Shown here: positions 1-64,000 of the stretch, piece after piece
How the letters are laid out: each line of letters starts with the position of its first letter
Numbering within the stretch: position 1 is the stretch's first letter
Origin: a virus
Length of the DNA stretch: 64,000 bases
Reading direction: 5' to 3' (one strand)
IMG/VR virus record: IMGVR_UViG_3300046504_000032
Span: 1 to 64,000 of that record
Translations under genes and position numbers: made by a program
Notes under the pieces: model-generated
Seen by the model: the letters and a program-made list of their open reading frames with translations, nothing else
The model's database searches: none
What the model was told of the DNA's origin: nothing

Positions 1-637
1 GACAAAGTTTAGCTGCACTGTCTGTATGTTCATATTGAGACATGATGATTGCAGTATTCCCAAGCCCTGTTCCTATCGCCATTCCTGATGCCTCAGATAG
101 AGCGATATCATCTATATTGCTCCAGAGGGAATCAGAACAGTCTGCCGGAGCTGATTCATAATAAGTGTTACCGGAGATAGCGAAAATATATCCTCCTGAA
201 GGACCTATCTCTTTAAGCGCATAAGTACCGATTGCAGTAAATGAGCGACAGGCTCTTACTTTAAGTGATGTGCTTTTATCCGATTCTGCAGGTGTACTTG
301 TATCAAATGCCAAGGACCATGCAAACGTGTCTCCATTGAATAGAGCTTCAGAAGAACTCCAGTATTCAGCTGCATCGAAATTTCCAAGAGAATTCAGGTG
401 CAATATCTGGTACATTGCATATAATTCGTCTTTAGAAGGTAAAAACCAGGGAGATGATGAAAGAATTGTTCTTATTGATACGGGAGAGAGTAGGTGTAAA
501 GGAGATACCTTGGCTACTTCCTTGGCGCATTCGTCAAGAGTTGGACCAATGAGACTATCAAAAGGGAGATCAACCCCGGGAGGAGTGACCTCATCCAAAT
601 TGATTTTAACCTTTTCTATGATACCCTCTCTGTTCAT
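1..637 (-). CDS. Tandem DUF1566-like adhesin, partial (3' end outside window)
   Basis: Read directly from the minus strand: an ATG at 637 opens a frame that stays open to the left edge, so about 212 N-terminal residues are visible. It contains the signature WFLPSKDELYAMYQ, then EYWSSSE and VRACRSF, which is the C-terminal half of the DUF1566 / Fibrobacter major paralogous domain family. This is followed by GPSGGYIFAISG and AIGTGLGNTAII, the N-terminal half of a second copy that runs off the window. There are therefore at least two tandem units. Such domains occur in surface-binding and phage receptor-binding proteins. The start lies 3 nt downstream of the stop of the previous gene, so it belongs to the capsid operon. 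Role as an adhesin is inference. Confidence 0.75.
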   Translation of the reverse strand, partial: MNREGIIEKVKINLDEVTPPGVDLPFDSLIGPTLDECAKEVAKVSPLHLLSPVSIRTILSSSPWFLPSKDELYAMYQILHLNSLGNFDAAEYWSSSEALFNGDTFAWSLAFDTSTPAESDKSTSLKVRACRSFTAIGTYALKEIGPSGGYIFAISGNTYYESAPADCSDSLWSNIDDIALSEASGMAIGTGLGNTAIIMSQYEHTDSAAKLC

Positions 638-640
638 ATC

Positions 641-1090
641 CTATTCTGTTGGAAGATCGGGAAATTTTACGTTGTTCTCTCCGGCTATTCTCAAAACGTC
701 TGTTCTGTTCTTGATCATGCCGGATGTAATTCCTTTTGTGATTGTCCCTGCTTCAGAGGCATCCAATAACCATCCTCTTGCTGCGGTGACTGTTTTGATA
801 TCTGTTACAGACCTTTCCGGTAAAACAATGTTATCTTTTTCCGGGAGATCATCAATTAAAACTTCTTCGTGTATGCACTTATAAGAAGCCCTGTCTGCAC
901 CGATCCTCTCAATATCAGCATCCATTTGTTTAATTAAATCTGCATTTGATGTTGAGAAAATACCATTACGTCTGATTGGTTCAATAGAACCTCCACGAAA
1001 TTCCACGAGTACTCTTTGACCGTTCACAAGAACGTAGGTGTCAAGTTGAATGAACCTTGTGGATTGATAGGTTTTCTGTTTCTTTTCCAT
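641..1090 (-). CDS. Hypothetical protein next to capsid gene (149 aa)
   Basis: Not recognised with certainty. It is a soluble 149-residue protein with no membrane segment. The N-terminal half (FIQLDTYVLVNGQRVLVEFRGG) looks like a beta-rich domain and the C-terminal half is helical. It lies directly downstream of the major capsid gene and directly upstream of the adhesin in the same minus-strand operon. In many phages this position holds a head-decoration, head-completion or connector protein, so a virion role is plausible, but nothing in the sequence proves it. Confidence 0.7.
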   Translation of the reverse strand: MEKKQKTYQSTRFIQLDTYVLVNGQRVLVEFRGGSIEPIRRNGIFSTSNADLIKQMDADIERIGADRASYKCIHEEVLIDDLPEKDNIVLPERSVTDIKTVTAARGWLLDASEAGTITKGITSGMIKNRTDVLRIAGENNVKFPDLPTE

Positions 1091-1120
1091 TTGGAGTTTT
1101 TTAAGGTTTATAATAAAGAT

Positions 1121-1147
1121 AAGGAAGGAGAATAAATCCCCTTCCTT
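1121..1147 (-). terminator. Hairpin after capsid gene
   Basis: AAGGAAGG (1121-1128) pairs with CCTTCCTT (1140-1147) in the gap after the capsid stop codon. The minus-strand transcript continues into ATCTTTATTATAA, so this is a weak terminator or a partial one that lowers expression of the genes beyond the capsid gene. Confidence 0.4.
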
Positions 1148-1158
1148 CCTTGTATTTA

Positions 1159-2538
1159 CTATGCTGCCGGTCCGATTATTGCATGAACAGCCGGGTACCT
1201 AAGTACTGCACCTGATGTTTCTTCGATAACAGTTGCGACTACGTTTCTCTGTCCTGATCCTTTAAGGTCAAGCTGACGTACAGCCATCGGTTTCCATGTA
1301 TGTTTCTCAACATAGTTAAGATCAAGAACGATAGCTTTCTCTCCCCAACCGGCTAAATCAAGCAGGTTGTGATGTTTGCAAAGTAACTGACCAAAGTTTG
1401 TTTCGACCAGGTTGAATGTTACTCCGTAAACTCTTTCTGTTTTCTTAGCATCAATCTGACGCTGAACAGTATCAGCACCCATCATGTTAGCTGCGAAACT
1501 ATCTCCCATGAACATAACCCTGCGGTCTGACCCCGAGTTACCTCTGAAGATTGATTTGGTCCAGTTAATAACTGTTGGGTTATCAATGGTCCTGTCTGCA
1601 CCACCGGTACCATACTCAAGTCCTGTGGTTATGTACCTGGTAAGTCCACCAGTCATGAATCTTTCTTTCAGGTTTGTTACATCATAAAACTTAGAACGTA
1701 CTCCAAACAAGTAGGAATATTCCATTCTTGCCCTCATGTCATATATGTTCTGAGCTTCATAATCACTGAAAGAATACTCGACTTCTTTTTCGTGTAGTTT
1801 CTGGAATGTACCTTCTTCTGCCTGAGCCATGAAAATCTGCAGGTAGTTATAGTCTTTTACAGGTACAATTCCGTAAGGTGCAGTCTGAGCGTCAAGTTCA
1901 TTCTTACAAGTACCCATGCGCACTAATTTCGTATCAATAGGGATTGTTGGCAATACCATCTTGCCTACTTTCGAATTAAGTCCTTCCGGTCCATTGATGG
2001 GTTGAACCTTAATAGTGCCTCCCGATACGTTACGTGATACAACGAAACAGACGAGATCAAGTCCGTCACTATATCCTGCATCAACGGCTCCACTATTAAC
2101 CCCGTACATCATGACTGTATCATCGTCTGTCCAAGCTGAAATATTATGAACTGCCAGATCTACACTCTCAACACCATCTGTGTCTCTTGTGAATGCGATA
2201 TGAACAGTATCAATAAGATCCCTTGAACTAACTGCGTAGAATTCTGTTTTAAATGATGCTACCGATACCTGGTTCTCTATACTGCGGAGAATAGTATCAA
2301 GAGGGGTAGCTGCAGGGCGCATCTCAGTAATTTTCTTACTCACATAGTCCCTGTCAATAGTGGAATTAGCTTTTACCTGTGCAACAGAAACAGGTTCGTC
2401 AGCCACAATAGCTCCGGTAGCTACAGAATATATAACTCCCATACCTACAGCCATAGCTGAATTGAATACAAATATCAAGGCTATGAACATTGCCACGCCC
2501 AGTATTTTATGTCCGTAATAAAAAATATTGTTTTTCAT
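1159..2538 (-). CDS. Major capsid protein (HK97 fold, DUF5309-like)
   Basis: 459 residues. The segment around residues 60-110 (VSKKITEMRPAATPLDTIL, then SFKTEFYAVSSRDLIDT) is the characteristic opening of the DUF5309 group of HK97-fold major capsid proteins, and the C-terminal half carries the expected MFMGDSFAANM and LLCKHHNLLDLAG stretches. It sits downstream of a scaffold-like gene, as usual for capsid modules. The odd part is the N terminus: residues about 10-46 are strongly hydrophobic (KILGVAMFIALIFVFNSAMA and onward) and resemble a signal peptide or one to two membrane helices. Capsid proteins normally lack this. The next internal methionine lies at about residue 17, still inside this stretch, so choosing another start would not simply remove it. 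Confidence 0.85.
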   Translation of the reverse strand: MKNNIFYYGHKILGVAMFIALIFVFNSAMAVGMGVIYSVATGAIVADEPVSVAQVKANSTIDRDYVSKKITEMRPAATPLDTILRSIENQVSVASFKTEFYAVSSRDLIDTVHIAFTRDTDGVESVDLAVHNISAWTDDDTVMMYGVNSGAVDAGYSDGLDLVCFVVSRNVSGGTIKVQPINGPEGLNSKVGKMVLPTIPIDTKLVRMGTCKNELDAQTAPYGIVPVKDYNYLQIFMAQAEEGTFQKLHEKEVEYSFSDYEAQNIYDMRARMEYSYLFGVRSKFYDVTNLKERFMTGGLTRYITTGLEYGTGGADRTIDNPTVINWTKSIFRGNSGSDRRVMFMGDSFAANMMGADTVQRQIDAKKTERVYGVTFNLVETNFGQLLCKHHNLLDLAGWGEKAIVLDLNYVEKHTWKPMAVRQLDLKGSGQRNVVATVIEETSGAVLRYPAVHAIIGPAA

Positions 2539-2562
2539 TTTTATAATTTTTGGTTTTACATA

Positions 2563-3639
2563 TTAAAAGTTTGATCGTTTTTTCGTACCTGCAAAGATAC
2601 GGTCTATAATTTCAACCTGCTCGGGTTTTTTCTCTGTTTCCTCTACGGTATCGCCTGACTTCTTGACTGTTGGTAATCCATCGCTAACGGGGTTCTCTTT
2701 CTCTTTAACAGCTTTGATCTTCTCATTTTTCCCTTTTATCTCCCCTTCTTCCAATCCATCCTTCTTAGCCTCCATGACTGCTTCGTCATGTTTAATTGCC
2801 TTAACAATCTTTGCGAGTGTCTCTTTGGTGATCTTTCCACGAAAGATGTCCTTGAGCATATCATCAAATTCTCCTAAGATTTTCTCTGCTTCCTCGGGTT
2901 TGAGATTATTCTCTGTAGCAAAATCCTGTACAGACTTTGCTGAAAATTCTAAATTCTCCTGGAACTCCTTATTGAACTTGTTAGATTTCTCAATCGCTTC
3001 AAGTCTTTTCTGCTTATTTTCTTCATAAGCCTTGTGATCAGGATCTCCTTCCTCCGGAACTAAGTCCTCTATTGCAACGTGCCTTGCCAATGCACTACGA
3101 AATGTAGCACCTCCAATCATAGCAGAAACTACATCTGCAATCTGTGGCTCGGCTTCAAACAACGCTACCAATTTTTGATTGGCTACTACTCCCCTGTCTC
3201 TGTAACCGATCAGATTATTAACAAGTTCCTCATGTCCGTTATCATAATCTTCATCAGTCTCAAATTTCCTTTCGGGGTATTCTTTTGCAAGTCTGTCAGC
3301 GTATTTATGCTTCTTAACTTCTTCTTTTATAGGCTTTTCCTCTTTGACTTCTCCTTCGATATGATCCTTGTTGATTGTTGATTTTTCATTGACCTCCTGA
3401 ACTGTAACAGTCTTACCGTCAATTACTTCACCTACCTTCTCCGCTACTTTAGTTCCCTCTTTGGATGCTACCTCTCCTGCCTCTGAACCTTCCCCGGATG
3501 CTTCCGCACTCTTACCGGCTGTTGCTCCTGCGTCTGAACTTGTTGCTGCTGCTGCGGTCCCTGCTCCTGCATTAGAACCTGCTGCTGCGGCACCTGAACT
3601 TGCGCCTGCGCCTGCGCTTGAACCACCACCATCTGCCAT
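2563..3639 (-). CDS. Putative capsid scaffolding protein
   Basis: 358 residues. Residues 1-55 are a low-complexity Ala/Gly/Ser tract; the rest is highly charged and helical, with Glu/Lys-rich coiled-coil-like stretches (for example EENKQKRLEAIEKSNKFNKE). It lies 24 bp upstream of the major capsid gene in the same operon. Composition and position are those of a phage scaffold. There is no protease motif, so this is a scaffold without a visible maturation protease. It is the first gene of the minus-strand capsid operon. Confidence 0.65.
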   Translation of the reverse strand: MADGGGSSAGAGASSGAAAAGSNAGAGTAAAATSSDAGATAGKSAEASGEGSEAGEVASKEGTKVAEKVGEVIDGKTVTVQEVNEKSTINKDHIEGEVKEEKPIKEEVKKHKYADRLAKEYPERKFETDEDYDNGHEELVNNLIGYRDRGVVANQKLVALFEAEPQIADVVSAMIGGATFRSALARHVAIEDLVPEEGDPDHKAYEENKQKRLEAIEKSNKFNKEFQENLEFSAKSVQDFATENNLKPEEAEKILGEFDDMLKDIFRGKITKETLAKIVKAIKHDEAVMEAKKDGLEEGEIKGKNEKIKAVKEKENPVSDGLPTVKKSGDTVEETEKKPEQVEIIDRIFAGTKKRSNF

Positions 3640-3677
3640 ATTAAATATGATTTTTAGGTTAAATATTTTAATCAGTT

Positions 3678-3685
3678 CAAATCTA
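3678..3685 (-). promoter_or_regulatory. -7 promoter box of capsid operon
   Basis: On the minus strand this reads TAGATTTG, matching the Bacteroidota TAnnTTTG box, 38 nt before the scaffold start codon. No good TTTG box lies 19-21 nt further upstream. It lies exactly 25 nt from the shared 31-bp element at 3711-3741. Confidence 0.5.
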
Positions 3686-3710
3686 ATCTTAATAGTTTAT
3701 AAAATAATTG

Positions 3711-3741
3711 TTATTTTGACTGTAATTTAGGTCAGTTTAAC
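3711..3741 (+). promoter_or_regulatory. Shared 31-bp divergent-promoter element, copy 1
   Basis: Begins TTATTTTGAC and ends GTCAGTTTAAC. It matches the segment 30932-30962 at 27 of 31 positions without gaps and in the same orientation. It contains half-sites TTGAC and GTCAG separated by 10 nt, so it could be an operator or activator site for a dimeric regulator. It lies between the divergent promoters of the capsid and terminase operons. Confidence 0.6.
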
Positions 3742-3742
3742 T

Positions 3743-3750
3743 TATATTTG
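3743..3750 (+). promoter_or_regulatory. -7 promoter box of terminase operon
   Basis: TATATTTG matches TAnnTTTG and lies 23 nt before the start codon at 3774. A TTTG is present at 3715-3718, but the spacing of 24 nt is longer than the usual 19-21. Confidence 0.55.
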
Positions 3751-3773
3751 CTCAAACCAAACCGTCCCTAACA

Positions 3774-4001
3774 ATGGCAGAGATTTTTAATTCTACCACC
3801 AGGCAACGTCACGATGCAATATTCACGATCTATTGTCAATACATAACAGAGCTTGGAAAACAAGCTACTAAAGTGTCGAAAGAATCAATGTATGAAGAAG
3901 TTGCACAAAGAACTGGTTACTCCCGGGCCCGGGTAGCAAGGATTATAGCAATGAAATTCCGAGAAACAAAATCAACTGAGAATGACAAAGGACATAAATA
4001 A
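3774..4001 (+). CDS. Small HTH protein, possible small terminase subunit
   Basis: 75 residues, basic. Residues 30-60 (SKESMYEEVAQRTGYSRARVARII) form a clear helix-turn-helix. It overlaps the start of the large terminase by 20 nt. In that position a small DNA-binding protein is usually the small terminase subunit, which recognises the packaging site, but at 75 residues it is shorter than most and could instead be a transcription regulator of the operon. It is the first gene after the shared 31-bp element. Confidence 0.65.
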   Translation: MAEIFNSTTRQRHDAIFTIYCQYITELGKQATKVSKESMYEEVAQRTGYSRARVARIIAMKFRETKSTENDKGHK

Positions 4002-5973
4002 GATCATTCTCGATAACGAAACCCGTAGAGCTAAGATGAACGCCCCGTATAATCCCGGAACAGGGGAGGGGTCTCATCTGGAAAGGATCAAGGTAGATTT
4101 TTTCCATGCAAAAGTGCATTATGTCATCTACTTTCCTAATCAGATGTTTAAGGAAATGCCTGGACTGCGTAAGCTCAAATTTGAGGGCTCCGTTGAAAAG
4201 GCTGTCAAATCAGAGGATATACTTATCACACAAGCATTTATTAATGATCTGAACAGAGAACGGTTTAAGTATGATTTTGAGTTTTGGGCTTATATATGCG
4301 CTAAAATACAGGACAAAGAGAGTAAGAAGGAAATTCCTTTTGTGCTTAACCGGGCACAACGTAGATTGCTCTATCATCTTGAACAGATGAGATTAGCAAA
4401 GAGGCCTATTCGTGTTATATTACTAAAGGCCCGTCAATGGGGAGGATCCACGCTAACTCAAGTCTATATGGCATGGATGCAATTGATCGTTAAGACTAAC
4501 TGGCATTCCGCTATTATAGCCGATGTCGATGATCAGTCCCGGAATATCCGGGGTATGTATAAGAGGCTTGGCAGGTTATATCCTAAACAATTCGGGTCCA
4601 TTACTTTCATCCCTTATGAAGGATCGAGCAAAACAAAGGTTATCCGGGAGAGGAATTGTATTGTTGGAGTAGGTTCAGCTCAGGAGCCGGACAGCCTGAG
4701 ATCATACGACTTCTCTATGTTACATCTTTCTGAGGTTGGGATTTGGAAGTCCACGCCTCAGAGATCAGCAGAGGACCTTGTACAGAGTATAAGATCGACA
4801 GTCCCTACCATTCCGGATTCTTTAATAGTCATGGAATCGACAGCAAAAGGTGTGGGTAACTTCTTTCACCGAGAATGGCAGGCAGCAAAGAAAGGTACAA
4901 GTTCATACGATCCTGTGTTCGTACCCTGGTTCGAGATAGAGCGATACCAGAATCCTATTACTGATTATGATGAGTTCATTGCATGGATGAATGCAGAGAT
5001 ATCCGGATATGCAAAATTCCTATGGTCCATTGGAGCTACGTTAGAGGGCATCAAATGGTATTTCGATACGAAAAACGGTGAGAACTATGACGACTGGAGG
5101 ATGAAAAGCGAATATCCGTCAAATGATACTGAAGCATTCCAATCGACAGGACGTACTGTATTCAGACCGGAATATATTGCCAATCTGAGAAAGACATGTC
5201 GCAAACCAGAATTCATTGGAGAATTGGTAGGTGATGCACAGACCGGACCTGATAGTCTGAAGAATATAGAGTTTAAAGACAATCCGAAAGGCAATCTATG
5301 GATATGGTCAATGCCTGATACCAAAGAACAGATCGCCTACAGGTATGCACTCTTTGGTGATATCGGAGGACGGACAGCAGGAGCCGACTATTCTGTTCTC
5401 CGGGTAATTGACCGGTACTGGATGATGACAGGAGGAAAGCCAGAGACAGTCGCTACATGGTGGGGACATCTCGATCAGGATATTTTTGCATGGGTAGCAG
5501 CTCAACTTGGAATGTTCTATGGGTGTGGGTTACTTGCAATAGAAACAAACTCTCTGCGTACCAGGAAAGCAACCGAAGGGGATCACTTCATAACCATACT
5601 GGATGAGATAGCGCCTCATTACTCCAATCTGTTTGCAAGGACTGACCCGGAGAAGATAAAGATGAAGGTACCTATCAAATGGGGATTCCATACCAACTCA
5701 GGCACAAAGTCACTTATCATTAACACGCTTAATGCAGCTGCCAGGGATAGTACTTATGTAGAGACAGATGAGAGAGCCTGTGATGAAATGGAGACATTGG
5801 AGTATAAGGTAGATGGTTCTATTGGAGCTGTGGATGGGAGTAATGATGACCTGGCAATAACAACAGCAGGGGATGTGTGGCTCGCATTAAAGTACATGAG
5901 TTTGCCAGTTATCATTAAACCATATATAACAGACAGAGATATGACGGTACAGAGTGAAGCAAGTTTTAACTAA
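3982..5973 (+). CDS. terL: Terminase large subunit (packaging ATPase-nuclease)
   Basis: 663 residues, normal for the family. Residues about 149-157 (KARQWGGST) are the atypical Walker A motif of phage terminases. Residues about 244-252 (SMLHLSEVG) are Walker B followed by the catalytic Glu. MESTAKGVGNFF follows as the coupling motif. The RNase H-like nuclease starts near residue 457 with GDIGGRTAGADYS, has Glu in AIETNS near 520 and an acidic pair in GSNDDLAI near 620. It drives ATP-dependent packaging and cuts the genome. The start overlaps the upstream HTH gene by 20 nt, suggesting translational coupling. Confidence 0.93.
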   Translation: MTKDINKIILDNETRRAKMNAPYNPGTGEGSHLERIKVDFFHAKVHYVIYFPNQMFKEMPGLRKLKFEGSVEKAVKSEDILITQAFINDLNRERFKYDFEFWAYICAKIQDKESKKEIPFVLNRAQRRLLYHLEQMRLAKRPIRVILLKARQWGGSTLTQVYMAWMQLIVKTNWHSAIIADVDDQSRNIRGMYKRLGRLYPKQFGSITFIPYEGSSKTKVIRERNCIVGVGSAQEPDSLRSYDFSMLHLSEVGIWKSTPQRSAEDLVQSIRSTVPTIPDSLIVMESTAKGVGNFFHREWQAAKKGTSSYDPVFVPWFEIERYQNPITDYDEFIAWMNAEISGYAKFLWSIGATLEGIKWYFDTKNGENYDDWRMKSEYPSNDTEAFQSTGRTVFRPEYIANLRKTCRKPEFIGELVGDAQTGPDSLKNIEFKDNPKGNLWIWSMPDTKEQIAYRYALFGDIGGRTAGADYSVLRVIDRYWMMTGGKPETVATWWGHLDQDIFAWVAAQLGMFYGCGLLAIETNSLRTRKATEGDHFITILDEIAPHYSNLFARTDPEKIKMKVPIKWGFHTNSGTKSLIINTLNAAARDSTYVETDERACDEMETLEYKVDGSIGAVDGSNDDLAITTAGDVWLALKYMSLPVIIKPYITDRDMTVQSEASFN

Positions 5974-5983
5974 ATATAATATC

Positions 5984-6361
5984 ATGGCAAACATTTTCAA
6001 GGATCTATTAACCCGAATCAAGATCGACTGGATCGAATGGAGAACTTATCAGCAATCAGTCTGGAACGTCAAGAGAGACAAACGGGCAATTAAGAGAGCT
6101 ATCTACCGGGCATATCTAAAGAATCAGTCTGACGGAAGGACCTACTATATCCTCAGAAACCTTGGAGGAGGATTCGATGAAGTTAACTCTGAACAGTTAA
6201 AGAAACTCAAAAGCAAGGATGTGAAGTATTTCCCGAGATACCAGGACTATAACACTATGCTCAAAGAATGTTTTGCTATCATTACCAGTAACAGTATCAT
6301 TCGTAATTCCTATATAGAAACCATTAAAACTATTAACCAAAATGACACAGAAAATAAATAA
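5984..6361 (+). CDS. Hypothetical basic protein downstream of terminase
   Basis: About 125 residues from the preferred start at 5984 (MANIFKDLL); an in-frame ATG at 5954 inside the terminase gene would add ten residues. Lys/Arg-rich helical N-terminal half (VKRDKRAIKRAIYRAYLKN) and a short C-terminal domain with FPRYQDYNTMLKECF. Not recognised. It is co-directional with the terminase and may be a packaging or head accessory. Confidence 0.65.
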   Translation: MANIFKDLLTRIKIDWIEWRTYQQSVWNVKRDKRAIKRAIYRAYLKNQSDGRTYYILRNLGGGFDEVNSEQLKKLKSKDVKYFPRYQDYNTMLKECFAIITSNSIIRNSYIETIKTINQNDTENK

Positions 6362-6369
6362 ATATTTTG

Positions 6370-6377
6370 TATCTTTG
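6370..6377 (+). promoter_or_regulatory. -7 promoter box before structured RNA
   Basis: TATCTTTG matches TAnnTTTG and abuts the structured element at 6378-6446. No TTTG box is seen at the right distance upstream, so strength is uncertain. Confidence 0.45.
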
Positions 6378-6446
6378 GAATCGGATAGTCAGGAATAAGC
6401 TCCCTGATGATAAGGGGAAGCCAGAACTCCCCTTCCGATTCTTTTT
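6378..6446 (+). ncRNA. Candidate small structured RNA (three-way junction)
   Basis: Hand pairing gives an outer stem GAATCGG (6378-6384) with CCGATTC (6435-6441). It encloses hairpin TCAGG/CCTGA (6389-6407) and hairpin AAGGGGA/TCCCCTT (6412-6434), and is followed at once by five T (6442-6446). With the TATCTTTG box directly before it, this looks like a short independent transcript ending in a rho-independent terminator, or a terminator of the terminase transcript with an extra arm. It lies just before the homing endonuclease gene and may have arrived with it. Confidence 0.45.
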
Positions 6447-6472
6447 CGCTCTGGTAATTTAATAAACTGGTT

Positions 6473-6940
6473 ATGAAACTAATATCTTTAACGCAAGAGA
6501 AATTTGCCCAAGTCGATGACTGGAACTATGACTGGTTAAACCAATGGAATTGGTATGCGGTCTTTAATGGATATACGTTTTATGCTGCCAGACATCCCAA
6601 AGGTGAAAATAGAAGAATATTACTGATGCACCGAGAAATTATGAACACTCCTGATGATATGGAAGTGGACCATCAAGACCACAATGGATTAAATTGTCAG
6701 GAATATAACATGAGAAACGCTACTCATGGTCAGAATGGCGCAAATAGAACTCCATATGGTAGTTCTAAATATCTTGGAGTAAATTGCGACAAAGAATATG
6801 GATATATTAGAGCAAGTATAAAAGTTAATGGGAAACAAAAAAACCTCGGTACTTTTAAGACAGAAGAAGCAGCTGCTAAAAAATATGATGAGGCAGCCAA
6901 GCTATATCATGGCGAATTTGCAAACTTAAACTTCAAGTGA
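6473..6940 (+). CDS. HNH homing endonuclease with AP2 DNA-binding domain
   Basis: 155 residues. Residues about 53-85 (MHREIM, VDHQDHNGLNCQEYNMRNAT) are the HNH_3 nuclease core with the His-Asn-His set. Residues about 100-155 (SKYLGVNC to LYHGEFANLNF) are an AP2 domain that binds DNA, a typical pairing in free-standing phage homing endonucleases. No intron boundary is evident, so it is probably a free-standing selfish gene placed between the terminase block and the small nuclease block. A structured RNA with its own promoter box precedes it. Confidence 0.9.
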   Translation: MKLISLTQEKFAQVDDWNYDWLNQWNWYAVFNGYTFYAARHPKGENRRILLMHREIMNTPDDMEVDHQDHNGLNCQEYNMRNATHGQNGANRTPYGSSKYLGVNCDKEYGYIRASIKVNGKQKNLGTFKTEEAAAKKYDEAAKLYHGEFANLNFK

Positions 6941-7380
6941 TGGATTTCTACGTTATCAGAAGCAAAAAAAAATTAGACGAACTATTTGAGACATTAAAAC
7001 AGCGTTCACTCCCAATGAAGATAGCTGTACAAGATGTATATCCGCTAAGATCATTGGAGGCGAATAAGTATTATTGGGGAATAATCCTATACTATATTAG
7101 CGAAGCCACAGGACATACACCGGAAGAATGTCATGAAGGTTATCGTAAGAAGTTTAACTATACTCAGGAATTTGTTTATAATAGACGGACCAGGCAATAT
7201 CAGTTTAAGATTGGTGCAGGAACTACAGTGGTTGATGAGCATAAGTTCTACCAGTTTATTTTTGCGGTGCGTGCTGATGCTGAATTAGAACTCCACATCT
7301 GTATTCCTCTGCCTAACGAGACCTTCGTTAATGAACTAAATTTTGATTTTGAACGCAAACATCAAACTAAAAGAATATGA
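6940..7380 (+). CDS. NinB-like phage recombination protein
   Basis: Start taken at the ATG at 6940, which overlaps the previous stop as TGATG; a GTG at 6937 would add one residue. About 146 residues. The segment PLRSLEANKYYWGIILYYIS, then GHTPEECHEGYRKKF and a late IPLPNE, follows the pattern of NinB/Orf-type recombination proteins (SxExNxYYWG, helical middle, PxP near the end). Those bind single-stranded DNA and help load recombinases. Identification is by pattern only. It overlaps the next gene by 4 nt. Confidence 0.6.
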   Translation: MDFYVIRSKKKLDELFETLKQRSLPMKIAVQDVYPLRSLEANKYYWGIILYYISEATGHTPEECHEGYRKKFNYTQEFVYNRRTRQYQFKIGAGTTVVDEHKFYQFIFAVRADAELELHICIPLPNETFVNELNFDFERKHQTKRI

Positions 7381-7697
7381 AATGGCTTCTATTTCTAAGA
7401 TTATGGTTAAAATATCCTTGTCTGCGAAAAGGCAGGACAGAAATCCATGAATGGTTTGGGCTGACCTATTCCAGTTATCTTGTACTACCAAGGTCTGTAC
7501 TGCAGAATACTCCTGTTAAATGGCAGCGCAAATTTGTAGCACTACTTGAGGAACTTGAGGACATGGCAAGTAATCTCAATGATCTCCCGGGAACATATAC
7601 CGTTCAATGTCGGGACGAGAAAGGCCGATTTACCCATGACCCTTATTGTGATTATGACAGGGGCCGGAGAGAAGTTCAATTAAAATTAAAAATATGA
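7377..7697 (+). CDS. Hypothetical protein (106 aa)
   Basis: Not recognised. Basic N terminus (MKWLLFLRLWLKYPCLRKG, hydrophobic but short) followed by a helical region (WQRKFVALLEELEDMASNL) and a C-terminal YTVQCRDEKGRF stretch. Its start overlaps the NinB-like gene and its end overlaps the VRR-NUC gene, each as an ATGA-type junction, so it is translated with its neighbours in a nuclease and recombination cluster. Confidence 0.65.
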   Translation: MKWLLFLRLWLKYPCLRKGRTEIHEWFGLTYSSYLVLPRSVLQNTPVKWQRKFVALLEELEDMASNLNDLPGTYTVQCRDEKGRFTHDPYCDYDRGRREVQLKLKI

Positions 7698-8092
7698 GTT
7701 ACGAAAATCCTGAGTACCGAGTATATGCTGCAGTTGCAACATATCTCAAATACCAGTACCCTAATGTGTTGTATCATTTTGATCCAACAGGACTGCATCT
7801 GACCAAGACTCAGGCCGGAATGTTAAAAGCTATCCAGGGGGGTAAGGGTTATCCTGATCTATTCATAATAGAACCGAGCAAGAACGGTAAATGGAAGGGC
7901 CTGTTTATTGAGATCAAACATGCAGGGACTAAATTGCTTACAAAAGATTGTAATAATTGGAAGGATAACCATATTACTACTCAAGCTATGTATCTCGATT
8001 CTCTCAGAAAGAGAGGGTTTTTCGCTGACTTCTGTTGTGGATTTGATAAGTGTAAGAAAGTTATTGACTTATACCTGAAAGGTAGTATATGA
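7694..8092 (+). CDS. VRR-NUC domain nuclease
   Basis: 132 residues. GGKGYPDLFIIEPS (near 49-62) and GLFIEIKHAG (near 68-77) give the G-x-PD-(x)n-E-x-K active site of the VRR-NUC branch of PD-(D/E)xK nucleases. These are often structure-specific endonucleases that act on branched DNA. The size is normal for the stand-alone phage form. It probably resolves recombination or replication junctions before packaging. ATGA overlaps at both ends. Confidence 0.82.
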   Translation: MSYENPEYRVYAAVATYLKYQYPNVLYHFDPTGLHLTKTQAGMLKAIQGGKGYPDLFIIEPSKNGKWKGLFIEIKHAGTKLLTKDCNNWKDNHITTQAMYLDSLRKRGFFADFCCGFDKCKKVIDLYLKGSI

Positions 8093-8484
8093 GCATTGAA
8101 TCCGATCTTCAAAGGTTAAAGGAATGGTATTGGCATAACTGGAACCTTTGTCTATTCTGCAACCATTCTGTCAGGAGGCATGGCGATCTGGCTCACCTCA
8201 TCCGTAGATCAGCATCCCGGGAAGTAATGACCTTAAAACTCAATACCGGACTTACTCACCGGGACTGTCATACAATTTTTGATGACAAACCAGACCAGGC
8301 TATTTACCTTCCCCGGTTCTACGAATGCATGTATTTAATCTTTTTAATAGATGACCAGTATTTCAATCAGATGGTTGGTACTCTGTATCCTGATATCTGG
8401 TTCCCGGACTTCTTCAGAATAAGCAGTCTGCTCCCTACTCCCGAACATCATGGCGAGTTGCTTACATTAAAGCCATATATTTAA
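8089..8484 (+). CDS. HNH-like nuclease
   Basis: 131 residues. CLFCNHSVRRHGDLAHLIRR (near 21-40) followed by LNTGLTHRDCHTIFDD (near 51-66) has the CxxC ... AH ... N ... CH layout of zinc-bound HNH nucleases. The rest is a helical C-terminal part. It is the last gene of this plus-strand operon and is followed by a hairpin at 8488-8518. In phages HNH proteins beside the terminase often assist packaging cleavage; here that is inference. Confidence 0.7.
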   Translation: MSIESDLQRLKEWYWHNWNLCLFCNHSVRRHGDLAHLIRRSASREVMTLKLNTGLTHRDCHTIFDDKPDQAIYLPRFYECMYLIFLIDDQYFNQMVGTLYPDIWFPDFFRISSLLPTPEHHGELLTLKPYI

Positions 8485-8487
8485 AAA

Positions 8488-8518
8488 AGCGACTGGTCCC
8501 CCTTGGTCCTAAGTCGCT
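8488..8518. terminator. Terminator at convergent junction
   Basis: AGCGACT (8488-8494) pairs with AGTCGCT (8512-8518). The minus-strand reading runs into six T, so it ends leftward transcription from the tRNA region; it may also stop the plus-strand operon. Confidence 0.65.
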
Positions 8519-8595
8519 CAAATACTCAAAATGTAATGTCCATGTCAAAGATATAAAACTATCTTCACAAATAACCTACAGTCATTCATAAAAAA

Positions 8596-8621
8596 AGCCC
8601 CTCACAATCAAGTAAGGGGCT
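8596..8621 (-). terminator. Rho-independent terminator
   Basis: AGCCCCT (8596-8602) pairs with AGGGGCT (8615-8621); on the minus strand it is followed by a run of T. It ends the leftward transcript that starts at the tRNA promoter. Confidence 0.75.
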
Positions 8622-8826
8622 ACGCCTGTTTCTATTTCAACCGGTTCTATTGCTATATTTTGTGTTCCGGGAGCAATTGTATATCATTGTGCAAAGAACA
8701 TTCATCGGGTCCCCTATTTCCTTCGATCGTAAAGAAAAATCTCACCAAGCAAATCAGAGTTTTATTGCGATCGCACCTCCTTTCAACCTACTAAGACTTA
8801 TCAGAGACCCCTCTCTTGGGTATTTG
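8622..8826 (-). other. Non-coding trailer of the tRNA transcript
   Basis: About 205 bp between the tRNA and the terminator, in the leftward transcript. No convincing ORF. The minus strand contains a strong Shine-Dalgarno-like GAAAGGAGGTG near 8770-8780 but no start codon at a usable distance, and only a 22-codon frame further on. Confidence 0.4.
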
Positions 8827-8900
8827 TAGCACAGGCAAGAGTCGAACTTGCGATCTCTTGGTTATGAGCCAAGCGAGACGGGCCACTTCTCTACTGTGCA
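8827..8900 (-). tRNA. tRNA with CAU anticodon (Met or Ile2)
   Basis: The minus strand folds as a cloverleaf: acceptor arms TGCACAG and CTGTGCT, D stem GAGA/TCTC, anticodon stem CTTGG/CCAAG with loop CTCATAA, variable AGATC, and T arm GCAAG/CTTGC with loop TTCGACT. The 1-72 position is a U-U mismatch. Only two G-C pairs close the anticodon loop, so it does not look like an initiator. It could be elongator Met or, if modified, Ile. CCA is not encoded. Confidence 0.9.
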
Positions 8901-8917
8901 ATGTTAAAGAACTAAGG

Positions 8918-8949
8918 CAAATTTATTATATCCTTTTGACACTTCCAAA
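8918..8949 (-). promoter_or_regulatory. Promoter of the tRNA
   Basis: On the minus strand TTTG (8949-8946), a 20-nt spacer and TAAATTTG (8925-8918) match the Bacteroidota -33/-7 promoter. The box ends 18 nt before the tRNA 5' end. Confidence 0.75.
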
Positions 8950-8966
8950 TTTATTTCATAAAAAAA

Positions 8967-8989
8967 TCCCTAGCAACTCGTACCAGGGA
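8967..8989 (-). terminator. Terminator after portal gene
   Basis: TCCCT (8967-8971) pairs with AGGGA (8985-8989); on the minus strand the stem is followed by seven T. It lies 35 bp beyond the portal stop codon and ends the 30-9 kb operon. The tRNA promoter overlaps its far side. Confidence 0.7.
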
Positions 8990-9023
8990 CTAACCTAAAA
9001 CTAACCTAACCTATGAAAAAAAC

Positions 9024-11009
9024 CTATGCTACTTTACCTAAATCACCAGAAAACTTATTCACTACATTTGGATTTCCTTTTGCTGCCTCTATTGCCAGAG
9101 GATCATTCCCCTCTACTCCCGGTATCTGTCCCTGAGCTGCTGCAGCTTGCTTAGATCTTACACTCTCAAGTAACCGATCTGCAAATGGAAGTGTAGAATT
9201 CTCAAGGTACATCTCAAGATCAATTAATTGCGACTGTAGCATCTCAAGTAATGTCTGATCAATCATACTACGGAATACAGGTGTGTTATTACCTGCGGTC
9301 ACTACAAGTTCAAAGTCAACGTCAATGATCTTTTTCGGGTCCCACATCTTAGCTTCCTGACTATATCCTTTCCCGGCTACTGCAAGGAACCTGGGCTCAT
9401 TGTAGTACTGGCATATAATCTTTAATGCCTTGGTGTCTCTATCCTGAATGAAATGGTTAAATGTCTGAATATAGTCAAGGGTGTTCAGGGATGCGTTCTG
9501 AGCTTCCTGAGCATATAGAGCTGCAGGAGTTCCTGATTTAGCCTGACTTCCCTGCATAGCTTCATGTACTCCTGATATCTGAGTTATTAACTGCATCTGA
9601 AGGGCAAGCATTTCATGAATACCGATATTAGTTGAATTACTCGATATCTGTTCCGGTTTAGTCTGCGACATATTCGGTTTATAGATAATAACCCCATTGA
9701 ACCTTGTCCATTCATCCGCAAATTCTTTCGGTGACATCCCTGCAGGTATAACATCCTCCGGTACCATCAGAACTCCTTTAGCGGAAGCTCCAATGATGAA
9801 GTCCATAAGGATAATTAACCTGTTAATATATTTCTGCTGATCAATGATATCCTCTACAAACCCCCAAACTTCACCGTCCAGTAACGGATATAACGTCAAT
9901 GCGTATGGGTGCGATTCATGGTCATACGGGGTCTCTGATTCAAATAGCACCTGTCCGTATGGAGTAAGGAACTTAACATACCATGACTGCTCAAATACTT
10001 CCTCTGCTTCGATAAGAGCTATTTCCTCATCAGGCATCCCTACAGATCTTCCGAATTCAAGTCTCTGCCTGTTCATTATAGCAATCTCTTTGAGGGTTTC
10101 CGGAACTATTGCATAGGTACCATCCATGAGATCATGAGCTTTGGTCCTCCATTCTCCTATAAGCTGCCACACTTCTATTATCCGGCAGCTGCTCGGGTCC
10201 CTGGGGATATAAAAATCAAGGTTATCCATCTTTGTAGGATCAAGACCAGTTTGATAAAGGAAGTCCTCTGAGATAACAGTCCTGTATAGCTTACGAATCC
10301 TTTCTTCTTCTGCCTTGCTCTTGGCAAATGTAGCCACTACGTCATCCAGTGTAGTATCAATTATCTCTCCTATCCTGCGGAGATCATTAAGTCTTACGTC
10401 TGACACATCAGAATTGAAAAATATCCTGTTTGGGTTCACGTTCTCTATATAGAGTTCCGGCTGATTACGTTCTCTCCAATAGCGGTAACTTAATTTCTGT
10501 ATCGGTGCTCCCGAAAGAGAAAATTCCTCGAAAGCCCTTGCATCCAAAGTCTGTACACGATTTGTCTGTTCTGCAGCCTGTAACGCATTGGTAAGCATTT
10601 CAGATATCTTTGCATCCGCCCTGTCCCTGGCTATGATAACAGCTTGAGGGGGATTGCTACAATACTGACCAATAAGGTTTTTAACAAGCTGTCTGATCTG
10701 GTTCTGTTTAAGTGGAACCTTGCCTTGTTTCTTCAGATAGACCTCCTCTGTGATCATTTTATTACTATCAGGGTCCTTAACAAAATCGGACCATTGATCA
10801 CCACGATAGTACTTGCGGCTCCTACGTCTGCGTTTACGGAAGTCTCTGAGACTTTCATAGTCGTTACGACATATATCAAGCAGTCTCATGTTCTCTGTGA
10901 CTACCTTCATTTCATCAGGATCGGCAGGAAGTTGTACCTGTTGCTGCTTTGTCCCTATTTTTGAAAGATTCCTTTTTTTGATGATTTGCTCATCTACATT
11001 GCGTATCAT
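9024..11009 (-). CDS. Portal protein
   Basis: 661 residues, in the size range of P22-type portals. The N-terminal third has the SLRDFRKRRRRSRKYYRGDQW segment and GKVPLKQNQIRQLVKNLIGQ, typical for portals of short-tailed phages. The middle has GFVEDIIDQQKYINRLIILM and the C-terminal part ends in an Ala/Gln-rich helical stretch (SKQAAAAQGQIPG). It forms the dodecameric ring through which DNA is packaged and ejected. It is the last gene of the long minus operon, 3 bp after the giant polyvalent gene, and is separated from the capsid genes by the whole terminase block. Confidence 0.85.
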   Translation of the reverse strand: MIRNVDEQIIKKRNLSKIGTKQQQVQLPADPDEMKVVTENMRLLDICRNDYESLRDFRKRRRRSRKYYRGDQWSDFVKDPDSNKMITEEVYLKKQGKVPLKQNQIRQLVKNLIGQYCSNPPQAVIIARDRADAKISEMLTNALQAAEQTNRVQTLDARAFEEFSLSGAPIQKLSYRYWRERNQPELYIENVNPNRIFFNSDVSDVRLNDLRRIGEIIDTTLDDVVATFAKSKAEEERIRKLYRTVISEDFLYQTGLDPTKMDNLDFYIPRDPSSCRIIEVWQLIGEWRTKAHDLMDGTYAIVPETLKEIAIMNRQRLEFGRSVGMPDEEIALIEAEEVFEQSWYVKFLTPYGQVLFESETPYDHESHPYALTLYPLLDGEVWGFVEDIIDQQKYINRLIILMDFIIGASAKGVLMVPEDVIPAGMSPKEFADEWTRFNGVIIYKPNMSQTKPEQISSNSTNIGIHEMLALQMQLITQISGVHEAMQGSQAKSGTPAALYAQEAQNASLNTLDYIQTFNHFIQDRDTKALKIICQYYNEPRFLAVAGKGYSQEAKMWDPKKIIDVDFELVVTAGNNTPVFRSMIDQTLLEMLQSQLIDLEMYLENSTLPFADRLLESVRSKQAAAAQGQIPGVEGNDPLAIEAAKGNPNVVNKFSGDLGKVA

Positions 11010-11012
11010 AGC

Positions 11013-14000
11013 TTACTTCATTTTATATTGTTCCTTCAATGCTTTAATATCTACTATGCATTGCTGCATCAGATCATAGATTGGTTTGGTCCCCTCGACA
11101 TCTGTAAAATCAACCTGATCGGAGATCTCTTTGATATCCTTATCATAACTATCAACTATGTCCTGATACTGCTGATAGTAATTTGAACCTTCTGTAGCCT
11201 CAATCCCGGTAGTACTACCTCCGGCTTCTGCCTGTTGCTGATATGCCCTTTTCAGTCCTTTATGAACTCCTACAACATCCTTCAAATTATAGTAATCTGA
11301 GATTATGTTCCACTTACTTTCAGGTGTTTCTCTTAGGAATTTATTTACGAAGGGTATGTTTTTAAAGTCCACTTCCTGATCTGGCTTTAATGCTTGCGAG
11401 ATAGTTGTGATAAGATCACTAAATACAGCTCCCGAGCCACCCGTATAACCTTTGAATAGATGTTCGATGAATGATGGGTTTATATCAAGGAATCCGGGAA
11501 CTTTCTTTTCTTCTCCTGTCTTATCAATATAGTATTTAGTAGCATTCTCGCCACCACCCCAACGGAACAACATATCGGTAAAGAACTTGGCTGCAGGATT
11601 CACATTGGATTTCCCAAGTCCTGAATTGGCAAGCAACTTCTTTTGTGCTTTATCGAAAGGTTCCCTGGCAATGGTATATCCCATGTAGTTGCGGTTTGTC
11701 GCAATCTCATAGAATGGTTTTATTATAGTAGGTACAATAGGTGCAAGACTAAATTCCCCCGTTTTACTGAACCCTCCAATATCAACAGGAGACATTGCAG
11801 ATCCAAAGTTAAGCATAGCCTTAGTGATAGCTTCTTTAACAGTTGTTTTCCCCTGCGTGAGATCATAGGCAAGCGATCCGATACTCTTAAATCCTCTCCA
11901 AAATTGAGGTAGTGGAATACTCAGGTACTTGTTCCCCTTCGATTCTCCGGAGATCAGTCTCGGCAGATTAGGCAATACAAGATAGTTTTCCCTCATGTAG
12001 GGATTGATATTGTAATAATCATTCTCTGGATCCTGGTCATCGGTTGCATGGTTCAATAATGCTTCGAGAAATCCTAATGCCATAAATGCTGATGCTACTG
12101 CAGCAAACCGTTTTGGATAATCCTTTCCGAGCTTGAAGTTCTTTTGTAAGCTCTGCCATGCTACATTCCAGAATGCGTAAATAGAATCATATAACTTACT
12201 CGATTTCCCTTTACGATTGAAATTAACTGAGGCCTCTTTTGCATCTGAGGCAGCTTCCTCTTTCGTTTTACCAAGATCAATAGAAGTAAGATAAACGGAG
12301 AATCTTGTTGCGTCCTCAAATACCTGGTTCCACATGGAGATTATCTGAACAGATTCATGCATAAAATGTTTTATATCACCCCGGACTGTTCCCCTTCCCA
12401 CCATGCGGTTTATTTCATCCATAAGATCTTTCTCAAGGTCCTCTGCAGAAAGCAAATGAGTAAATCCTGTTGCACCTCCGGTAAGATAAAAGTCCCTGAG
12501 CTTAACGTCATCAGGATTGTTCATATCCAGTTTATCACGTAGGAACCTGATTATAGACGGGAATGCCCTGTGGTAATTAACGACTATCTTTTGACCTGCA
12601 TCACCTCTGATTAATTGGGTCATAGAGGCTTCCTGAACGTCACGAAGGAAGTTGGTAAACGGGAAAACAATATTCCATGAGGTATATGCTGCTTTTAAGA
12701 AATTGTTCATGTAGGATAATCCGGTGACTGCCTGGTTAAGCGTTCTTGCATCCTTAACCTTGCTGAAGATGTTATGATACATAAAATTGCGCTTATTCAT
12801 TGCCTGAGCTACCGAAAGCATCTTACCTTTGAATATCATTACAACATCGCCTCCTTGTCTGCGTACAATGACTTCATGTTCCCGGGCTTGTTTCGGAACT
12901 CTTAATTTCTGATATTCGTTGTAGATCTTTGTTACTGCTTCGCCAGAATCAAACAATTCCTGTGAGGGACGGTCAAGCGTAGGCTCCCATTCATGAGTAC
13001 CGTCTGGAAGATCGACCCTGATATAATATAGTTTTTTAACTGTAGCCAGATCATACAGGTCTGCGCTCTGCAGGTTGCGCATAAGAAGCCTTAGCATTGA
13101 AGTCTTAACTTCGTTATCTACCTGTTCTCCTATTGCGCTGAATGCAACACTCTGCATGTATGCCAGAGGATTATCCGCAAGTGACTTTCTTCCTGTAGCG
13201 TGCATCAATGACTTCTTAAATCCTTCACCCTTGACATATACCAGGTCCTTAGCAGCGCCCTCTCTCCATCCCCTGAGTGGAACAAAGTACTTGAACTGCT
13301 CAAGATACATCTGTTTCTGTTCCGGAGATAACTGCTGTCCGGCCTCCCATATATCAAGTATTGCAGATGAGGCATTGTGTATATTTGACCATAGTTCATC
13401 TATAAGGGGCTTTGATACCTGTTCCTCGAATTCATCCGATATTGTCTGAGCAAGTTCATCAGGATTAGTGAATTCGTCATTAACATCGAATGCCATCACT
13501 CCTGAATAATCTTTATCCGCGATTTCCTCTTTCAGCTCCGCGATATCCTGATCCGTAGCGTCAGGATTCTTCATAATAAACTCATCAATCTCCCTGGCTC
13601 TGAATACCATATTGCGCTCAATAGCGTGTTTGCTGATGATATATGGAAGAATATTCTCACCTGACATTCCCCCTTTGATGATCTTTGCTACCGATTCCTG
13701 GATTGGCTTCATCTTTGTTTTCATGAAGTCCTTGTAAAGAGTTTCCTGTCTGCCGAATGATAAACTTATATCCCTGTATGGTTTGGCATCATTAGGTTGC
13801 AGCCCTCCACGTTTAATGATCTCCTCCTCAAACTTACGGACAGGGAGGTTATTATCCTGAATATATTCCCTGATGCCATTAACAGTTTCCTGCCAGTTAC
13901 GCTTGGTCTCTGCCTGATTAGTATAGACTTTCCCTGCATTGGCAAGATGTTCCCCTACGAAAGTTGACTTTGGCCTGCGCATATAAGCGATCTGATTGAG

Positions 14001-17000
14001 GACATCTACCGGGGTGTTATCATATATGACCATACTCTGATCTTTCTTCATACCGTCAATTCCTGCCCGGGACAAGAATAAAGAGGCTTCCCTGTCACTT
14101 CCATATAGATCGGTGATTTTATTATATAATGCCTCCCCTGAATGAAACGCACCTGAAACTGTTATATCAAATTTGTTTTCAGCATCCAATTGATTGACTA
14201 TATTCTCCTGTTGATCATAGTCAATAGGTTTATCCCATGACAGGAAATTGAGTTCATCCGGAGCTTTCCCTTTTCCTACAAGTACCTTATACATTGCAGT
14301 CGGGTTTTTGGGTTCATTATCAAAAAGATAATTCCTTGCGTCCTTAACTATTCTATAATGTCTCTCAAAGTTCTGGTACTTCGTCATCTTTGATTCAAGA
14401 TAATCAAGGGCTTTATTGGAATCAAAATCATTATTTGCCAGGGCTTTTTCTATCCAGCCCGTAGCTTTTGTCCCTATCTGGCTCTCTGCCACTCCGAAAT
14501 ATGTCCGGTAGTCCTGATTGCCTTTCCCGATGGCTTCCTCTATTGCTCTTGATTCTGACGCATGTATTCCATAACCAAACCCACCCTCAGCCTTTCCGGT
14601 CCTTGTTGAATATGCTGTGAGTGCATCCAGGTAATCTCCAATATTGGCATAGTCTGTTACCTCTGGCTTATTATTAGTGAGGTTATCCTTGGCTTTTTTC
14701 AGAAGTGCCATGATCTCGCTTTTCGACATGGAAATATTCAATATCTTTCTGATCAGATTTCTTATGTACGCAATGATCCGTTGCCAGAGATTGGGATTTA
14801 TCTGCCCGTTTCCTGCTATGTACCCGATATATTCCTCGGCAACCGTTTTCCAATCACTCTCAGGGACGTTATACCTGTTTGCAAGTTCAACTACATCAAC
14901 CGGTGACATACCTGTATATGTAAGCTGCAGTACTCTCAGATATGGTTCCACTCCGAGTAATGCCTCAAGTCCATAGTGAGCGAATACCTCATGAGACATA
15001 TTACTTACCAGGTCCGAGACTGATTTATTGTCCTCAACTACTAAATAGACTTTCTTATTAGCCCTGTCATATACTGACGGGATCTCGCTTTTACGCAGGT
15101 CCCCGAATCGTTTTATCGCATCTTTGACCAAATGCTTCGGTAATTCCTGTTTTGTTCTGACAATAATGATCGGTACTCCCGTATATTCGCTCATTATCTG
15201 AGCCCTGCGCATCATCTCATGTTCACGCATGACTGCCACTTCCTCCCCTGCAAAGGTACCAGGAGTAGCCTGATATTTAGGGAACTGAGCATTATCCCAA
15301 ATTGGGCGCATATTCTCGTCATTAAGGTCCGGTTCTTTTGGTCTGCGCATATATGACGGACTTGGTTCAGGAGAATCCTCAATATCCTCATCAAGAAGAT
15401 TGTCCTTTGATGCATCAATCTCATCAAATTTTTCCTTTATCATCCGGGACTTACTGGCTATTTCTTCAAGTATAAGGTCCTTTGTGGCCTCAAGGGGAGC
15501 TTCGTCATACTGTTTAATGTAATCAGTCAGTATCTCCCTTGTTTTTTCACCATGTTCCGGATTTGATACCTGTTCCCTGAGCCATGCGATCTTTTGATCT
15601 CTCGTAGGAGTTACTATCGGTTTAGGATTTTTATTCATCCCATTCTCAGTCTCCTCCTTCATTTTTTCTTCAAGGTCCCGTACTTCTCTTTCGGTATTAT
15701 CAAGTTTCTCCTGTTGTGCAAACTTCTTTGTAAGAGTATTCTCGAATGTTGGAATATCGTTCTGATGCTGTGCCAGACGTTTTTCAACATCTTTCAGTTT
15801 ACCGTCAAGGAAATTATTGAACTGAATCTTCAATGACTGGAAGAATCCTGCTCCGCTTGTGCAATATCCGGTTATCTTGGCTTCTGCACTACTGCTCTGT
15901 ACCGGTTCAACCTGGTAAACGAACCTGTCATTTCGACCATCATAAGATAGAAATATTGGAACAGGAATATCATTGATCTTCAGAATAGATGTTTTATTTT
16001 CGCCTACCCCGGCTTTAAACAAATCAATCATTTTGGTCAGTTCAAGATTGAATCCTTCAAGTAATTTCTCACCCTGATATTGTTTTCCATTAAATGTGAT
16101 TGACTTAATATTAAGCCCTGATGTAGTTCCTTCTCCCTTTCCCTCCAATGGTTTGAAATACTTCCTGATCAGTTCGGTTGCATTCTTAACGTCCATAAGT
16201 GCATCAGTCAGATAACCGACTATTGTTCTGGCGTTTTGCAAACCTTTCTTGGCATCAATCATTCCACGTTCATAGTTCCGTCTGCCAGTCTGTAGTTTCT
16301 TGAGTTCATACATCTTCTGAGTATGGAGAATAGCATACTGACTGCCCGATAATGTAGCCATCATCTGAGCAAAAGTCATGTCGGTAGCATCTTCCTCATC
16401 AGCTGCATCATTAGCCTCCCGGTCAAGTTTATCGCCTTTCATCATCTGATTGATGAACTTCATTTTAATATCAAGCCTCTGGAAAGCTGTGGCATCGAGT
16501 GTCTTTTCAACGCCATAAGTGACTACTTCAACCGGTAGTCCCATATCCGCATGCTGATTACCCTGCCGGAGTATCCTACCATTGCGCTGTTCAAAATCCA
16601 TTGGACGTATGGGTGCGTCAATATGATGAATTGCTTTAAGGAGATCCTGCACATTTACTCCTGTTCCCAATTTTCCGGTACTGCCGAGTACTATACGAAC
16701 CTCTCCTTTGTTTACCCTGTCATAGATAGCCTCTCTCTGTCCTCCTGACTGATCTTTTATTATCACAATCTCCGTTGCAGGTACTCCAAGTTTCATTAAT
16801 TTATCCCTTATATCCTCATATAAGTTGAACCGGGGAACCGTAGACCCGAGATCAGGTGATTGGAATATATCAGAAAAGACAAGTTGTGTTCCTTTATAGC
16901 TTGTGGTCTCGTCATAAATTCGCTTAACCTGCTTCACAACCTCGTTTGTCTTACTTCCGGGATCGTCATAATTGGCTGAATTAATCAATCGGAGATCAAT

Positions 17001-20000
17001 AGCCGCCTGTTTTGCCCTTCCAAATATAACCAGTGGTACATGGCGCTGCAGTCTCTTTTCTTTTCCGGGTAGTTGTTCCCATGCTTCAAGGATATTCTTG
17101 AATTTCTCCATAGCAGTTTTCACTCCCTCTGACTGTGGAATGATTATCTGCGTATGTTTCCCGTCCTTGAGTTTGGGAATAGTCTTTGCTTCCTTGAATT
17201 CCGGTACATCTTCTGTCAGGACTACATAAGAATTAGCTCTGAATAGTCTCATGAGCTCAGGAGCATTCTTGTATGACTTGAATCTCTTAACAACCTTAAA
17301 CTTACCGGCTGCAGTAAACTCCAATGAAGGTTCGATGGATCCAAAGGTGGATGCGAACTGATCAAAGGTATTGATATTATGTTTCTTTAAAATCTCAGGA
17401 GCAATGTATTTCATCATGGTCCATACTTCAGCCATAGTATTACTGATTGGAGTACCGGTAGATAAGATCACATTCCTTCCGTTCATTTTTTCCTGAACGA
17501 ACTTAACCTTCATATACAATCCGAATGCTCTCTTTGACCCCTTGGTGTCAATCCCTTTGATATTCTGAAGTGCAGTAGCAAATCCAAGTTTCTTGTAAGC
17601 ATGTGCTTCGTCAACAAATAATGCATCTACTCCCATTTTCTCAAATAGCCTGACATCATCCTTACGTCTGAAAGCCTGTTTCTCAAGTTGTGTTTCTTTA
17701 CTCAGATTGCTTCTGGCTATATCCTTTACCTTTTTGGTTTTCTTTTTGGTAGGATTATCCATTTTGAACATCTGCTCATTCAGGGCTTCGATTGATTTCT
17801 TGAGGTCACTTGCAATCGGGTTATTCCAGGAACCATCATCAACTTCATCAAGTACCTGCTGCAGTTCTGCTATCCTTTCCTGGATATATGCTCTTTCCCT
17901 GGCAGGATCATCAGGTATGAAGTCAAGGAAACTCTGCGGTATTATTATCGAATCCCAATCTCCGTATGCTATTTTATTGAAAATCAACTGTCTCTTTTCT
18001 GCCTTCATCTTATTCAGAGGAGGAGGAACGAGTATTTTTGCTGCAGGGTATAACTCCCGAAATGAATTAGAGAACTGTTCAAGTGTCGAATTCTGGACCA
18101 CTATCATCGGTTTCTTTGCGAGTTTGAGCCTGCGCATTTCCATTGCAGTAGTGATCATTGTAAAAGTCTTACCTGTTCCAACCTGCATAGCAAGAAGTGT
18201 ACTTTCTTTCAGGGAACGCATCACCCCTACCCTTTGTATTCCATAGAGTTTTATATCTTTTGATGCTCCAGGGAAATGATCAAAGGAAGGTGCGTTATAG
18301 TTCTTCTCAATAAAGTCGTTATACTTAGCATTATATACCGTTTCGATCTGTTCAACGTATTCAGGTTTGTCATAGACATAATTTACGAAGGTATCCATGA
18401 TATCATCCATCTTACCCTGTGCCTGAGCTGTAGCTTCAATATCTACCTTTTCAGTCTTGACCCTTCTTCCATCAACATAATCATAAGATGTTCTGACAAC
18501 TCTCGGTGTGCGTAGATTAAGGGATTTCTCAACTAATTCCAATCCACTAAATTCCTCTGTACCTGCGGTTTTATTCTTAGCTCCGTACTGCCCGTCATGT
18601 CCCCTGACTATCCAATGCCCTGTTGCATTGCTATATTCGATAGTAGCATTAACGTCCAGATGATCTTTCACAAACTGCTTCACCATATCCCCGGGGATCC
18701 AGGGAGTGCCAAGACTGAATTTTACTAACTGTCCCGGAATGTCTTTAGGAACCACCGATTTGAGTGCCTCAACATTCTTTAGATATAATGGATTGTCTTT
18801 TGATGCTTCGAGTGCAGTATTGTATTTCGTTCTGACGAACCCTGAAAGGTAAGTGTCTTTATCCTCGATCTGTTCTGTTGCAGGATTGCGGAATACCAGA
18901 CCTTCTTCGAGTAATTCTTGTGTAGCCTGTTCCTCTGTCATTCCCAGGATGGAAGCCATGTAAGGGATATCTACAGCATTACGATATGAGATTGAGATGT
19001 TAAGCGCATCTTCAACATTTCCTGCTGTAGTTGGTTCTATTACAGGGAAGTTGACCCTCTTGGTGAATATGTCAGATTTATCAATGAATTCTTTTCTGAT
19101 ATTTCTTCCATTCTTATCTAATTCAGAAGTATGAGAGACATTCTCAAGGGCTGCTACTGCGTTGTGTTCAGAATCATCCTCAAGGAATTCGAGTGCTTTA
19201 TTGTTATTGATCTTACCATAAGACTTAAAGAAACCGTCATATTCCTTATTAAGGTTGGCACGAACAGTCTCAAGTACTTTAGGGTCAGCATCGGGAGACT
19301 GTTCCATAGTGATCAGATCATTTGCAAGTGATTTGATCTTCAGGTAGTCATCAGCGATCTTATTAGTCTTGTATGACTTGCCCTTTACTTTGATGGTTTT
19401 ATCGTTCCATTCTGTAAGTGCAAGGTCTCCATTGACCACTTCATAGATCTTACCTCCTCTGTTTACTATAGTACCATTACGTTCCTCATCGTTTGCTGCT
19501 ATTAGTTCTTCCGGGGGTTTATTTTCTGCAGTCTCCATGATGCTTTTTGGCATCGTGGCTATACGAGTTGCAAGTTCTGTGATGAGGTCTTTCCCTCTTA
19601 TCGGTGCGAGTGTCTGACGGTCTGCTGAATATAATCCTCCTCCTCCGGCTTCATGTGCAAGCATCATCTTCCCAAGCATGTTATCAGGATTCTCTGCAAA
19701 ATATTGATTTACTTCGATCTTAACCGGTAATCCATCTTTAGTCTCTGCATCACCGATTGGTACTGTTATTCGAAAGTCTTTAGCATTTGGACTGATGATA
19801 TCACCGATACGTTTACGGAAGATCACTATGTCAGTTGTAACTTCTGTTCCTGCATTCTCAGCAAAGGCATTATTCGGAAGTCTTATTGCTCCTACAAAAT
19901 CAGCATTACCCTCTGTTACTACCCATTCCCTAAACTTTGCACTTGCCGGACTGTCAAGACTTGAATTAGAAGTGATAAACACTCCAATTCCTCCCGGCTT

Positions 20001-23000
20001 GAGCTGACGAATTCCTTTTGCAATGAAATAGTTATGCAGGTAGAACTTGGATATATCCTGATTCTTGGCATCGAATGGTGATGTTTTGCCAAATGGTACG
20101 TTTGTGATAATAAGATCTTGTGATGCAATAGGTTCATTGGATAATTCATACCCTTTCACATTCACTCTTGCCTGTGGATAGAGTTTCGTCATTATCCTGC
20201 CGGTGATACTATCAAGTTCGTATGCTTTGAGTATTGAATTGTCCTGCAGATATCCAGGCATTGCACCAAAGAAGTGACCTATACCTCCTGCAGATTCAAG
20301 TACATTACCTCCCCGGAACCCAAGTTGTTCTGCCAGGTTCCACATCTGCCGGATAATAGGAATGGAGGTATAATGTGCATTGATTGTAGAATTTACAGCA
20401 TTATTAAACTCATCAGGAGTTAATAGTGAGAGTAGTTTTTTATGATAGCCGCCATACTTTTTGTGCCATTCTTCATGCCACCTGGGTTCTGCCCATTTTC
20501 CCTGATCGAGAACTGTAGCAAGTCCTCCCCATCCGGTATATTTTGCAAGGATGTCCTTTTCTTCCGGAGTAGCATTCCGGTTTTCTTTCTCAAGTTTCTG
20601 AACTAATTCTATTGCAGAGATATTGGCTCTTATCTTTGCAAATTCCCCTTTAGGAACGAATGCCTCATCAGTAATGACAAAGTTACGATCAGCTAAGTTT
20701 TCAGGCTGCGTTCTATTTCCGGTATCTGTCCTTTGAGTTCTCTCGACCACTCCGGAGGATCCTCGTCCCTCATCGGTGCTAAGAAGTCCGGTATTGTCGC
20801 CTCCTCTGCCTGGTTGCGCTGTCTCCCGGCTGCGATTAATTTCTGTATGTTCGCCTCCGCTTTGTCCACCATTGAGTTCAGGTAGTGTTGGAGTTTGTTC
20901 TGACGATACAGGTCCACCAGTTTCGGAAGGTCCCACTCCTCCAACCATTGGAGGTGTACCCTCGCCAGGGGTGTCTCGAATCCCTTTATCTCTAAGAGGT
21001 GTTGTGGCTTTTTCATGAGTGATATTTATATTATCAAAGTTACGTTTATCTGTAGATTTCTCATAAGAATCAGCAAATTTTTTAATTGTCCTTGCGAGTT
21101 CTCCGGCTGTAACATCGGCCTGAATCCATTGATTATTCATACCGGAATATTTCTTTGCCTTTGTGGTTAGTCTCCACAATATAGGACCATAACCCTGTCC
21201 ATGTCCCTCAATTTTCCATAATTCTGAATAATCTCCGGCAAATTCATTTGTCGGGTTGAACGGGATACTGACATACACACCGAGATCTGTTCCTGGCTTC
21301 CACAAAATAAAATGAGCATCACCTCCTGCAGGTGCAAGATTTACATTGGAATATTCGATCTTCTTACCTTTCCTGTCGGTATCGTGTTCCCATCCAAGAA
21401 GTTTAGCGATCTCTTTTGAAAACTTAGTTACGTCTTTTTTGATGATGGGTTCAAGTCCCCTGTGAGGATATTCATGTGTACGATAATACTCCTCCGGTAT
21501 TTTATATTCTCCGAGTAGTTGTAACTGGCTGTCGATCTCGGCTATCTGCCTGTCAATTTCTTCGGAAATTTGTCCTGCTTGTTCACGATCTGCAACATTC
21601 TCTGCTTGGTTGATGATAGCGCTTGCCTGATTTTCAATAGACGTAATGCTTTTTGATTCGGTTCCATTTTCTGTCTCCTCCTTTATTCTATTTGATTCTG
21701 TGATAGTCCTACCTTGATTTTTAAGATTATTCATCCATGTTTTCATGAATGAAAGTGTATCATTCATTCCTTTCTGGTCAATAACTTTACCTTCAGCAAT
21801 AAATTCCTGATATATAGGAGGATTGCTTTGTTCAAAATTTAATGGCACTATAATATCAAGCGAAGGATATACTGCAATATCAATTCTTGGATCTGTCATT
21901 AAATCTCCTTCCTGAATGTAATTGTGCTCCATGATCAGACGATATGCCTTCGGGTCTGGAAATAACATGTGATATGAGCCAAGCGTTTGGGCTTCAATGA
22001 CGAATGGCATAATAGCATCACCACGTTTACCAGATTTAAAGTAATCTCCAACTTTAATACTTTTTAGGATCGGGATTGCTTTTAATATCTGTTTATGTGC
22101 TAAAAGAACACTCTGTCCAAAATGAGTATAAGGCATAGCATCCTTGAACTTCTGTAACTCCTTCTGTTCGGGTGTGAGTACTGGTTTCCCTTCAAACAGA
22201 TCATTTACCAGTTTTAGTCCAAGTTTCTGTTTGATAGCAGCAACAATGCTCTCAGTATTGGTCCAGTCGAGTTTGTTATCCTTAATTAGTTGATTAATTT
22301 CACTATGATCAATGAGGTGACTGGCATAGTCACGAGCCTTGATGAGATTGGTTTCCCAACCGTCTTTAGGTCTATATTCTATTGATTCCCCGGCAAATTC
22401 GGGTTTTGGTGAAGGCTGCTGCTCCGCACTACCGACACTTTCAGCCGGAGCAGTTTTCTCGCCTCCGTTTATTTCTTGCGTCTGCTCTCTGCCTGTTTCT
22501 GCAGATTGCTGAAGTGAGAGTTCATCTCCGGTACGTGTTTCTTCAAGGAGGACACTCTTTTCCGTTTCGGTAAGTTCTCCCTGTTGCTGCAAACTCTTGA
22601 TTTCATCTTGTAGCCTCCGCTTTAAATCCGCTTCATCTATAGGTATATGACTGAAAACGGACTCTGGTTGTACTTCATTCTGGATATCATTATCGTAGAA
22701 TGTAAAAGTTACATTATCATTGTCTTTGTAAAGATCGTAAATCTTCCTGATATTAGCAAGAGAATTGGCAGATGTTTTTACATGGGTATCTATCCCTATG
22801 GACCTGCGTTCTTCTTTCATCCTTGGAATAACGCCCTCAATATAGGCAGTAAATGGGTCTCTCCATACATAAAGTATATCAACTTCCTTTCCATTCTCAA
22901 GGGCTTTCTCGATACGTCCCTTACTGGTTTCGAAGTTAGCCATGTTACTGTCATAGATCAGATAAGGAGGATTTTCCTTTTCAAGTTTCAGGTTAAGGGC

Positions 23001-26000
23001 AGTTGTTTTTCCTGCACCGGTACCTCCGGCTGTCATTACAACATAATTATTCTGTTCACTTGCAGGTTCACCTTGTATCAGATCATCATACAGTTTCTTT
23101 GCAAAATCAGAAGCAGGGTCATGTACTGCCTGGGAGAATTCAGTCGGGTTATTGCGATAGTCAGGTGATAGCGACTTAGCATGATCACCAGATATCACAT
23201 TCCCAAACTTACTAAGATACTCAGCTTTGTATCTTTCATAGTCATCAGTCAGGGCTTTTGCGAACCTGTCGTGGACGATCCTGTGGATTCCTGTAAATTC
23301 CTGCTTACCTTCGCCTTGAGTTCTTTCAGGAGTTCCCTCTGCGCCTGCAGTATTGAGATTCCCTTTACCTCTGCCCTCTTTTGGACCAGTTGGTTGAATT
23401 GGTTTTTCAGTTGTTCCTTTGACATTTTCTAATGATTTTTTATAGGTTGCTTCATTATTTAACCATTCATTATTGAAATATTTACCGTCAATTTCCTTCC
23501 AGAGATCCAGGTCAACGGGTTTCATCGTGTTTGCCTTATCCCATCCCCACACCTTGAACTGATCTATCGGCATCTGCTTGATCTCACCTAATCCTCTCCA
23601 CTTGGGTTCAAAATTTTGAAGATATCCTGCCCTTGCATCCCAATCACTTTCAAACCCTATCATTACCTTTGGCTCGTCATACTGTCCTGTATCAGGATTG
23701 ATCTGATCAATGACGTAGATATCCTGTCCTGGTTGTATATTGCCAAGATAAACATCCAAAGGTTCACCGTCAGGGGTAATTGTTCCGAGTATATGACCGT
23801 AATCATGGTTTAATGTCACACTCCATTTCTTACCACTTAGATCAGTCCCGGTCCTTATCATGCCCTTGGCTGTCTCAATGGAGATATCCATTCCAAGAAT
23901 AGCGATATGCCCTTTCGGATAAATGCCTGATTCTTTCTGAGCATCAGTAGGATTAGGTTCAACATCTTCCCGGGCTTCTTCGATCTCTCCCTTTATCTCA
24001 TCTGCACTTTTTAGTCCCCCCGGGACCATCCTTGGTCCTTCATGTGTCTCATGTAGCAAGCGAGAATAGACTTTAAATAATTTCAGCATTGTAGGTTGCA
24101 TCTCATCTGGCGAAGATGATTGCCCTTTATAGAAAACATTTACTGAGGCAAAGTCAGGGTCCTCATCAACTTCAAACTTCCATCCCGCTTTCTCAACTCC
24201 GGATTCGATCTTTTTCATCAGGGCGATACCTTCTTCCCTGGTTTTAGGTTCGTCAATCTCTTGTTTAATGTCCTTCCAGAATCCCTCATAGTCAATCTTC
24301 GATTCAGCTTCCTCTTTTGCCAGTCTTGACATCTTGTCGAGAGGGGATTCTTCGGATGCAGGTATAAATCTTGGGTTATTATAAGCGTTCCAATCCTCGG
24401 GTCTATGCTGTACATCGGAATCAGATATTAGCCTGAGTTTAGCCATACCTTTTTTGTCAGGTTCAATAACTTCATATTGTATGCCTGTGAACGTATCACG
24501 TATAAGATCACCTTTTTTGAAGTCCTTTGGATTTTGTTTCTCAATAGGTTTTGATGTAGGTTTTAACTTTTCAAGTATCTCTGTTAGTTTTGTGTTTTCT
24601 CCTTGATGTTCAATACCCCTACTGTCAAGTTCTCCGATTAATCTTGCAGCATAAGAAGATGGCAATGTTTTGACGAGTGCGCCTAGTTGATCTTTATGAA
24701 GTTCAATTTCTTTCTTGATTGTTTCCATTGAAACATTCTCAGCATTAGAAACATCATCACGATTCATCCCGGGTCTCTCTGCTAGAATAGATTCTCTTAC
24801 TGTTAATTTCTTCCCTTCTCTTTTCTTCAATACTGCAGCAAGTCTTTCTTTGCCAAGAGCTGAATTATCTTTTTGTAAGGATAGTAATTCATAATCTTTA
24901 TTCTTTTCAGCATTATCAATGATCTCTTGTTTCTGTCCTGCAGGAGTTTTTACAGTAGATATTACTTCCGGCTTCTCAATATTCTGTGTTACTATCTGCT
25001 GAATCTGTTTTTGATCCATTCCGGAAATATCCTCATCACTATACCCAAGTCGTTTAAGTTTGGGCATTAAGAACTCCATTGGATTCAAGTTAATTATTGG
25101 TCCTTCCCTCCCCCCAATAACAGGAGTAGCGCCTTCATGAGGCGCTTTCTCCTGCCCCCTCTCAGGCTTTGGTGCCTCGGCCTGAGCTTCCATTGGTTTT
25201 ATATCGGGATAATATTTTTTTACCTCATCATAGATACCGGGATATTCTTTGAGTACTTCCGGAGGGACAGGTTTACCCTCTTTGATAGCCATTGCTACAG
25301 CGCCTTTATGACCGAACCACCAAGGACCTACAGCTTTTCCTGATTCATCCCTCGGAGCCCAGGGCGACTTATAAGTGTCCTGATGCCATCCTGCTGTTGT
25401 CTTATCCTTCCATGCCTCATATTGCTTCCCGGTCATCTGGTAGGGTTCTAAACCTTTGGGGTTTGTCTCTTTCAGATTTTTGGCTTCTTCAGCGGCTCTT
25501 TCTTCCTGGCTTGCAGGTTGCTCTTTCTCTTTGTTTTTTTTAACTGACTTTTCTTCCGTAACTGGTTTATTTTCAACAGAGGCACCCTTTTGGTCAGGGG
25601 TGACTTTAGGGGTGACTTCTGGTGTTAATGTCTTAATCTTATCATCGAGAGACTTCTGCAGATCGGGGTCAAGTATGATCTTTATTTTCTCAAGTGTCTT
25701 GAGTGATGAGGTATGGTTTATTGCTCCCTCTATGGTAGAACGGTCAACCTCATCTTTCCCGATGAAGTATGACGTGACCATTTCCGGGAACTTCTTCTTG
25801 TACATCTTATCAAGTTCCTCGTCACCTTCAAATCTCAATCCATACAAGTCCTGTGGTGTCTCGGCTCCGATTATTGCGCCTTTGATATATCCTTTCGATA
25901 CAGGGTTCCCGTCTTTCTCGTATATCGGAACGTCTGACTTGCGTACTTCTTTACCGTCAACCTTGACGGTTTCCTCTACGGGTTCCTCGAATTTGGCGTT

Positions 26001-27851
26001 TATATCCTTGAGTTTGTCCGGGGGAATTTCTATTGCTTCACCAAATTCTCCATTATCCTTAACCTCATTCACCTTGACGGTACCATCGAATCCTATCTCC
26101 TGCACCTCCCAATTCCGGCCCATGTAGGTTATCTCGTCCCCTACTTTTGCAGTCTTATGAGCGAGATCTTCATTAGCCTGTCTCTCGAGAGGGTCAATCG
26201 GTGCGCCAGTTTTTGGGTCTTTTATCGGTTCGTCTCCTGCGAATCCGGAGATATAACCCTTCTTTGCCCTGTAAGCATCGACCCCCATATCGACAAATTC
26301 CTGCGGGGTCATTGTCTTTTCAACCTTCCAACCATTGATAAACCGGCCTTCTCTGTCTATGATACGTACAAGTTTATCATTGACTATTATTGATCCGTCA
26401 ACAGGATTACGTTCAATCCTGCTGAGTAAGGCGTATGTACCGTCATCAAGTACCTTAGAACCTTTCTGAAAATATCCCTTTCCGTCAACATCGGTCATCA
26501 TGTTTACCGCTACCGGCTTACCTGTCTTGGGATGAATCTCTGCCACTCTGTTCAGAAGGGAGGTCATTGTCCTTTCGGCATTATTGGTATATATCTCCTG
26601 TTCGATAACTGGCAATGCTTCCTGATTAGATTTCCACGCATCAAGAGCTTTCTCTCTCTCTCCATTGGTCATAGTGATCTGGTCAACGATATTTTCCCGG
26701 GCAATATCCTTAAAGTTCATCTTACTGTCCATGACAGTTATCTTGTTTGGATCAGTTGGATGGTCCCCTACCTGTTCGTAAACTTTCCCGTCTTTATCCT
26801 GAATGATCGTTATTCCTGATTTCTTGCGTCTCATGTAGTTGTAACTCTCATTCTGTGCTGCGGTTATACTACCAAGGAATGTGCCAAGGAACGCACCGTC
26901 CCGGAAGGACTTCAATCCATCAGCAACGACATTCATAAGAGCGATCTTATCTTCCGGGTACTTGTTTAGGTTCTGCAGCATCTCCTGTGTCATAGTCATA
27001 ACACTGAATGCTCCGCCTGTCTTGACTGCGTTCTTTCCTATTTTACCTGCCAGATTGAGATATTTTTGTGTTGCCCCTGGAACGTCTGCCAGGTATCTAC
27101 GAAGAATATTTGATGCTAATTCAGGATTTTCCCTGAGTACCGTTGAGGCAGCCGACCCTATCATTGAATTGACTGCCTTACCTCCGGCTCCTGCTACCTC
27201 TCCGGCAAGGTACATGATCAGTCCCGACCCAAGTCCAACAGCCTGTTTCTGAAACTCCGGTGTCTTGTGTCCTGTTTTTTCATCATAAAGTTCTGATTCG
27301 AGTATTGAGTTACCGTATGCACTTGTAGCGAAAGCAGCCATAGTCCCCTGTCCTATGATAGCAGGTATAGCAGCGAGAGAGGTACCCCCGGTAGCTAATG
27401 ATGCAGCTGCAGACGCACCCATGCCTAATATCATTGGCATCCATGCACCTACTGAAGATAAGCCACTCTCGGTATAAATCTCATTATTCTTTTTTAGGTT
27501 CTCTCTTGCTTTTTCTTTCAGCACTTCAGATGCTATCATGCCATTCATCTGCCCTGTTCCCGGGAAACTGCCAGGCATTCCTACTATTGGCAGTATTTCT
27601 GCAAGGAATGACTGCAACCCTGATCCCATCTGTAACCAACCTTTTCTTGACTGTTCCCTGAACTTACTATCCTTGCTGAACATAAAAGGCCTCTCAACCC
27701 ATTCATTATGCTGTGCTGCCTGTTCTGCTGTCTGCGGGTCAAAAGTAGAAGTAGGGAGTGGTGCTCCCGCTGTTTTTTTCTTCTGTATATCCGCTAATGA
27801 CGGGAATCCTTTAGGTCCTGTCTGTAGGGTTTGATCTACTGTATCTGGCAT
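11013..27851 (-). CDS. Giant polyvalent protein (5612 aa): kinase, InPase-like, methylase-like, SNF2 helicase, zincin-like, LPD38-like domains
   Basis: One uninterrupted frame of 5612 codons. In order (approximate residues): hydrophobic Ala/Gly-rich segments 130-230; polyvalent-type motif GKPVPPEVLKEYPG near 860; pyrophosphatase-like domain near 1350 (HDYGHILGTITPDGEPLDVY, then FDE-like YDEPKVMIGF); zeta-toxin-like P-loop kinase with GGTGAGKTT near 1609; N6-adenine methylase-like fold near 2520-2590 (SAGGIGHFF, then NVPFG in place of NPPF); SNF2 helicase with QVGTGKTF near 3225, VDEAHAYKK near 3415 and QRNGRILRQG near 3760; zincin-like SHEVFAHYGLE near 4290; an ADP-ribosyltransferase-like end with SRAGIDGM and VIYDNTP near 4600; and an LPD38-like region near 5020-5450. 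Such proteins are thought to be injected with phage DNA to protect it and take over the host. It lies between portal and internal virion genes, which fits packaging in the head. Confidence 0.9.
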   Translation of the reverse strand: MPDTVDQTLQTGPKGFPSLADIQKKKTAGAPLPTSTFDPQTAEQAAQHNEWVERPFMFSKDSKFREQSRKGWLQMGSGLQSFLAEILPIVGMPGSFPGTGQMNGMIASEVLKEKARENLKKNNEIYTESGLSSVGAWMPMILGMGASAAASLATGGTSLAAIPAIIGQGTMAAFATSAYGNSILESELYDEKTGHKTPEFQKQAVGLGSGLIMYLAGEVAGAGGKAVNSMIGSAASTVLRENPELASNILRRYLADVPGATQKYLNLAGKIGKNAVKTGGAFSVMTMTQEMLQNLNKYPEDKIALMNVVADGLKSFRDGAFLGTFLGSITAAQNESYNYMRRKKSGITIIQDKDGKVYEQVGDHPTDPNKITVMDSKMNFKDIARENIVDQITMTNGEREKALDAWKSNQEALPVIEQEIYTNNAERTMTSLLNRVAEIHPKTGKPVAVNMMTDVDGKGYFQKGSKVLDDGTYALLSRIERNPVDGSIIVNDKLVRIIDREGRFINGWKVEKTMTPQEFVDMGVDAYRAKKGYISGFAGDEPIKDPKTGAPIDPLERQANEDLAHKTAKVGDEITYMGRNWEVQEIGFDGTVKVNEVKDNGEFGEAIEIPPDKLKDINAKFEEPVEETVKVDGKEVRKSDVPIYEKDGNPVSKGYIKGAIIGAETPQDLYGLRFEGDEELDKMYKKKFPEMVTSYFIGKDEVDRSTIEGAINHTSSLKTLEKIKIILDPDLQKSLDDKIKTLTPEVTPKVTPDQKGASVENKPVTEEKSVKKNKEKEQPASQEERAAEEAKNLKETNPKGLEPYQMTGKQYEAWKDKTTAGWHQDTYKSPWAPRDESGKAVGPWWFGHKGAVAMAIKEGKPVPPEVLKEYPGIYDEVKKYYPDIKPMEAQAEAPKPERGQEKAPHEGATPVIGGREGPIINLNPMEFLMPKLKRLGYSDEDISGMDQKQIQQIVTQNIEKPEVISTVKTPAGQKQEIIDNAEKNKDYELLSLQKDNSALGKERLAAVLKKREGKKLTVRESILAERPGMNRDDVSNAENVSMETIKKEIELHKDQLGALVKTLPSSYAARLIGELDSRGIEHQGENTKLTEILEKLKPTSKPIEKQNPKDFKKGDLIRDTFTGIQYEVIEPDKKGMAKLRLISDSDVQHRPEDWNAYNNPRFIPASEESPLDKMSRLAKEEAESKIDYEGFWKDIKQEIDEPKTREEGIALMKKIESGVEKAGWKFEVDEDPDFASVNVFYKGQSSSPDEMQPTMLKLFKVYSRLLHETHEGPRMVPGGLKSADEIKGEIEEAREDVEPNPTDAQKESGIYPKGHIAILGMDISIETAKGMIRTGTDLSGKKWSVTLNHDYGHILGTITPDGEPLDVYLGNIQPGQDIYVIDQINPDTGQYDEPKVMIGFESDWDARAGYLQNFEPKWRGLGEIKQMPIDQFKVWGWDKANTMKPVDLDLWKEIDGKYFNNEWLNNEATYKKSLENVKGTTEKPIQPTGPKEGRGKGNLNTAGAEGTPERTQGEGKQEFTGIHRIVHDRFAKALTDDYERYKAEYLSKFGNVISGDHAKSLSPDYRNNPTEFSQAVHDPASDFAKKLYDDLIQGEPASEQNNYVVMTAGGTGAGKTTALNLKLEKENPPYLIYDSNMANFETSKGRIEKALENGKEVDILYVWRDPFTAYIEGVIPRMKEERRSIGIDTHVKTSANSLANIRKIYDLYKDNDNVTFTFYDNDIQNEVQPESVFSHIPIDEADLKRRLQDEIKSLQQQGELTETEKSVLLEETRTGDELSLQQSAETGREQTQEINGGEKTAPAESVGSAEQQPSPKPEFAGESIEYRPKDGWETNLIKARDYASHLIDHSEINQLIKDNKLDWTNTESIVAAIKQKLGLKLVNDLFEGKPVLTPEQKELQKFKDAMPYTHFGQSVLLAHKQILKAIPILKSIKVGDYFKSGKRGDAIMPFVIEAQTLGSYHMLFPDPKAYRLIMEHNYIQEGDLMTDPRIDIAVYPSLDIIVPLNFEQSNPPIYQEFIAEGKVIDQKGMNDTLSFMKTWMNNLKNQGRTITESNRIKEETENGTESKSITSIENQASAIINQAENVADREQAGQISEEIDRQIAEIDSQLQLLGEYKIPEEYYRTHEYPHRGLEPIIKKDVTKFSKEIAKLLGWEHDTDRKGKKIEYSNVNLAPAGGDAHFILWKPGTDLGVYVSIPFNPTNEFAGDYSELWKIEGHGQGYGPILWRLTTKAKKYSGMNNQWIQADVTAGELARTIKKFADSYEKSTDKRNFDNINITHEKATTPLRDKGIRDTPGEGTPPMVGGVGPSETGGPVSSEQTPTLPELNGGQSGGEHTEINRSRETAQPGRGGDNTGLLSTDEGRGSSGVVERTQRTDTGNRTQPENLADRNFVITDEAFVPKGEFAKIRANISAIELVQKLEKENRNATPEEKDILAKYTGWGGLATVLDQGKWAEPRWHEEWHKKYGGYHKKLLSLLTPDEFNNAVNSTINAHYTSIPIIRQMWNLAEQLGFRGGNVLESAGGIGHFFGAMPGYLQDNSILKAYELDSITGRIMTKLYPQARVNVKGYELSNEPIASQDLIITNVPFGKTSPFDAKNQDISKFYLHNYFIAKGIRQLKPGGIGVFITSNSSLDSPASAKFREWVVTEGNADFVGAIRLPNNAFAENAGTEVTTDIVIFRKRIGDIISPNAKDFRITVPIGDAETKDGLPVKIEVNQYFAENPDNMLGKMMLAHEAGGGGLYSADRQTLAPIRGKDLITELATRIATMPKSIMETAENKPPEELIAANDEERNGTIVNRGGKIYEVVNGDLALTEWNDKTIKVKGKSYKTNKIADDYLKIKSLANDLITMEQSPDADPKVLETVRANLNKEYDGFFKSYGKINNNKALEFLEDDSEHNAVAALENVSHTSELDKNGRNIRKEFIDKSDIFTKRVNFPVIEPTTAGNVEDALNISISYRNAVDIPYMASILGMTEEQATQELLEEGLVFRNPATEQIEDKDTYLSGFVRTKYNTALEASKDNPLYLKNVEALKSVVPKDIPGQLVKFSLGTPWIPGDMVKQFVKDHLDVNATIEYSNATGHWIVRGHDGQYGAKNKTAGTEEFSGLELVEKSLNLRTPRVVRTSYDYVDGRRVKTEKVDIEATAQAQGKMDDIMDTFVNYVYDKPEYVEQIETVYNAKYNDFIEKNYNAPSFDHFPGASKDIKLYGIQRVGVMRSLKESTLLAMQVGTGKTFTMITTAMEMRRLKLAKKPMIVVQNSTLEQFSNSFRELYPAAKILVPPPLNKMKAEKRQLIFNKIAYGDWDSIIIPQSFLDFIPDDPARERAYIQERIAELQQVLDEVDDGSWNNPIASDLKKSIEALNEQMFKMDNPTKKKTKKVKDIARSNLSKETQLEKQAFRRKDDVRLFEKMGVDALFVDEAHAYKKLGFATALQNIKGIDTKGSKRAFGLYMKVKFVQEKMNGRNVILSTGTPISNTMAEVWTMMKYIAPEILKKHNINTFDQFASTFGSIEPSLEFTAAGKFKVVKRFKSYKNAPELMRLFRANSYVVLTEDVPEFKEAKTIPKLKDGKHTQIIIPQSEGVKTAMEKFKNILEAWEQLPGKEKRLQRHVPLVIFGRAKQAAIDLRLINSANYDDPGSKTNEVVKQVKRIYDETTSYKGTQLVFSDIFQSPDLGSTVPRFNLYEDIRDKLMKLGVPATEIVIIKDQSGGQREAIYDRVNKGEVRIVLGSTGKLGTGVNVQDLLKAIHHIDAPIRPMDFEQRNGRILRQGNQHADMGLPVEVVTYGVEKTLDATAFQRLDIKMKFINQMMKGDKLDREANDAADEEDATDMTFAQMMATLSGSQYAILHTQKMYELKKLQTGRRNYERGMIDAKKGLQNARTIVGYLTDALMDVKNATELIRKYFKPLEGKGEGTTSGLNIKSITFNGKQYQGEKLLEGFNLELTKMIDLFKAGVGENKTSILKINDIPVPIFLSYDGRNDRFVYQVEPVQSSSAEAKITGYCTSGAGFFQSLKIQFNNFLDGKLKDVEKRLAQHQNDIPTFENTLTKKFAQQEKLDNTEREVRDLEEKMKEETENGMNKNPKPIVTPTRDQKIAWLREQVSNPEHGEKTREILTDYIKQYDEAPLEATKDLILEEIASKSRMIKEKFDEIDASKDNLLDEDIEDSPEPSPSYMRRPKEPDLNDENMRPIWDNAQFPKYQATPGTFAGEEVAVMREHEMMRRAQIMSEYTGVPIIIVRTKQELPKHLVKDAIKRFGDLRKSEIPSVYDRANKKVYLVVEDNKSVSDLVSNMSHEVFAHYGLEALLGVEPYLRVLQLTYTGMSPVDVVELANRYNVPESDWKTVAEEYIGYIAGNGQINPNLWQRIIAYIRNLIRKILNISMSKSEIMALLKKAKDNLTNNKPEVTDYANIGDYLDALTAYSTRTGKAEGGFGYGIHASESRAIEEAIGKGNQDYRTYFGVAESQIGTKATGWIEKALANNDFDSNKALDYLESKMTKYQNFERHYRIVKDARNYLFDNEPKNPTAMYKVLVGKGKAPDELNFLSWDKPIDYDQQENIVNQLDAENKFDITVSGAFHSGEALYNKITDLYGSDREASLFLSRAGIDGMKKDQSMVIYDNTPVDVLNQIAYMRRPKSTFVGEHLANAGKVYTNQAETKRNWQETVNGIREYIQDNNLPVRKFEEEIIKRGGLQPNDAKPYRDISLSFGRQETLYKDFMKTKMKPIQESVAKIIKGGMSGENILPYIISKHAIERNMVFRAREIDEFIMKNPDATDQDIAELKEEIADKDYSGVMAFDVNDEFTNPDELAQTISDEFEEQVSKPLIDELWSNIHNASSAILDIWEAGQQLSPEQKQMYLEQFKYFVPLRGWREGAAKDLVYVKGEGFKKSLMHATGRKSLADNPLAYMQSVAFSAIGEQVDNEVKTSMLRLLMRNLQSADLYDLATVKKLYYIRVDLPDGTHEWEPTLDRPSQELFDSGEAVTKIYNEYQKLRVPKQAREHEVIVRRQGGDVVMIFKGKMLSVAQAMNKRNFMYHNIFSKVKDARTLNQAVTGLSYMNNFLKAAYTSWNIVFPFTNFLRDVQEASMTQLIRGDAGQKIVVNYHRAFPSIIRFLRDKLDMNNPDDVKLRDFYLTGGATGFTHLLSAEDLEKDLMDEINRMVGRGTVRGDIKHFMHESVQIISMWNQVFEDATRFSVYLTSIDLGKTKEEAASDAKEASVNFNRKGKSSKLYDSIYAFWNVAWQSLQKNFKLGKDYPKRFAAVASAFMALGFLEALLNHATDDQDPENDYYNINPYMRENYLVLPNLPRLISGESKGNKYLSIPLPQFWRGFKSIGSLAYDLTQGKTTVKEAITKAMLNFGSAMSPVDIGGFSKTGEFSLAPIVPTIIKPFYEIATNRNYMGYTIAREPFDKAQKKLLANSGLGKSNVNPAAKFFTDMLFRWGGGENATKYYIDKTGEEKKVPGFLDINPSFIEHLFKGYTGGSGAVFSDLITTISQALKPDQEVDFKNIPFVNKFLRETPESKWNIISDYYNLKDVVGVHKGLKRAYQQQAEAGGSTTGIEATEGSNYYQQYQDIVDSYDKDIKEISDQVDFTDVEGTKPIYDLMQQCIVDIKALKEQYKMK

Positions 27852-27858
27852 AGCATGG

Positions 27859-29172
27859 TTATTTAACTGCAGTAGAATCCTTTTGTGCTTTAATCATTTG
27901 CCTCCATTCCCTCATAATATTATTGGCATAATCATCAGCATCTTTTGACGGTACTGTTCTTCCTATAGCTTTGTACCGGTCAATATATAAGGATTTTATC
28001 TGTTTCAGTTTTTTACCATCTTCGATATTCCACTGTAGAATTGTCTGAGCATCTATCGTCACTTGCTCTTTTGATGCATCATCAAGATCAGTAACTCCGT
28101 CCGGTCCTTTGACTGCTGTTGGTTTTACTGGTCCTGTTGGTTGTGCAGGTTGGACTGTTTGACCTGTTTTTTGTCCGTATATGCCTTCATATACACCTGC
28201 AGGGAGCAGGTTATCTCTGATGTAGTCCCAATTATCGGCAATAGCTTTACCCAAAGCCTCCGGCTGTGAGGTTTTGTTATTGGCGATATCTCTGAACACT
28301 TTCGCTAAGGTCTGGTCGTATGGACTTTTCCCTATTGAGAGCTGTTGTACGATATGGGTTACTAACCCAGGACTGATATAGATTGTTTGTTTGGTATCCG
28401 GGGTGACGAATTGCAATGTCTCTTTATCCCCGGCTTTCGGAGGAGTGAATACGTCAATCTCCGGTTTTGCTCCACCAGGTAGCAGTCCTATACCCCTGTC
28501 AAACTTGGCCTTCTCCCTGGCTATCCCTACCTGTAGTTGTGCTTCTATTGCAGCCTGTACCTGTTTGCGTACTCCTTCTGCCTCGTTTTCCATCCCTCTA
28601 AGCCGGTATTGTTTCTCAAGCAGGGCGTTCTCCCTGATGAAGTTATCAAGTTCTTTCTCTGCAGCCAATGATTCCTGGTGAGATCTCTCGGCCTGTTTCT
28701 CTGCTTTATCTACTGCTGCTGCATCCTGAGCCATGCCATACTGCACGTCTGCCTGTTTAAGAGCCATTTTCTTTGTACTAATTCCTTCAAGTTTCTGTTT
28801 GTATTCTAGATCGCTTTTGGCATATTCATTGACAGCATTCATGATAAATGGGTTTGGAGCCCTTTGTCCTACGGGAGCTCCGCCACCTGCAGCAATACCT
28901 TCCCCGAGAAGTCTGAATGCTTCCCCGAGAGAGTTGGTGCGCATGATCTTCTGTTGTGTAGCCTGACTGGTCTCTTTCTCGGCTTTGGCTTTTGCTTCCT
29001 CATCTTTCCAATCGAAGATAGCGGAATAAGGACCCGTCATATCGTTAGGTCCGGCTGCCTTAGCTGCCTTGATACGTTTGCGCACAGCTTCACTCCTGGC
29101 AAATTCATCGGCATAGTTTGTTCCTTTGATGACAGGGATGGGTGGATCCGAAGAAAAGTCTAATCTTGCCAT
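27859..29172 (-). CDS. Putative internal virion protein (coiled coil)
   Basis: About 437 residues from the ATG at 29172, chosen because AAAGGAGA lies 6 nt before it on the minus strand; a TTG two codons upstream is possible. Residues about 50-240 are highly charged and coiled-coil-like (KAEKQAERSHQESLAAEKELD). The C-terminal part has a Pro-rich linker (QPAQPTGPVKPTAVKGPDG) and a short helical end. No enzyme motif. It lies between the giant polyvalent gene and small membrane protein genes, so an ejected or internal head protein is the best guess. Confidence 0.65.
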   Translation of the reverse strand: MARLDFSSDPPIPVIKGTNYADEFARSEAVRKRIKAAKAAGPNDMTGPYSAIFDWKDEEAKAKAEKETSQATQQKIMRTNSLGEAFRLLGEGIAAGGGAPVGQRAPNPFIMNAVNEYAKSDLEYKQKLEGISTKKMALKQADVQYGMAQDAAAVDKAEKQAERSHQESLAAEKELDNFIRENALLEKQYRLRGMENEAEGVRKQVQAAIEAQLQVGIAREKAKFDRGIGLLPGGAKPEIDVFTPPKAGDKETLQFVTPDTKQTIYISPGLVTHIVQQLSIGKSPYDQTLAKVFRDIANNKTSQPEALGKAIADNWDYIRDNLLPAGVYEGIYGQKTGQTVQPAQPTGPVKPTAVKGPDGVTDLDDASKEQVTIDAQTILQWNIEDGKKLKQIKSLYIDRYKAIGRTVPSKDADDYANNIMREWRQMIKAQKDSTAVK

Positions 29173-29174
29173 AT

Positions 29175-29819
29175 TCAATCTCCTTTCAGGTGTTCTTTCT
29201 GCATATTAAGTAATCCGATTATCCTGGGGATCTGTTCTTCTACCATGTGTCTTTGTTCTTTAGACATTACATTGGTATACTTAAAATTAACTCCGACAAA
29301 ACCATCCTCTTTCCCGTCAAATTGCCGCATCAGGAAAAGATAACAAGACTTAAATTTCCATAACTCCATATCTCTTTTAAAGTTGAGATCTGGGCAATCG
29401 TTCACATCAGCCACGCAATAATCATATAACGTAGCTAACTGCGCAAACGCCTGTGAATATCTGGAATTAAGGACTGCTACGCACTTATCCATCATAGGTA
29501 AATCTGTTCCTCCTGCAGTCTCATGGGTAAGAGTGAATTTCTTCATTGGTAGTCCGTTAACATAATTACCTCCGTTATGGAATCTGCCAATGACTATCTT
29601 AGTAGACTTCAATTCAAATTTTAACTTGCATATGATCTTCTGTACAATAGTGCTATAACAACTGTCTTCTTTTACAGAATATTGATTTGCGTCATTTGCA
29701 ATTTTGACTGCGGCTGGTTTGACTAACTTATAAAATTTGAGCCATCCCAAAGTCAATACGCCGATTAGGAGCAGTGTTATCACATCTATTGGGGTTCTTG
29801 AGTTAAATAAACCTGTCAT
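29175..29819 (-). CDS. Membrane-anchored GAF-like protein
   Basis: 214 residues. One membrane helix near residues 12-32 (VITLLLIGVLTLGWLKFYKL) followed by a soluble domain with GRFHNGGNYVNGLPMKKFTL near 78-97 and FKSCYLFLMRQFDGKEDGFVGV near 152-173, which recalls GAF-type sensor domains. Its ATG overlaps the stop of the shifted reading frame of the preceding gene as ATGA, which argues that the shifted frame is translated. Function unknown; a membrane or virion-core role is possible. Confidence 0.65.
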   Translation of the reverse strand: MTGLFNSRTPIDVITLLLIGVLTLGWLKFYKLVKPAAVKIANDANQYSVKEDSCYSTIVQKIICKLKFELKSTKIVIGRFHNGGNYVNGLPMKKFTLTHETAGGTDLPMMDKCVAVLNSRYSQAFAQLATLYDYCVADVNDCPDLNFKRDMELWKFKSCYLFLMRQFDGKEDGFVGVNFKYTNVMSKEQRHMVEEQIPRIIGLLNMQKEHLKGD

Positions 29820-29908
29820 TTCTTTATCTTTTTTACACCAATTCTTACATTGTCAATTATCTTTCTGGCAGAAGTGGAGTCCAGAAGAAACTCATTTCGT
29901 TCTTTTTT
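29816..29908 (-). other. -1 frameshift site and shifted C-terminal extension, copy A
   Basis: Ten A on the minus strand (29912-29903) followed by G give, in the zero frame, the canonical slippery heptamer A AAA AAG at 29908-29902. After a -1 shift the frame continues 28 codons, ends with RIGVKKIKK and stops with TGA at 29818-29816, which overlaps the ATG of the next gene (29819). Without the shift the protein stops at 29857. The same arrangement occurs at 62513-62602. A homopolymer miscount in the assembly is the alternative. Confidence 0.6.
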
Positions 29909-30282
29909 TTTTCACTTACTTCAAAGATGCGTTGTACTTCCTGTAATTCTTCTTTTGTCGGAACTTTTCTCTCCATATAATCTTGCATATTTGAATTAAT
30001 TATAGAAAGTCTTCTTACTCCTCTGTTTATGGTACGCAAACTATCACTGAAATTTTTAAAGTTATTGATCATTACACTTCTGAACGCTTTACCTTCCGCA
30101 TGTTCTATTGAATCATACTTTATCCATGTGTCAATCCTTACCACTTGGTTTGTACTCTTGGTCCTTTTCTGTTCTGCCTTTACACCCTGGGTATATATCA
30201 GGATGACGATACTGGCTATTGCGGTTGCTCCACCGAATACTCCTCCGATCCACTTAGCAAGATTTAAGACTTTTTCTGACAT
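29857..30282 (-). CDS. Small membrane protein with -1 frameshift site (holin- or spanin-like topology)
   Basis: 141 residues in the zero frame, 155 with the predicted -1 shift. N-terminal membrane helix near residues 10-30 (WIGGVFGGATAIASIVILIY), then a charged helical domain (SDSLRTINRGVRRLSIINSN). A related layout is found in the protein at 62554-62943. Near the end the codons GAA AAA AAA AAG form a slippery site; the shifted frame extends to 29816. It abuts the upstream gene (start 30282, previous stop 30283). Confidence 0.7.
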   Translation of the reverse strand: MSEKVLNLAKWIGGVFGGATAIASIVILIYTQGVKAEQKRTKSTNQVVRIDTWIKYDSIEHAEGKAFRSVMINNFKNFSDSLRTINRGVRRLSIINSNMQDYMERKVPTKEELQEVQRIFEVSEKKKNEMSFFWTPLLPER

Positions 30283-30876
30283 TTACCTGAATGTTACTGC
30301 TGTATTACCCGAGTTTTGGAATGTTGCACCTGGTTTGTTCTTGAATAGTCCTTTGAGCCATTCATCTCCTTTGTTGAATGCTCCGTAAGAATCTGCCATA
30401 GAGAATGCGCCTGCGGCTCCCATTGCGTTACTGCCTGCATTCATTAAGTTAGCGGATTTTTGCATGGACTGGTTATAGTCAAGTCCGAAAAGGCTGTTTT
30501 CAGAAGCAAGATGTTCCCGTCTTAGGGCATCCTGACGTTCCTGACCGTAACCTGCAAGGTTTGTTATTGCTCCCACGAAAGGTCTCTGCATGGATTCTGC
30601 CTGGGCTACTGCTTTCTCGTCTGATGCTCCGGTTATCACGTTGCTTTGTGCAACTTTACGGGCATTACGAATATATTCCTGTGATAGTTGGCTGAGTGCC
30701 GACTTTGCCATCGGGGTATTGAGGAAGTCAAGGTTAGAATCGTATTTATACTCAAGATCGAGTTCATTTTTCCTCGCTGTAAGTTTGCGCTGTGCCTCTT
30801 GTGCTGCCTGTCTGGCTTTGATACTGGCTACCATGCCAGTTGCCATAGAATAAATCGCCAATGCGGTGCCTATCAT
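30283..30876 (-). CDS. Putative internal virion protein (197 aa)
   Basis: 197 residues. Hydrophobic N terminus (MIGTALAIYSMATGMVASI) followed by long helices rich in Ala, Gln and Glu (QAAQEAQRKLTARKNELD) and a Gly/Ala/Met-rich C-terminal part (AGSNAMGAAGAFSMADSYGA). This resembles T7 gp14-like or crAss-like internal core proteins that form part of the ejection channel. First gene of the long minus operon that ends with the portal. The assignment is from composition and context only. Confidence 0.6.
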   Translation of the reverse strand: MIGTALAIYSMATGMVASIKARQAAQEAQRKLTARKNELDLEYKYDSNLDFLNTPMAKSALSQLSQEYIRNARKVAQSNVITGASDEKAVAQAESMQRPFVGAITNLAGYGQERQDALRREHLASENSLFGLDYNQSMQKSANLMNAGSNAMGAAGAFSMADSYGAFNKGDEWLKGLFKNKPGATFQNSGNTAVTFR

Positions 30877-30898
30877 GATAAAAATAATTTAATCACCG

Positions 30899-30906
30899 TA
30901 AACTTA
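30899..30906 (-). promoter_or_regulatory. Putative -7 box of portal/polyvalent operon
   Basis: Minus strand TAAGTTTA, one base off TAnnTTTG. It lies 25 nt from the shared element at 30932-30962, the same distance as the TAGATTTG box from copy 1. It is 22 nt before the start codon at 30876. Confidence 0.4.
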
Positions 30907-30931
30907 GGAATATTACTTGGTCTGTAAAGTG

Positions 30932-30962
30932 TTATTTTGACTTGAATTTAAGTCAATTTAAC
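30932..30962 (+). promoter_or_regulatory. Shared 31-bp divergent-promoter element, copy 2
   Basis: Begins TTATTTTGAC and ends GTCAATTTAAC. Contains the inverted half-sites TTGAC and GTCAA separated by 10 nt. Same orientation as copy 1 (3711-3741) and 27 of 31 identical. Lies between the divergent portal and tail operons. Confidence 0.6.
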
Positions 30963-30972
30963 GGTAAGTAGG

Positions 30973-30993
30973 TATAATTATTCTGCATCTTTG
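30973..30993 (+). promoter_or_regulatory. Putative promoter boxes of tail operon
   Basis: TATAAT at 30973-30978 and CATCTTTG at 30986-30993; the second is one base off TAnnTTTG and lies 17 nt before the start at 31011. Which one is used cannot be told from sequence. Confidence 0.35.
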
Positions 30994-31010
30994 TATTTTA
31001 ATCACTTTAT

Positions 31011-31565
31011 ATGCCACAGAAATATTCTGAGCAAGACATGGCCCGAGCCATTTTGCTTGTACTTGACCAGAGCTTGCCGATCAAGAAGGTAGCAAGGGAG
31101 ATGGGTATTAATCTGAGGGCATTACAGCGTTACAAAGCCAGGTATCTTGCTGACCCTACCACGACAACTCTCCGGCAGATGTTTCCTACTGTCCGGGAGA
31201 ATCCCCTGAAAGAGGATGAGCCAATAGTGAAGAAAGATAATCCTGTTGCTTCTGCTGAGGTGATGGATGCTACGGATAAGACATTGATAGCAAGGGCCAA
31301 GTTCCTGGATGATGTTCTTTCTACCAAACAGGTATTACTTGACCGGCTGAAAAAGGCAGGGGGTAAGTCGAATAACATTGATGCTTTGCATAAGGCTATC
31401 AAGACATTGGATGATCTTGAGACCAAGGTAGTGCCGGAAGGTGGCAATTCACCTGCAGCACAGGTAAAGACGCTCAATGTATTTCAACTATTCAATCAGC
31501 AACTAATAAACGAAGGATATGAAGGACCTGAGATCCCGGATGCCGATATCGTTAAGAACGATTGA
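31011..31565 (+). CDS. HTH DNA-binding protein (184 aa)
   Basis: Residues 5-47 (QDMARAILLVLDQSLPIKKVAREMGINLRALQRYKARY, psq-like) form a helix-turn-helix. The rest is a linker and a helical domain (LSTKQVLLDRLKKAGG). The layout resembles small terminase subunits or phage regulators. A small HTH gene already precedes the terminase at 3774, and both follow the same 31-bp element. It could be the regulator of these promoters or the true small terminase. The next gene starts 47 nt inside it. Confidence 0.65.
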   Translation: MPQKYSEQDMARAILLVLDQSLPIKKVAREMGINLRALQRYKARYLADPTTTTLRQMFPTVRENPLKEDEPIVKKDNPVASAEVMDATDKTLIARAKFLDDVLSTKQVLLDRLKKAGGKSNNIDALHKAIKTLDDLETKVVPEGGNSPAAQVKTLNVFQLFNQQLINEGYEGPEIPDADIVKND

Positions 31566-34149
31566 CCGGAGGCATAATGACAATCTGCCTGATGGTGCAT
31601 TACTGGAATTGATCAACATGCGTGTCATCAATGGCGCTCTGCGTCCTATCCCGGAGAAGGAGCGACTTACTGACCCTAATCCTCAGTTCTCGGTGCTGTT
31701 CAAGCATGTCGTCAATGAATCGGTTTATATCTTTTGGGGAATACTGAGTGATCATCTTGTCTATGAAGTTTATGAAGATGATGTCCTGATATATTCCGAC
31801 ATGACGTTTTATGATCTTACAGGCGACAATATAAGTTTCGCTGCTCTTGGCAATGCGTTAGTGGTAAGTGTTCATGATACTGAAAAGACTATTGTTTTTC
31901 TTTTCAATCCTGATAGTCAGACCTACAAACTGTTTGATCCTTTACTGCCGGATATGCCTCTTGTCTCTTTGCAACGGGTAGTGTATAATACTGATGATGA
32001 GACTAAAGATTCTACTCTTACTTCCGGTGATACCGATGCTGCAGATGTAGCTTTTAAAGGACTTGCACAAGATCAGATGGCAAGGATGATAGCAAAAGGT
32101 TATCTTGTAGGGAAATACCTGGTACGTTGTGCATGGGAGTTATTTGATGGTTCTCTTGTAATGCATTCTGTACCTGTTTGTGTTCAGGCGAGCGAGATAG
32201 AAGCATGGACACATACCGGAGCTTCATTATGGGCTAATACCGGGTTTGTCGGTTATAAGTTACAGCACAAGATTTGGATATCTTCATCTGATCTTTCAGC
32301 ACTAAAAACACAATTCACAGGGATTGTCAAGTCGTTTAATATTTACCTGAGCAATCACCAGGTTCTTTTGGAGATGCATAGTGCAGCAATGGTAGCTAAT
32401 CAGCATTATTCTATGACATTACCTGACGGGGGTATCCCTACCGGTGATATAGATACCCTCATCCAGAATGAGGTAAATTATTTCAAGCTGCTCAGGATCC
32501 CTCTTGAGGAATTAGTTGCCGAGACATGGATCGATATCCCTTTATCGGACAATTCTTTGCTTAGTTCATCTGAGGTATTGACTGCCGGTAACTTATCTTT
32601 TCATCAGTTATATAGCAAAAATCTTTTCTCTTATAACCAGAGGGTTTTCCTTGGCAACATAAAGAATACGCTTTACAGAGGCCGTTCTCTCAGGGGTTTC
32701 CTGCAGCCGACTATAGAATCCGGAGGCACATATTTTACCACAGATCTTCCATACAGCATTGGGATAGTTCAGGAGATAGAGACAGCGCAAGGCACTAAGC
32801 GTGTTTTTTCCGGATGGGAGGAGATAGACTACTATCGTAATGACATTATGGAGTTTGCCTTTTATTTCCATGACTATCTTGGTTATCCTGATGCCAGGGC
32901 AAAAAAGATGACTATTTACCTCAAGGGTACTGATGGTGTCACTATCCGCAAACTTGGAGAAAAGAACCTTACTCAGGTCTATGGCATGAATTTCTCATAC
33001 TACATGGGAGATAGTTTTTTATGTTCCGGTGAGGGATATCCAGGCTTTGAAGGTCCGTTTGGTGACTACCCGGTAGAAGCGTTTCCTGAGATACTCGATA
33101 CTTATTGGGACGGTGACAGGGTACAAGCCACAGAATTTCAGAACCCTTACTACTTTCCTGCAATAAACTCATACAGGGTAGAAGGTTTCATACTCGGCAT
33201 GGCTACTAATGCCATTGCTCTCTCTCAGGGTCAGTTCGGGCAGTTCCCTATCTTCACCTTTACCACCAAAGGGATATGGGTGCTCGACATAGGAGACGGG
33301 GATATACTCATCACAAGGGTTCGCCCTCTCTCGGGAACGATATGTACAAACGCTGAATCTATCCTAGGTATTGACGGAGGGGTTATCTTCATGAGCAACG
33401 AAGGACTGATGATACTCACCGGTGCAAACTCTACTTCGATATCGGACATTATTGCAGGGGAATCCGATTCACCTCTTGTCGGAGTGAATGATTACGACCG
33501 CATTGTTGACAATCCAAACACCTACCAACCGGATGAATTCATCAATGACGATACCCCTTTCGCTATCTATGCTGAGAATGCCAGGATAGCTTTCACTATC
33601 GTTGCCCTGCTCAATGGAGAGATAGAAAAAGAAATAATAGTCAGCAATACGGACTACGACTACTCATACGTGTACAGCATCATATCAAAGACCTGGCACA
33701 AAATAACTCAGTCATGGGACAGATTCCTCCACGACTACCCAAAAACATACGGGACCAAACAAATAGATTCTGACTACTTCCTCGATGACCTGTCAGCAGA
33801 ACAGAAAGAAACAGACCAGGAAATACTCGTTCACCTCGAGACCCGTCCAATAAAATTCGGGGAAGATCTCTCTTACAAGAAAATTATCCGCACCCTGCTT
33901 TACGGATTCCTTAACCCCGTAAAAGAAAAACCATTCACATTCTACTTGTTCGGAACAGTCGATGACGAACATTGGTTCTCCCAACAGGCAAGCAACATAG
34001 TAACCCCGGGAGATAAAGCAATCCTCGGACGTACCCTGTTCTCATGTAAGAAATTCATCATTGTCATGGGAGGTTATGTCTATGACAACACTTTTATCTC
34101 CGGGCTTATTTCGGATGTCGAGAAACGCTACACCAATAAACTCAGATAA
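31519..34149 (+). CDS. Tail nozzle / stabilisation-like structural protein
   Basis: 876 residues, no membrane segments, beta-rich throughout. The opening (DRRHNDNLPDGALLELINM) and the segment TTKGIWVLDIGDGDILITRV followed by GGVIFMSNEGLMILTG recall beta-propeller nozzle proteins of short-tailed phages (T7 gp12, P22 gp10) and the stabilisation proteins of crAss-like phages. Start at 31519 is supported by GAAGGA just upstream; it overlaps the HTH gene by 47 nt. A later ATG at 31540 has no such signal. Function by resemblance, not proof. Confidence 0.7.
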   Translation: MKDLRSRMPISLRTIDRRHNDNLPDGALLELINMRVINGALRPIPEKERLTDPNPQFSVLFKHVVNESVYIFWGILSDHLVYEVYEDDVLIYSDMTFYDLTGDNISFAALGNALVVSVHDTEKTIVFLFNPDSQTYKLFDPLLPDMPLVSLQRVVYNTDDETKDSTLTSGDTDAADVAFKGLAQDQMARMIAKGYLVGKYLVRCAWELFDGSLVMHSVPVCVQASEIEAWTHTGASLWANTGFVGYKLQHKIWISSSDLSALKTQFTGIVKSFNIYLSNHQVLLEMHSAAMVANQHYSMTLPDGGIPTGDIDTLIQNEVNYFKLLRIPLEELVAETWIDIPLSDNSLLSSSEVLTAGNLSFHQLYSKNLFSYNQRVFLGNIKNTLYRGRSLRGFLQPTIESGGTYFTTDLPYSIGIVQEIETAQGTKRVFSGWEEIDYYRNDIMEFAFYFHDYLGYPDARAKKMTIYLKGTDGVTIRKLGEKNLTQVYGMNFSYYMGDSFLCSGEGYPGFEGPFGDYPVEAFPEILDTYWDGDRVQATEFQNPYYFPAINSYRVEGFILGMATNAIALSQGQFGQFPIFTFTTKGIWVLDIGDGDILITRVRPLSGTICTNAESILGIDGGVIFMSNEGLMILTGANSTSISDIIAGESDSPLVGVNDYDRIVDNPNTYQPDEFINDDTPFAIYAENARIAFTIVALLNGEIEKEIIVSNTDYDYSYVYSIISKTWHKITQSWDRFLHDYPKTYGTKQIDSDYFLDDLSAEQKETDQEILVHLETRPIKFGEDLSYKKIIRTLLYGFLNPVKEKPFTFYLFGTVDDEHWFSQQASNIVTPGDKAILGRTLFSCKKFIIVMGGYVYDNTFISGLISDVEKRYTNKLR

Positions 34150-34151
34150 CC

Positions 34152-34343
34152 ATGCCTTACGTCTCACAAGCTCAAGCCGCATACTTCAATATCCACAAAA
34201 AGGAACTGGAGAAAGAAGGAGTTAATGTCGAACATTGGAACGCTGCCTCCAAAGGTAAGCACCTGCCTAAACACACAAGCAAAAGCAAACACGAATTTGC
34301 CGGTGACGCATTGAAACATCACGAACAATCTAAAAAACACTAA
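34152..34343 (+). CDS. Small basic protein (63 aa)
   Basis: Starts MPYVSQAQAAYFNIHKKEL and continues with His/Lys-rich stretches (GKHLPKHTSKSKHEFAGD). Openings of the MPxVSxAQxxxF type are common in small phage proteins of unknown role. It starts 2 nt after the nozzle stop codon and precedes another very basic small ORF. Confidence 0.6.
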   Translation: MPYVSQAQAAYFNIHKKELEKEGVNVEHWNAASKGKHLPKHTSKSKHEFAGDALKHHEQSKKH

Positions 34344-34345
34344 CC

Positions 34346-34474
34346 ATGGGACAGACTGTCAAACAGAAAATGATCGCCAAATCAAAAAAGGCCGAAGAAC
34401 ACAAAACCAGAGTACCATTCGGTGCACTCCTCCCTTCCAACCCTCCTCTTGCCACTAAACCCAAAAAGAAGTGA
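34346..34474 (+). CDS. Very small basic protein (42 aa)
   Basis: ATG at 34346 follows the previous stop by 2 nt; 42 codons, ending with ATKPKKK and a TGA that overlaps the GTG start of the next gene (GTGA). Lys-rich N terminus, Pro-rich end. The tight packing and overlapping stop-start support expression. Function unknown. Confidence 0.55.
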   Translation: MGQTVKQKMIAKSKKAEEHKTRVPFGALLPSNPPLATKPKKK

Positions 34475-34773
34475 GCAAAGTAATCAAACAAGATAACAGA
34501 AACCGGAACGATGACAGAGATTACTACATCTTCGATTGTCCCGGCTGCAAATGCTCTCACTCTTTCTCCGTTCCTGCCTGGACCTTCAATGGTGACTATG
34601 AGAAACCAACTGTCGGTGGTAGCGTCCTCGTCAATGCTCACCTCCTCGAGATAGACCTAATGCAACCCGGAGTCCATCGCTGCCACTCATTCATCAAAAA
34701 CGGAATGATAGAATTCCTTAACGACTGCACACATGACCTCAAAGGACAAACAGTCCCACTACCAGAACTATGA
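34471..34773 (+). CDS. DUF6527-like zinc-ribbon phage protein
   Basis: 100 residues from a GTG start overlapping the previous stop. FDCPGCKCSHSFSVPAWTFNG near 21-41, KPTVGGSVLVN near 45-55, RCHSFIKNGMIEFLNDCTHDL near 70-90 match the conserved pattern of DUF6527 phage proteins (CPxCxxxH, W-FNG, PTxxxS, CHsxIxxGxIxFlxDxTH). Probably binds zinc. Role unknown; often found among phage structural accessory genes. Confidence 0.75.
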   Translation: MSKVIKQDNRNRNDDRDYYIFDCPGCKCSHSFSVPAWTFNGDYEKPTVGGSVLVNAHLLEIDLMQPGVHRCHSFIKNGMIEFLNDCTHDLKGQTVPLPEL

Positions 34774-35087
34774 AAATCAAAACAATGCCAAAAGTAATGC
34801 GTAGGCTAATGCCTCACGTACTCGCGATAACCCTTTGCCCTTTCGGCATATACCTCAGAGATGTAGAATGTGGAGATAAATACACTATCCTCCACGAATC
34901 AATCCATTGGAAACAACAAACCGAAATGCTTATCATCTTCTTCTACTTGTGGTACCTGATCGAATGGACTGTCAAAGGATTCAAGTACTACAACATATCA
35001 TTCGAGAGAGAAGCATTCCGAAATGATACATGGCTCTACCTATCCTCACGTAAACACTTCGCTTGGTTTAAGTACATCAGAAAGTGA
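34770..35087 (+). CDS. HExxH zinc-protease-like membrane protein
   Basis: 105 residues. HESIHWKQQTEML near residue 42 gives HExxH, followed by a hydrophobic segment (IIFFYLWYLIEWTV) and ISFEREAFRND, a well-known small Bacteroidota family in which the late Glu may be the third zinc ligand. One membrane helix overlapping or next to the active site. Role in the phage unknown, possibly cell-envelope modification. ATGA overlap with the previous gene; last gene of this operon. Confidence 0.7.
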   Translation: MKIKTMPKVMRRLMPHVLAITLCPFGIYLRDVECGDKYTILHESIHWKQQTEMLIIFFYLWYLIEWTVKGFKYYNISFEREAFRNDTWLYLSSRKHFAWFKYIRK

Positions 35088-35316
35088 TCAGAACCTTTTT
35101 TTGTTGGAAAAATTTGGAAGTGCCTTTCAAACCATTTTAGAAAGTTCCAATACCCTACCCCCTTTTTTTATTTCACATATTCCCCTAATTTACACATCGG
35201 GCCGACTAAAGCCCCTCCCCCTCCTTGCCTTGTACCCCCACCCATACCCCCGGCACACGAAAAAATGAGGTTTGGCAGTCAAGAAATAGGCAAAATTACA
35301 CAGCAGAACATGAAAA

Positions 35317-35357
35317 AAGCATGGGAAAACAGGTCATCCCTGACAAAACCCATGCTT
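35317..35357 (-). terminator. Terminator of the 35.7-kb minus gene
   Basis: AAGCATGGG (35317-35325) pairs with CCCATGCTT (35349-35357); on the minus strand it is followed by a T run. It lies just beyond the minus-strand gene ending at 35383. The rest of the gap 35088-35316 is AT-rich with a C-rich patch near 35212-35262; no gene is seen there. Confidence 0.65.
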
Positions 35358-35382
35358 TAACAGCAATATCTGAGCAGTTTTG

Positions 35383-35700
35383 CTACAGATTCAGGAACGC
35401 ATGCTCCAAATGTGCCTTACCAAGACCGAGTACTTTGCCAACATGTGCCTTTAACTGGTCCAGATCGTCATAATCTAAGAGATCGTTACGCAAGAGGTGA
35501 TACTTTTTGCGTAGTTTGACCTTGATCAGGTTGAGATCGGGGTCAGAAACGGGCTTTCTTGCCTTCTTAGTAGGTTTCTTTGCATCCTCAGCAGGTACTT
35601 CTTCGTATTTCTCCTGTTTGGTCTGGTCAAGATCATCCCCCGGATAACTTGTTTTTACTTTTTTCGGGCTCTTTGTCCCTTTTTTCGGTTTTGTTGCCAT
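35383..35700 (-). CDS. Lysine-rich hypothetical protein
   Basis: About 105 residues from the ATG at 35700 (MATKPKKGTKSPKKVK); an ATG at 35724 would add eight residues and neither has a clear ribosome-binding site. The N-terminal third is Lys-rich and disordered, and the C-terminal third is helical with LLRNDLLDYDDLDQLKAHVG. It could bind nucleic acid. It is the only minus-strand gene between the tail operon and the origin-like region, and has its own terminator. Confidence 0.6.
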   Translation of the reverse strand: MATKPKKGTKSPKKVKTSYPGDDLDQTKQEKYEEVPAEDAKKPTKKARKPVSDPDLNLIKVKLRKKYHLLRNDLLDYDDLDQLKAHVGKVLGLGKAHLEHAFLNL

Positions 35701-35760
35701 GATCATAGCTTTTAAGTGTGACATTTGATATATCGGAATGCAAGTTACTAATATTTTAAG

Positions 35761-35768
35761 TATATTTG
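35761..35768 (+). promoter_or_regulatory. -7 promoter box
   Basis: TATATTTG matches TAnnTTTG, 16 nt before the start codon at 35785. No clear TTTG box is seen 19-21 nt upstream. Confidence 0.5.
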
Positions 35769-35784
35769 GTAATAAAACAACATT

Positions 35785-36132
35785 ATGAAACTAATAAGAG
35801 GGACTAAAGTATCTGAGGCTAACATACAGGCAGAGTTCTATATGGCCTGTAAAAGGCATAATATTAACTGTTATCTTGAGTATTCTGTGATTTGTACTAC
35901 CAAAACCATGAGGAAAAAGCAGAGAAAATGCAGATTTGATGCAGTACTCTATGACAAAGAGGATAATATATTCGCAATAATAGAAATCAAATCATACCAT
36001 ACTCACCGACCCGGTAATAGAGCTACAGTACAACTATATCATTATGAGCAATACGGAATACCGGTCTTTTTAATAACAAGAATTGAAAATATAGAATCAA
36101 CTATTAAATTAATTCTACTTTTGGTTCCTTAA
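35785..36132 (+). CDS. PD-(D/E)xK-like nuclease (115 aa)
   Basis: CRFDAVLYDKEDNIFAIIEIK near residues 50-70 gives the D-(x)n-E-x-K catalytic pattern on two beta strands, preceded by a helix (EANIQAEFYMACKRHNI). Size and layout fit small stand-alone phage nucleases of the restriction-endonuclease fold. It is a single-gene unit with its own promoter box and lies directly before the repeat-rich origin-like region. Function in recombination, host DNA breakdown or origin nicking is not decidable. Confidence 0.65.
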   Translation: MKLIRGTKVSEANIQAEFYMACKRHNINCYLEYSVICTTKTMRKKQRKCRFDAVLYDKEDNIFAIIEIKSYHTHRPGNRATVQLYHYEQYGIPVFLITRIENIESTIKLILLLVP

Positions 36133-36182
36133 CAATCTTCCTAAGAATAATACTAATACTATATTCTAAGTTCTAAGTTCTA

Positions 36183-36235
36183 CGGTAGGATAGTCCTACC
36201 GGATTAAGAGATAGTCCTATCGGACTATCCTACCG
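36183..36235. repeat. Nested inverted and direct repeats
   Basis: CGGTAGGATAGTCC (36183-36196) and GGACTATCCTACCG (36222-36235) are perfect 14-bp inverted repeats. Inside, GGTAGGA/TCCTACC and GATAGTCC/GGACTATC form smaller alternative hairpins, and TAGTCCTAYCGGA is directly repeated (36191 and 36212). It could be a strong bidirectional terminator after the nuclease gene or part of the origin. Confidence 0.6.
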
Positions 36236-36378
36236 GTTTAGTCAAAATCACTCTTGATCGCTCTCATCCTTAGACAGGCTTCATTGCGAGGGCACTCTTG
36301 TGGCACTTTTTGTCGGGAGCCTGGTCAACAATGGTCCAAAACGATCAAATAACAGGGGGCGACAATGCGAATCTATCA

Positions 36379-36667
36379 ATGTCATCTTATGTCATCCCAA
36401 GTAAGGAAATGGAGAAGAGACCACACTCCAATGGAAAATGGGCGGGTGACTATGGGTCAAAACGACATAGAAACGACATCTAAATATTAGGTTACACACA
36501 GACTGTCAATGTATTACAGTTTTTATGTCATCAGGTGACAAAAGTGACATGAGGTAAAAAAGGGGTGACATTGTGATAGTTGATGTCACCCCCTGATGTT
36601 TTTGAGTGTTATATAGTTGATAATAAGCAAGTGCACCCCCTGACATGAAAGATGACATTGAATGTCA
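36379..36667. repeat. Iteron-like TGACAT repeats, possible replication origin
   Basis: The core TGACAT or its complement occurs nine times: at 36379, 36389, 36525, 36545, 36566, 36583, 36641, 36653 and 36662. Two copies ATGTCATC are spaced exactly 10 bp apart. GGGGTGACAT (36562-36571) and ATGTCACCCC (36583-36592) are perfect inverted repeats, and TGACATT-G-AATGTCA (36653-36667) is another. An AT-rich stretch follows (36690-36720). No gene is supported in 36133-36767. Position directly before the replication genes suggests an origin or a master regulatory region. Confidence 0.55.
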
Positions 36668-36714
36668 CCCTTCGGAGGATATTAACAGGCGTAAAAATAA
36701 ATTGTTGTAAATTG

Positions 36715-36745
36715 TTTGGATATTAACAAAGAATGCCTATATTTG
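36715..36745 (+). promoter_or_regulatory. Early promoter
   Basis: TTTG (36715-36718), 19-nt spacer, TATATTTG (36738-36745): a full match to the Bacteroidota -33/-7 consensus, 22 nt before the first early gene. It probably drives the early plus-strand operon. Confidence 0.8.
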
Positions 36746-36757
36746 ACCTGTGAGAAA

Positions 36758-36767
36758 CATCTGACAA
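36758..36767 (+). promoter_or_regulatory. CATCTGACAA leader, copy 1
   Basis: Directly abuts the ATG at 36768, with AA before it. Complementary over 12 nt (AACATCTGACAA) to the candidate small RNA at 55001-55078. No Shine-Dalgarno is present. Confidence 0.6.
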
Positions 36768-37013
36768 ATGGAGAAAAAAGACCTAACACACAGACACATA
36801 GCGAGATACGGAAGGTTAGACAGGATGAATCTGGTAAAGGAGATCATGAGTACGTTTGGATCGTATGATGGGTTGATGTGTTATTATCGTTACAGGATCA
36901 GGGAGGAATACGCAAATATGTTTGGATGTCCGATAATATATGTTAAGGGGAGGGATTTGATTGAAGTAGAGGCGAATATCAGTAAGTTACTAAGAGATAT
37001 AAAGTTATTTTAA
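36768..37013 (+). CDS. Hypothetical early protein (81 aa)
   Basis: Not recognised. Basic, mostly helical small protein (DRMNLVKEIMSTFGSYDGLM) with no membrane segment. First gene after the strong early promoter, in the position where phages often encode host-takeover proteins. Its start codon is preceded by the CATCTGACAA leader, not by a purine-rich ribosome-binding site. Confidence 0.65.
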   Translation: MEKKDLTHRHIARYGRLDRMNLVKEIMSTFGSYDGLMCYYRYRIREEYANMFGCPIIYVKGRDLIEVEANISKLLRDIKLF

Positions 37014-37025
37014 TATTCACCAAAT

Positions 37026-37035
37026 CATCTGACAA
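37026..37035 (+). promoter_or_regulatory. CATCTGACAA leader, copy 2
   Basis: The last A is the first base of the ATG at 37035. CATCTGACAATG is complementary over 12 nt, start codon included, to the candidate small RNA at 55001-55078. Confidence 0.6.
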
Positions 37036-37415
37036 TGAGTAATTACGCAACATTAACGAGTAAACACCCTGAACTGTTTGAATGCTTCTTTGCATTCTCT
37101 AATCAGCAGTTTGAGGAAGGTAAGATCAAGGCTAACATTGGGGATAAGAAGATTCTCTCCGGTGGTAGTGGTTTGTATGGTACAAAAGAAGGTATCACGA
37201 AATTACTTGCCGATTATGACGCAAGAGACAAAGAGATTGCGGATACATGCAGCCCGCAGGACGTGTACAAGTATGAATTTGACAATCATGAGTGCAGTTA
37301 TACGAATGAAGATACAGCTGCAATGGAGATTGTGGTCCGTATCTTTGGTAAAGAGAAGGCAAAGAGTGTGAAGCGTAGATTCGCATACGTTGAAGTTGAA
37401 GCAATAGAAATATAG
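37035..37415 (+). CDS. Hypothetical early protein (126 aa)
   Basis: Not recognised. Soluble and acidic, with a middle segment KANIGDKKILSGGSGLYGTK and a C-terminal helical part (KEKAKSVKRRFAYVEVEAIEI). It is in the early operon and starts directly at a CATCTGACAA leader. Confidence 0.65.
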   Translation: MSNYATLTSKHPELFECFFAFSNQQFEEGKIKANIGDKKILSGGSGLYGTKEGITKLLADYDARDKEIADTCSPQDVYKYEFDNHECSYTNEDTAAMEIVVRIFGKEKAKSVKRRFAYVEVEAIEI

Positions 37416-37425
37416 TATTCATTTA

Positions 37426-37434
37426 ATCTGACAA
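37426..37434 (+). promoter_or_regulatory. ATCTGACAA leader, copy 3
   Basis: Same leader lacking the first C, 4 nt before the ATG at 37439. Nine bases remain complementary to the candidate small RNA. Confidence 0.5.
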
Positions 37435-37438
37435 ATCA

Positions 37439-37633
37439 ATGACAAACGTAGAAATGGTAAGAAACGGAAACATCCTGACGATAGTAGTTGATCTATCAGT
37501 CAAAGGAGAGATGAGTAAATCGGGCAAGAGTATAGTTCTGGCCTCCACACTTGGGAATAAGAAGATAGAGGCAGACGATAAACTGGACAACGGACAGGCT
37601 ATCTTTATAGGACTGAATGTTTACAAGCAGTAG
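37439..37633 (+). CDS. Hypothetical early protein (64 aa)
   Basis: Not recognised. Small beta-rich protein (EMVRNGNILTIVVDLSVKGEM, then SGKSIVLASTLGNKKI), without membrane segment or metal motif. Its start follows a variant of the repeated leader. The gap to the next gene contains a short imperfect hairpin. Confidence 0.65.
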   Translation: MTNVEMVRNGNILTIVVDLSVKGEMSKSGKSIVLASTLGNKKIEADDKLDNGQAIFIGLNVYKQ

Positions 37634-37698
37634 CTTTAAAGGTCTCAAGCCCTAAAATGATGAGAGCCGGGGATCATACCCCGGTAAATCAACTAAAG

Positions 37699-37708
37699 CA
37701 TCTGACAA
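37699..37708 (+). promoter_or_regulatory. CATCTGACAA leader, copy 4
   Basis: Directly abuts the ATG at 37709; 10 nt complementary to the candidate small RNA. Confidence 0.6.
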
Positions 37709-37969
37709 ATGACAAACGGAATTATCAAAACAGGAGACACGATCTTATGGAGACCATGTTTCAACACACAGCCTCCGGTAGAGGCAGAAATAACAGGCAT
37801 TGAGATATGCGAGAGACCAAGAAGCAAATATGGTAAGCCAGTTAGTTGGATACCGGCAGACGCAAAGGATTTCGCAGTATTCAGCCTATCCAATCATCAC
37901 TGGTGTTATGGAGAACAGGTTGAGACCTTAGACGAACTGATATTAGATTACGAACTCTATTATTCATAA
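37709..37969 (+). CDS. Hypothetical early protein (86 aa)
   Basis: Not recognised. Small acidic protein with several Trp and Pro residues (KTGDTILWRPCFNTQPPVEAE); the opening resembles small beta-barrel proteins. Starts at a CATCTGACAA leader and is followed after 3 nt by the next gene. Confidence 0.65.
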   Translation: MTNGIIKTGDTILWRPCFNTQPPVEAEITGIEICERPRSKYGKPVSWIPADAKDFAVFSLSNHHWCYGEQVETLDELILDYELYYS

Positions 37970-37972
37970 GCT

Positions 37973-38284
37973 ATGGCGCTCAAGTTACTCAGAGATATAA
38001 CAAGGGAGACTTTGGCAGTCACAGACACCAAAGGGAATATCCAGATCATCACCCTGAAAGCCGGAGATATGTTAGAATTCCGGGTAAAAGGTAAGAGGTT
38101 CCGCTATGAGGTACCGCTTCAGGCCTGCTACAATATGGCACTGGTTTACACAGCACAGCAATTCTACCGCAGGAAACTGGCTAAGTACATACAAGACAAG
38201 AAAGATGGTCGCAGGGTGCGCAAACCACGCCCACTATCCCCCATCTTCAACGCAAGAGTTTATGAATGCCTTAAAATCAAGTAA
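37973..38284 (+). CDS. Hypothetical basic early protein (103 aa)
   Basis: Not recognised. N-terminal beta-rich half (LAVTDTKGNIQIITLKAGDM) and a Lys/Arg-rich C-terminal half (YRRKLAKYIQDKKDGRRVRK), which suggests nucleic acid binding. It is the one gene of the first six without the repeated leader; it starts 3 nt after the previous stop and is probably translated by coupling. Confidence 0.65.
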   Translation: MALKLLRDITRETLAVTDTKGNIQIITLKAGDMLEFRVKGKRFRYEVPLQACYNMALVYTAQQFYRRKLAKYIQDKKDGRRVRKPRPLSPIFNARVYECLKIK

Positions 38285-38293
38285 TCATTAATA

Positions 38294-38303
38294 CATCTGA
38301 CAA
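38294..38303 (+). promoter_or_regulatory. CATCTGACAA leader, copy 5
   Basis: Directly abuts the ATG at 38304; 11 nt (ACATCTGACAA) complementary to the candidate small RNA. Confidence 0.6.
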
Positions 38304-38816
38304 ATGAACAAAAATGTACAAACAGAGCTCCTGCTCGCAAGAAAAGACGGTGTATCGCATTGTAATACGTGCGATGCATCAACTTGGGACGGACAGTTCC
38401 ACGATGCAATGTTGCTATTGCAGGCTAACCCCCCTGAAGATATTCAGGTGCGCTGCGTCATCAGACATGGCATACACGAATGGACACTCATTGACCTGAA
38501 ACCGGATTCAAGGAAGGAGAACCCTGTTAATATCACCACTGAGGAAATAGACCGGATGACCGACAGACGCAAACCAATGGAAGTATTCGGTGCCTATCAG
38601 CACTTCCTCTATTACTTCGATCAGGTACAGTATGAGAAAGAGGAACCAAACGGAGGACTGACAAACCATTTCGTTGAGAAACTCACAGGCCTGAGAGCAA
38701 GACATAACGACTACAACTCAATAGAGGTACTGGTCCGTTGGGTGCAGGAAATGAGCCAACACAATCAGGCAGACCTGTTAGAATACATCCTCAAACATCA
38801 TTCTAACAAATGGTAG
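38304..38816 (+). CDS. Hypothetical early protein (170 aa)
   Basis: Not recognised. Soluble and acidic, with a short VSHCNTCDAST segment near residue 18 that carries Cys-His-x-x-Cys but no second metal pair, and a helical C terminus (SIEVLVRWVQEMSQHNQADL). Last of the genes with the CATCTGACAA leader. Confidence 0.65.
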   Translation: MNKNVQTELLLARKDGVSHCNTCDASTWDGQFHDAMLLLQANPPEDIQVRCVIRHGIHEWTLIDLKPDSRKENPVNITTEEIDRMTDRRKPMEVFGAYQHFLYYFDQVQYEKEEPNGGLTNHFVEKLTGLRARHNDYNSIEVLVRWVQEMSQHNQADLLEYILKHHSNKW

Positions 38817-38818
38817 CC

Positions 38819-38953
38819 ATGAGAGAGACGAGTTTAACACACAGCAAAAGTACTTCCAAGTACAGCAGACAGGAAAGAGCCTATATGGCTCTGCTCCTTG
38901 TTGCAATATTCACCATCTCAATTGTTGTTAACCTAATACTACACACACTATGA
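38819..38953 (+). CDS. Small membrane protein (44 aa)
   Basis: ATG at 38819, 44 codons, TGA overlapping the ATG of the next gene as ATGA. The C-terminal half is a single membrane helix (MALLLVAIFTISIVVNLIL) after a basic, Ser-rich N terminus. The overlap and clear helix support it. Possible early inner-membrane peptide, for example in superinfection exclusion; that is inference. Confidence 0.55.
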   Translation: MRETSLTHSKSTSKYSRQERAYMALLLVAIFTISIVVNLILHTL

Positions 38954-39831
38954 AAATCAAATATCGTGACATACGCCTGTCAAAAGCAAACTTAATCCGT
39001 CTGGACGAGATAAACGCTATCATCGTCAGCTATCAGGACCAAGGATACAGACTGACCCTCCGGCAGCTATACTACCAGTTAGTAAGCCGGGACGTAATCC
39101 CTAACAACGTGAAAGAATACGGCAAGCTATCTACCCTCCTCAAAGAGGGCAGGATGGCAGGCATAGTCGATTGGGACGCAATAGAGGACAGACTACGCAA
39201 GCCTGACCGCCCATCATGTTGGGAATCTCCGGTAGACATACTCGATGCATGTATCAGCCAGTACCGGTGCGACAGAATGATGGGACAACCTGTATATATG
39301 GAGGTGTGGGTTGAGAAAGACGCACTATCCGGAGTACTCAAGAGAGTGACCGAGAAATATGGTATCAACATCATTGTCAATCGTGGGTACTCATCCGCTA
39401 CCGCAATGCATGACGCACACCGCAGGTTCAGAGAGGAGATACAAAAGATAGGAGCAGCCGAGATAAAGGTCATCTATGTAGGAGACTTCGACCCATCAGG
39501 ACAGGATATGATCAGGGACATAACAGACCGCATTGCTGAATTCAATGGCAACTATGACTTCACAATCAACCCTATCGCCCTCACATGGGAACAGATCGAG
39601 ACACACACACCACCCCCGAACCCTGCCAAGATAAGTGACCCAAGGGCTAAAGCCTATATCGAAAGACATGGCAACGAATCATGGGAGGTAGACGCATTGC
39701 CCCCGGAAGTATTAGATCGCCTCTTAGACAACGCTATTCAGGCTGAATTAGACAGTTTCCAGTATGAGGAGATGCTCAAGGTCGAGAAAACACACATTGC
39801 AAGTCTAACCAAGGTAAGGAAACTGTTATGA
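38950..39831 (+). CDS. Topoisomerase VI A / Spo11-like TOPRIM protein
   Basis: 293 residues. Residues about 38-45 (RQLYYQLV) lie in a winged-helix-like region and resemble the catalytic tyrosine motif of Top6A/Spo11. VEKDALSGVL near 120 and YVGDFDPSGQDM near 176-187 are the Glu and DxD motifs of a TOPRIM metal site. This matches a phage family of stand-alone Top6A-like proteins with no B subunit. It may cut or nick DNA in replication or recombination. No B subunit gene is seen in the window. Confidence 0.75.
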   Translation: MKIKYRDIRLSKANLIRLDEINAIIVSYQDQGYRLTLRQLYYQLVSRDVIPNNVKEYGKLSTLLKEGRMAGIVDWDAIEDRLRKPDRPSCWESPVDILDACISQYRCDRMMGQPVYMEVWVEKDALSGVLKRVTEKYGINIIVNRGYSSATAMHDAHRRFREEIQKIGAAEIKVIYVGDFDPSGQDMIRDITDRIAEFNGNYDFTINPIALTWEQIETHTPPPNPAKISDPRAKAYIERHGNESWEVDALPPEVLDRLLDNAIQAELDSFQYEEMLKVEKTHIASLTKVRKLL

Positions 39832-40022
39832 AACATTCAACCCATACAGTCCTGAAGGAAAGGACACGCACAGCATACGAAGCCTATCTGAATGAGATAG
39901 GCATACCGGAGGACGACAAGCGCAGCAATGGAGGCAGGATACCAGACAGAGCGAAATATGGCACATGGCTCAGGAACCAAGACCCGATAGCTTTTAACGC
40001 AGGCTATAACGACTGGAAATGA
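39828..40022 (+). CDS. Small conserved phage protein (64 aa)
   Basis: The C-terminal pattern DDKRSNGGRIPDRAKYGTWL then DPIAFNAGYNDW is recognisable from small phage proteins of unknown function. Soluble and basic. ATGA overlap with the TOPRIM gene; its stop TGA overlaps the next ATG. Function unknown. Confidence 0.7.
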   Translation: MKHSTHTVLKERTRTAYEAYLNEIGIPEDDKRSNGGRIPDRAKYGTWLRNQDPIAFNAGYNDWK

Positions 40023-40204
40023 AAGATATCACATTCATTGACTTATTTGCCGGAGGCGGAGGCACCAGTACAGGTGCATTCTCCGTCCCCGATTCCCTGA
40101 AAGAACAGATCAAGGAGGAATCCATCAAATTCTTGCAACGATGCAAAAGGCATTGTGAACGGAGCGAACGTAAACTAACCGAAAAACTGGAGGATTTAGA
40201 ATGA
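40019..40204 (+). CDS. Stump of a cytosine-5 DNA methyltransferase (61 aa)
   Basis: Residues 4-19 (ITFIDLFAGGGGTSTG) are motif I, the S-adenosylmethionine loop, of C5 cytosine methyltransferases. None of the later motifs follow: no PCQ loop and no target recognition domain. After motif I the protein continues with an unrelated charged helix (LQRCKRHCERSERKLTEKLE). A full enzyme is 300-400 residues. It is either a relic joined in frame to another sequence or a small cofactor-binding protein. It overlaps neighbours at both ends by ATGA, so the frame is maintained. Confidence 0.65.
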   Translation: MKDITFIDLFAGGGGTSTGAFSVPDSLKEQIKEESIKFLQRCKRHCERSERKLTEKLEDLE

Positions 40205-40476
40205 AAAGCGGCAATTTAATTACAACTTTGTCTGTTTTGTGCTTTTGTCTGGCTATAATCGTGTTAGGATTCAATATTCACGACCAACCACCGGGCAAGC
40301 AGGCAAATAACGCACTCTCAGCGAGTCCAGATAGCATCTGGACGGTGAAAAAGACCATAAACTACCATGAATGGGTAGTTGAAGATAACCAGGGAAAGGA
40401 GTTTTTCCTATCTGTAGAGAATGGATTCGTCCCTTGTTTTAAAGTCGGAACAGTAATACATTTGACAAGAAAATGA
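40201..40476 (+). CDS. Hypothetical membrane-anchored protein (91 aa)
   Basis: N-terminal hydrophobic segment (ITTLSVLCFCLAIIVLGF, residues 7-24) acts as a membrane anchor or signal peptide, and there is a soluble domain of about 60 residues (VKKTINYHEWVVEDNQGKEF). No enzyme motif. Overlaps the neighbours by 4 nt at each end. Confidence 0.6.
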   Translation: MKSGNLITTLSVLCFCLAIIVLGFNIHDQPPGKQANNALSASPDSIWTVKKTINYHEWVVEDNQGKEFFLSVENGFVPCFKVGTVIHLTRK

Positions 40477-40646
40477 GAGCAGGATCATTAAGGCTTACCG
40501 GCCTGTATGTATGGGCCGGTAATCTCTTTTCCAAGTCCCGGAAGCGATATCTGCAATGGCAATGGAAAAGAAGATTGTGTAAGCTACACGAAACATTTGA
40601 TAAACTAACAGACATCGACAATGACAGGGCACAAAGTAAATCTTAA
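40473..40646 (+). CDS. Small basic protein (57 aa)
   Basis: ATG overlaps the previous stop (ATGA). 57 residues, Arg/Lys/Trp-rich (YLQWQWKRRLCKLHETFDKL), no membrane helix. Its last 26 nt overlap the start of the next gene. Small, unrecognised; likely expressed because it fills the gap between overlapping genes. Confidence 0.5.
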   Translation: MRAGSLRLTGLYVWAGNLFSKSRKRYLQWQWKRRLCKLHETFDKLTDIDNDRAQSKS

Positions 40647-40860
40647 AGGCAGGCTCCGGCAGCAGGTATTTTATGATGCTGTGCAGTTTGTTATAGACAA
40701 GATCGGTAAGGAAACAGTCACCGGTCACTTTATCTTCATGTATAAAGGCAAAGAAGAATTCCCCATGAAGAAGGTCAGGTTGGGGGTTAATGAGGCAGCC
40801 CTGCTCAGTAACATCAAGATCAGAACTATTGGAAAAACTAAGTATAACGAAACCGAGTAA
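40621..40860 (+). CDS. Hypothetical protein (79 aa)
   Basis: Not recognised. Small basic protein with a helical N-terminal half (LRQQVFYDAVQFVIDKIG) and a C-terminal beta-rich half. Its start is preceded by CATCGACA, a degenerate form of the leader found before the first early genes. It is 2 nt from the Rad50-like gene and might be translated with it. Confidence 0.6.
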   Translation: MTGHKVNLKGRLRQQVFYDAVQFVIDKIGKETVTGHFIFMYKGKEEFPMKKVRLGVNEAALLSNIKIRTIGKTKYNETE

Positions 40861-40862
40861 CT

Positions 40863-42896
40863 ATGAAGATCGAATTAAAATCGTTGACCCTTACGAATTT
40901 CAAGGGTATTAAGCAGCTACAGGTCAATTTCGACCATGAGACAAGTATAGCCGGGCAGAACGCCACAGGAAAGACAACCATCTTTGATGCGTTCCTATGG
41001 TGCATGTTTGGCAAGGATTCTACAGACCGGAAAGAATTCGGGGTAAAGACAAAGGACAAAGATGGAAAGATTATCCCAATGATCGAACATGAGGTCATTG
41101 CGCAGCTGTCAATATGGGATGGGGATAGCAACGACATCCCAAGGTCCGTAATACTCAAGCGCACCCTCCGGGAGAAATGGGTGAAGCCAAGAGGACAGGC
41201 ACAGGCAGAGTTTGCAGGCAATGAGACAGTCTATACCGTTGATGCTGTACCCTGCTCACAGAAGGAATACATGGATAAGGTAGATAGCATCTGCAAAGAG
41301 AACTTATTCAAACTCCTGACCAACCCTGCATACTTCCCGGCCCTTAACTGGAGCATACAGAGACAATCGCTGTTCTCCCTGATACCGGAAGTAACCTCCG
41401 GGCAGATAATGGACGCTATCCCTGCCAAATTAAAGAAACAGGGCAGATTCGACTACCTGCTAGATATCCTCAATGCACACAAGAACCTTGAGGACGAAAG
41501 GAAGAAGTTGGCAGCAGAGAAACGCAAACTCAATGAGGAGCTATCCCTGATTCCGGCCCGTATTGATGAGGTGAACAGGGCAACACCCCAAGCGGAAGAC
41601 TGGCCTATATTAGAACAGGCTATTAAAGATGCTGAGGCATTCATACTACGCAAGGAGGAGGAGAAAAGCAATAAACTGGCAAGTGTACAGGCAGAGACCA
41701 AGAAAAGAAGCGATCTTCAGGCTCAGATCAATACTGCCAAGCAGCAAATGACTGCCATAAAGAATGAGACTGAGGATTCCATCAGGGTAACAATGCGTGA
41801 GGCACAACAGAAACAGACTGAACATGACCGGTATTTATCAGATTATAATGATCTTATTCAGAAAACAGAGAATGCTCTCAAGGGCTATCGCCTTGACATG
41901 GAAAGCCTACAGGCACAAAGGACTACATTATTAGGTGAATGGCAGGGTATCTCCAAAGAACAATATACTCATGTTGTGCCGGGAGTATGCGAAACCTGTG
42001 GTCAGACATTACCAGAGGACTTCATACAGAAAACTGATGAGGAGAACCGCAGTAAATGGAACGAAGGAAGGCAGACCCGGATAGATCTTAATAAAAGAAA
42101 GGGATTGAACTGTGCTGAAGCAATAAAACAAAAGCAGACACAGATTGATGAGACAACAGCCAAGATTGAAAAACTCAAATCTGATCTTGATGCAGTCCGC
42201 AAAGGATGGGAAGGAGACGAAACACCAAGCGAGATAATGGGAATGTCAGGCGTATCCCCGGCAGCTCTTTCTTTTGTTGCTCAGGTTGATGCTGCACTCA
42301 AGGAACATGAGGAATATCAGAAGTTAGTGAAGGATGGAGGCGCATTGGTTATAAAACTTGAGAAACTTGGCCCCATCAAAGCAGTCGATACTTCCGACAT
42401 TGAAAAGGAGATCTCCTTTGCCCGGACCTCTCTCGATGAGAATAAGGTGAAACTTGGCAAAAAAGAACTGATAGCAAGGGCAGATCAGCGCAAGTCTGAA
42501 CTTGAAGTCTCTCAGACTACGTTATCTCAGAAGATCGCAGACCTTGAGCAGATGGAGTTCACTATTGAGACATTCATCAGGACCAAAGTTGACCTTCTGG
42601 AAGCACAAATTAACAAGTTATTCAAGTTTGTTAAGTTCAAAATGTTTAACTTGCAGATCAATGGACAACTCGAAGAAACGTGTGAGGCTTCAATTGATGG
42701 GGTGCCATATTCTGACCTGAATAACGCAGCCCGGATCAATGCCGGGATAGATATAATAAACACCATGAGTACAGCCTATGGCATTATTGCTCCTATCTGG
42801 ATTGATAACAGAGAGAGCGTGAATGAAATCATTGAGACCAGAGCTCAACTGGTCAGTTTATATGTAACACTTGATAAAGAATTAATAATCACTTAA
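40863..42896 (+). CDS. Rad50/SbcC-like recombination ATPase
   Basis: 677 residues. Residues 1-60 start with LKSLTLTNFKGIKQLQVNFD and the Walker A motif GQNATGKTT (31-39). Long coiled-coil arms follow, with a zinc-hook-like VCETCGQTLP near 375. The C-terminal lobe has LNNAARINAGIDII (signature-like) and APIWIDNRES near 642-650 (Walker B-like, with Asp-Asn in place of Asp-Glu). That substitution is seen in a number of phage SbcC-type proteins. It probably works with RecT in DNA end processing and recombination-dependent replication. No SbcD nuclease gene is evident, although the metallo-beta-lactamase protein two genes later could supply nuclease activity. Confidence 0.8.
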   Translation: MKIELKSLTLTNFKGIKQLQVNFDHETSIAGQNATGKTTIFDAFLWCMFGKDSTDRKEFGVKTKDKDGKIIPMIEHEVIAQLSIWDGDSNDIPRSVILKRTLREKWVKPRGQAQAEFAGNETVYTVDAVPCSQKEYMDKVDSICKENLFKLLTNPAYFPALNWSIQRQSLFSLIPEVTSGQIMDAIPAKLKKQGRFDYLLDILNAHKNLEDERKKLAAEKRKLNEELSLIPARIDEVNRATPQAEDWPILEQAIKDAEAFILRKEEEKSNKLASVQAETKKRSDLQAQINTAKQQMTAIKNETEDSIRVTMREAQQKQTEHDRYLSDYNDLIQKTENALKGYRLDMESLQAQRTTLLGEWQGISKEQYTHVVPGVCETCGQTLPEDFIQKTDEENRSKWNEGRQTRIDLNKRKGLNCAEAIKQKQTQIDETTAKIEKLKSDLDAVRKGWEGDETPSEIMGMSGVSPAALSFVAQVDAALKEHEEYQKLVKDGGALVIKLEKLGPIKAVDTSDIEKEISFARTSLDENKVKLGKKELIARADQRKSELEVSQTTLSQKIADLEQMEFTIETFIRTKVDLLEAQINKLFKFVKFKMFNLQINGQLEETCEASIDGVPYSDLNNAARINAGIDIINTMSTAYGIIAPIWIDNRESVNEIIETRAQLVSLYVTLDKELIIT

Positions 42897-42906
42897 ATTT
42901 ATTTGT

Positions 42907-43875
42907 ATGGCAGAAAAAACAAAAGCGCAGGAGGCTAAAACCCCTGCACCAGGTAGTCAGGTCCCGGCAACAATCAAAGCCAGACTTGATGAATACGTCA
43001 ACAGGACGTTAGAACACCTACAGTCATTGGCAGAGACAGGCAATCTTGATCTGCCAAAAGACTACTCAATGGAGAATGCAATCAAGGGTGCGAGCCTCAA
43101 ATTGCAGATGATTGAGGATAAAAACCACAGACCGGCACTCGAAGTCTGTACCCCGACCAGTATTGTAAATGCCCTGATCGCTATGGCAGTTGATGGCCTT
43201 TCTGTTTGGAAGCAGCAGGGTTACTTCATTGTCTATGGTGATAAACTGAACTGGCAGCCGGACTACCGGGGACATATCCTTCTGGCAAAACGTCATGCAG
43301 ACGTGAAGGAAGTTAATGCTCAGGTGATCTATACTGAGGATAAGTTCATCTACCAGGTAGATGCAGCTAATGGCAGACAGAAACTTATCAGTCATGAGAC
43401 TGCACTCGAAAATCAGGATATAACCAAGATCAAAGGAGCCTACGCTATAGTTGTATTCAATGACGGTACCTCAGCTCTTACCGTTATGTCTCTGCCTCAG
43501 ATCAAGAAAGCCTGGTTACAGGGATTCGGAGGAGGAAACACAGCAGCTCACCAGAACTTCACTGATGAGATGTGTAAAAAAACCGTTATTAACCGGGCAA
43601 CAAAGGTACTGATCGGTTCAAGTGATGATTCTGAGGTAGTGGATGAGGATAATAAACCTGTCAAGACCAGAGATGAGACTATCAAAAAGAAATCGGCAAC
43701 AAAAGAACTCAATGTGACTGACATAAAATATGAGGAGGTCAAGGATGATTCTTATAAAGGAACTGCCAATGAAGGGAAAGGGGATGAGAAAACGCAGAAT
43801 GAGGCAAAAAAGACGGAAGGAGAACCCGATAGTAGCTTAAAGGCAGGACCACAAACGGATGGACCAGGATATTAA
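42907..43875 (+). CDS. recT: RecT-family single-strand annealing protein
   Basis: 322 residues. CTPTSIVNALIAMAVDGLSV near 80-99 and YGDKLNWQPDYRGHILLAKR near 109-128 are the RecT core, with the later MSLPQIKKAW and FTDEMCKKTVINRATK near 210-236. The last 80 residues are acidic and disordered. The protein anneals complementary strands for phage recombination. It lies directly after the Rad50-like ATPase, a usual exonuclease/annealase pairing. Confidence 0.9.
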   Translation: MAEKTKAQEAKTPAPGSQVPATIKARLDEYVNRTLEHLQSLAETGNLDLPKDYSMENAIKGASLKLQMIEDKNHRPALEVCTPTSIVNALIAMAVDGLSVWKQQGYFIVYGDKLNWQPDYRGHILLAKRHADVKEVNAQVIYTEDKFIYQVDAANGRQKLISHETALENQDITKIKGAYAIVVFNDGTSALTVMSLPQIKKAWLQGFGGGNTAAHQNFTDEMCKKTVINRATKVLIGSSDDSEVVDEDNKPVKTRDETIKKKSATKELNVTDIKYEEVKDDSYKGTANEGKGDEKTQNEAKKTEGEPDSSLKAGPQTDGPGY

Positions 43876-43888
43876 CCCTATCCTAACC

Positions 43889-44629
43889 ATGAACTTACGG
43901 ATATTAGGCAGCAGCAGTAAAGGGAACTGCTATTTATTAGTAGCGAAGGATCAGGTATTGATCATAGAAGCCGGTGTGAAACTTATTGAAGTCAAGAAGG
44001 CGCTATCGTTCAGGACTGAGGACATTGTTGGCTGCCTGATATCCCACGTTCATAATGACCATTCAGGATATATCAAGGAATACGCAGACGCAGGGATTAC
44101 CATACTCACAAGCGGAGTTGTCAGATGCTCCAAGATCTTGAGCGAGTATGATAACAGAGTGAAGGTGGTATATCCTGAACATGGTTATAATATTGGATCA
44201 TTCAAGATCATTCCATTCGAGGTACAGCACGATGTACCATGTTTGGGCTTCTTAATCAGTCACCCGGAATCCGGGAATATCATGTTTATAACTGATACTT
44301 ATATGTGCGAGTACACCTTTCCGCACCTTAACCAGGTTATCATAGAGTGCAATTACTCTGATGATATCCTTGAACACAACATCATTTACAAGGGCCTCAA
44401 TCCGCTGATGAGGCCAAGGCTACTCTATAGTCACATGGAGCTTGAAAGCTGCAAGAACGTGCTGAGAAGCCTTGATTTGACCAATGTGGTCAATATAGTA
44501 CTTGTTCACCTATCCGATGGCAATTCAAACGAACAGCGATTCGTCTCCGAGATACAACAAGAATTCTGCAAGACTACTATTGCAGCCAATAAAGAGGTAG
44601 ATATAAGTTTTAACTTAAATCCCTATTAA
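43889..44629 (+). CDS. Metallo-beta-lactamase-fold hydrolase
   Basis: About 246 residues from the ATG at 43889 (MNLRILGSSSKGNCYLL); an upstream in-frame ATG at 43859 lies in the RecT gene and would add ten residues. HVHNDHSG near 53-60 is the HxHxDH zinc motif. A later Asp in FITDTYMCEY near 133 and His in LLYSHMELES fit the remaining ligands. It resembles YycJ/WalJ-type nucleases of this fold. Beside RecT and a Rad50-like ATPase it is a good candidate for the 5'-to-3' nuclease of the recombination module; that is inference. Confidence 0.8.
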   Translation: MNLRILGSSSKGNCYLLVAKDQVLIIEAGVKLIEVKKALSFRTEDIVGCLISHVHNDHSGYIKEYADAGITILTSGVVRCSKILSEYDNRVKVVYPEHGYNIGSFKIIPFEVQHDVPCLGFLISHPESGNIMFITDTYMCEYTFPHLNQVIIECNYSDDILEHNIIYKGLNPLMRPRLLYSHMELESCKNVLRSLDLTNVVNIVLVHLSDGNSNEQRFVSEIQQEFCKTTIAANKEVDISFNLNPY

Positions 44630-44682
44630 AATGTTAGACAATCAAGTATTATATTTTAATTATTCACTAATTCAATTTTTAT

Positions 44683-45108
44683 ATGGAAAAACGATTATTA
44701 CAAAACATGAGCGTCAAAGAGCGCCTTGAGACTTTGGAAAATTCTGCTGATAAAATAGAGAATTTTTCCTACACGAAACCTTTTACGCCTGATCAGATCA
44801 GAGTGTTCAAAGATGATCTCTCAACCAATATGATTGAGTACAATGTATTGGAGGACGAGTTAAATACCATTAAGGAATCATTCAAACAGAAGATGAAGCC
44901 CTTAAAGGATGAGACCAAAATATTATTGACAAATATCCGCAATAAGGCTGAGTTTGTCAATGAGAAATGCTTCATAATGATTGAAGGCAATGAAGTAGGC
45001 TATTACAATGCTGAAGGCGAACTCGTCTATCAGAGGCCGATACTTCCAGGAGAAACTCAGAAAACAGTATTCTCTGTAGTGAGAGAAAAAGAAGGTACCA
45101 ACGATTAA
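44683..45108 (+). CDS. Hypothetical protein (141 aa)
   Basis: Not recognised. Helical, coiled-coil-like middle (YNVLEDELNTIKESFKQKMK) followed by a beta-rich C terminus (VGYYNAEGELVYQRPILPGE). Position between the recombination genes and the DUF2303-like gene suggests a recombination or DNA-metabolism accessory. The 53-bp gap before it is AT-rich without a full promoter match. Confidence 0.65.
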   Translation: MEKRLLQNMSVKERLETLENSADKIENFSYTKPFTPDQIRVFKDDLSTNMIEYNVLEDELNTIKESFKQKMKPLKDETKILLTNIRNKAEFVNEKCFIMIEGNEVGYYNAEGELVYQRPILPGETQKTVFSVVREKEGTND

Positions 45109-45118
45109 TTAATAACTT

Positions 45119-45853
45119 ATGAAAACAGAACAGATTAACATTAATGGACTCTCCGGGAATGAAATCATTTTCCGGGAAGGTAAGGCAAGGGATGAGTTCA
45201 TTCCAAAGCCTATGGCTATCTCAGGCATTATTGATGCTCCGCTGAGGTATATTGAGAAACAGATGAACAGTTTTCCGGTTCATCCATCTGTGGCATCGAA
45301 GACTGTTTATCTGGCAAGACTTACAGTTAACAGGGAAGCTATGACTATCATCCTCTGTGTCGATCCTAAAGGCGAGGCTCCTGATACTGTAACAGGCAGC
45401 CTTGAGCTCCATGAGGACTTCACAAAGTTTGGTATCAACTCAGGTCTGGAAATGACCACAACCACTCTTGCAGAACTATTCAAGATGAACAGGTCCGCCT
45501 TTAAGGACAGGGAGGTAGCAATGAATCTGGTTAAAGAGCTCAGGTCATTTAAGGCCAAGGTTGACAAGCAGCTTGAGAAAACCGTTGATGACAGGGCAAA
45601 CTACAACTTGCATAAGTCGCAGGCTGTCGATTCAAACATTCCTGAATCGTTCTACCTGAATGTCCCGATATTCAAGGGGCAGCCGTCCCGGAGTTTCCAG
45701 GTGGAGATCAATATCAATGCCGAAAGCCTTAATTGCAGCCTTATCTCTCCCGAGGTCAATGATTATATCTCAGACGAGAAAAACAAGATCATTGACGAGC
45801 AGGTCGAGAAGATAGAGGCCTTGGTCCCGGAACTGGTGATCATCGAAGTATAA
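45119..45853 (+). CDS. DUF2303 (YfdQ)-like protein
   Basis: 244 residues. The order of segments, LELHEDFTKFGINSGLEMTT (near 98-117), a helical middle with VDKQLEKTVDD, then IPESFYLNVPIFKGQPSRSF (near 174-193) and a beta strand pair, follows the pattern of the DUF2303/YfdQ phage family. These are found in recombination modules; function unknown. Preceded by GAA-rich spacing of 10 nt from the previous gene. Confidence 0.6.
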   Translation: MKTEQININGLSGNEIIFREGKARDEFIPKPMAISGIIDAPLRYIEKQMNSFPVHPSVASKTVYLARLTVNREAMTIILCVDPKGEAPDTVTGSLELHEDFTKFGINSGLEMTTTTLAELFKMNRSAFKDREVAMNLVKELRSFKAKVDKQLEKTVDDRANYNLHKSQAVDSNIPESFYLNVPIFKGQPSRSFQVEININAESLNCSLISPEVNDYISDEKNKIIDEQVEKIEALVPELVIIEV

Positions 45854-45859
45854 AGGTAT

Positions 45860-46002
45860 TCCCGGATAGTGTAATGGTGCATAGCCTTGGCGTTCTTTTC
45901 ATAACCATTAGGTTGCCCTACTGGTCATACTCTGATACCAGGGGCAGATTAAATAGTCACTGATTTGAGGCAGGATGGAGCGTTCGATTCGCTTCCCGGG
46001 AG
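45860..46002 (+). tRNA. tRNA-like element with expanded anticodon loop
   Basis: The ends fit a tRNA: acceptor arms TCCCGGA (45860-45866) and CCCGGGA (45995-46001) with one A-C mismatch, D arm GTGT/GCAT around AATGGT (45869-45882), and a T arm AGCG/CGCT with loop TTCGATT (45978-45994). The anticodon stem GCCTT (45884-45888) can pair with GAGGC (45967-45971), but the loop is 78 nt instead of 7. The insert contains a hairpin (CTGGT/ACCAG, 45921-45940). No loop with a U at position 33 is obvious. It could be an interrupted or decayed tRNA or a tRNA-like RNA. Confidence 0.4.
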
Positions 46003-46025
46003 CAAACTTAAATTAACTTAATAAT

Positions 46026-46730
46026 ATGGCAGACAAAATAAAAGATCCTGCAATTAATTGGTATATGGGAAACTATTATTCAAGTACCCGGATGATGTCT
46101 CAGGCTGAAAGAGGAGCATACATGGATATACTTGCAATGATGTTTGAGAATGGTCATCTGACCCATGCAGACGTAATAAAATTTTGTGAGGGATTCGAAT
46201 ATCCAAAGGTATTTGACAAATTGTCTATTGATGAGAATGGTTTATACTACAACCGAAGGTTAGATAAAGAGATAGCAAAACGGGCAAAGAGTTACGATTC
46301 CAAACTCAAAAATCTGGCCACCTATATCAAAGAACCTCCATTAAAGGGAAAGGGGAAAGTGGCAGAAAGTCCCATAAATGGGGAAAATTCGCTTCCAGAT
46401 GCTCCCTCAACTCAAAATGCCGGGGATATCCCAAAAGAGAAAGCATCGAGGGCTGTGGTTTTTAAGCCTCCAACAGTTGATGAGGTTGCAGCATACTGTA
46501 AGGAGCGAAATAACAGTATAGACCCTATTGCATTCCTCAATCACTATGAGGCAGTTGGTTGGAGATATGGAAAAGGACCAGGGAAACCAATCAAGGATTG
46601 GAAAGCCTGTGTGCGAACATGGGAGGATAAAAGGAAAAAGGAATTGCAGACCAAAGGTATTGACCGGGGACAGAGAATTGGACAAATAATAGTAGATGGA
46701 TCAATAGCACCAAAATTTAAAACAGACTGA
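46026..46730 (+). CDS. Replication-initiation / primosome-like protein
   Basis: 234 residues. INWYMGNYYSSTRMMSQAER then GAYMDILAMMFENGHL (near 9-44) is the DUF1376 pattern seen in phage replication proteins. The C-terminal part (PPTVDEVAAYCKER then WRYGKGPGKPIKDWKACVRTWE, near 148-198) resembles the primosome-type DnaD/DnaB-N helper ending. It lies 2 nt before a DnaC-like gene, so it probably loads the host helicase at the phage origin with it. Confidence 0.75.
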   Translation: MADKIKDPAINWYMGNYYSSTRMMSQAERGAYMDILAMMFENGHLTHADVIKFCEGFEYPKVFDKLSIDENGLYYNRRLDKEIAKRAKSYDSKLKNLATYIKEPPLKGKGKVAESPINGENSLPDAPSTQNAGDIPKEKASRAVVFKPPTVDEVAAYCKERNNSIDPIAFLNHYEAVGWRYGKGPGKPIKDWKACVRTWEDKRKKELQTKGIDRGQRIGQIIVDGSIAPKFKTD

Positions 46731-46731
46731 T

Positions 46732-47376
46732 ATGGAACCAATCGACCCGAAACATTTAGACATGATCAACAAGGCTTTTGAAAAGCTGTCAGGGAATGGG
46801 CCTTACGAAAGGAGATCTACAAAGATAGTTCTTGGAGTAAGGGATAAACTGATGCCAGTATTTACCGAATGCTTTACCATGTACGATAAAACGATACCTG
46901 AAGGAGGGTTCAAATGGCTGCCGGAATATGATAAGGTACTTGATTGGATGGCAGATAATCAGGGAAAGGGCTTATTCATGCAGGGTAGTTGTGGACGTGG
47001 TAAGAGCACTATTATTCTTGGAGTAATCAGACCTATGTTTGTCGCTATCGGTAAATCCCTTCCCGGATTCCACGCATCACTATTGCCTTCCAAAGCGATA
47101 GTCTCAGAGGAATGGAACTATGAGAAATACCGGAAATGGAAATTTGCCTACATTGATGAACTCGGGACCGAGGCTATGGTCAATAACTATGGTGAGAAAT
47201 TCGAGGCTTTTAATGAGATTATCAATAAGGCAGAGCAGGATCTTGATATCCTGATCATCTCCTCTAATCTTAATAGTGAACAATTCCTGCAACGCTATGG
47301 AGACAGGAGTATGGACCGGATAAACCGGTTATGTAAAGTCATTGAGTTCAAGGGTAGTTCATTAAGATCAAACTGA
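46732..47376 (+). CDS. DnaC-like helicase loader ATPase
   Basis: 214 residues. MQGSCGRGKSTI near 82-93 is Walker A, FAYIDELGTE near 138-147 is Walker B with the catalytic Glu, ILIISSNL near 176-183 is sensor 1, and RYGDRSMDRINRL near 188-200 contains the Arg-finger region of IstB/DnaC loaders. The protein loads the replicative helicase. The phage carries no visible helicase of the DnaB type in this window, so the host helicase is a likely target. Its 5' neighbour is a replisome-organiser-like protein. Confidence 0.88.
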   Translation: MEPIDPKHLDMINKAFEKLSGNGPYERRSTKIVLGVRDKLMPVFTECFTMYDKTIPEGGFKWLPEYDKVLDWMADNQGKGLFMQGSCGRGKSTIILGVIRPMFVAIGKSLPGFHASLLPSKAIVSEEWNYEKYRKWKFAYIDELGTEAMVNNYGEKFEAFNEIINKAEQDLDILIISSNLNSEQFLQRYGDRSMDRINRLCKVIEFKGSSLRSN

Positions 47377-47377
47377 T

Positions 47378-47770
47378 ATGTTCCACGTACCAAATAAATA
47401 CAGGAATCATACCGATTCGCATTATGGCTCGGATGACAGTATCGGCAATAGTGGACTATTTATAATTCCCTACCAGAAGAAGAATATGCTCGAGTATCGG
47501 GTATTGGCCTCTGATGGCATGGGATGGGAACACGTATCAGTCAGTCTTTCCCTTATAGGAAGAAGATGGTCCTACGATGTCCTACGATGCCCTACGTGGC
47601 CTGAGATGTGTTATATCAAATCACTCTTTTGGGATGAAGAAGATTGTGTTATACAGTATCATCCCTCAAAGAGTGAGTATGTGAACCGTCACCCATACGT
47701 GCTGCACTTATGGAGACCTACGGATCCAAATATGCAAATTCCAATTCCAGACAAAATAATGGTAGGATAA
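47378..47770 (+). CDS. Conserved phage protein, DUF7694-like (130 aa)
   Basis: GWEHVSVSLS, then RCPTWPEMCYIKSLFWDEED (near 70-89) and VIQYHPSKSEYVNRHPYVLH (near 91-110) and LWRP, IPIPD follow a well-conserved pattern of small phage proteins annotated as DUF7694. Function unknown. It follows the helicase loader by 1 nt and is part of the replication operon. Confidence 0.75.
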   Translation: MFHVPNKYRNHTDSHYGSDDSIGNSGLFIIPYQKKNMLEYRVLASDGMGWEHVSVSLSLIGRRWSYDVLRCPTWPEMCYIKSLFWDEEDCVIQYHPSKSEYVNRHPYVLHLWRPTDPNMQIPIPDKIMVG

Positions 47771-47771
47771 T

Positions 47772-48341
47772 ATGGAACAAACGACAAATAAACCAAGCGC
47801 ATACATAGCGCCAGGGCTGAGCAAGCGAATTACGCAGGTAATAGCTGAGGCATGGAATATACCGGAGGATATGGTACTCGGGAATACGGATGTTATTAAC
47901 GAGAAACATCTCTCCCCTTTTTCTGCTCCCGGGAAAAGAAAAAGAGACAAAGGAGAAGGGAAACTTGATTATGTCAATGCCAGGAAATTCTATTTCTACG
48001 TCATGCTTGAGATCAAGAAGTATAAATACCGGGAACTGAAAGCGATCACAGGACGTAAAGTTGCGATGATGCAATACTCAAGAGACAAAGCAATATTTCA
48101 CATGGCGCATGAGAAAGACTATATGGCGAAAGCTCAAAAGGTACTTGATATAATTGCAACAGATAAAGTATTATTCCCAAAACCAATAATAACAATAGAA
48201 GCAAATGTCACAACTATTAGAAGGACCCAAACTGATGGAGATTCTGGCGCTGTACAACTGCCAGAAACGAATCCACGACCAACTGGTGAGCATGATAGTC
48301 AAGTCGAAGAAGGAATCCGGGAGACTTCGGGAGCTGCTTGA
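47772..48341 (+). CDS. DnaA domain IV-like DNA-binding protein
   Basis: 189 residues. Residues about 70-130 (ARKFYFYVMLEIKKYKYREL, then a GRKVAMMQYSRDKA and IFHMAHEKD stretch) match the layout of the DnaA C-terminal helix-turn-helix domain, which binds origin repeats. The ATPase domain is absent. With DnaC and the replisome organiser next to it, it may recognise the phage origin; the repeats at 36379-36667 are candidates. The last 60 residues are disordered and overlap the next gene by 137 nt in another frame. Confidence 0.7.
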   Translation: MEQTTNKPSAYIAPGLSKRITQVIAEAWNIPEDMVLGNTDVINEKHLSPFSAPGKRKRDKGEGKLDYVNARKFYFYVMLEIKKYKYRELKAITGRKVAMMQYSRDKAIFHMAHEKDYMAKAQKVLDIIATDKVLFPKPIITIEANVTTIRRTQTDGDSGAVQLPETNPRPTGEHDSQVEEGIRETSGAA

Positions 48342-48594
48342 GGTAACTGATTGCAGGAGATACACGCTTGGTCACTACAAGACAAGGTACTTTGATGCTG
48401 CCTTTGATTTTCATTGGACCAGGGCATCTAAAATCATTAAACCAGGCCATCCTCCTGAGCAGGATTCGCTTTCCCTGGGAGTTATTGCAGCAGAGGAACT
48501 AACAGAGGCCGAATTCAAAGAGAGATTGGAGAATAAGGCAGTACAACAGATCATAAATCAAGCGAAGGATATCATTAATCCACACCAGGATTAA
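48205..48594 (+). CDS. Hypothetical protein overlapping the DnaA-like gene
   Basis: 129 residues from 48205, or 119 from an ATG at 48235. Helical throughout (SKKESGRLRELLEVTDCRRY, then EFKERLENKAVQQIINQAKD). Not recognised. It shares 137 nt with the previous gene in a different frame, which is unusually long for this tightly packed operon; the start could lie further downstream. The part beyond 48341 is uncovered by any other gene and is likely coding. Confidence 0.6.
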   Translation: MSQLLEGPKLMEILALYNCQKRIHDQLVSMIVKSKKESGRLRELLEVTDCRRYTLGHYKTRYFDAAFDFHWTRASKIIKPGHPPEQDSLSLGVIAAEELTEAEFKERLENKAVQQIINQAKDIINPHQD

Positions 48595-48631
48595 AACATT
48601 AATTGAGAGTTAAACTATAATAAGAAATGAT

Positions 48632-49048
48632 ATGAAAACAAAAATTAAAATTGAAACGGAAGTCGAAATCGAATCTTTGGTCGTGAATGCAGGAGTCCGT
48701 TACTGGGAAGACGCAGAAGTAAATGGAGTTGAAGACACTAATGGCGACTTAATTCCATGTAGGTTAGGCGATATATGGTGTCCTCAAATCAATATTGATA
48801 GTGGAATAATAACCAACTGGAAACAGGGAATAAAGGCAAGTGTTCATTATAAAATTTGTGATGATGGCTGTTATTATCTTAAAGACGACAAAGGCAATAT
48901 TGTTCTTTCAATAGAAAATGACTATGTACCTACTCTTTTATGTCCAGTTGAAGAGGGTTACGGTGATTATATAATTATGGAAATTGATGAAAATGGGAAG
49001 ATTGCAGACTGGGAACCCGATATTCAAAGTTTTATAAATGAAGATTAA
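48632..49048 (+). CDS. Hypothetical acidic protein (138 aa)
   Basis: Not recognised. Beta-rich acidic protein with three similar Asp/Gly-rich segments (VEDTNGDLIPC, DDGCYYLKDDKGN, MEIDENGKIADWEP). No membrane segment. Preceded by a 37-bp gap. Codon use (more AT) differs from the replication genes before it. Confidence 0.65.
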   Translation: MKTKIKIETEVEIESLVVNAGVRYWEDAEVNGVEDTNGDLIPCRLGDIWCPQINIDSGIITNWKQGIKASVHYKICDDGCYYLKDDKGNIVLSIENDYVPTLLCPVEEGYGDYIIMEIDENGKIADWEPDIQSFINED

Positions 49049-49080
49049 TTCCCCTCAGAGTAACGATAAATAAAACGACT

Positions 49081-49317
49081 ATGGCAAAAGTAAAATCAAT
49101 TACAGAGGCATTTTCAATGCAGCCAAACGCATTTAGCGTCTGTGATATTAATCCTTCACATCATGATCATGATAAAGATTGTCTCATAGAGATAAGACTT
49201 GAAAGTATCCGTATTGACGGTAATCCTTATGATGTTTATAGCGGATATAACTTTGCAGGGCAAAGGACATTCCAATATTTTGCTAATACAGTTAACGTCA
49301 CATATTATTATGAGTAA
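49081..49317 (+). CDS. Hypothetical protein (78 aa)
   Basis: Not recognised. N-terminal half polar (SMQPNAFSVCDINPSHHDHD, with a His-Asp cluster), C-terminal half beta-rich with many Tyr. A metal site is possible from HHDHDKDC but unproven. Co-directional in the early region. Confidence 0.6.
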   Translation: MAKVKSITEAFSMQPNAFSVCDINPSHHDHDKDCLIEIRLESIRIDGNPYDVYSGYNFAGQRTFQYFANTVNVTYYYE

Positions 49318-49336
49318 CCCCGTAAAGATCAAAACT

Positions 49337-49447
49337 ATGGCAAAGACAGACAAGGAACTGATAGAAAAGGCAAAAGATAAAAAAGTAGGGACATGTGGCA
49401 AGTGTTGGACATTCGATTGTGAAAATTGTATAATAAATGATGACTAA
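49337..49447 (+). CDS. Small zinc-binding-like protein (36 aa)
   Basis: ATG at 49337 gives 36 residues: a charged N terminus (MAKTDKELIEKAKDKK) and a C-terminal CGKCWTFDCENC with two CxxC pairs, which suggests one zinc ion. The frame opens further upstream, but that part overlaps the previous gene. It overlaps the next start by 11 nt. Confidence 0.5.
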   Translation: MAKTDKELIEKAKDKKVGTCGKCWTFDCENCIINDD

Positions 49448-50210
49448 AATTAAAGACATGAAAGCAGAAATTAAGGCAGAGCAATTGGAGAAGAAGATTG
49501 AGAAGCTGAAAGAGCTATTAAATGCTTATAAAAGATTAACAGAAGATGATAGTCCTATAAAGATAGGATGGCTTGATATTAAAAGACTTGAATCCGAGAT
49601 TTCAGCACTCGAAGCCGGGCAAAGCGAGCCTGATAAAGAACCTCAGCAATATCATTTAAATTGTGATAAATGTGATGAACCCTATTGGAGTGTAGTCGCA
49701 TTTCCTGAACCACAATTATGTTCAAAGTGCATAGAAGCCGGGCAACCAGAAGATGAGATAGATTTAAATTATATTAAAATTCCACTACAAGGTAAATTAA
49801 CTCATAAAGGTACATTGCACCCTGTCGGGCAACCGCAAGTCAATCCTGATGAAACACACACTGATTTCTATGAACAATATGCAGAAAGACCGAAAGAACG
49901 CTTTTTAGGCGAAGTTCCGCAGAGTGATGAGAGCAAGCAGACTGAAGAAATATTTGAAGTGATATTAAATGTAATTTGCAACAGGGAACAACTTGTAAAC
50001 TTGCCTTTTAGCTATAAGAAAACATTGGCTGCTGAGATCGTTGAGAAAGTACAATCCTTCCGCTCATCAGGACTAAGGGAGTTGAGCGACGAAGAAATTG
50101 AAAAGGAATTTCCAACAGATGAAACAGTCCCCACATTTGAAATTGTTAGAACAAATAAAGCAAAACAGATAGGTGCAAAGTGGCTACGCTCAAAGATTGA
50201 AAAGAAATAA
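49437..50210 (+). CDS. Hypothetical coiled-coil zinc-ribbon protein (257 aa)
   Basis: Residues 1-60 are a Lys/Glu-rich coiled coil (KAEIKAEQLEKKIEKLKELL). CDKCDEPYWSVVAFPEPQLC then SKC near 76-98 is a zinc-ribbon-like four-Cys cluster. The C-terminal part is helical and ends KWLRSKIEKK. Not recognised as a family. Alternative start three nt later (49440). Confidence 0.6.
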   Translation: MMTKIKDMKAEIKAEQLEKKIEKLKELLNAYKRLTEDDSPIKIGWLDIKRLESEISALEAGQSEPDKEPQQYHLNCDKCDEPYWSVVAFPEPQLCSKCIEAGQPEDEIDLNYIKIPLQGKLTHKGTLHPVGQPQVNPDETHTDFYEQYAERPKERFLGEVPQSDESKQTEEIFEVILNVICNREQLVNLPFSYKKTLAAEIVEKVQSFRSSGLRELSDEEIEKEFPTDETVPTFEIVRTNKAKQIGAKWLRSKIEKK

Positions 50211-50224
50211 CTAACTATTGAAAC

Positions 50225-50434
50225 ATGAAAACCAGAATTATCCTAACCTCTCTGCTCGTCACCGGCTTGATGGTGATGGCAGTTCTGCTCTCTGCAGGAA
50301 TTGTTCTCTCCTTTGGTATTGACATCAAATACCATATAGGCGTTGTCTCACCGGTAGCATTCGTAATCGCTGCCATTATCTTCGGATTCTGTACCAATAA
50401 AGCAATTGAAAGACTTAAAAAAATTTGGGAATAA
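50225..50434 (+). CDS. Small membrane protein with two helices (69 aa)
   Basis: Two hydrophobic segments, residues 7-31 (LTSLLVTGLMVMAVLLSAGI and on) and about 38-58 (GVVSPVAFVIAAIIFGF), then a basic tail. It has the topology of a small inner-membrane or holin-like protein, but it lies in the early region away from the lysis genes, so membrane exclusion is equally possible. Confidence 0.6.
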   Translation: MKTRIILTSLLVTGLMVMAVLLSAGIVLSFGIDIKYHIGVVSPVAFVIAAIIFGFCTNKAIERLKKIWE

Positions 50435-50439
50435 GCAAA

Positions 50440-50458
50440 GGGGACAATGTTTGTCCCC
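50440..50458 (+). terminator. Stem-loop after membrane protein gene
   Basis: GGGGACA (50440-50446) pairs with TGTCCCC (50452-50458) around ATGTT. There is no T tract after it, so it may be an attenuator or a transcript-end stabiliser. Confidence 0.4.
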
Positions 50459-50472
50459 CGTAAATGTGATAA

Positions 50473-50536
50473 AAGTAAGTAAGAATGAGCAAAGATAAGT
50501 AAATATCAGTAAGTATTAATAAATAAAAGTAAGTAA
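50473..50536 (+). repeat. AAGTAA repeats before the antirepressor gene
   Basis: AAGTAAGTAA (50473-50482), AAGTAA (50497-50502), AGTAAGTA (50508-50515) and AAGTAAGTAA (50527-50536) sit between the stem-loop and the start at 50538. The stretch is purine- and AT-rich and lacks a canonical ribosome-binding site. Confidence 0.5.
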
Positions 50537-50537
50537 A

Positions 50538-51299
50538 ATGAATGAACTTGTATTAAACAACCCGGAAGGGAAAAGAGTGACTACCTCTCTGATAATAGCA
50601 GAGAAATTTCACAAATCACATGGTAAAGTATTGCGTGATATTGATAAGTTATCATGTAGTCAAGAGTTTAGACGAGCCAATTTTGGCTTGTCCTCCTATC
50701 TTAATGCTCAAAATAAAGAGCAGCCGATGTACTATATTACCAAAGATGGCTTTATGATGTTGGTATTTGGGTTTAATGGCAGGGATGCCGGTAAACTCAA
50801 GGAATTATTCATAACTGCCTTTAATGAAGGACAGGAAGCATTAGCTGTTCTTGATAATGATGATGCTGTTTTAGCAAGGGCATTTAATATTCTGGCAAAC
50901 AAACAGAAAGCTCTTGAAATGCAACTTGAACAAAAAACAGAACAGTTGGCTATTTCTGAGAAAGCGATCAAAGAAGCAGCTCCAAAAGTTCAATACCATG
51001 ATGAAGTGCTACAATCCAAAACCGGGCATCCAATTACTGTCATAGCTGCTGACTTGGGAATTACGGCAAATAAACTGAATCGTATCCTTTGTAAAATGGG
51101 AGTGCAAAGAAGGGTAGGCGGAACTTATGTACTTTGTGAAAAACACCTTAACAAGGGATATGCTTCTTCTTATACCCATAAATACATAGATACTCTTGGG
51201 ATAGAACAAACAAAGAGGTTAATGACATGGACTGAGGTAGGGAGGAAATGGCTTATTGAAGAATATAAAAAATATATAGCATCTCCTAATCTATTCTGA
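50538..51299 (+). CDS. Phage antirepressor, Rha plus KilAC domains
   Basis: 253 residues. Residues 1-100 follow the Rha pattern (VTTSLIIAEKFHKSHGKVLR, then MYYITKDGFMMLVFGFNG). Residues about 140-250 are a KilAC/ANT-type C-terminal DNA-binding domain (GHPITVIAADLGITANKLNR, then WTEVGRKWLIEEY). Such proteins switch phage gene expression or counter a repressor. They are common in temperate phages, but also in lytic ones, and no integrase is visible here. It follows an unusual AAGTAA repeat tract that may be regulatory. Confidence 0.88.
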   Translation: MNELVLNNPEGKRVTTSLIIAEKFHKSHGKVLRDIDKLSCSQEFRRANFGLSSYLNAQNKEQPMYYITKDGFMMLVFGFNGRDAGKLKELFITAFNEGQEALAVLDNDDAVLARAFNILANKQKALEMQLEQKTEQLAISEKAIKEAAPKVQYHDEVLQSKTGHPITVIAADLGITANKLNRILCKMGVQRRVGGTYVLCEKHLNKGYASSYTHKYIDTLGIEQTKRLMTWTEVGRKWLIEEYKKYIASPNLF

Positions 51300-51300
51300 T

Positions 51301-52140
51301 ATGCAAAAAACGAAAATTGAATGGACCGATGCAACTTGGAACCCCATCATCGGTTGTCATAAGATCAGCCCGGGGTGCGATCATTGCTACGCTGAGCGCA
51401 TGGCAAACAGAATATCCCACATGAACACCTGGATCGGGGAACAATACCGGGAGGTTATTGGTCCTGATGGCAAATGGAATTGGAAAACTCACCTTGCGGA
51501 TTCGCACATGGACTTTCCCCGGACCCTCAAGAAGCCCCGGAAGATCTTCGTTGGCTCCATGACTGATATCTTCCTTCACTCACAGTCAACAGACGGGAGA
51601 CAAGATATTGTAAGGTTATTCAACACATTCAGGCATAATCCTCAGCATACCTTCCAGATTCTCACCAAGAGGCCACATGAAGCTAAGTTATTCTCTGACT
51701 ATATGCTGAAATATGGTCCGTTGGTAGGTATTCCTTGGTCTCTCCCTAATGTCTGGCTCGGGGTGACGGTCTGCAATCAGGAGGAGGCGAATGTCAAGAT
51801 TCCTATTCTTCTTGATACTCCGGCAGCTGTCAGATTCATTTCAGTAGAACCGATGCTCGGAAAGATTGATCTCGAATACATGCCTACAGATAGAGGCATC
51901 TACAATGCATTAACTGGAGTTATAACTAATCCTGATATCGACTTTAAAAGAGATCATCTCGACTGGATCATTGTTGGGGGAGAGACAGGCCCGGGAGCCA
52001 GGCTGCTTAAATGGGAATGGGTGTATAATCTACTCGGGCAGGCACAGTCAGCCAATATCCCATTCTTCTTTAAGTCTTGGGGTAAACTCAAGATAGAACC
52101 AAATCAAATCGACACCTTTAAACAGTTTCCCAATGGATAA
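51301..52140 (+). CDS. DUF5131 (Gp37/Gp68) family protein
   Basis: 279 residues. TKIEWTDATWNPIIGCHKIS then PGCDHCYAERMANR (residues 4-37) is the DUF5131 signature with a CxxxSxGCxxCYA cysteine set that resembles radical-SAM iron-sulfur ligands. IFVGSMTDIFLHSQ near 80, FQILTKRPHEAKL near 118, and WIIVGGETGPGARL near 221 are further conserved blocks. Function unknown; a radical-SAM-type DNA or RNA modification is possible. Starts 1 nt after the antirepressor stop. Confidence 0.85.
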   Translation: MQKTKIEWTDATWNPIIGCHKISPGCDHCYAERMANRISHMNTWIGEQYREVIGPDGKWNWKTHLADSHMDFPRTLKKPRKIFVGSMTDIFLHSQSTDGRQDIVRLFNTFRHNPQHTFQILTKRPHEAKLFSDYMLKYGPLVGIPWSLPNVWLGVTVCNQEEANVKIPILLDTPAAVRFISVEPMLGKIDLEYMPTDRGIYNALTGVITNPDIDFKRDHLDWIIVGGETGPGARLLKWEWVYNLLGQAQSANIPFFFKSWGKLKIEPNQIDTFKQFPNG

Positions 52141-52603
52141 CCCGAATGAATTAGAACGTCTGAGGAACTATAAGCCCTCCCTGGATGATCTCAAGATGAG
52201 ATCGCCTAAGTTCGCATGGGCCCAGGAACAACCACGAACTCCTATTATTGTTATAACAGCATGGGAGGAAGTAGCAAGGGTTGGCGCAAAGATCTCTTTA
52301 AACAGTTTTAGTAGGATTTTGATATTCCTCCGGTTAAGGAAGAAACCTGTTAAAACTTACTGGATAGGAGCCAATATTGAGATAAAGGAACCACATCATC
52401 TATTGCCAAATGATTCTATTATCTTCTATAACAGGCATGAATGCGTCTGGTATTATCTCGGCATTGTGAACGGCAAGCATAGAATTACCAGTAGTATTGA
52501 TTTAGCAGATATACAGCCCTACACAGGCCCGGCCGTTATTATTGGAAATTCCTGGTCCGAGTTCACAAAAAATCCATACACACCAAAGGAGGCTTTTAAA
52601 TGA
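52133..52603 (+). CDS. Hypothetical protein (156 aa)
   Basis: Not recognised. Soluble, mixed alpha/beta, with Trp and His-rich middle (LPNDSIIFYNRHECVWYYLG). Overlaps DUF5131 and the next gene by a few nt at each end, which suggests translational coupling with them and perhaps a shared role. Confidence 0.65.
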   Translation: MDNPNELERLRNYKPSLDDLKMRSPKFAWAQEQPRTPIIVITAWEEVARVGAKISLNSFSRILIFLRLRKKPVKTYWIGANIEIKEPHHLLPNDSIIFYNRHECVWYYLGIVNGKHRITSSIDLADIQPYTGPAVIIGNSWSEFTKNPYTPKEAFK

Positions 52604-53241
52604 AAGGAATTTGCTTCAAGGAACCCCTGTTCCTCAAGGTAGTTGCAGGGCTAAAGACACAGACAAGAAGGATAATGAAGATGAGATTCAGGACATCAGA
52701 TAACCTATCGCCTCTTAAAATTGATCCCGATAATATCATATCGGGGCCCGATTATAATACAGATAGTCGTGGATTCCATGCTGATTTCCGTATTGGTCCA
52801 GGGATATATTGCGAAAGACCAAGATATAAACCCGGAGAGATTGTTTACCTCAAAGAACCTTACTTTATATGGGAGCCGGAGCATTGCAATAGTATGTCAG
52901 AGCGATTCGCATACAAGTATTGGGATAAGTCTTATAAGATGAAGGCCGATATTCAAGAGGCGATCCGAAAGGAAGAATTTGAACTTGGCTACGATACCTA
53001 CTACTGGCACAATAAGCTATTTATGAAGGCTGACTATGCCCGGTACTTCATTAAGATCACCGATGTAAGAGCAGAAAGACTGATCGACATATCAAAGGCT
53101 GATGCGATAGCAGAAGGAATGGATCCTGACATCGCATTTTCGCAATTCGCGAATACATGGAAGTCGATACATGGCATAGATTCATGGGCCGACAATCCCT
53201 GGGTATTTGCCTATACATTTAAATTAACCAATAAACCATAA
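52600..53241 (+). CDS. ASCH-like phage protein
   Basis: 213 residues. LFLKVVAGLKTQTRRIMKM (near 11-29), YKPGEIVYLKEPYFIWEPEH (near 84-103), ITDVRAERLIDISKADAIAE then GMD (near 152-175), FANTWKSIHG and NPWVFAYTF (near 185-210) follow the common phage ASCH/PUA-like pattern. PUA-like domains bind nucleic acids. Often found beside DUF5131 genes in phages, as here. Confidence 0.8.
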   Translation: MKGICFKEPLFLKVVAGLKTQTRRIMKMRFRTSDNLSPLKIDPDNIISGPDYNTDSRGFHADFRIGPGIYCERPRYKPGEIVYLKEPYFIWEPEHCNSMSERFAYKYWDKSYKMKADIQEAIRKEEFELGYDTYYWHNKLFMKADYARYFIKITDVRAERLIDISKADAIAEGMDPDIAFSQFANTWKSIHGIDSWADNPWVFAYTFKLTNKP

Positions 53242-53244
53242 ATT

Positions 53245-53709
53245 ATGCACGAAGACATTTTTAGATTCAGAAAACTGGTCAAGATCTTGACCGAACAAAA
53301 GAGGTGGACTGTAAAGAAGGTCTGCATGGAGGTAGATATCTCTACCGCAACCTTGAAAAAGCTACTTGGTTTCCCTCCGGATGAACTTAAACCCCAGGCA
53401 TCAGTCCTTGGCAAGGTACAGAACTTCATTAAGAAGCATATCATTGACCTTGATTACCCTGATCTTGCTTTAGATGCAGGTGGTTCTATAACTCATACAG
53501 AACAAATAAGACTCAGGGTCAAACCGGGAGTTATGGAGAGGAGACAGAGAGAACTTCAAGAGAGAGGGGAACTTATAGGAGAACTACCTCCGGTAAAAGG
53601 GTTAGATCCTCCCGAGAAGGTCCTTGATTTTTGGGGATACCTTAACGCAGCCCTACAGACTGCACCAGAACACGTATCCATTACAGTTCAAATACATAGC
53701 CGGATATGA
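53245..53709 (+). CDS. Hypothetical HTH-like protein (154 aa)
   Basis: Residues about 8-38 (LVKILTEQKRWTVKKVCMEV then DISTATLKKLLG) resemble a helix-turn-helix. The C-terminal part is a charged helix followed by a beta-rich end. Not recognised as a known family. It overlaps the next gene by an ATGA junction. A regulatory role is possible. Confidence 0.6.
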   Translation: MHEDIFRFRKLVKILTEQKRWTVKKVCMEVDISTATLKKLLGFPPDELKPQASVLGKVQNFIKKHIIDLDYPDLALDAGGSITHTEQIRLRVKPGVMERRQRELQERGELIGELPPVKGLDPPEKVLDFWGYLNAALQTAPEHVSITVQIHSRI

Positions 53710-54224
53710 ACCAAGATCAAAGAAAATTCCTGCTCGCCAGAGTTGAAAAGACTCACAAGGAGGAACTAAGGAAGCTCTCTGAGGAGAAACCATCAGAACC
53801 CTCCCTGAATAACTACCTTATCGCAGCCATACTTGATAACAGCATTGAACTGAAAAGTTTGGATGATATAAAGAGTTCGATTCGCAAGAAAGTACTTGCA
53901 CTTGGACCGCAAGAAACACTTACCTCATCGCCTCATTCGTGGAGGGATAACCATGCGAGTTCGCATGAGATAACCCTAACTGCCGGAGTTATATTCGTTT
54001 ATCCAAAGGCTTACCTTGATGCTTATGCTGAATGGGAGGCTAAGGTAAAAGAGGTCGATCAGCGTATTGTAAAGCTGAATGCTACTACCGAGACCCTGCT
54101 CCTGAAAATTCAGATCGGGAGCAATACAAGTCTTGACCGGCTTGTAGATAGTGTGGATAATATGATTGATCTGACCCTGATGAATAATAAACTTATGCTT
54201 ACTGACGGAAAGGAGGAGAAATGA
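53706..54224 (+). CDS. Hypothetical protein (172 aa)
   Basis: Not recognised. Charged helical N terminus (RVEKTHKEELRKLSEEKPSE), a middle beta-rich segment (SHEITLTAGVIFVYPKAYLD) and a helical C terminus. ATGA overlaps at both ends place it in the same translational unit as its neighbours. Confidence 0.65.
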   Translation: MNQDQRKFLLARVEKTHKEELRKLSEEKPSEPSLNNYLIAAILDNSIELKSLDDIKSSIRKKVLALGPQETLTSSPHSWRDNHASSHEITLTAGVIFVYPKAYLDAYAEWEAKVKEVDQRIVKLNATTETLLLKIQIGSNTSLDRLVDSVDNMIDLTLMNNKLMLTDGKEEK

Positions 54225-54538
54225 TAAAAAAATGGATTGACAAACTAATGTTCAAGCTCGGGTATTTCCCGAGACGAAGGATAGAGGGTAAGATGCTTAT
54301 AGTGAATGAGGAGAAATACGAACTTGTGATCGTACATGACAATAAGGTAATTTCTCAAAGAGACATTATGGCTTCCTCTATCCCCTGGGAAATACATCGA
54401 CAGAATATGGAATCCGAAATGATAAAAGAAATTGGAACGCATATATGGAACATGGGAGAATTGGAATATGAAGCACCCAATAAGGACTTCTTTCATAGAC
54501 TAAACTTCCGTATTTGTATTGCAATTCGCAAAAAATGA
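54221..54538 (+). CDS. Hypothetical protein (105 aa)
   Basis: Not recognised. Basic N terminus (KKWIDKLMFKLGYFPRRRIE) and a beta-rich middle (MLIVNEEKYELVIVHDNKVI). No membrane segment. Follows the previous gene by an ATGA overlap and precedes the lysozyme-like gene by 28 bp. Confidence 0.65.
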   Translation: MIKKWIDKLMFKLGYFPRRRIEGKMLIVNEEKYELVIVHDNKVISQRDIMASSIPWEIHRQNMESEMIKEIGTHIWNMGELEYEAPNKDFFHRLNFRICIAIRKK

Positions 54539-54566
54539 GTATCTTGCACCGTAACCAATACAGTAA

Positions 54567-54980
54567 ATGATGAAAATTATCTTTATCCTTTTACTTCTAC
54601 TGGTATCTTACAGGGCCTTTGCGCCTATTTCCCCTTGTATAACCATCGTCAAGCCGGAGGTCATCGACCCCTACAAGCAGCTCATCTATGCTATTGGCAT
54701 GGTGGAAGGGAAATTAGATACCCTTGCGATTAATCCCGTTGAACAGGCCTACGGATACTTTCAAGTACGGGCCATTCGACTGGAGGATTATAACGCAAGA
54801 ACTGGTAGTAATTATTCCTTACAAGACATGCTCGTTTACGAGAAAGCCGAGAGAGTATTCAGGTATTATGCCTCTCAGATCGGATTCAAGGACCCGGGCA
54901 GAATTGCAAGGAGTTGGAATGGTAGTGGTCCTAAAACTTGGGATTATTGGAAGAAAGTGAGAAATTATTTAATTATCTAA
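54567..54980 (+). CDS. Lysozyme / transglycosylase-like secreted protein
   Basis: 137 residues with an N-terminal signal peptide (IIFILLLLLVSYRAFA). AIGMVEGKLDTLAINPVEQA (near 43-62) contains the Glu expected for a lysozyme-like active site. YGYFQVRAIRLEDYNARTGS near 63-82 and IARSWNGSGPKTWDYW near 113-128 complete the pattern of Bacteroidota phage lysozyme-like proteins. It is the last plus-strand gene before the small RNA and, unlike the amidase, is exported by its own signal. Confidence 0.75.
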   Translation: MMKIIFILLLLLVSYRAFAPISPCITIVKPEVIDPYKQLIYAIGMVEGKLDTLAINPVEQAYGYFQVRAIRLEDYNARTGSNYSLQDMLVYEKAERVFRYYASQIGFKDPGRIARSWNGSGPKTWDYWKKVRNYLII

Positions 54981-54998
54981 TAATTATTTCTACCTTTG
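54968..54998 (+). promoter_or_regulatory. Promoter of candidate small RNA
   Basis: TTTA (54968-54971, one base off TTTG), 19-nt spacer, TACCTTTG (54991-54998, full TAnnTTTG). Expected start of transcription is about 55001-55004, at the first base pair of the predicted RNA. Confidence 0.6.
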
Positions 54999-55000
54999 TA

Positions 55001-55078
55001 CTTCATTACTGACTTTACGAAGTCAAACATTGTCAGATGTTGTAGTGAAAGAAAACCGGGTCCCAAAGCCCGGTTTTC
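55001..55078 (+). ncRNA. Candidate antisense small RNA with three-way junction
   Basis: Hand pairing gives an outer stem CTTCATTAC (55001-55009) with GTAGTGAAAG (55042-55051, one bulged A). It also gives hairpin TGACTT-TACG-AAGTCA (55010-55025) and hairpin AACAT-TGTCAG-ATGTT (55026-55041). They join without unpaired bases. The 55051-55078 hairpin closes the transcript; the two stems share G55051. The loop and stem CATTGTCAGATG are complementary to the CATCTGACAA leaders before five early genes. A promoter box ends 2 nt upstream. A 17-codon minus-strand frame (55030-54977) also starts at this motif. Confidence 0.55.
55051..55078. terminator. Bidirectional terminator
   Basis: GAAAACCGGG (55051-55060) pairs perfectly with CCCGGTTTTC (55069-55078). 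It lies between convergent transcription units and ends the candidate small RNA as well as the leftward operon that ends with the gene at 55116. Confidence 0.75.
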
Positions 55079-55115
55079 TGCATTATTACCATGAGTGGGG
55101 ATATCTCCCCTAAGA

Positions 55116-55967
55116 TTAAGGATCGGTAGCAGTTTCTGTATCTGAGTCGTCATTAAAGAACGGAGTGGCCCGGTACGACTTCATGCTCTGAAAATAACTC
55201 ATCCTGAGATCTGAGATAGCATCTTTCAGTAATGCATCCTCTACTTTATAATCTTCCATGAACCGGTTGATCAAGTACCAATCCCGGAGAACGGTACCGA
55301 TGAAACACTTCTCAAATAGAGCGTCAATGCCGAGTAATACATTGGTATCAAACTTACTCACGTCCAAAGCAGAATAGATCAGGATATAATTCTCTGTCTG
55401 AGCTGATACTGCATACTCCAAGCCGGTTATGTCACCACTAAAGGCAGCATCAATGACAAATTCAGTTCCGGTATTTGAAACTATCGTTGCTTCTTCGTTT
55501 TCCAACAGACCAGGTGAAGTAATAACCAGTTTCATCCCTGCATACTGGTTTGTTGTCATTGCCAATGAACTATCTGTAACAGTAAGCCCATCTACACTCA
55601 CAGATTCTACAGCGCTTGCAAACTCCGGATCCCCGAATGGCACATTAAACCTGAATGCACTATTGATAGATTTGGAGAACCCTGATATCTCTTTGAATAT
55701 CTTTGCAGATCCGGACTGTAGGAAGTCGAGAAACTCTACTCGTTCATCTTCCGTTATCTGGAATGCCTCAAGTTGAGAATTCCCCTGTTGGTCTTTCGCT
55801 AACTTGCCACGTAGCGCACTACGCCTCTTTATTTTCTCAAACAATGCTTCCACCGGGAAAGCAAATAACAACAGGTAGGTATCGCCTACATTCCCGGCTC
55901 CCACGTCTGCAAGAAAATCCTCCAGGTTATAATAGAGTAAAGAATCGGCATTTAAAATATAGGTCAT
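55116..55967 (-). CDS. Hypothetical protein (283 aa), possibly virion-associated
   Basis: Not recognised. Helical N-terminal region (LFAFPVEALFEKIKRRSALR), a beta-rich middle (VDGLTVTDSSLAMTTNQYAG, Ig-like composition) and a helical C terminus that ends acidic (NDDSDTETATDP). The pattern of domain order is that of a tail or head-to-tail accessory protein. It is the last gene of the lysis and adhesion operon. Confidence 0.6.
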   Translation of the reverse strand: MTYILNADSLLYYNLEDFLADVGAGNVGDTYLLLFAFPVEALFEKIKRRSALRGKLAKDQQGNSQLEAFQITEDERVEFLDFLQSGSAKIFKEISGFSKSINSAFRFNVPFGDPEFASAVESVSVDGLTVTDSSLAMTTNQYAGMKLVITSPGLLENEEATIVSNTGTEFVIDAAFSGDITGLEYAVSAQTENYILIYSALDVSKFDTNVLLGIDALFEKCFIGTVLRDWYLINRFMEDYKVEDALLKDAISDLRMSYFQSMKSYRATPFFNDDSDTETATDP

Positions 55968-56503
55968 GGTTTAAAGAATTTATAGATTTTGTAACCCAGG
56001 AAAAGGAACGCTAAGGTAAAAATCAGTATGCAGATATTCCTGCAGGCCTTATAGAACGGAGGAATATACTTGACCGGAGGAAGTGTTATCGTCTGTTTAG
56101 AACTCTGGTATAAAGATTCCCAATGCTTACTTACTTTATCCGCGCTATCAAGTTTAAATGTGATTACCTGGTCTTTCTGTTCAAGTTGCATTTTAAGTTT
56201 TGAGTTCTCTATCCATGCCTGAGCTCTGGCATAAGTATTTTCAAGGACCATTGGGGGGACATTGATTTTTTCCGGAATCCCTGGTATTGGTTTCTCCTTC
56301 CAGATCGTATCTCCGGGGATTTTGTAAGGGACCAACCTGTCTCTATAGATAATTGAATCCTTTATGACCAGGCTGTCATGATTGATCGTTACAGTCTGCG
56401 GAGGGAACTTCGCATTACATTTCCTTTGGGTGACACAACTAATGGGTAATACCAAGAGGTAAAGAATGGGAATCATAAATGCCATTAAAAGTCTGCTTTT
56501 CAT
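55964..56503 (-). CDS. Putative unimolecular spanin
   Basis: 179 residues. N-terminal hydrophobic signal ending LPISC (Cys 23) resembles a lipoprotein signal, though Pro at -3 is unusual. A long periplasmic-type middle follows (Pro-rich, then a coiled-coil-like YARAQAWIENSKLKMQLEQK). A C-terminal membrane helix (ICILIFTLAFLFLGYKIYKF, near 157-176) completes the topology of a unimolecular spanin, which links outer and inner membranes and fuses them at lysis. Its position directly beside the amidase and holin-like genes supports this. Confidence 0.65.
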   Translation of the reverse strand: MKSRLLMAFMIPILYLLVLPISCVTQRKCNAKFPPQTVTINHDSLVIKDSIIYRDRLVPYKIPGDTIWKEKPIPGIPEKINVPPMVLENTYARAQAWIENSKLKMQLEQKDQVITFKLDSADKVSKHWESLYQSSKQTITLPPVKYIPPFYKACRNICILIFTLAFLFLGYKIYKFFKP

Positions 56504-56514
56504 TTAAGTTGTCT

Positions 56515-57111
56515 TTATGGTTTATAACAAAACTCAGATCTCCCGATCTTCTTTAAATATTCTGGAATATCGAAGTTAGGACAATTCTTTTGATTATTCA
56601 ACTGATAGTGTCCTGCTACTTTGATTTGCTTATGATAACCTGTCTCTGTCAGAACATAGTTAAGGAGCGCCTCAATCTGTGCCTCTGTGTATAAAATCAC
56701 CTCCGATCCCTTCATCGGGGGTTGTGTCAATGGTTTATTTACCCTCCCTCCTTCCAGGCATACATGGACGCCATTATAATTGTACCCCGGTTGGCCCCAG
56801 GTTTTCTCTGAGGAGGTAATCTCATCATCGTCAACGAATGGAGTAATATTCTCTACCGAACCATCACGATAGATTAGATCTCTGTAGCCGAAACGGTCCC
56901 ATCCTCTGCCCTGGAGTTGACTTATCTCTTTCCCATTGATAATGTCATGAGGCAGCGCAAGCCGGTTATGGTATATCTTCCCGAGATAAGTTACTGTCCC
57001 GTCCGGATTATTGCATGGGCCCATGTGCCACTCCTTGAGAATTTCTTTCGAGAGAGGAAATGAAGGGTACGTATCGCTACAATGTATGACCAGGAATTGA
57101 TACTTTGCCAT
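56515..57111 (-). CDS. N-acetylmuramoyl-L-alanine amidase (endolysin)
   Basis: 198 residues. FLVIHCSDT near 6-14, GWDRFGYRDLIYRDGSVENI near 70-89, GVHVCLEGG near 115-123 and VAGHYQLNNQKNCPNFD near 165-181 are the zinc ligands and core of the Amidase_2 family. It cleaves the amide bond between muramic acid and the peptide stem. No signal peptide, so release depends on the holin-like proteins downstream in the operon order (57261-57691, upstream on this strand). Confidence 0.92.
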   Translation of the reverse strand: MAKYQFLVIHCSDTYPSFPLSKEILKEWHMGPCNNPDGTVTYLGKIYHNRLALPHDIINGKEISQLQGRGWDRFGYRDLIYRDGSVENITPFVDDDEITSSEKTWGQPGYNYNGVHVCLEGGRVNKPLTQPPMKGSEVILYTEAQIEALLNYVLTETGYHKQIKVAGHYQLNNQKNCPNFDIPEYLKKIGRSEFCYKP

Positions 57112-57277
57112 TTCTTTGAGTATTGTTTTTAAGTCCGAAATTCAATAATGTAAGTCCCCATCGTTTTTTCTCTTTGTCAAGATAAAGATCGAACAATGTT
57201 ATCTTCCCAATCCTGATCTTAATGTTGGCTTTCCCCCATTGTTTGGCTGTCGACTTCCAACTATTGATTATTTCCAT
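57077..57277 (-). CDS. Small basic protein (66 aa)
   Basis: Starts at the ATG at 57277 (MEIINSWKSTAKQWGKANIK), which overlaps the end of the holin-like gene; the frame is open further upstream but that part overlaps the holin. Beta-rich and basic; its end overlaps the amidase start by 35 nt. Not recognised. Confidence 0.55.
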   Translation of the reverse strand: MEIINSWKSTAKQWGKANIKIRIGKITLFDLYLDKEKKRWGLTLLNFGLKNNTQRNGKVSIPGHTL

Positions 57278-57506
57278 TTGCTTTCTTTTCAAGCATTTCA
57301 GATTTATCGGCACTTCCTTTTGAAGAACCATAGAAGTATCCGACAACATCAGCAAACTTTGCACCGAGAACACCCAAAAGGATGAGAAGCACATCTTTAT
57401 TATCCAATGGAGCAGGTTTGGTTATCAGGTAGGCAAGTATCCCAAAGAATCCCAGAACTATTAAAGCACCGAGAATATACATGTAGATGTCTTTTGCTGT
57501 TTTCAT
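57261..57506 (-). CDS. Holin-like membrane protein (81 aa)
   Basis: Two membrane segments, residues 8-29 (MYILGALIVLGFFGILAYLI) and 38-58 (DVLLILLGVLGAKFADVVGYF), then a charged C-terminal tail (GSSKGSADKSEMLEKK). Size, two helices and position before the amidase are typical of a holin, which opens the inner membrane at lysis. ATGA overlap with the previous small membrane gene. Confidence 0.75.
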   Translation of the reverse strand: MKTAKDIYMYILGALIVLGFFGILAYLITKPAPLDNKDVLLILLGVLGAKFADVVGYFYGSSKGSADKSEMLEKKANGNNQ

Positions 57507-57691
57507 AAGTTTTGAGTTTTAACGAAATGAGTATAAGCATACCAGATGAAGGACATAAATATTGCACCAGCAATAAAGTCAAGATAATGTTTGTCCAAAC
57601 CAAAATACCAGATAGCAAAAAACAGAACCGGAAGTAACCATCTCCAGTTCTTTAGTAACCACAACAAAAATCTCTTTAAAAGTGCTTTCAT
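57503..57691 (-). CDS. Small membrane protein (62 aa), holin or antiholin-like
   Basis: Arg/Lys and Trp-rich N terminus (KRFLLWLLKNWRWLLPVLFF) forming one helix and a second helix near 35-52 (DFIAGAIFMSFIWYAYTHFV). Paired with the holin-like gene at 57261, with which it overlaps by 4 nt. It may be a second holin or antiholin. First gene of the lysis block after a 102-bp gap without visible gene or promoter box. Confidence 0.65.
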   Translation of the reverse strand: MKALLKRFLLWLLKNWRWLLPVLFFAIWYFGLDKHYLDFIAGAIFMSFIWYAYTHFVKTQNL

Positions 57692-57793
57692 AATTATAAA
57701 TATTAATATAACTGATTCAGATTCACGAATTTTGCCTTATTTCTTCTCTATCTTGTGCGTCCATCATTTAAGATTTAAATTGGACCTGAAAAA

Positions 57794-59608
57794 TTAGTTT
57801 CTTTTTGAAAACCCATTTCCTATCTTCCCAAAACCACCATTCTTACTTTTGAGAAAATGCGTCCCTGTTGCCACTACCTGGTTGCTTATAGTTATCACCT
57901 GGTCATCATACACGCCTGATCCGTCCTGTGCCGTTGCCCTCACTGTTACCGTTCCGTCTGTTAATGCTGTAAGAAGTCCACCTGAGCTTATCGAAGCTGT
58001 ACCACTTCCATTAACTCTGCTCCATGTTACTGTCTGTATATCCGCATCAATTGGTAATATTGAGGCAAGCATCTGAAGTGTACCGTTGTCAACAGATATT
58101 GTAGTTGCACCTCCTGTACCTGAGACTGTAATACTTGTAACTAATATCTCATCGCCTGCTGAATATTCAAAAGCCCCAAGATCAGGAGCAGAACCAGAAT
58201 AACCTGTTAATACATTATCAACATAAATGGTAGCCGTCCCCGCATCTATTAAATCTGAATTTGCATTAAGATGACCAAAAGTAATGTCCGGCAATGATCC
58301 ATCTGCCTTTCTCGGCCATCTTAACTGAGCTGTATCCAGACTAACAAAATCAGCATCTGTTACAGTATAAGCAGGATTAGGGTCAGTATACCAATAATTA
58401 CCAAGTCCTCTTTGTACCCATGTATTATGATCCTGTAGTACATAAGTAGGATAATCAAAATTACATGACTTAAATACTGCCTGGTAGGTATCCCTTTGAG
58501 CGTATACTACATTGTTGCGAACAATATAAAGTGCCGGATCAATCCCACATCGATAATCTCCTCCGACATCTAATAAACCATTCCAGTCCTTATATGAAAA
58601 ACAGTTATAAACTTCGTCATATATACCATAACCAAAATCGTAAAGATTGGCGTGTTGAGGACCTGTACCAGTGCCCAGTCCGTATATGCCTCCGTATGCA
58701 GAAACAATATTGTGAATTTTTCTTTTACTGACAGAATATAAATGACTCTGTTCAAGTTTTAAAGCATTCCCGTCACCTTCAATCCTACCATTTGCCCACA
58801 TCCAGCAGTCGTGCATATCTATTTGTTTTGTACTTCCGAAATCAATGGCATCGTCTGAGTTAAACCATGATCGACATCCTGAGATATAAGCTATCTTAAA
58901 TGTATCGGCAACACTTCCCCCGCTTGTTATATTATATCCATCAGCCCTTCCGCCAACATGCCCCCCCGGAACTCCTATTCCCCAGTCATCTATGTTATTA
59001 TAACTATCACAATTCACAAGATGAAGAGTATCATATGCTGAAATCCAAAAACCATTGCCTCCATTACCGGTCGAAGTCATGTTCTCAAGAGATACAACAC
59101 CCCACGGGCCAATAGCTGGCCAGACGACACTAAATCCAGCAATCCATTGACCCTCTGTCGTCTGTTTGCAATTCCTTTGTGTTAATCCCTTAAATTTTAA
59201 ATGTGTAGATTTATAAACATCCACAGCCGATGTACTTGAACTGCTCGCAGGAAAGTTAATAGCATCTATAATTGGATAATTGCCACTGGCATAATCAGGA
59301 GGATAAGCAAAGAAACAAATTGGATGACTAAAAGTTCCATCATGTCCATAAGTCCCGGCTAAATGATGAGCGGGAACTGTAATGTACCAAACTCCACCCC
59401 TGAAATATACTGTATCTCCAGCATCGGCTGTGTTAAATGCTTTCTGCCATGTAGCCCACGGCAAAGTAATTGAAGTTCCTGCGTTTGCATCTGATGCAGT
59501 AGAACCATACGTCGCATTATAAGCAGGGTCTTGACAATAATAAACATGGTATTGTGCATTGACAGTAATACCAATAAACAGAAATAATATTAACAGTAAC
59601 TTCCTCAT
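57794..59608 (-). CDS. Secreted beta-helix lyase-like protein with Ig-like domain
   Basis: 604 residues. N-terminal signal peptide LLILFLFIGITVNAQ (residues 4-18), unusual in a virion protein. The body (PWATWQKAFNTADAGDTVYF near 49-68 and repeated short strands such as NCDSYNNIDDWGIG and CWMWANGRIEGDGNALKLE) looks like a right-handed beta-helix as in pectate-lyase-type enzymes. Residues about 490-580 (ILVTSITVSGTGG and TVRATAQDGSGVYDD) resemble a Big_2 Ig-like domain. It may degrade a host capsule or surface glycan. Stop of the fibre gene and its start share 59608. Confidence 0.7.
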   Translation of the reverse strand: MRKLLLILFLFIGITVNAQYHVYYCQDPAYNATYGSTASDANAGTSITLPWATWQKAFNTADAGDTVYFRGGVWYITVPAHHLAGTYGHDGTFSHPICFFAYPPDYASGNYPIIDAINFPASSSSTSAVDVYKSTHLKFKGLTQRNCKQTTEGQWIAGFSVVWPAIGPWGVVSLENMTSTGNGGNGFWISAYDTLHLVNCDSYNNIDDWGIGVPGGHVGGRADGYNITSGGSVADTFKIAYISGCRSWFNSDDAIDFGSTKQIDMHDCWMWANGRIEGDGNALKLEQSHLYSVSKRKIHNIVSAYGGIYGLGTGTGPQHANLYDFGYGIYDEVYNCFSYKDWNGLLDVGGDYRCGIDPALYIVRNNVVYAQRDTYQAVFKSCNFDYPTYVLQDHNTWVQRGLGNYWYTDPNPAYTVTDADFVSLDTAQLRWPRKADGSLPDITFGHLNANSDLIDAGTATIYVDNVLTGYSGSAPDLGAFEYSAGDEILVTSITVSGTGGATTISVDNGTLQMLASILPIDADIQTVTWSRVNGSGTASISSGGLLTALTDGTVTVRATAQDGSGVYDDQVITISNQVVATGTHFLKSKNGGFGKIGNGFSKRN

Positions 59609-61563
59609 TAATATACAGTATATTTTGAGTTAAGATAATTCACTACCAATGTTTGATCCGAACCACTATCAATCTTAGTCCTGACCCACACTTCTTTTAC
59701 TGATATATAAGCACCATTCGTTGCATTATCATCACCTATGACAAATTTAGCATATGTGCTTGTAGCAAGAGTACCAACTACCGCACTATTAGCATTTAGT
59801 TGTATTTTGGAACCATTTAGCGCATCTTCATTATATATTATCCTTAAAATATAATAAGTATCATCATTATAAAAAGATGCTCCAGTTGCAAAGGTTTCAC
59901 CACCACCAATTATTGTTAAGGCAGTAGGTTCGGTTGCAGATTGTCTAAAACTATTAGAACCTAATTTAAATAAGTAGTCACTTGCAGTATAACCATGAAC
60001 ACTTATTACAGCATAAATCATTGATGGCTGAGCATAAGAAAATGGGTCTGCTATCAAATAATCATCTGTGCCATCAAAATCCACCTCACCATTTACTGCG
60101 TCCCATGTTGGACGGGAAGTGAGAGTGCCTATTGCATGGTTATCATTCCCAGATATATCATTCCATTGATTTATAAGACTTCCTGTCAAGCTGAAATTAT
60201 CGGCATCGGCAATAAGTGCTTCTTTTGTATAAGTATCGGATAATAAGAATGAAGGTGCAGAAACAGATGGAACAGGCATATTATTTGTCACCGCCTTATT
60301 AACCCAGTTAACAACCTTATTTCTTGATGAGTCCTGTAACTTTTTACCTCCAGATACATTAGCTAATGTTGCAGTGTAATCAAGCAGATAAGTTGAGCCA
60401 TAATTACCTACGCTGTCCATTACTATATAAAGACTGTCATGTCCTATCAAACTCTTATTAATCCCGTAAGTATTGCCATCTTCAGTAATATGGAATGCTC
60501 CTTTATTTGGTATTGAATCCTGCCTTACATCAGTTGTGTCGAACATAACCAGAACAGTATCATCTGCAAAGGTTCCAAGTTCGGCACTGAGAAATACAGG
60601 AGCCTCAAAATCATGTCCTGCCCCTAAATAAGCAAGTATATTTGTTAATGTCCCCCGAAGATTAGTATTACTGTCCTTTAGACTATCTATCACCTGATAG
60701 AGATATGTGGTATCGTAAGAACCACCTCCATAATCATGCAGTTGTTTATAAGTAACATAATTCCCCTGACTTTGTTTTACTGAATCTGCGAGCGAAATAC
60801 CTGTTGTTGCATTGGAGAGATAAACATCCATAGAATCATTAATATTCTGATGTGTGGCATATCTTGTATTGGATTGTGTTTTTGTATATCTGGCAAGTAA
60901 ACTATCTGCAAGTACAGTTATAGTTGATTGTGCCTGATTATGTGCTGTTGGTGTCCGGGCATCAGAGAGTCTTGCATCGTTACCGGCTGTGAAATTCGTA
61001 GCTCCAGTGCCAAATGACCCCGTAGTTAATACTCCAGATGTAGTGGTAATTAAAGGAAGATTCGCTGTTGATCCTATTGCCCCGGCACTTGTTATATTTC
61101 CGTGTGCATGACTGGTATTAGCCTTTAAGTCTATGCGGGCAGATAAATGAGTTGTATCAGTCGATCCGCCGCCGCCGCCACCAACAGACCTCGCATAAGC
61201 TTTTGTAGCGACCGTATCAGTTGTACTTACTTTCTGCACACCAAGAAACACTGGGTTAAGCAGTCTCGCATATCGCTGAAGCATTGCTGTCGTATCTGTT
61301 TTAGACAACTTCAATCCAATATTTGTAGTATTGGCATTGGTCTGAAGGATCGTACGGTTTGTCTTAGACATTGCACTACGTAGACTTTCACCTGTCCCAG
61401 AATTAGCACTTGTACCTATGTTGATTGTATCAAGCTGATCGCCTATGTTCCTTGAGTGGGATCTTTTGACAATAGAACCACCATCAGTCTGTGACGTATA
61501 ATAATATTTCGAACACCCTGCCAACAGGATCAGACTTGAGAATAAGATTAATAGCTTTTTCAT
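59608..61563 (-). CDS. Lipoprotein-signal tail-fibre-like protein
   Basis: 651 residues. The N terminus ILFSSLILLAGCSKYYYT has a perfect lipobox LAGC with Cys at 17. Then follow Thr/Asn/Ser-rich repeat regions (ANTTNIGLKLSKTDTTAML and a GGGGGGSTDTTHLSARID segment) and an AGAIGSTANLPLITTTSGVL stretch typical of phage tail fibres. The last 200 residues contain a LamG/concanavalin-like pattern (VDFDGTDDYLIADPFSY, then SMIYAVISV). A fibre with a lipoprotein signal is unusual; it might be displayed on the host surface or the signal might be vestigial. It overlaps its neighbours by 1-4 nt. Confidence 0.7.
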   Translation of the reverse strand: MKKLLILFSSLILLAGCSKYYYTSQTDGGSIVKRSHSRNIGDQLDTINIGTSANSGTGESLRSAMSKTNRTILQTNANTTNIGLKLSKTDTTAMLQRYARLLNPVFLGVQKVSTTDTVATKAYARSVGGGGGGSTDTTHLSARIDLKANTSHAHGNITSAGAIGSTANLPLITTTSGVLTTGSFGTGATNFTAGNDARLSDARTPTAHNQAQSTITVLADSLLARYTKTQSNTRYATHQNINDSMDVYLSNATTGISLADSVKQSQGNYVTYKQLHDYGGGSYDTTYLYQVIDSLKDSNTNLRGTLTNILAYLGAGHDFEAPVFLSAELGTFADDTVLVMFDTTDVRQDSIPNKGAFHITEDGNTYGINKSLIGHDSLYIVMDSVGNYGSTYLLDYTATLANVSGGKKLQDSSRNKVVNWVNKAVTNNMPVPSVSAPSFLLSDTYTKEALIADADNFSLTGSLINQWNDISGNDNHAIGTLTSRPTWDAVNGEVDFDGTDDYLIADPFSYAQPSMIYAVISVHGYTASDYLFKLGSNSFRQSATEPTALTIIGGGETFATGASFYNDDTYYILRIIYNEDALNGSKIQLNANSAVVGTLATSTYAKFVIGDDNATNGAYISVKEVWVRTKIDSGSDQTLVVNYLNSKYTVY

Positions 61564-61961
61564 ATAATATAAAGTTTAAAATTCGAAGGTAAGTATTTAT
61601 TTAAGTTCTGTAATGCAATGTCAGGATGAACAATATCTATCGTTCCATTACCATCAATATCCATCCAGTCAGTCCCCGGTATCTGACAACCAAGAGTATC
61701 TTTCAAAAAGTTCCCGATATGAATCATTATACCTTCCCTTCCTGGAACATCTTTAATCCAGAATACATTGGGATGCCCTTTATAAGAATATTTGATAACA
61801 TCATAAACGCCAGAAGGTATACAGGAAATATTATGTTCGTTATTCAACCAGGGAAGCTCCATACAGAAACACCGATATAATTCTGTAACACCGTCCATAA
61901 CAAGATAAAGTCCCTGGGTTGAATCAATTTTATATTTCCGTATCAGAATAAGTTTTGGCAT
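61560..61961 (-). CDS. DUF5675 family protein
   Basis: About 133 residues from the ATG at 61961 (MPKLILIRKYKIDSTQGLYL), which matches the usual start of the domain; the frame extends to 61994. CFCMELPWLNNEHNISCIPS (near 31-50), DVPGREGIMIHIGN (near 70-83) and TLGCQIPG follow the DUF5675 pattern, including Arg-x-x-Ile-x-x-His and the GC pair of an L,D-transpeptidase-like fold. Its role in phages is unknown; a cell wall function is possible. Confidence 0.75.
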   Translation of the reverse strand: MPKLILIRKYKIDSTQGLYLVMDGVTELYRCFCMELPWLNNEHNISCIPSGVYDVIKYSYKGHPNVFWIKDVPGREGIMIHIGNFLKDTLGCQIPGTDWMDIDGNGTIDIVHPDIALQNLNKYLPSNFKLYII

Positions 61962-62004
61962 CTTATATTTTATAATCATTTCTGAACATTTCATTTCTTA
62001 ACTC

Positions 62005-62418
62005 TTATCGAATCAAACTATGTAGACCTAAAGCTATAAGTACACCAATTATTGCGGCTATAAGCACACGAATAATAGTGCTGGGCCATCCGGCATATAT
62101 CTCAAGGACTCTTAATCTTAAATCCTGTGTATCCTGTCTTTGTTCAAGCAATTTAAGCCTCTCTTTTATACATATCACATCGTTTCGTATCTCAGTAATG
62201 AGCTTATTCTGCTTTTCAAGAGATAAGAACATGCGTTCATTCTGTTGTTGGATGACCTCTGCGAGGGCTTTGGTGAGTTCCACTATGTTCTTATCAAAGG
62301 CTTTATTCCAATCCTCATTATGTGCATCGAGAGACCTCTTTATGAATGCCCTGTCATCAATATTTAAAGACATCCCCTTGAGCGTCTTATCAGATACGGG
62401 AACTATTTTTTTCGCCAT
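62005..62418 (-). CDS. Coiled-coil protein with C-terminal membrane helix (137 aa)
   Basis: A long helical stalk (EVIQQQNERMFLSLEKQNKL, then CIKERLKLLEQRQDTQDLRL) and a C-terminal membrane helix (IIRVLIAAIIGVLIALGLHS). The layout recalls XhlA-type lysis accessory proteins, but no family signature was recognised. It follows the 37-residue membrane peptide and the frameshifted membrane protein, so these three probably act together at the membrane. Confidence 0.65.
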   Translation of the reverse strand: MAKKIVPVSDKTLKGMSLNIDDRAFIKRSLDAHNEDWNKAFDKNIVELTKALAEVIQQQNERMFLSLEKQNKLITEIRNDVICIKERLKLLEQRQDTQDLRLRVLEIYAGWPSTIIRVLIAAIIGVLIALGLHSLIR

Positions 62419-62516
62419 TGTTTTATTATATATAAGATAAATTTCAAAGTGTAGAATACCATTGTCAATGCCACAAATAATCCAAATCCAATTATGATAT
62501 AAAGTCCTGCATTCAT
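62403..62516 (-). CDS. Small membrane peptide (37 aa)
   Basis: ATG at 62516 gives 37 residues with one membrane helix (LYIIIGFGLFVALTMVFYTL) and a basic end (KQWRKK). Its ATG overlaps the stop of the shifted frame of the upstream gene as ATGA, and its end overlaps the start at 62418. AGGAG lies 16-20 nt before the start on the minus strand. Confidence 0.55.
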   Translation of the reverse strand: MNAGLYIIIGFGLFVALTMVFYTLKFILYIIKQWRKK

Positions 62517-62602
62517 TTTATCTTCTTAACTCCTATTTTCAAACTATCAAATGTTATCTTGGTATGTAAGGAATCATTAGCGAACTTGGCTCGTTGTTTT
62601 TT
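62513..62602 (-). other. -1 frameshift site and shifted C-terminal extension, copy B
   Basis: Nine A on the minus strand (62605-62597) followed by C give the zero-frame heptamer A AAA AAC (62602-62596), a canonical -1 slippery site. The shifted frame continues 27 codons, ends with KIGVKKIK and stops with TGA at 62515-62513, overlapping the ATG of the 37-residue peptide at 62516. Without the shift the protein stops at 62554. The same tail and overlap occur at 29816-29908. A homopolymer miscount is the alternative. Confidence 0.6.
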
Positions 62603-62943
62603 TTTAACTCATAATTCTCCATTTTCAGTCCTTCAAAGTATTTCATAAAGCTGTCTGTCTTGGTAAGATTATCCCTCCAATAAAGAATTACCGATTTCTG
62701 CAAAGCATTATGAGCGGCAGCATAGTTATCGACCTTTCTGTTATACCTCATTTGCCTTACCGCAATGGAGTCCAATTTAGTATCCATATTCTTTACGATA
62801 ATCTTTAGATCGCCTGTTTCATTGGCTATATCTTCCTGTTTCCCCACCCAAGATGAAACCGCCCAAGCAGTACCTCCCACAAAAGCTATAGCCGATACAA
62901 TACCCATAAAATAACCAATATATTTCATTAATGTTTTAAACAT
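62554..62943 (-). CDS. Small membrane protein with -1 frameshift site, paralogue of 29857 gene
   Basis: 129 residues in the zero frame, 143 with the predicted shift. N-terminal membrane helix near 6-30 (MKYIGYFMGIVSAIAFVGGT), then a charged helical region (GDLKIIVKNMDTKLDSIAVR). The codons TTA AAA AAA AAC near residue 113-116 form the slippery site. The membrane segment is matched 18 of 30 residues by the short ORF at 63611-63703. Similar layout and identical shifted ending to the gene at 29857. Likely membrane or virion-associated accessory; exact role unknown. Confidence 0.7.
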   Translation of the reverse strand: MFKTLMKYIGYFMGIVSAIAFVGGTAWAVSSWVGKQEDIANETGDLKIIVKNMDTKLDSIAVRQMRYNRKVDNYAAAHNALQKSVILYWRDNLTKTDSFMKYFEGLKMENYELKKNNEPSSLMIPYIPR

Positions 62944-63591
62944 TTACGCTACCTTAAGTCCTCTAAAATTATTCTTATTTCCCTTATTCCATGGAGTCGC
63001 TCCCTCTCTGCTTGGGGGTTTTATTCCATGCTGTATATTATATTCTCTTTGTTTCTGTTTAGTTTTTTCAGATGATCTCTGCCCTTTATTCCAAGCAGGT
63101 TGACCTAAGTGTTTTTCTCTATTTTTCCTTATAGATTCCAGTGAAGCCTTTTTGCCTTTTCTCCCAGAAGGTTTCCCCTTTCTGCTCATTTTAGCCAATG
63201 CCTCTTTAGAATAATTTCTATGCTTACCCTTAAACGGAGATGCTATTCCTATATGAGATTTCCTGTTTTTTTCTACTATTTCTTTTGATCGTTTTATTCC
63301 TATATTACTATTGGCTATTAATCTTATATTAAACCAAGGATTTAACAAATCAATAAAATATTGTTCATTATTTATTATACTACTCTTTTCACATTCTAAC
63401 AAAATCAAAAATGACAAATCATCTATACCGTATTTATCATAATGTCGTTGAAGTTTAATTGAATGATGATTTCCTTTCTTTAATGAACTCAAATGACAGC
63501 GCCATCTTTGCGTAATATTTATAGCACTCCCAATATAACACCTATCGGGTTTTGTCTTAGATTGTATTTTATAAATTCCACTTATTTTCAT
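62944..63591 (-). CDS. GIY-YIG homing endonuclease
   Basis: About 215 residues from the ATG at 63591 (MKISGIYKIQSKTKPDRCYI). GIYKIQ and CYIGSA (near 5-23), then RW-H region and Glu in NNEQYFIDLLNPWFN near 78-92 form the GIY-YIG nuclease core. Repeated basic modules with KGKPSGRKGKKAS and NKGQRSSEKTKQKQRE are NUMOD3-type DNA-binding repeats. The gene stop directly abuts the start of the frameshifted membrane protein. It is a selfish element inserted in this small-gene block, with TATCTTTA, one base off the promoter box, just before its start. Confidence 0.9.
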   Translation of the reverse strand: MKISGIYKIQSKTKPDRCYIGSAINITQRWRCHLSSLKKGNHHSIKLQRHYDKYGIDDLSFLILLECEKSSIINNEQYFIDLLNPWFNIRLIANSNIGIKRSKEIVEKNRKSHIGIASPFKGKHRNYSKEALAKMSRKGKPSGRKGKKASLESIRKNREKHLGQPAWNKGQRSSEKTKQKQREYNIQHGIKPPSREGATPWNKGNKNNFRGLKVA

Positions 63592-63610
63592 AATATAAAG
63601 ATACAAAAAA

Positions 63611-63703
63611 TTACATCACGCCCCAGGCAATTCCCCCAACAAGCGCAACTGCTGACGCTACTGCCATGAAGTAACCGATGTATTTTAATATTAACTTTAG
63701 CAT
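63611..63703 (-). CDS. Short membrane peptide, paralogue of the 62554 N terminus
   Basis: ATG at 63703, 30 codons, TAA at 63613-63611. It matches the first 30 residues of the protein at 62943 in 18 positions (shared KYIGYFM and WxV pattern). It is a single membrane helix. Either a complete small membrane peptide or the remnant of a larger paralogue cut by insertion of the GIY-YIG gene that follows. Confidence 0.5.
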   Translation of the reverse strand: MLKLILKYIGYFMAVASAVALVGGIAWGVM

Positions 63704-63770
63704 ATTATTTTTCGTTTTGCCTGTACCATTCTATTTTGAGTTCATCATGTTTTGTTCACGTCCGAAGCCA

Positions 63771-64000
63771 CTATATGGCTTTAAAATTATCTTTTGGCAA
63801 ATCAACATAACCACCACCTGCAGTGTAACACATTATACCAACCTTAGTAGCTGCATTATGTGTGGCATCAGTAAAATTACTTACTAATCCATCATTGCCC
63901 CAATATGCTTTAATTACATTGCCAATAGCTAAAACCCTTAATGTTCTCGTAACGCTTACCTCGTCTGTTATATAAGCAAAGCCCTTCACCGTAACTTCAT
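63771..64000 (-). CDS. C-terminal end of a tail or adhesin protein, partial (5' end outside window)
   Basis: The minus-strand frame is open to the right edge and stops at 63771, giving about 76 C-terminal residues. The pattern of strands (VTRTLRVLAIGNVIKAYWGN, then ATKVGIMCYTAGGGYVDLPK) and the ending DNFKAI resemble LamG/concanavalin-type C-terminal domains of phage fibres. The GTG at 63989 need not be the true start, because the frame continues upstream. Most likely another virion adhesion protein. Confidence 0.6.
   Translation of the reverse strand, partial: EVTVKGFAYITDEVSVTRTLRVLAIGNVIKAYWGNDGLVSNFTDATHNAATKVGIMCYTAGGGYVDLPKDNFKAI

Follow-up and report, generated by a model that had tools for sequence, protein, structure and literature searches.

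The candidate small RNA gene described here lies in a stretch of 64,000 nucleotides (hereafter the window, W), which represents nearly the whole of a virus record of 67,119 bases. On the plus strand a lysozyme-like gene (54567–54980) is followed by TACCTTTG at 54991–54998, the −7-type box of the putative sRNA promoter that an earlier note on this DNA had pointed out, and by the RNA itself at 55001–55080 (+), the start of which is estimated to within a few nucleotides. From the other side the minus-strand gene 55116–55967 converges on the same junction. For 55001–55080 RNAfold returns the identical structure that had previously been paired by hand, a three-way junction without unpaired junction bases at −33.9 kcal/mol (z = −8.0, a stability equalled by none of 200 shuffles). 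Its closing stem is formed by 55002–55009 (+) and the partner arm 55042–55049, and encloses hairpin 1 (UGACUU-UACG-AAGUCA, 55010–55025, +) and hairpin 2 (AACAU-UGUCAG-AUGUU, 55026–55041, +), the latter bearing the anti-leader seed, which is partly held in the hairpin at an opening cost of about 4.7 kcal/mol. The RNA ends with an intrinsic terminator (55050–55079, +), detected by both RNAfold and a scan for promoter boxes with terminators; its hairpin had been recognised before, but the stem has 12 bp in the RNAfold structure and not the 10 bp claimed. The body without the terminator (55000–55050) folds moderately better than shuffles (z = −2.6), and body-only folds beat shuffles both in the window and in its relative G001 described below. 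In the mechanical scan of the window for TAnnTTTG with a strong terminator no more than 125 nt downstream, the sRNA locus was the sole match. No clear −33 TTTG box was found at the sRNA promoter of the window, and in Rfam the site belongs to no family, the best matches being far below the gathering scores.

The proposed targets are the genes starting at 36768, 37035, 37439, 37709 and 38304 (36768–38816, +), which carry a short leader at the ATG or a few bases upstream of it. Leader 1 (AACATCTGACAA, 36756–36767) is located before gene 36768, leader 2 (CATCTGACAATG, 37026–37037) overlaps the ATG of gene 37035, and leaders 3 (ATCTGACAA, 37426–37434), 4 (CATCTGACAA, 37699–37708) and 5 (ACATCTGACAA, 38293–38303) precede genes 37439, 37709 and 38304, all of them on the plus strand. 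Their perfect complementarity to the sRNA extends over 12, 12, 9, 10 and 11 nt, exactly as the earlier note had stated. Upstream of leader 1 lies TATATTTG (36738–36745, +), part of what is probably the promoter of the early operon (TTTG-N19-TATATTTG), and the short 5' UTR starting from it would be mostly leader 1. The motif ATCTGACAA occurs eight times in the 64-kb window compared to 0.96 expected copies; five of these are the early-gene leaders, one is the sRNA site and two are found elsewhere. The leader is absent from the many genes further down the operon and is therefore not the general ribosome-binding site of the phage, and it also differs from the plain initiation context of Bacteroidetes, where A is favoured at −3 and −6 and Shine-Dalgarno sequences are absent (PMC6847099). 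Gene 37973 starts 3 nt past the stop codon of gene 37709 and may be co-regulated with it if the two are coupled. Gene 40621 (40621–40860, +) shows the leader ACATCGACAATG, which is one base short of the motif and ranks fifth for pairing, and is perhaps a degenerate sixth leader and target. With the sRNA at 55001 and the leaders at 36756–38303, the RNA is encoded 17–18 kb from its proposed targets; it closes the plus-strand gene block that the targets open.

Complementarity of at least 9 nt to the five leaders was reached by only one of 500 dinucleotide-shuffled sRNAs. A comparison of duplex energies, which the earlier note had suggested as a check, places the five leaders at ranks 1, 2, 3, 4 and 7 among 80 gene starts, and averaging the five best values in the window gives an energy 7.9 sd below that of shuffles. 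Including the opening costs, net energies of −8.2, −9.9, −3.8, −9.6 and −9.2 kcal/mol were obtained for leaders 1–5, with the −9.6 kcal/mol of leader 4 resulting from a 12-bp helix that contains one G-U pair. The leaders themselves are accessible in the window, their opening cost being 0.7–2.6 kcal/mol. Judged from these sequence comparisons, the complementarity of the RNA to translation-initiation regions is above chance.

Two close relatives, G001 (IMGVR_UViG_3300032053_000048) and G003 (IMGVR_UViG_3300031669_000031), have the lysozyme-like gene as upstream neighbour of the sRNA as well. In G001, whose lysozyme-like protein is 59% identical to that of the window, the gene is directly followed by TATCTTTG, a hairpin GGAGC-GACAA-GCUCC, a second hairpin displaying CCGUCAGAUGUG and then the terminator. 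Its early-gene leaders on the minus strand are ACATCTGACAAATG (three copies), ACATCTGACAATG, ACATCTGACGACATG and AATCTGACATGG, and the window gene 38304 has two separate counterparts there, both with the leader. The cassette of G003 is located behind a 38%-identical lysozyme and consists of TACCTTTG, a hairpin with a CCACU/AGUGG stem, the hairpin AACAUU-UGUCAG-AAUGUU and a terminator, with GCATCTGACAAATG, ACACTGACAAAATG and GCATCAGACAAATG as early leaders. Both phages retain the GUCAG anti-leader core together with the leader motif of the early genes. The comparison of W, G001 and G003 shows that the sequences of stems and terminators vary, including that of hairpin 1, while the hairpin-hairpin-terminator layout and GUCAG are constant. 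The pairing register slides, as the match stops before the AUG in G001, ends at or within it in the window and can include it in G003. This seed is common to only these three phages, which therefore represent conservation rather than covariation, and a three-sequence MAFFT alignment did not bring the seeds into register.

Two further elements were observed in this comparison. A second cassette of TACCTTTG and a terminator is present in G003 at 40730 (+; locus L082, about 730–820). It was rejected as a leader-pairing RNA as it pairs poorly with the early leaders, and is possibly another small RNA. Type-P3 twister ribozymes are found at 37632–37700 (+) of the window (45.9 bits) and at 17880–17956 (−) of L080 (45.6 bits). 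The one in the window is located inside the early operon directly upstream of leader 4 (gene 37709), and in G003 twister-P3 also lies directly upstream of a leader gene. Self-cleavage would cut the early mRNA beside the leader and may contribute to this regulation.

In more distant relatives the junction is marked by the convergent gene, copies of which are about 35% identical in G005, G007, G008, G009 and G023. At this same gene junction a promoter-body-terminator cassette occurs in seven relatives (these five, G001 and G003). The TAnnTTTG box is found at the equivalent place in G001, G003, G005, G007, G008 and G023, and G009 has a poorly matching box (CATCTTTG), so that the sRNA has its own promoter box and intrinsic terminator in W and most relatives. 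The box-terminator scan returned the sRNA locus as sole match also in G001, G005, G008 and G023, gave one extra place in G003 and missed the cassettes of G007 and G009. In sequence, the distant sRNA bodies show no recognisable similarity to the window sRNA, and these phages also have different early leaders. G008 carries leaders of the CTGACA(AA)TG type, mostly AACTGACAAATG, at four genes, G023 carries GCAACGACATG at two neighbouring genes and G007 carries ACAAACACAACGAACATG at one gene and ACACAACGATATG at another; the motifs of G007 and G023 rest on two genes each, and the G007 motif was identified with knowledge of the sRNA. All three sRNAs pair with their own, differing leaders (G008 ACTGACAAATG, G007 ACACAACGA, G023 AGCAACGACATG). 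The pairing is CGUUGUGUUUGU with 12 bp in G007, UGUUGUUGCUG with 11 bp including one G-U in G023, and GUUGCGUGUUG and UGUGCUCG in G008, where UUUGUCAG is present in the terminator loop, too.

The strength of this pairing was compared between phages and with shuffled sequences. Among six sRNAs, the leaders of G008, G007 and G023 each pair most strongly with the sRNA of their own phage, and the top-pairing gene start genome-wide is a motif-bearing early gene in all six phages that have both partners on record; on the records of G005 and G009 no early region was recognised. When the energies at motif leaders were compared with those for 2,000 shuffled versions of each phage's sRNA body, p values of 0.0005 (W), 0.0005 (G001), 0.001 (G003), 0.018 (G008), 0.012 (G007) and 0.037 (G023) were obtained. 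In a genome-wide test of the five best energies, the signal was strong in W and G001, where shuffles were as good in 0/150 and 1/150 cases, and weak in G003 (6/150) and G008 (8/150), and the test was not significant for G007, G023, G005 and G009; counting k-mers likewise gave no significant result for G003, G007 and G023. Seed and target change together in G008, G007 and G023, with each case being individually modest (p about 0.01–0.04). Relatives in which the loop changes and the leaders stay had been named by the earlier note as speaking against a trans-acting RNA, and what we found is the opposite.

The window encodes a P22-type portal protein, an SU10-type capsid protein and a protein of 5,612 residues. 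The latter is a single ORF (11013–27851, −) adjoining the portal gene, and the giant protein is present in the relatives as well, with 5,421 residues in G001. The window also contains a Rha/KilAC-type antirepressor gene (50538–51299, +; Pfam Phage_pRha and ANT) and a tRNA-Met (CAT) gene (8826–8900, −). Relatives were found in Bacteroidetes assemblies and remote ones among Bacteroides phages, and the Bacteroidetes-type TAnnTTTG promoter boxes are compatible with such a host. When 2.9 million viral contigs were scanned with a DNA pattern of the sRNA, G001 was the only real one among 43 matches, and Megablast against phage records gave no match. Protein searches using the lysozyme, capsid, portal, convergent-gene and DnaC-like proteins identified G003 and the distant set and no further close member. 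The Bacteroides phage BS-TP4, which has a 38%-identical portal protein, shows only a terminator at the comparable convergent junction and no common leader; the wider group as a whole therefore does not share the system. One host assembly contained CTGACA..ATG in high number, which was disregarded because TGA stops beside starts can inflate such a count.

The syntenic cassettes in seven relatives, the complementarity, the core and leaders kept in G001 and G003 and the preference for the own partner in the distant phages all support the trans-acting RNA that the earlier note had proposed. We consider it likely that the locus encodes an antisense phage sRNA of about 80 nt, which pairs in trans over the starts of several early genes and represses them. 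At the end of the early operon, a promoter of the Bacteroidetes type (TAnnTTTG) would drive transcription of an RNA that ends at the intrinsic terminator and displays the seed in a hairpin loop. The seed would pair with the short leader directly upstream of, or overlapping, the early-gene start codons, so that the 30S subunit could not load and translation would be repressed, perhaps accompanied by mRNA decay. As the pairing covers about −12 to +3 of accessible leaders, which is the position of an initiating 30S subunit, translational repression rather than activation is the default reading. Due to the location of the sRNA at the 3' end of the targeted operon, the RNA could come from its own promoter as well as from read-through; supply by read-through would probably lead to a delayed negative feedback on early expression, and the timing may include a late shut-off.

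It is unlikely, in our estimate, that RNA and pairing are real and the effect is a different one, with the sRNA activating or protecting the early mRNAs or the leaders acting as a sponge that keeps it off a host target. The pairing evidence is identical for either sign, and mRNAs with new 5' ends, or with the twister-made ends before leader 4, would be examples of what might be protected. However, the leaders are already open (0.7–2.6 kcal/mol), and pairing in the start region is therefore expected to block initiation and not to free it. Most known sRNAs that pair at translation starts repress. For GibS, repression by start-region pairing is discussed in PMC7366714. Improbable is a role of the leader primarily as the binding site of a phage or host protein for early translation, to which the sRNA complement would be secondary by competing or tuning, or partly coincidental: the strong conservation of the leader in position and sequence is as a protein site would have it, but the syntenic RNA carrying the complement would be left unexplained, and so would the best pairing between own sRNA and own leader in G008, G007 and G023. 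We regard it as quite improbable that only a bidirectional terminator between convergent operons is present and that box, body and complementarity arose by chance. A hairpin with A and T runs on both sides does lie between the convergent genes 54567–54980 (+) and 55116–55967 (−), and the junction in BS-TP4 has just such a terminator, but relatives with a diverged body again have the promoter box, about 50 nt upstream of the terminator, the leader complementarity exceeds that of shuffles in six phages, and both in the window and in G001 the body folds better than shuffles even without the terminator. The alternative offered by the earlier note, in which the site is a sixth leader, on the minus strand, of a 17-codon ORF (55030–54977), is hardly tenable, since CATCTGACAATG and 17 open codons do exist on that strand but the relatives already refute it, with no ATG after the motif in G001, only three codons in G003, and promoter box and 3' terminator on the plus strand in all of them.

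The repressing sRNA favoured here can be compared with several known systems. P22 sar, a small RNA of a phage, acts by pairing and thereby keeps translation of a phage gene from being initiated (PMC12197685), and the window RNA would resemble it as a small phage RNA that pairs at a phage translation start. Sar, however, is a cis antisense RNA to one gene (ant), whereas the window RNA is encoded 17–18 kb away and addresses five genes by a repeated leader. OOP and aQ of lambda are phage antisense RNAs adjusting phage gene expression (PMC12197685), but each of them is antisense to a single gene (cII and Q, respectively), and OOP works via RNase III cleavage of the cII mRNA. A cis antisense RNA of the sar or OOP type was rejected for the window because of this distance and because the targets are not on the opposite strand of the sRNA. 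VpdS from phage VP882 and PreS from lambda are trans-acting phage sRNAs (PMC12197685); they differ in their dependence on Hfq and their proteobacterial hosts, the target of PreS is host dnaN and those of VpdS are host and phage RNAs, and for neither of them does PMC12197685 describe a dedicated leader repeated before a phage gene set. GibS from Bacteroides thetaiotaomicron, an organism with no obvious Hfq or ProQ, is an sRNA pairing at start codons (PMC7366714) and is similar in being a Bacteroidetes sRNA with start-codon pairing, probably without Hfq or ProQ. In contrast to the window RNA it is bacterial, about 145 nt long, has metabolic targets and an unstructured 5' seed, and no sequence relation between the two was found. 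In the open-access literature we found no description of a phage sRNA addressing several early genes via a dedicated, co-changing leader tag.

The phage sRNAs described to date, largely from proteobacteria, mostly regulate a single gene in cis or act on mRNAs of the host. In the present case several early genes of the phage itself appear to be addressed by one phage RNA, by means of a dedicated leader tag that they share. The setting is phages of Bacteroidetes, hosts that lack Shine-Dalgarno sequences and have no obvious Hfq or ProQ. It is conceivable, if rather unlikely, that the leader serves as password and the sRNA as key, so that, in a cell that such a phage already inhabits or has infected, the resident sRNA would block early-gene translation of an incoming phage with the same leader, resulting in an RNA-based superinfection immunity. 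If this were true, an incoming phage with jointly switched leader and sRNA would escape the resident sRNA, the specificity groups would be W/G001/G003, G008, G007 and G023, and the diversification of tag and seed in step would be accounted for. As tag and seed differ between the relatives, mixed pairs offer a direct test of the pairing rule and its specificity. One regulon would also bring together small early genes whose function is unknown.
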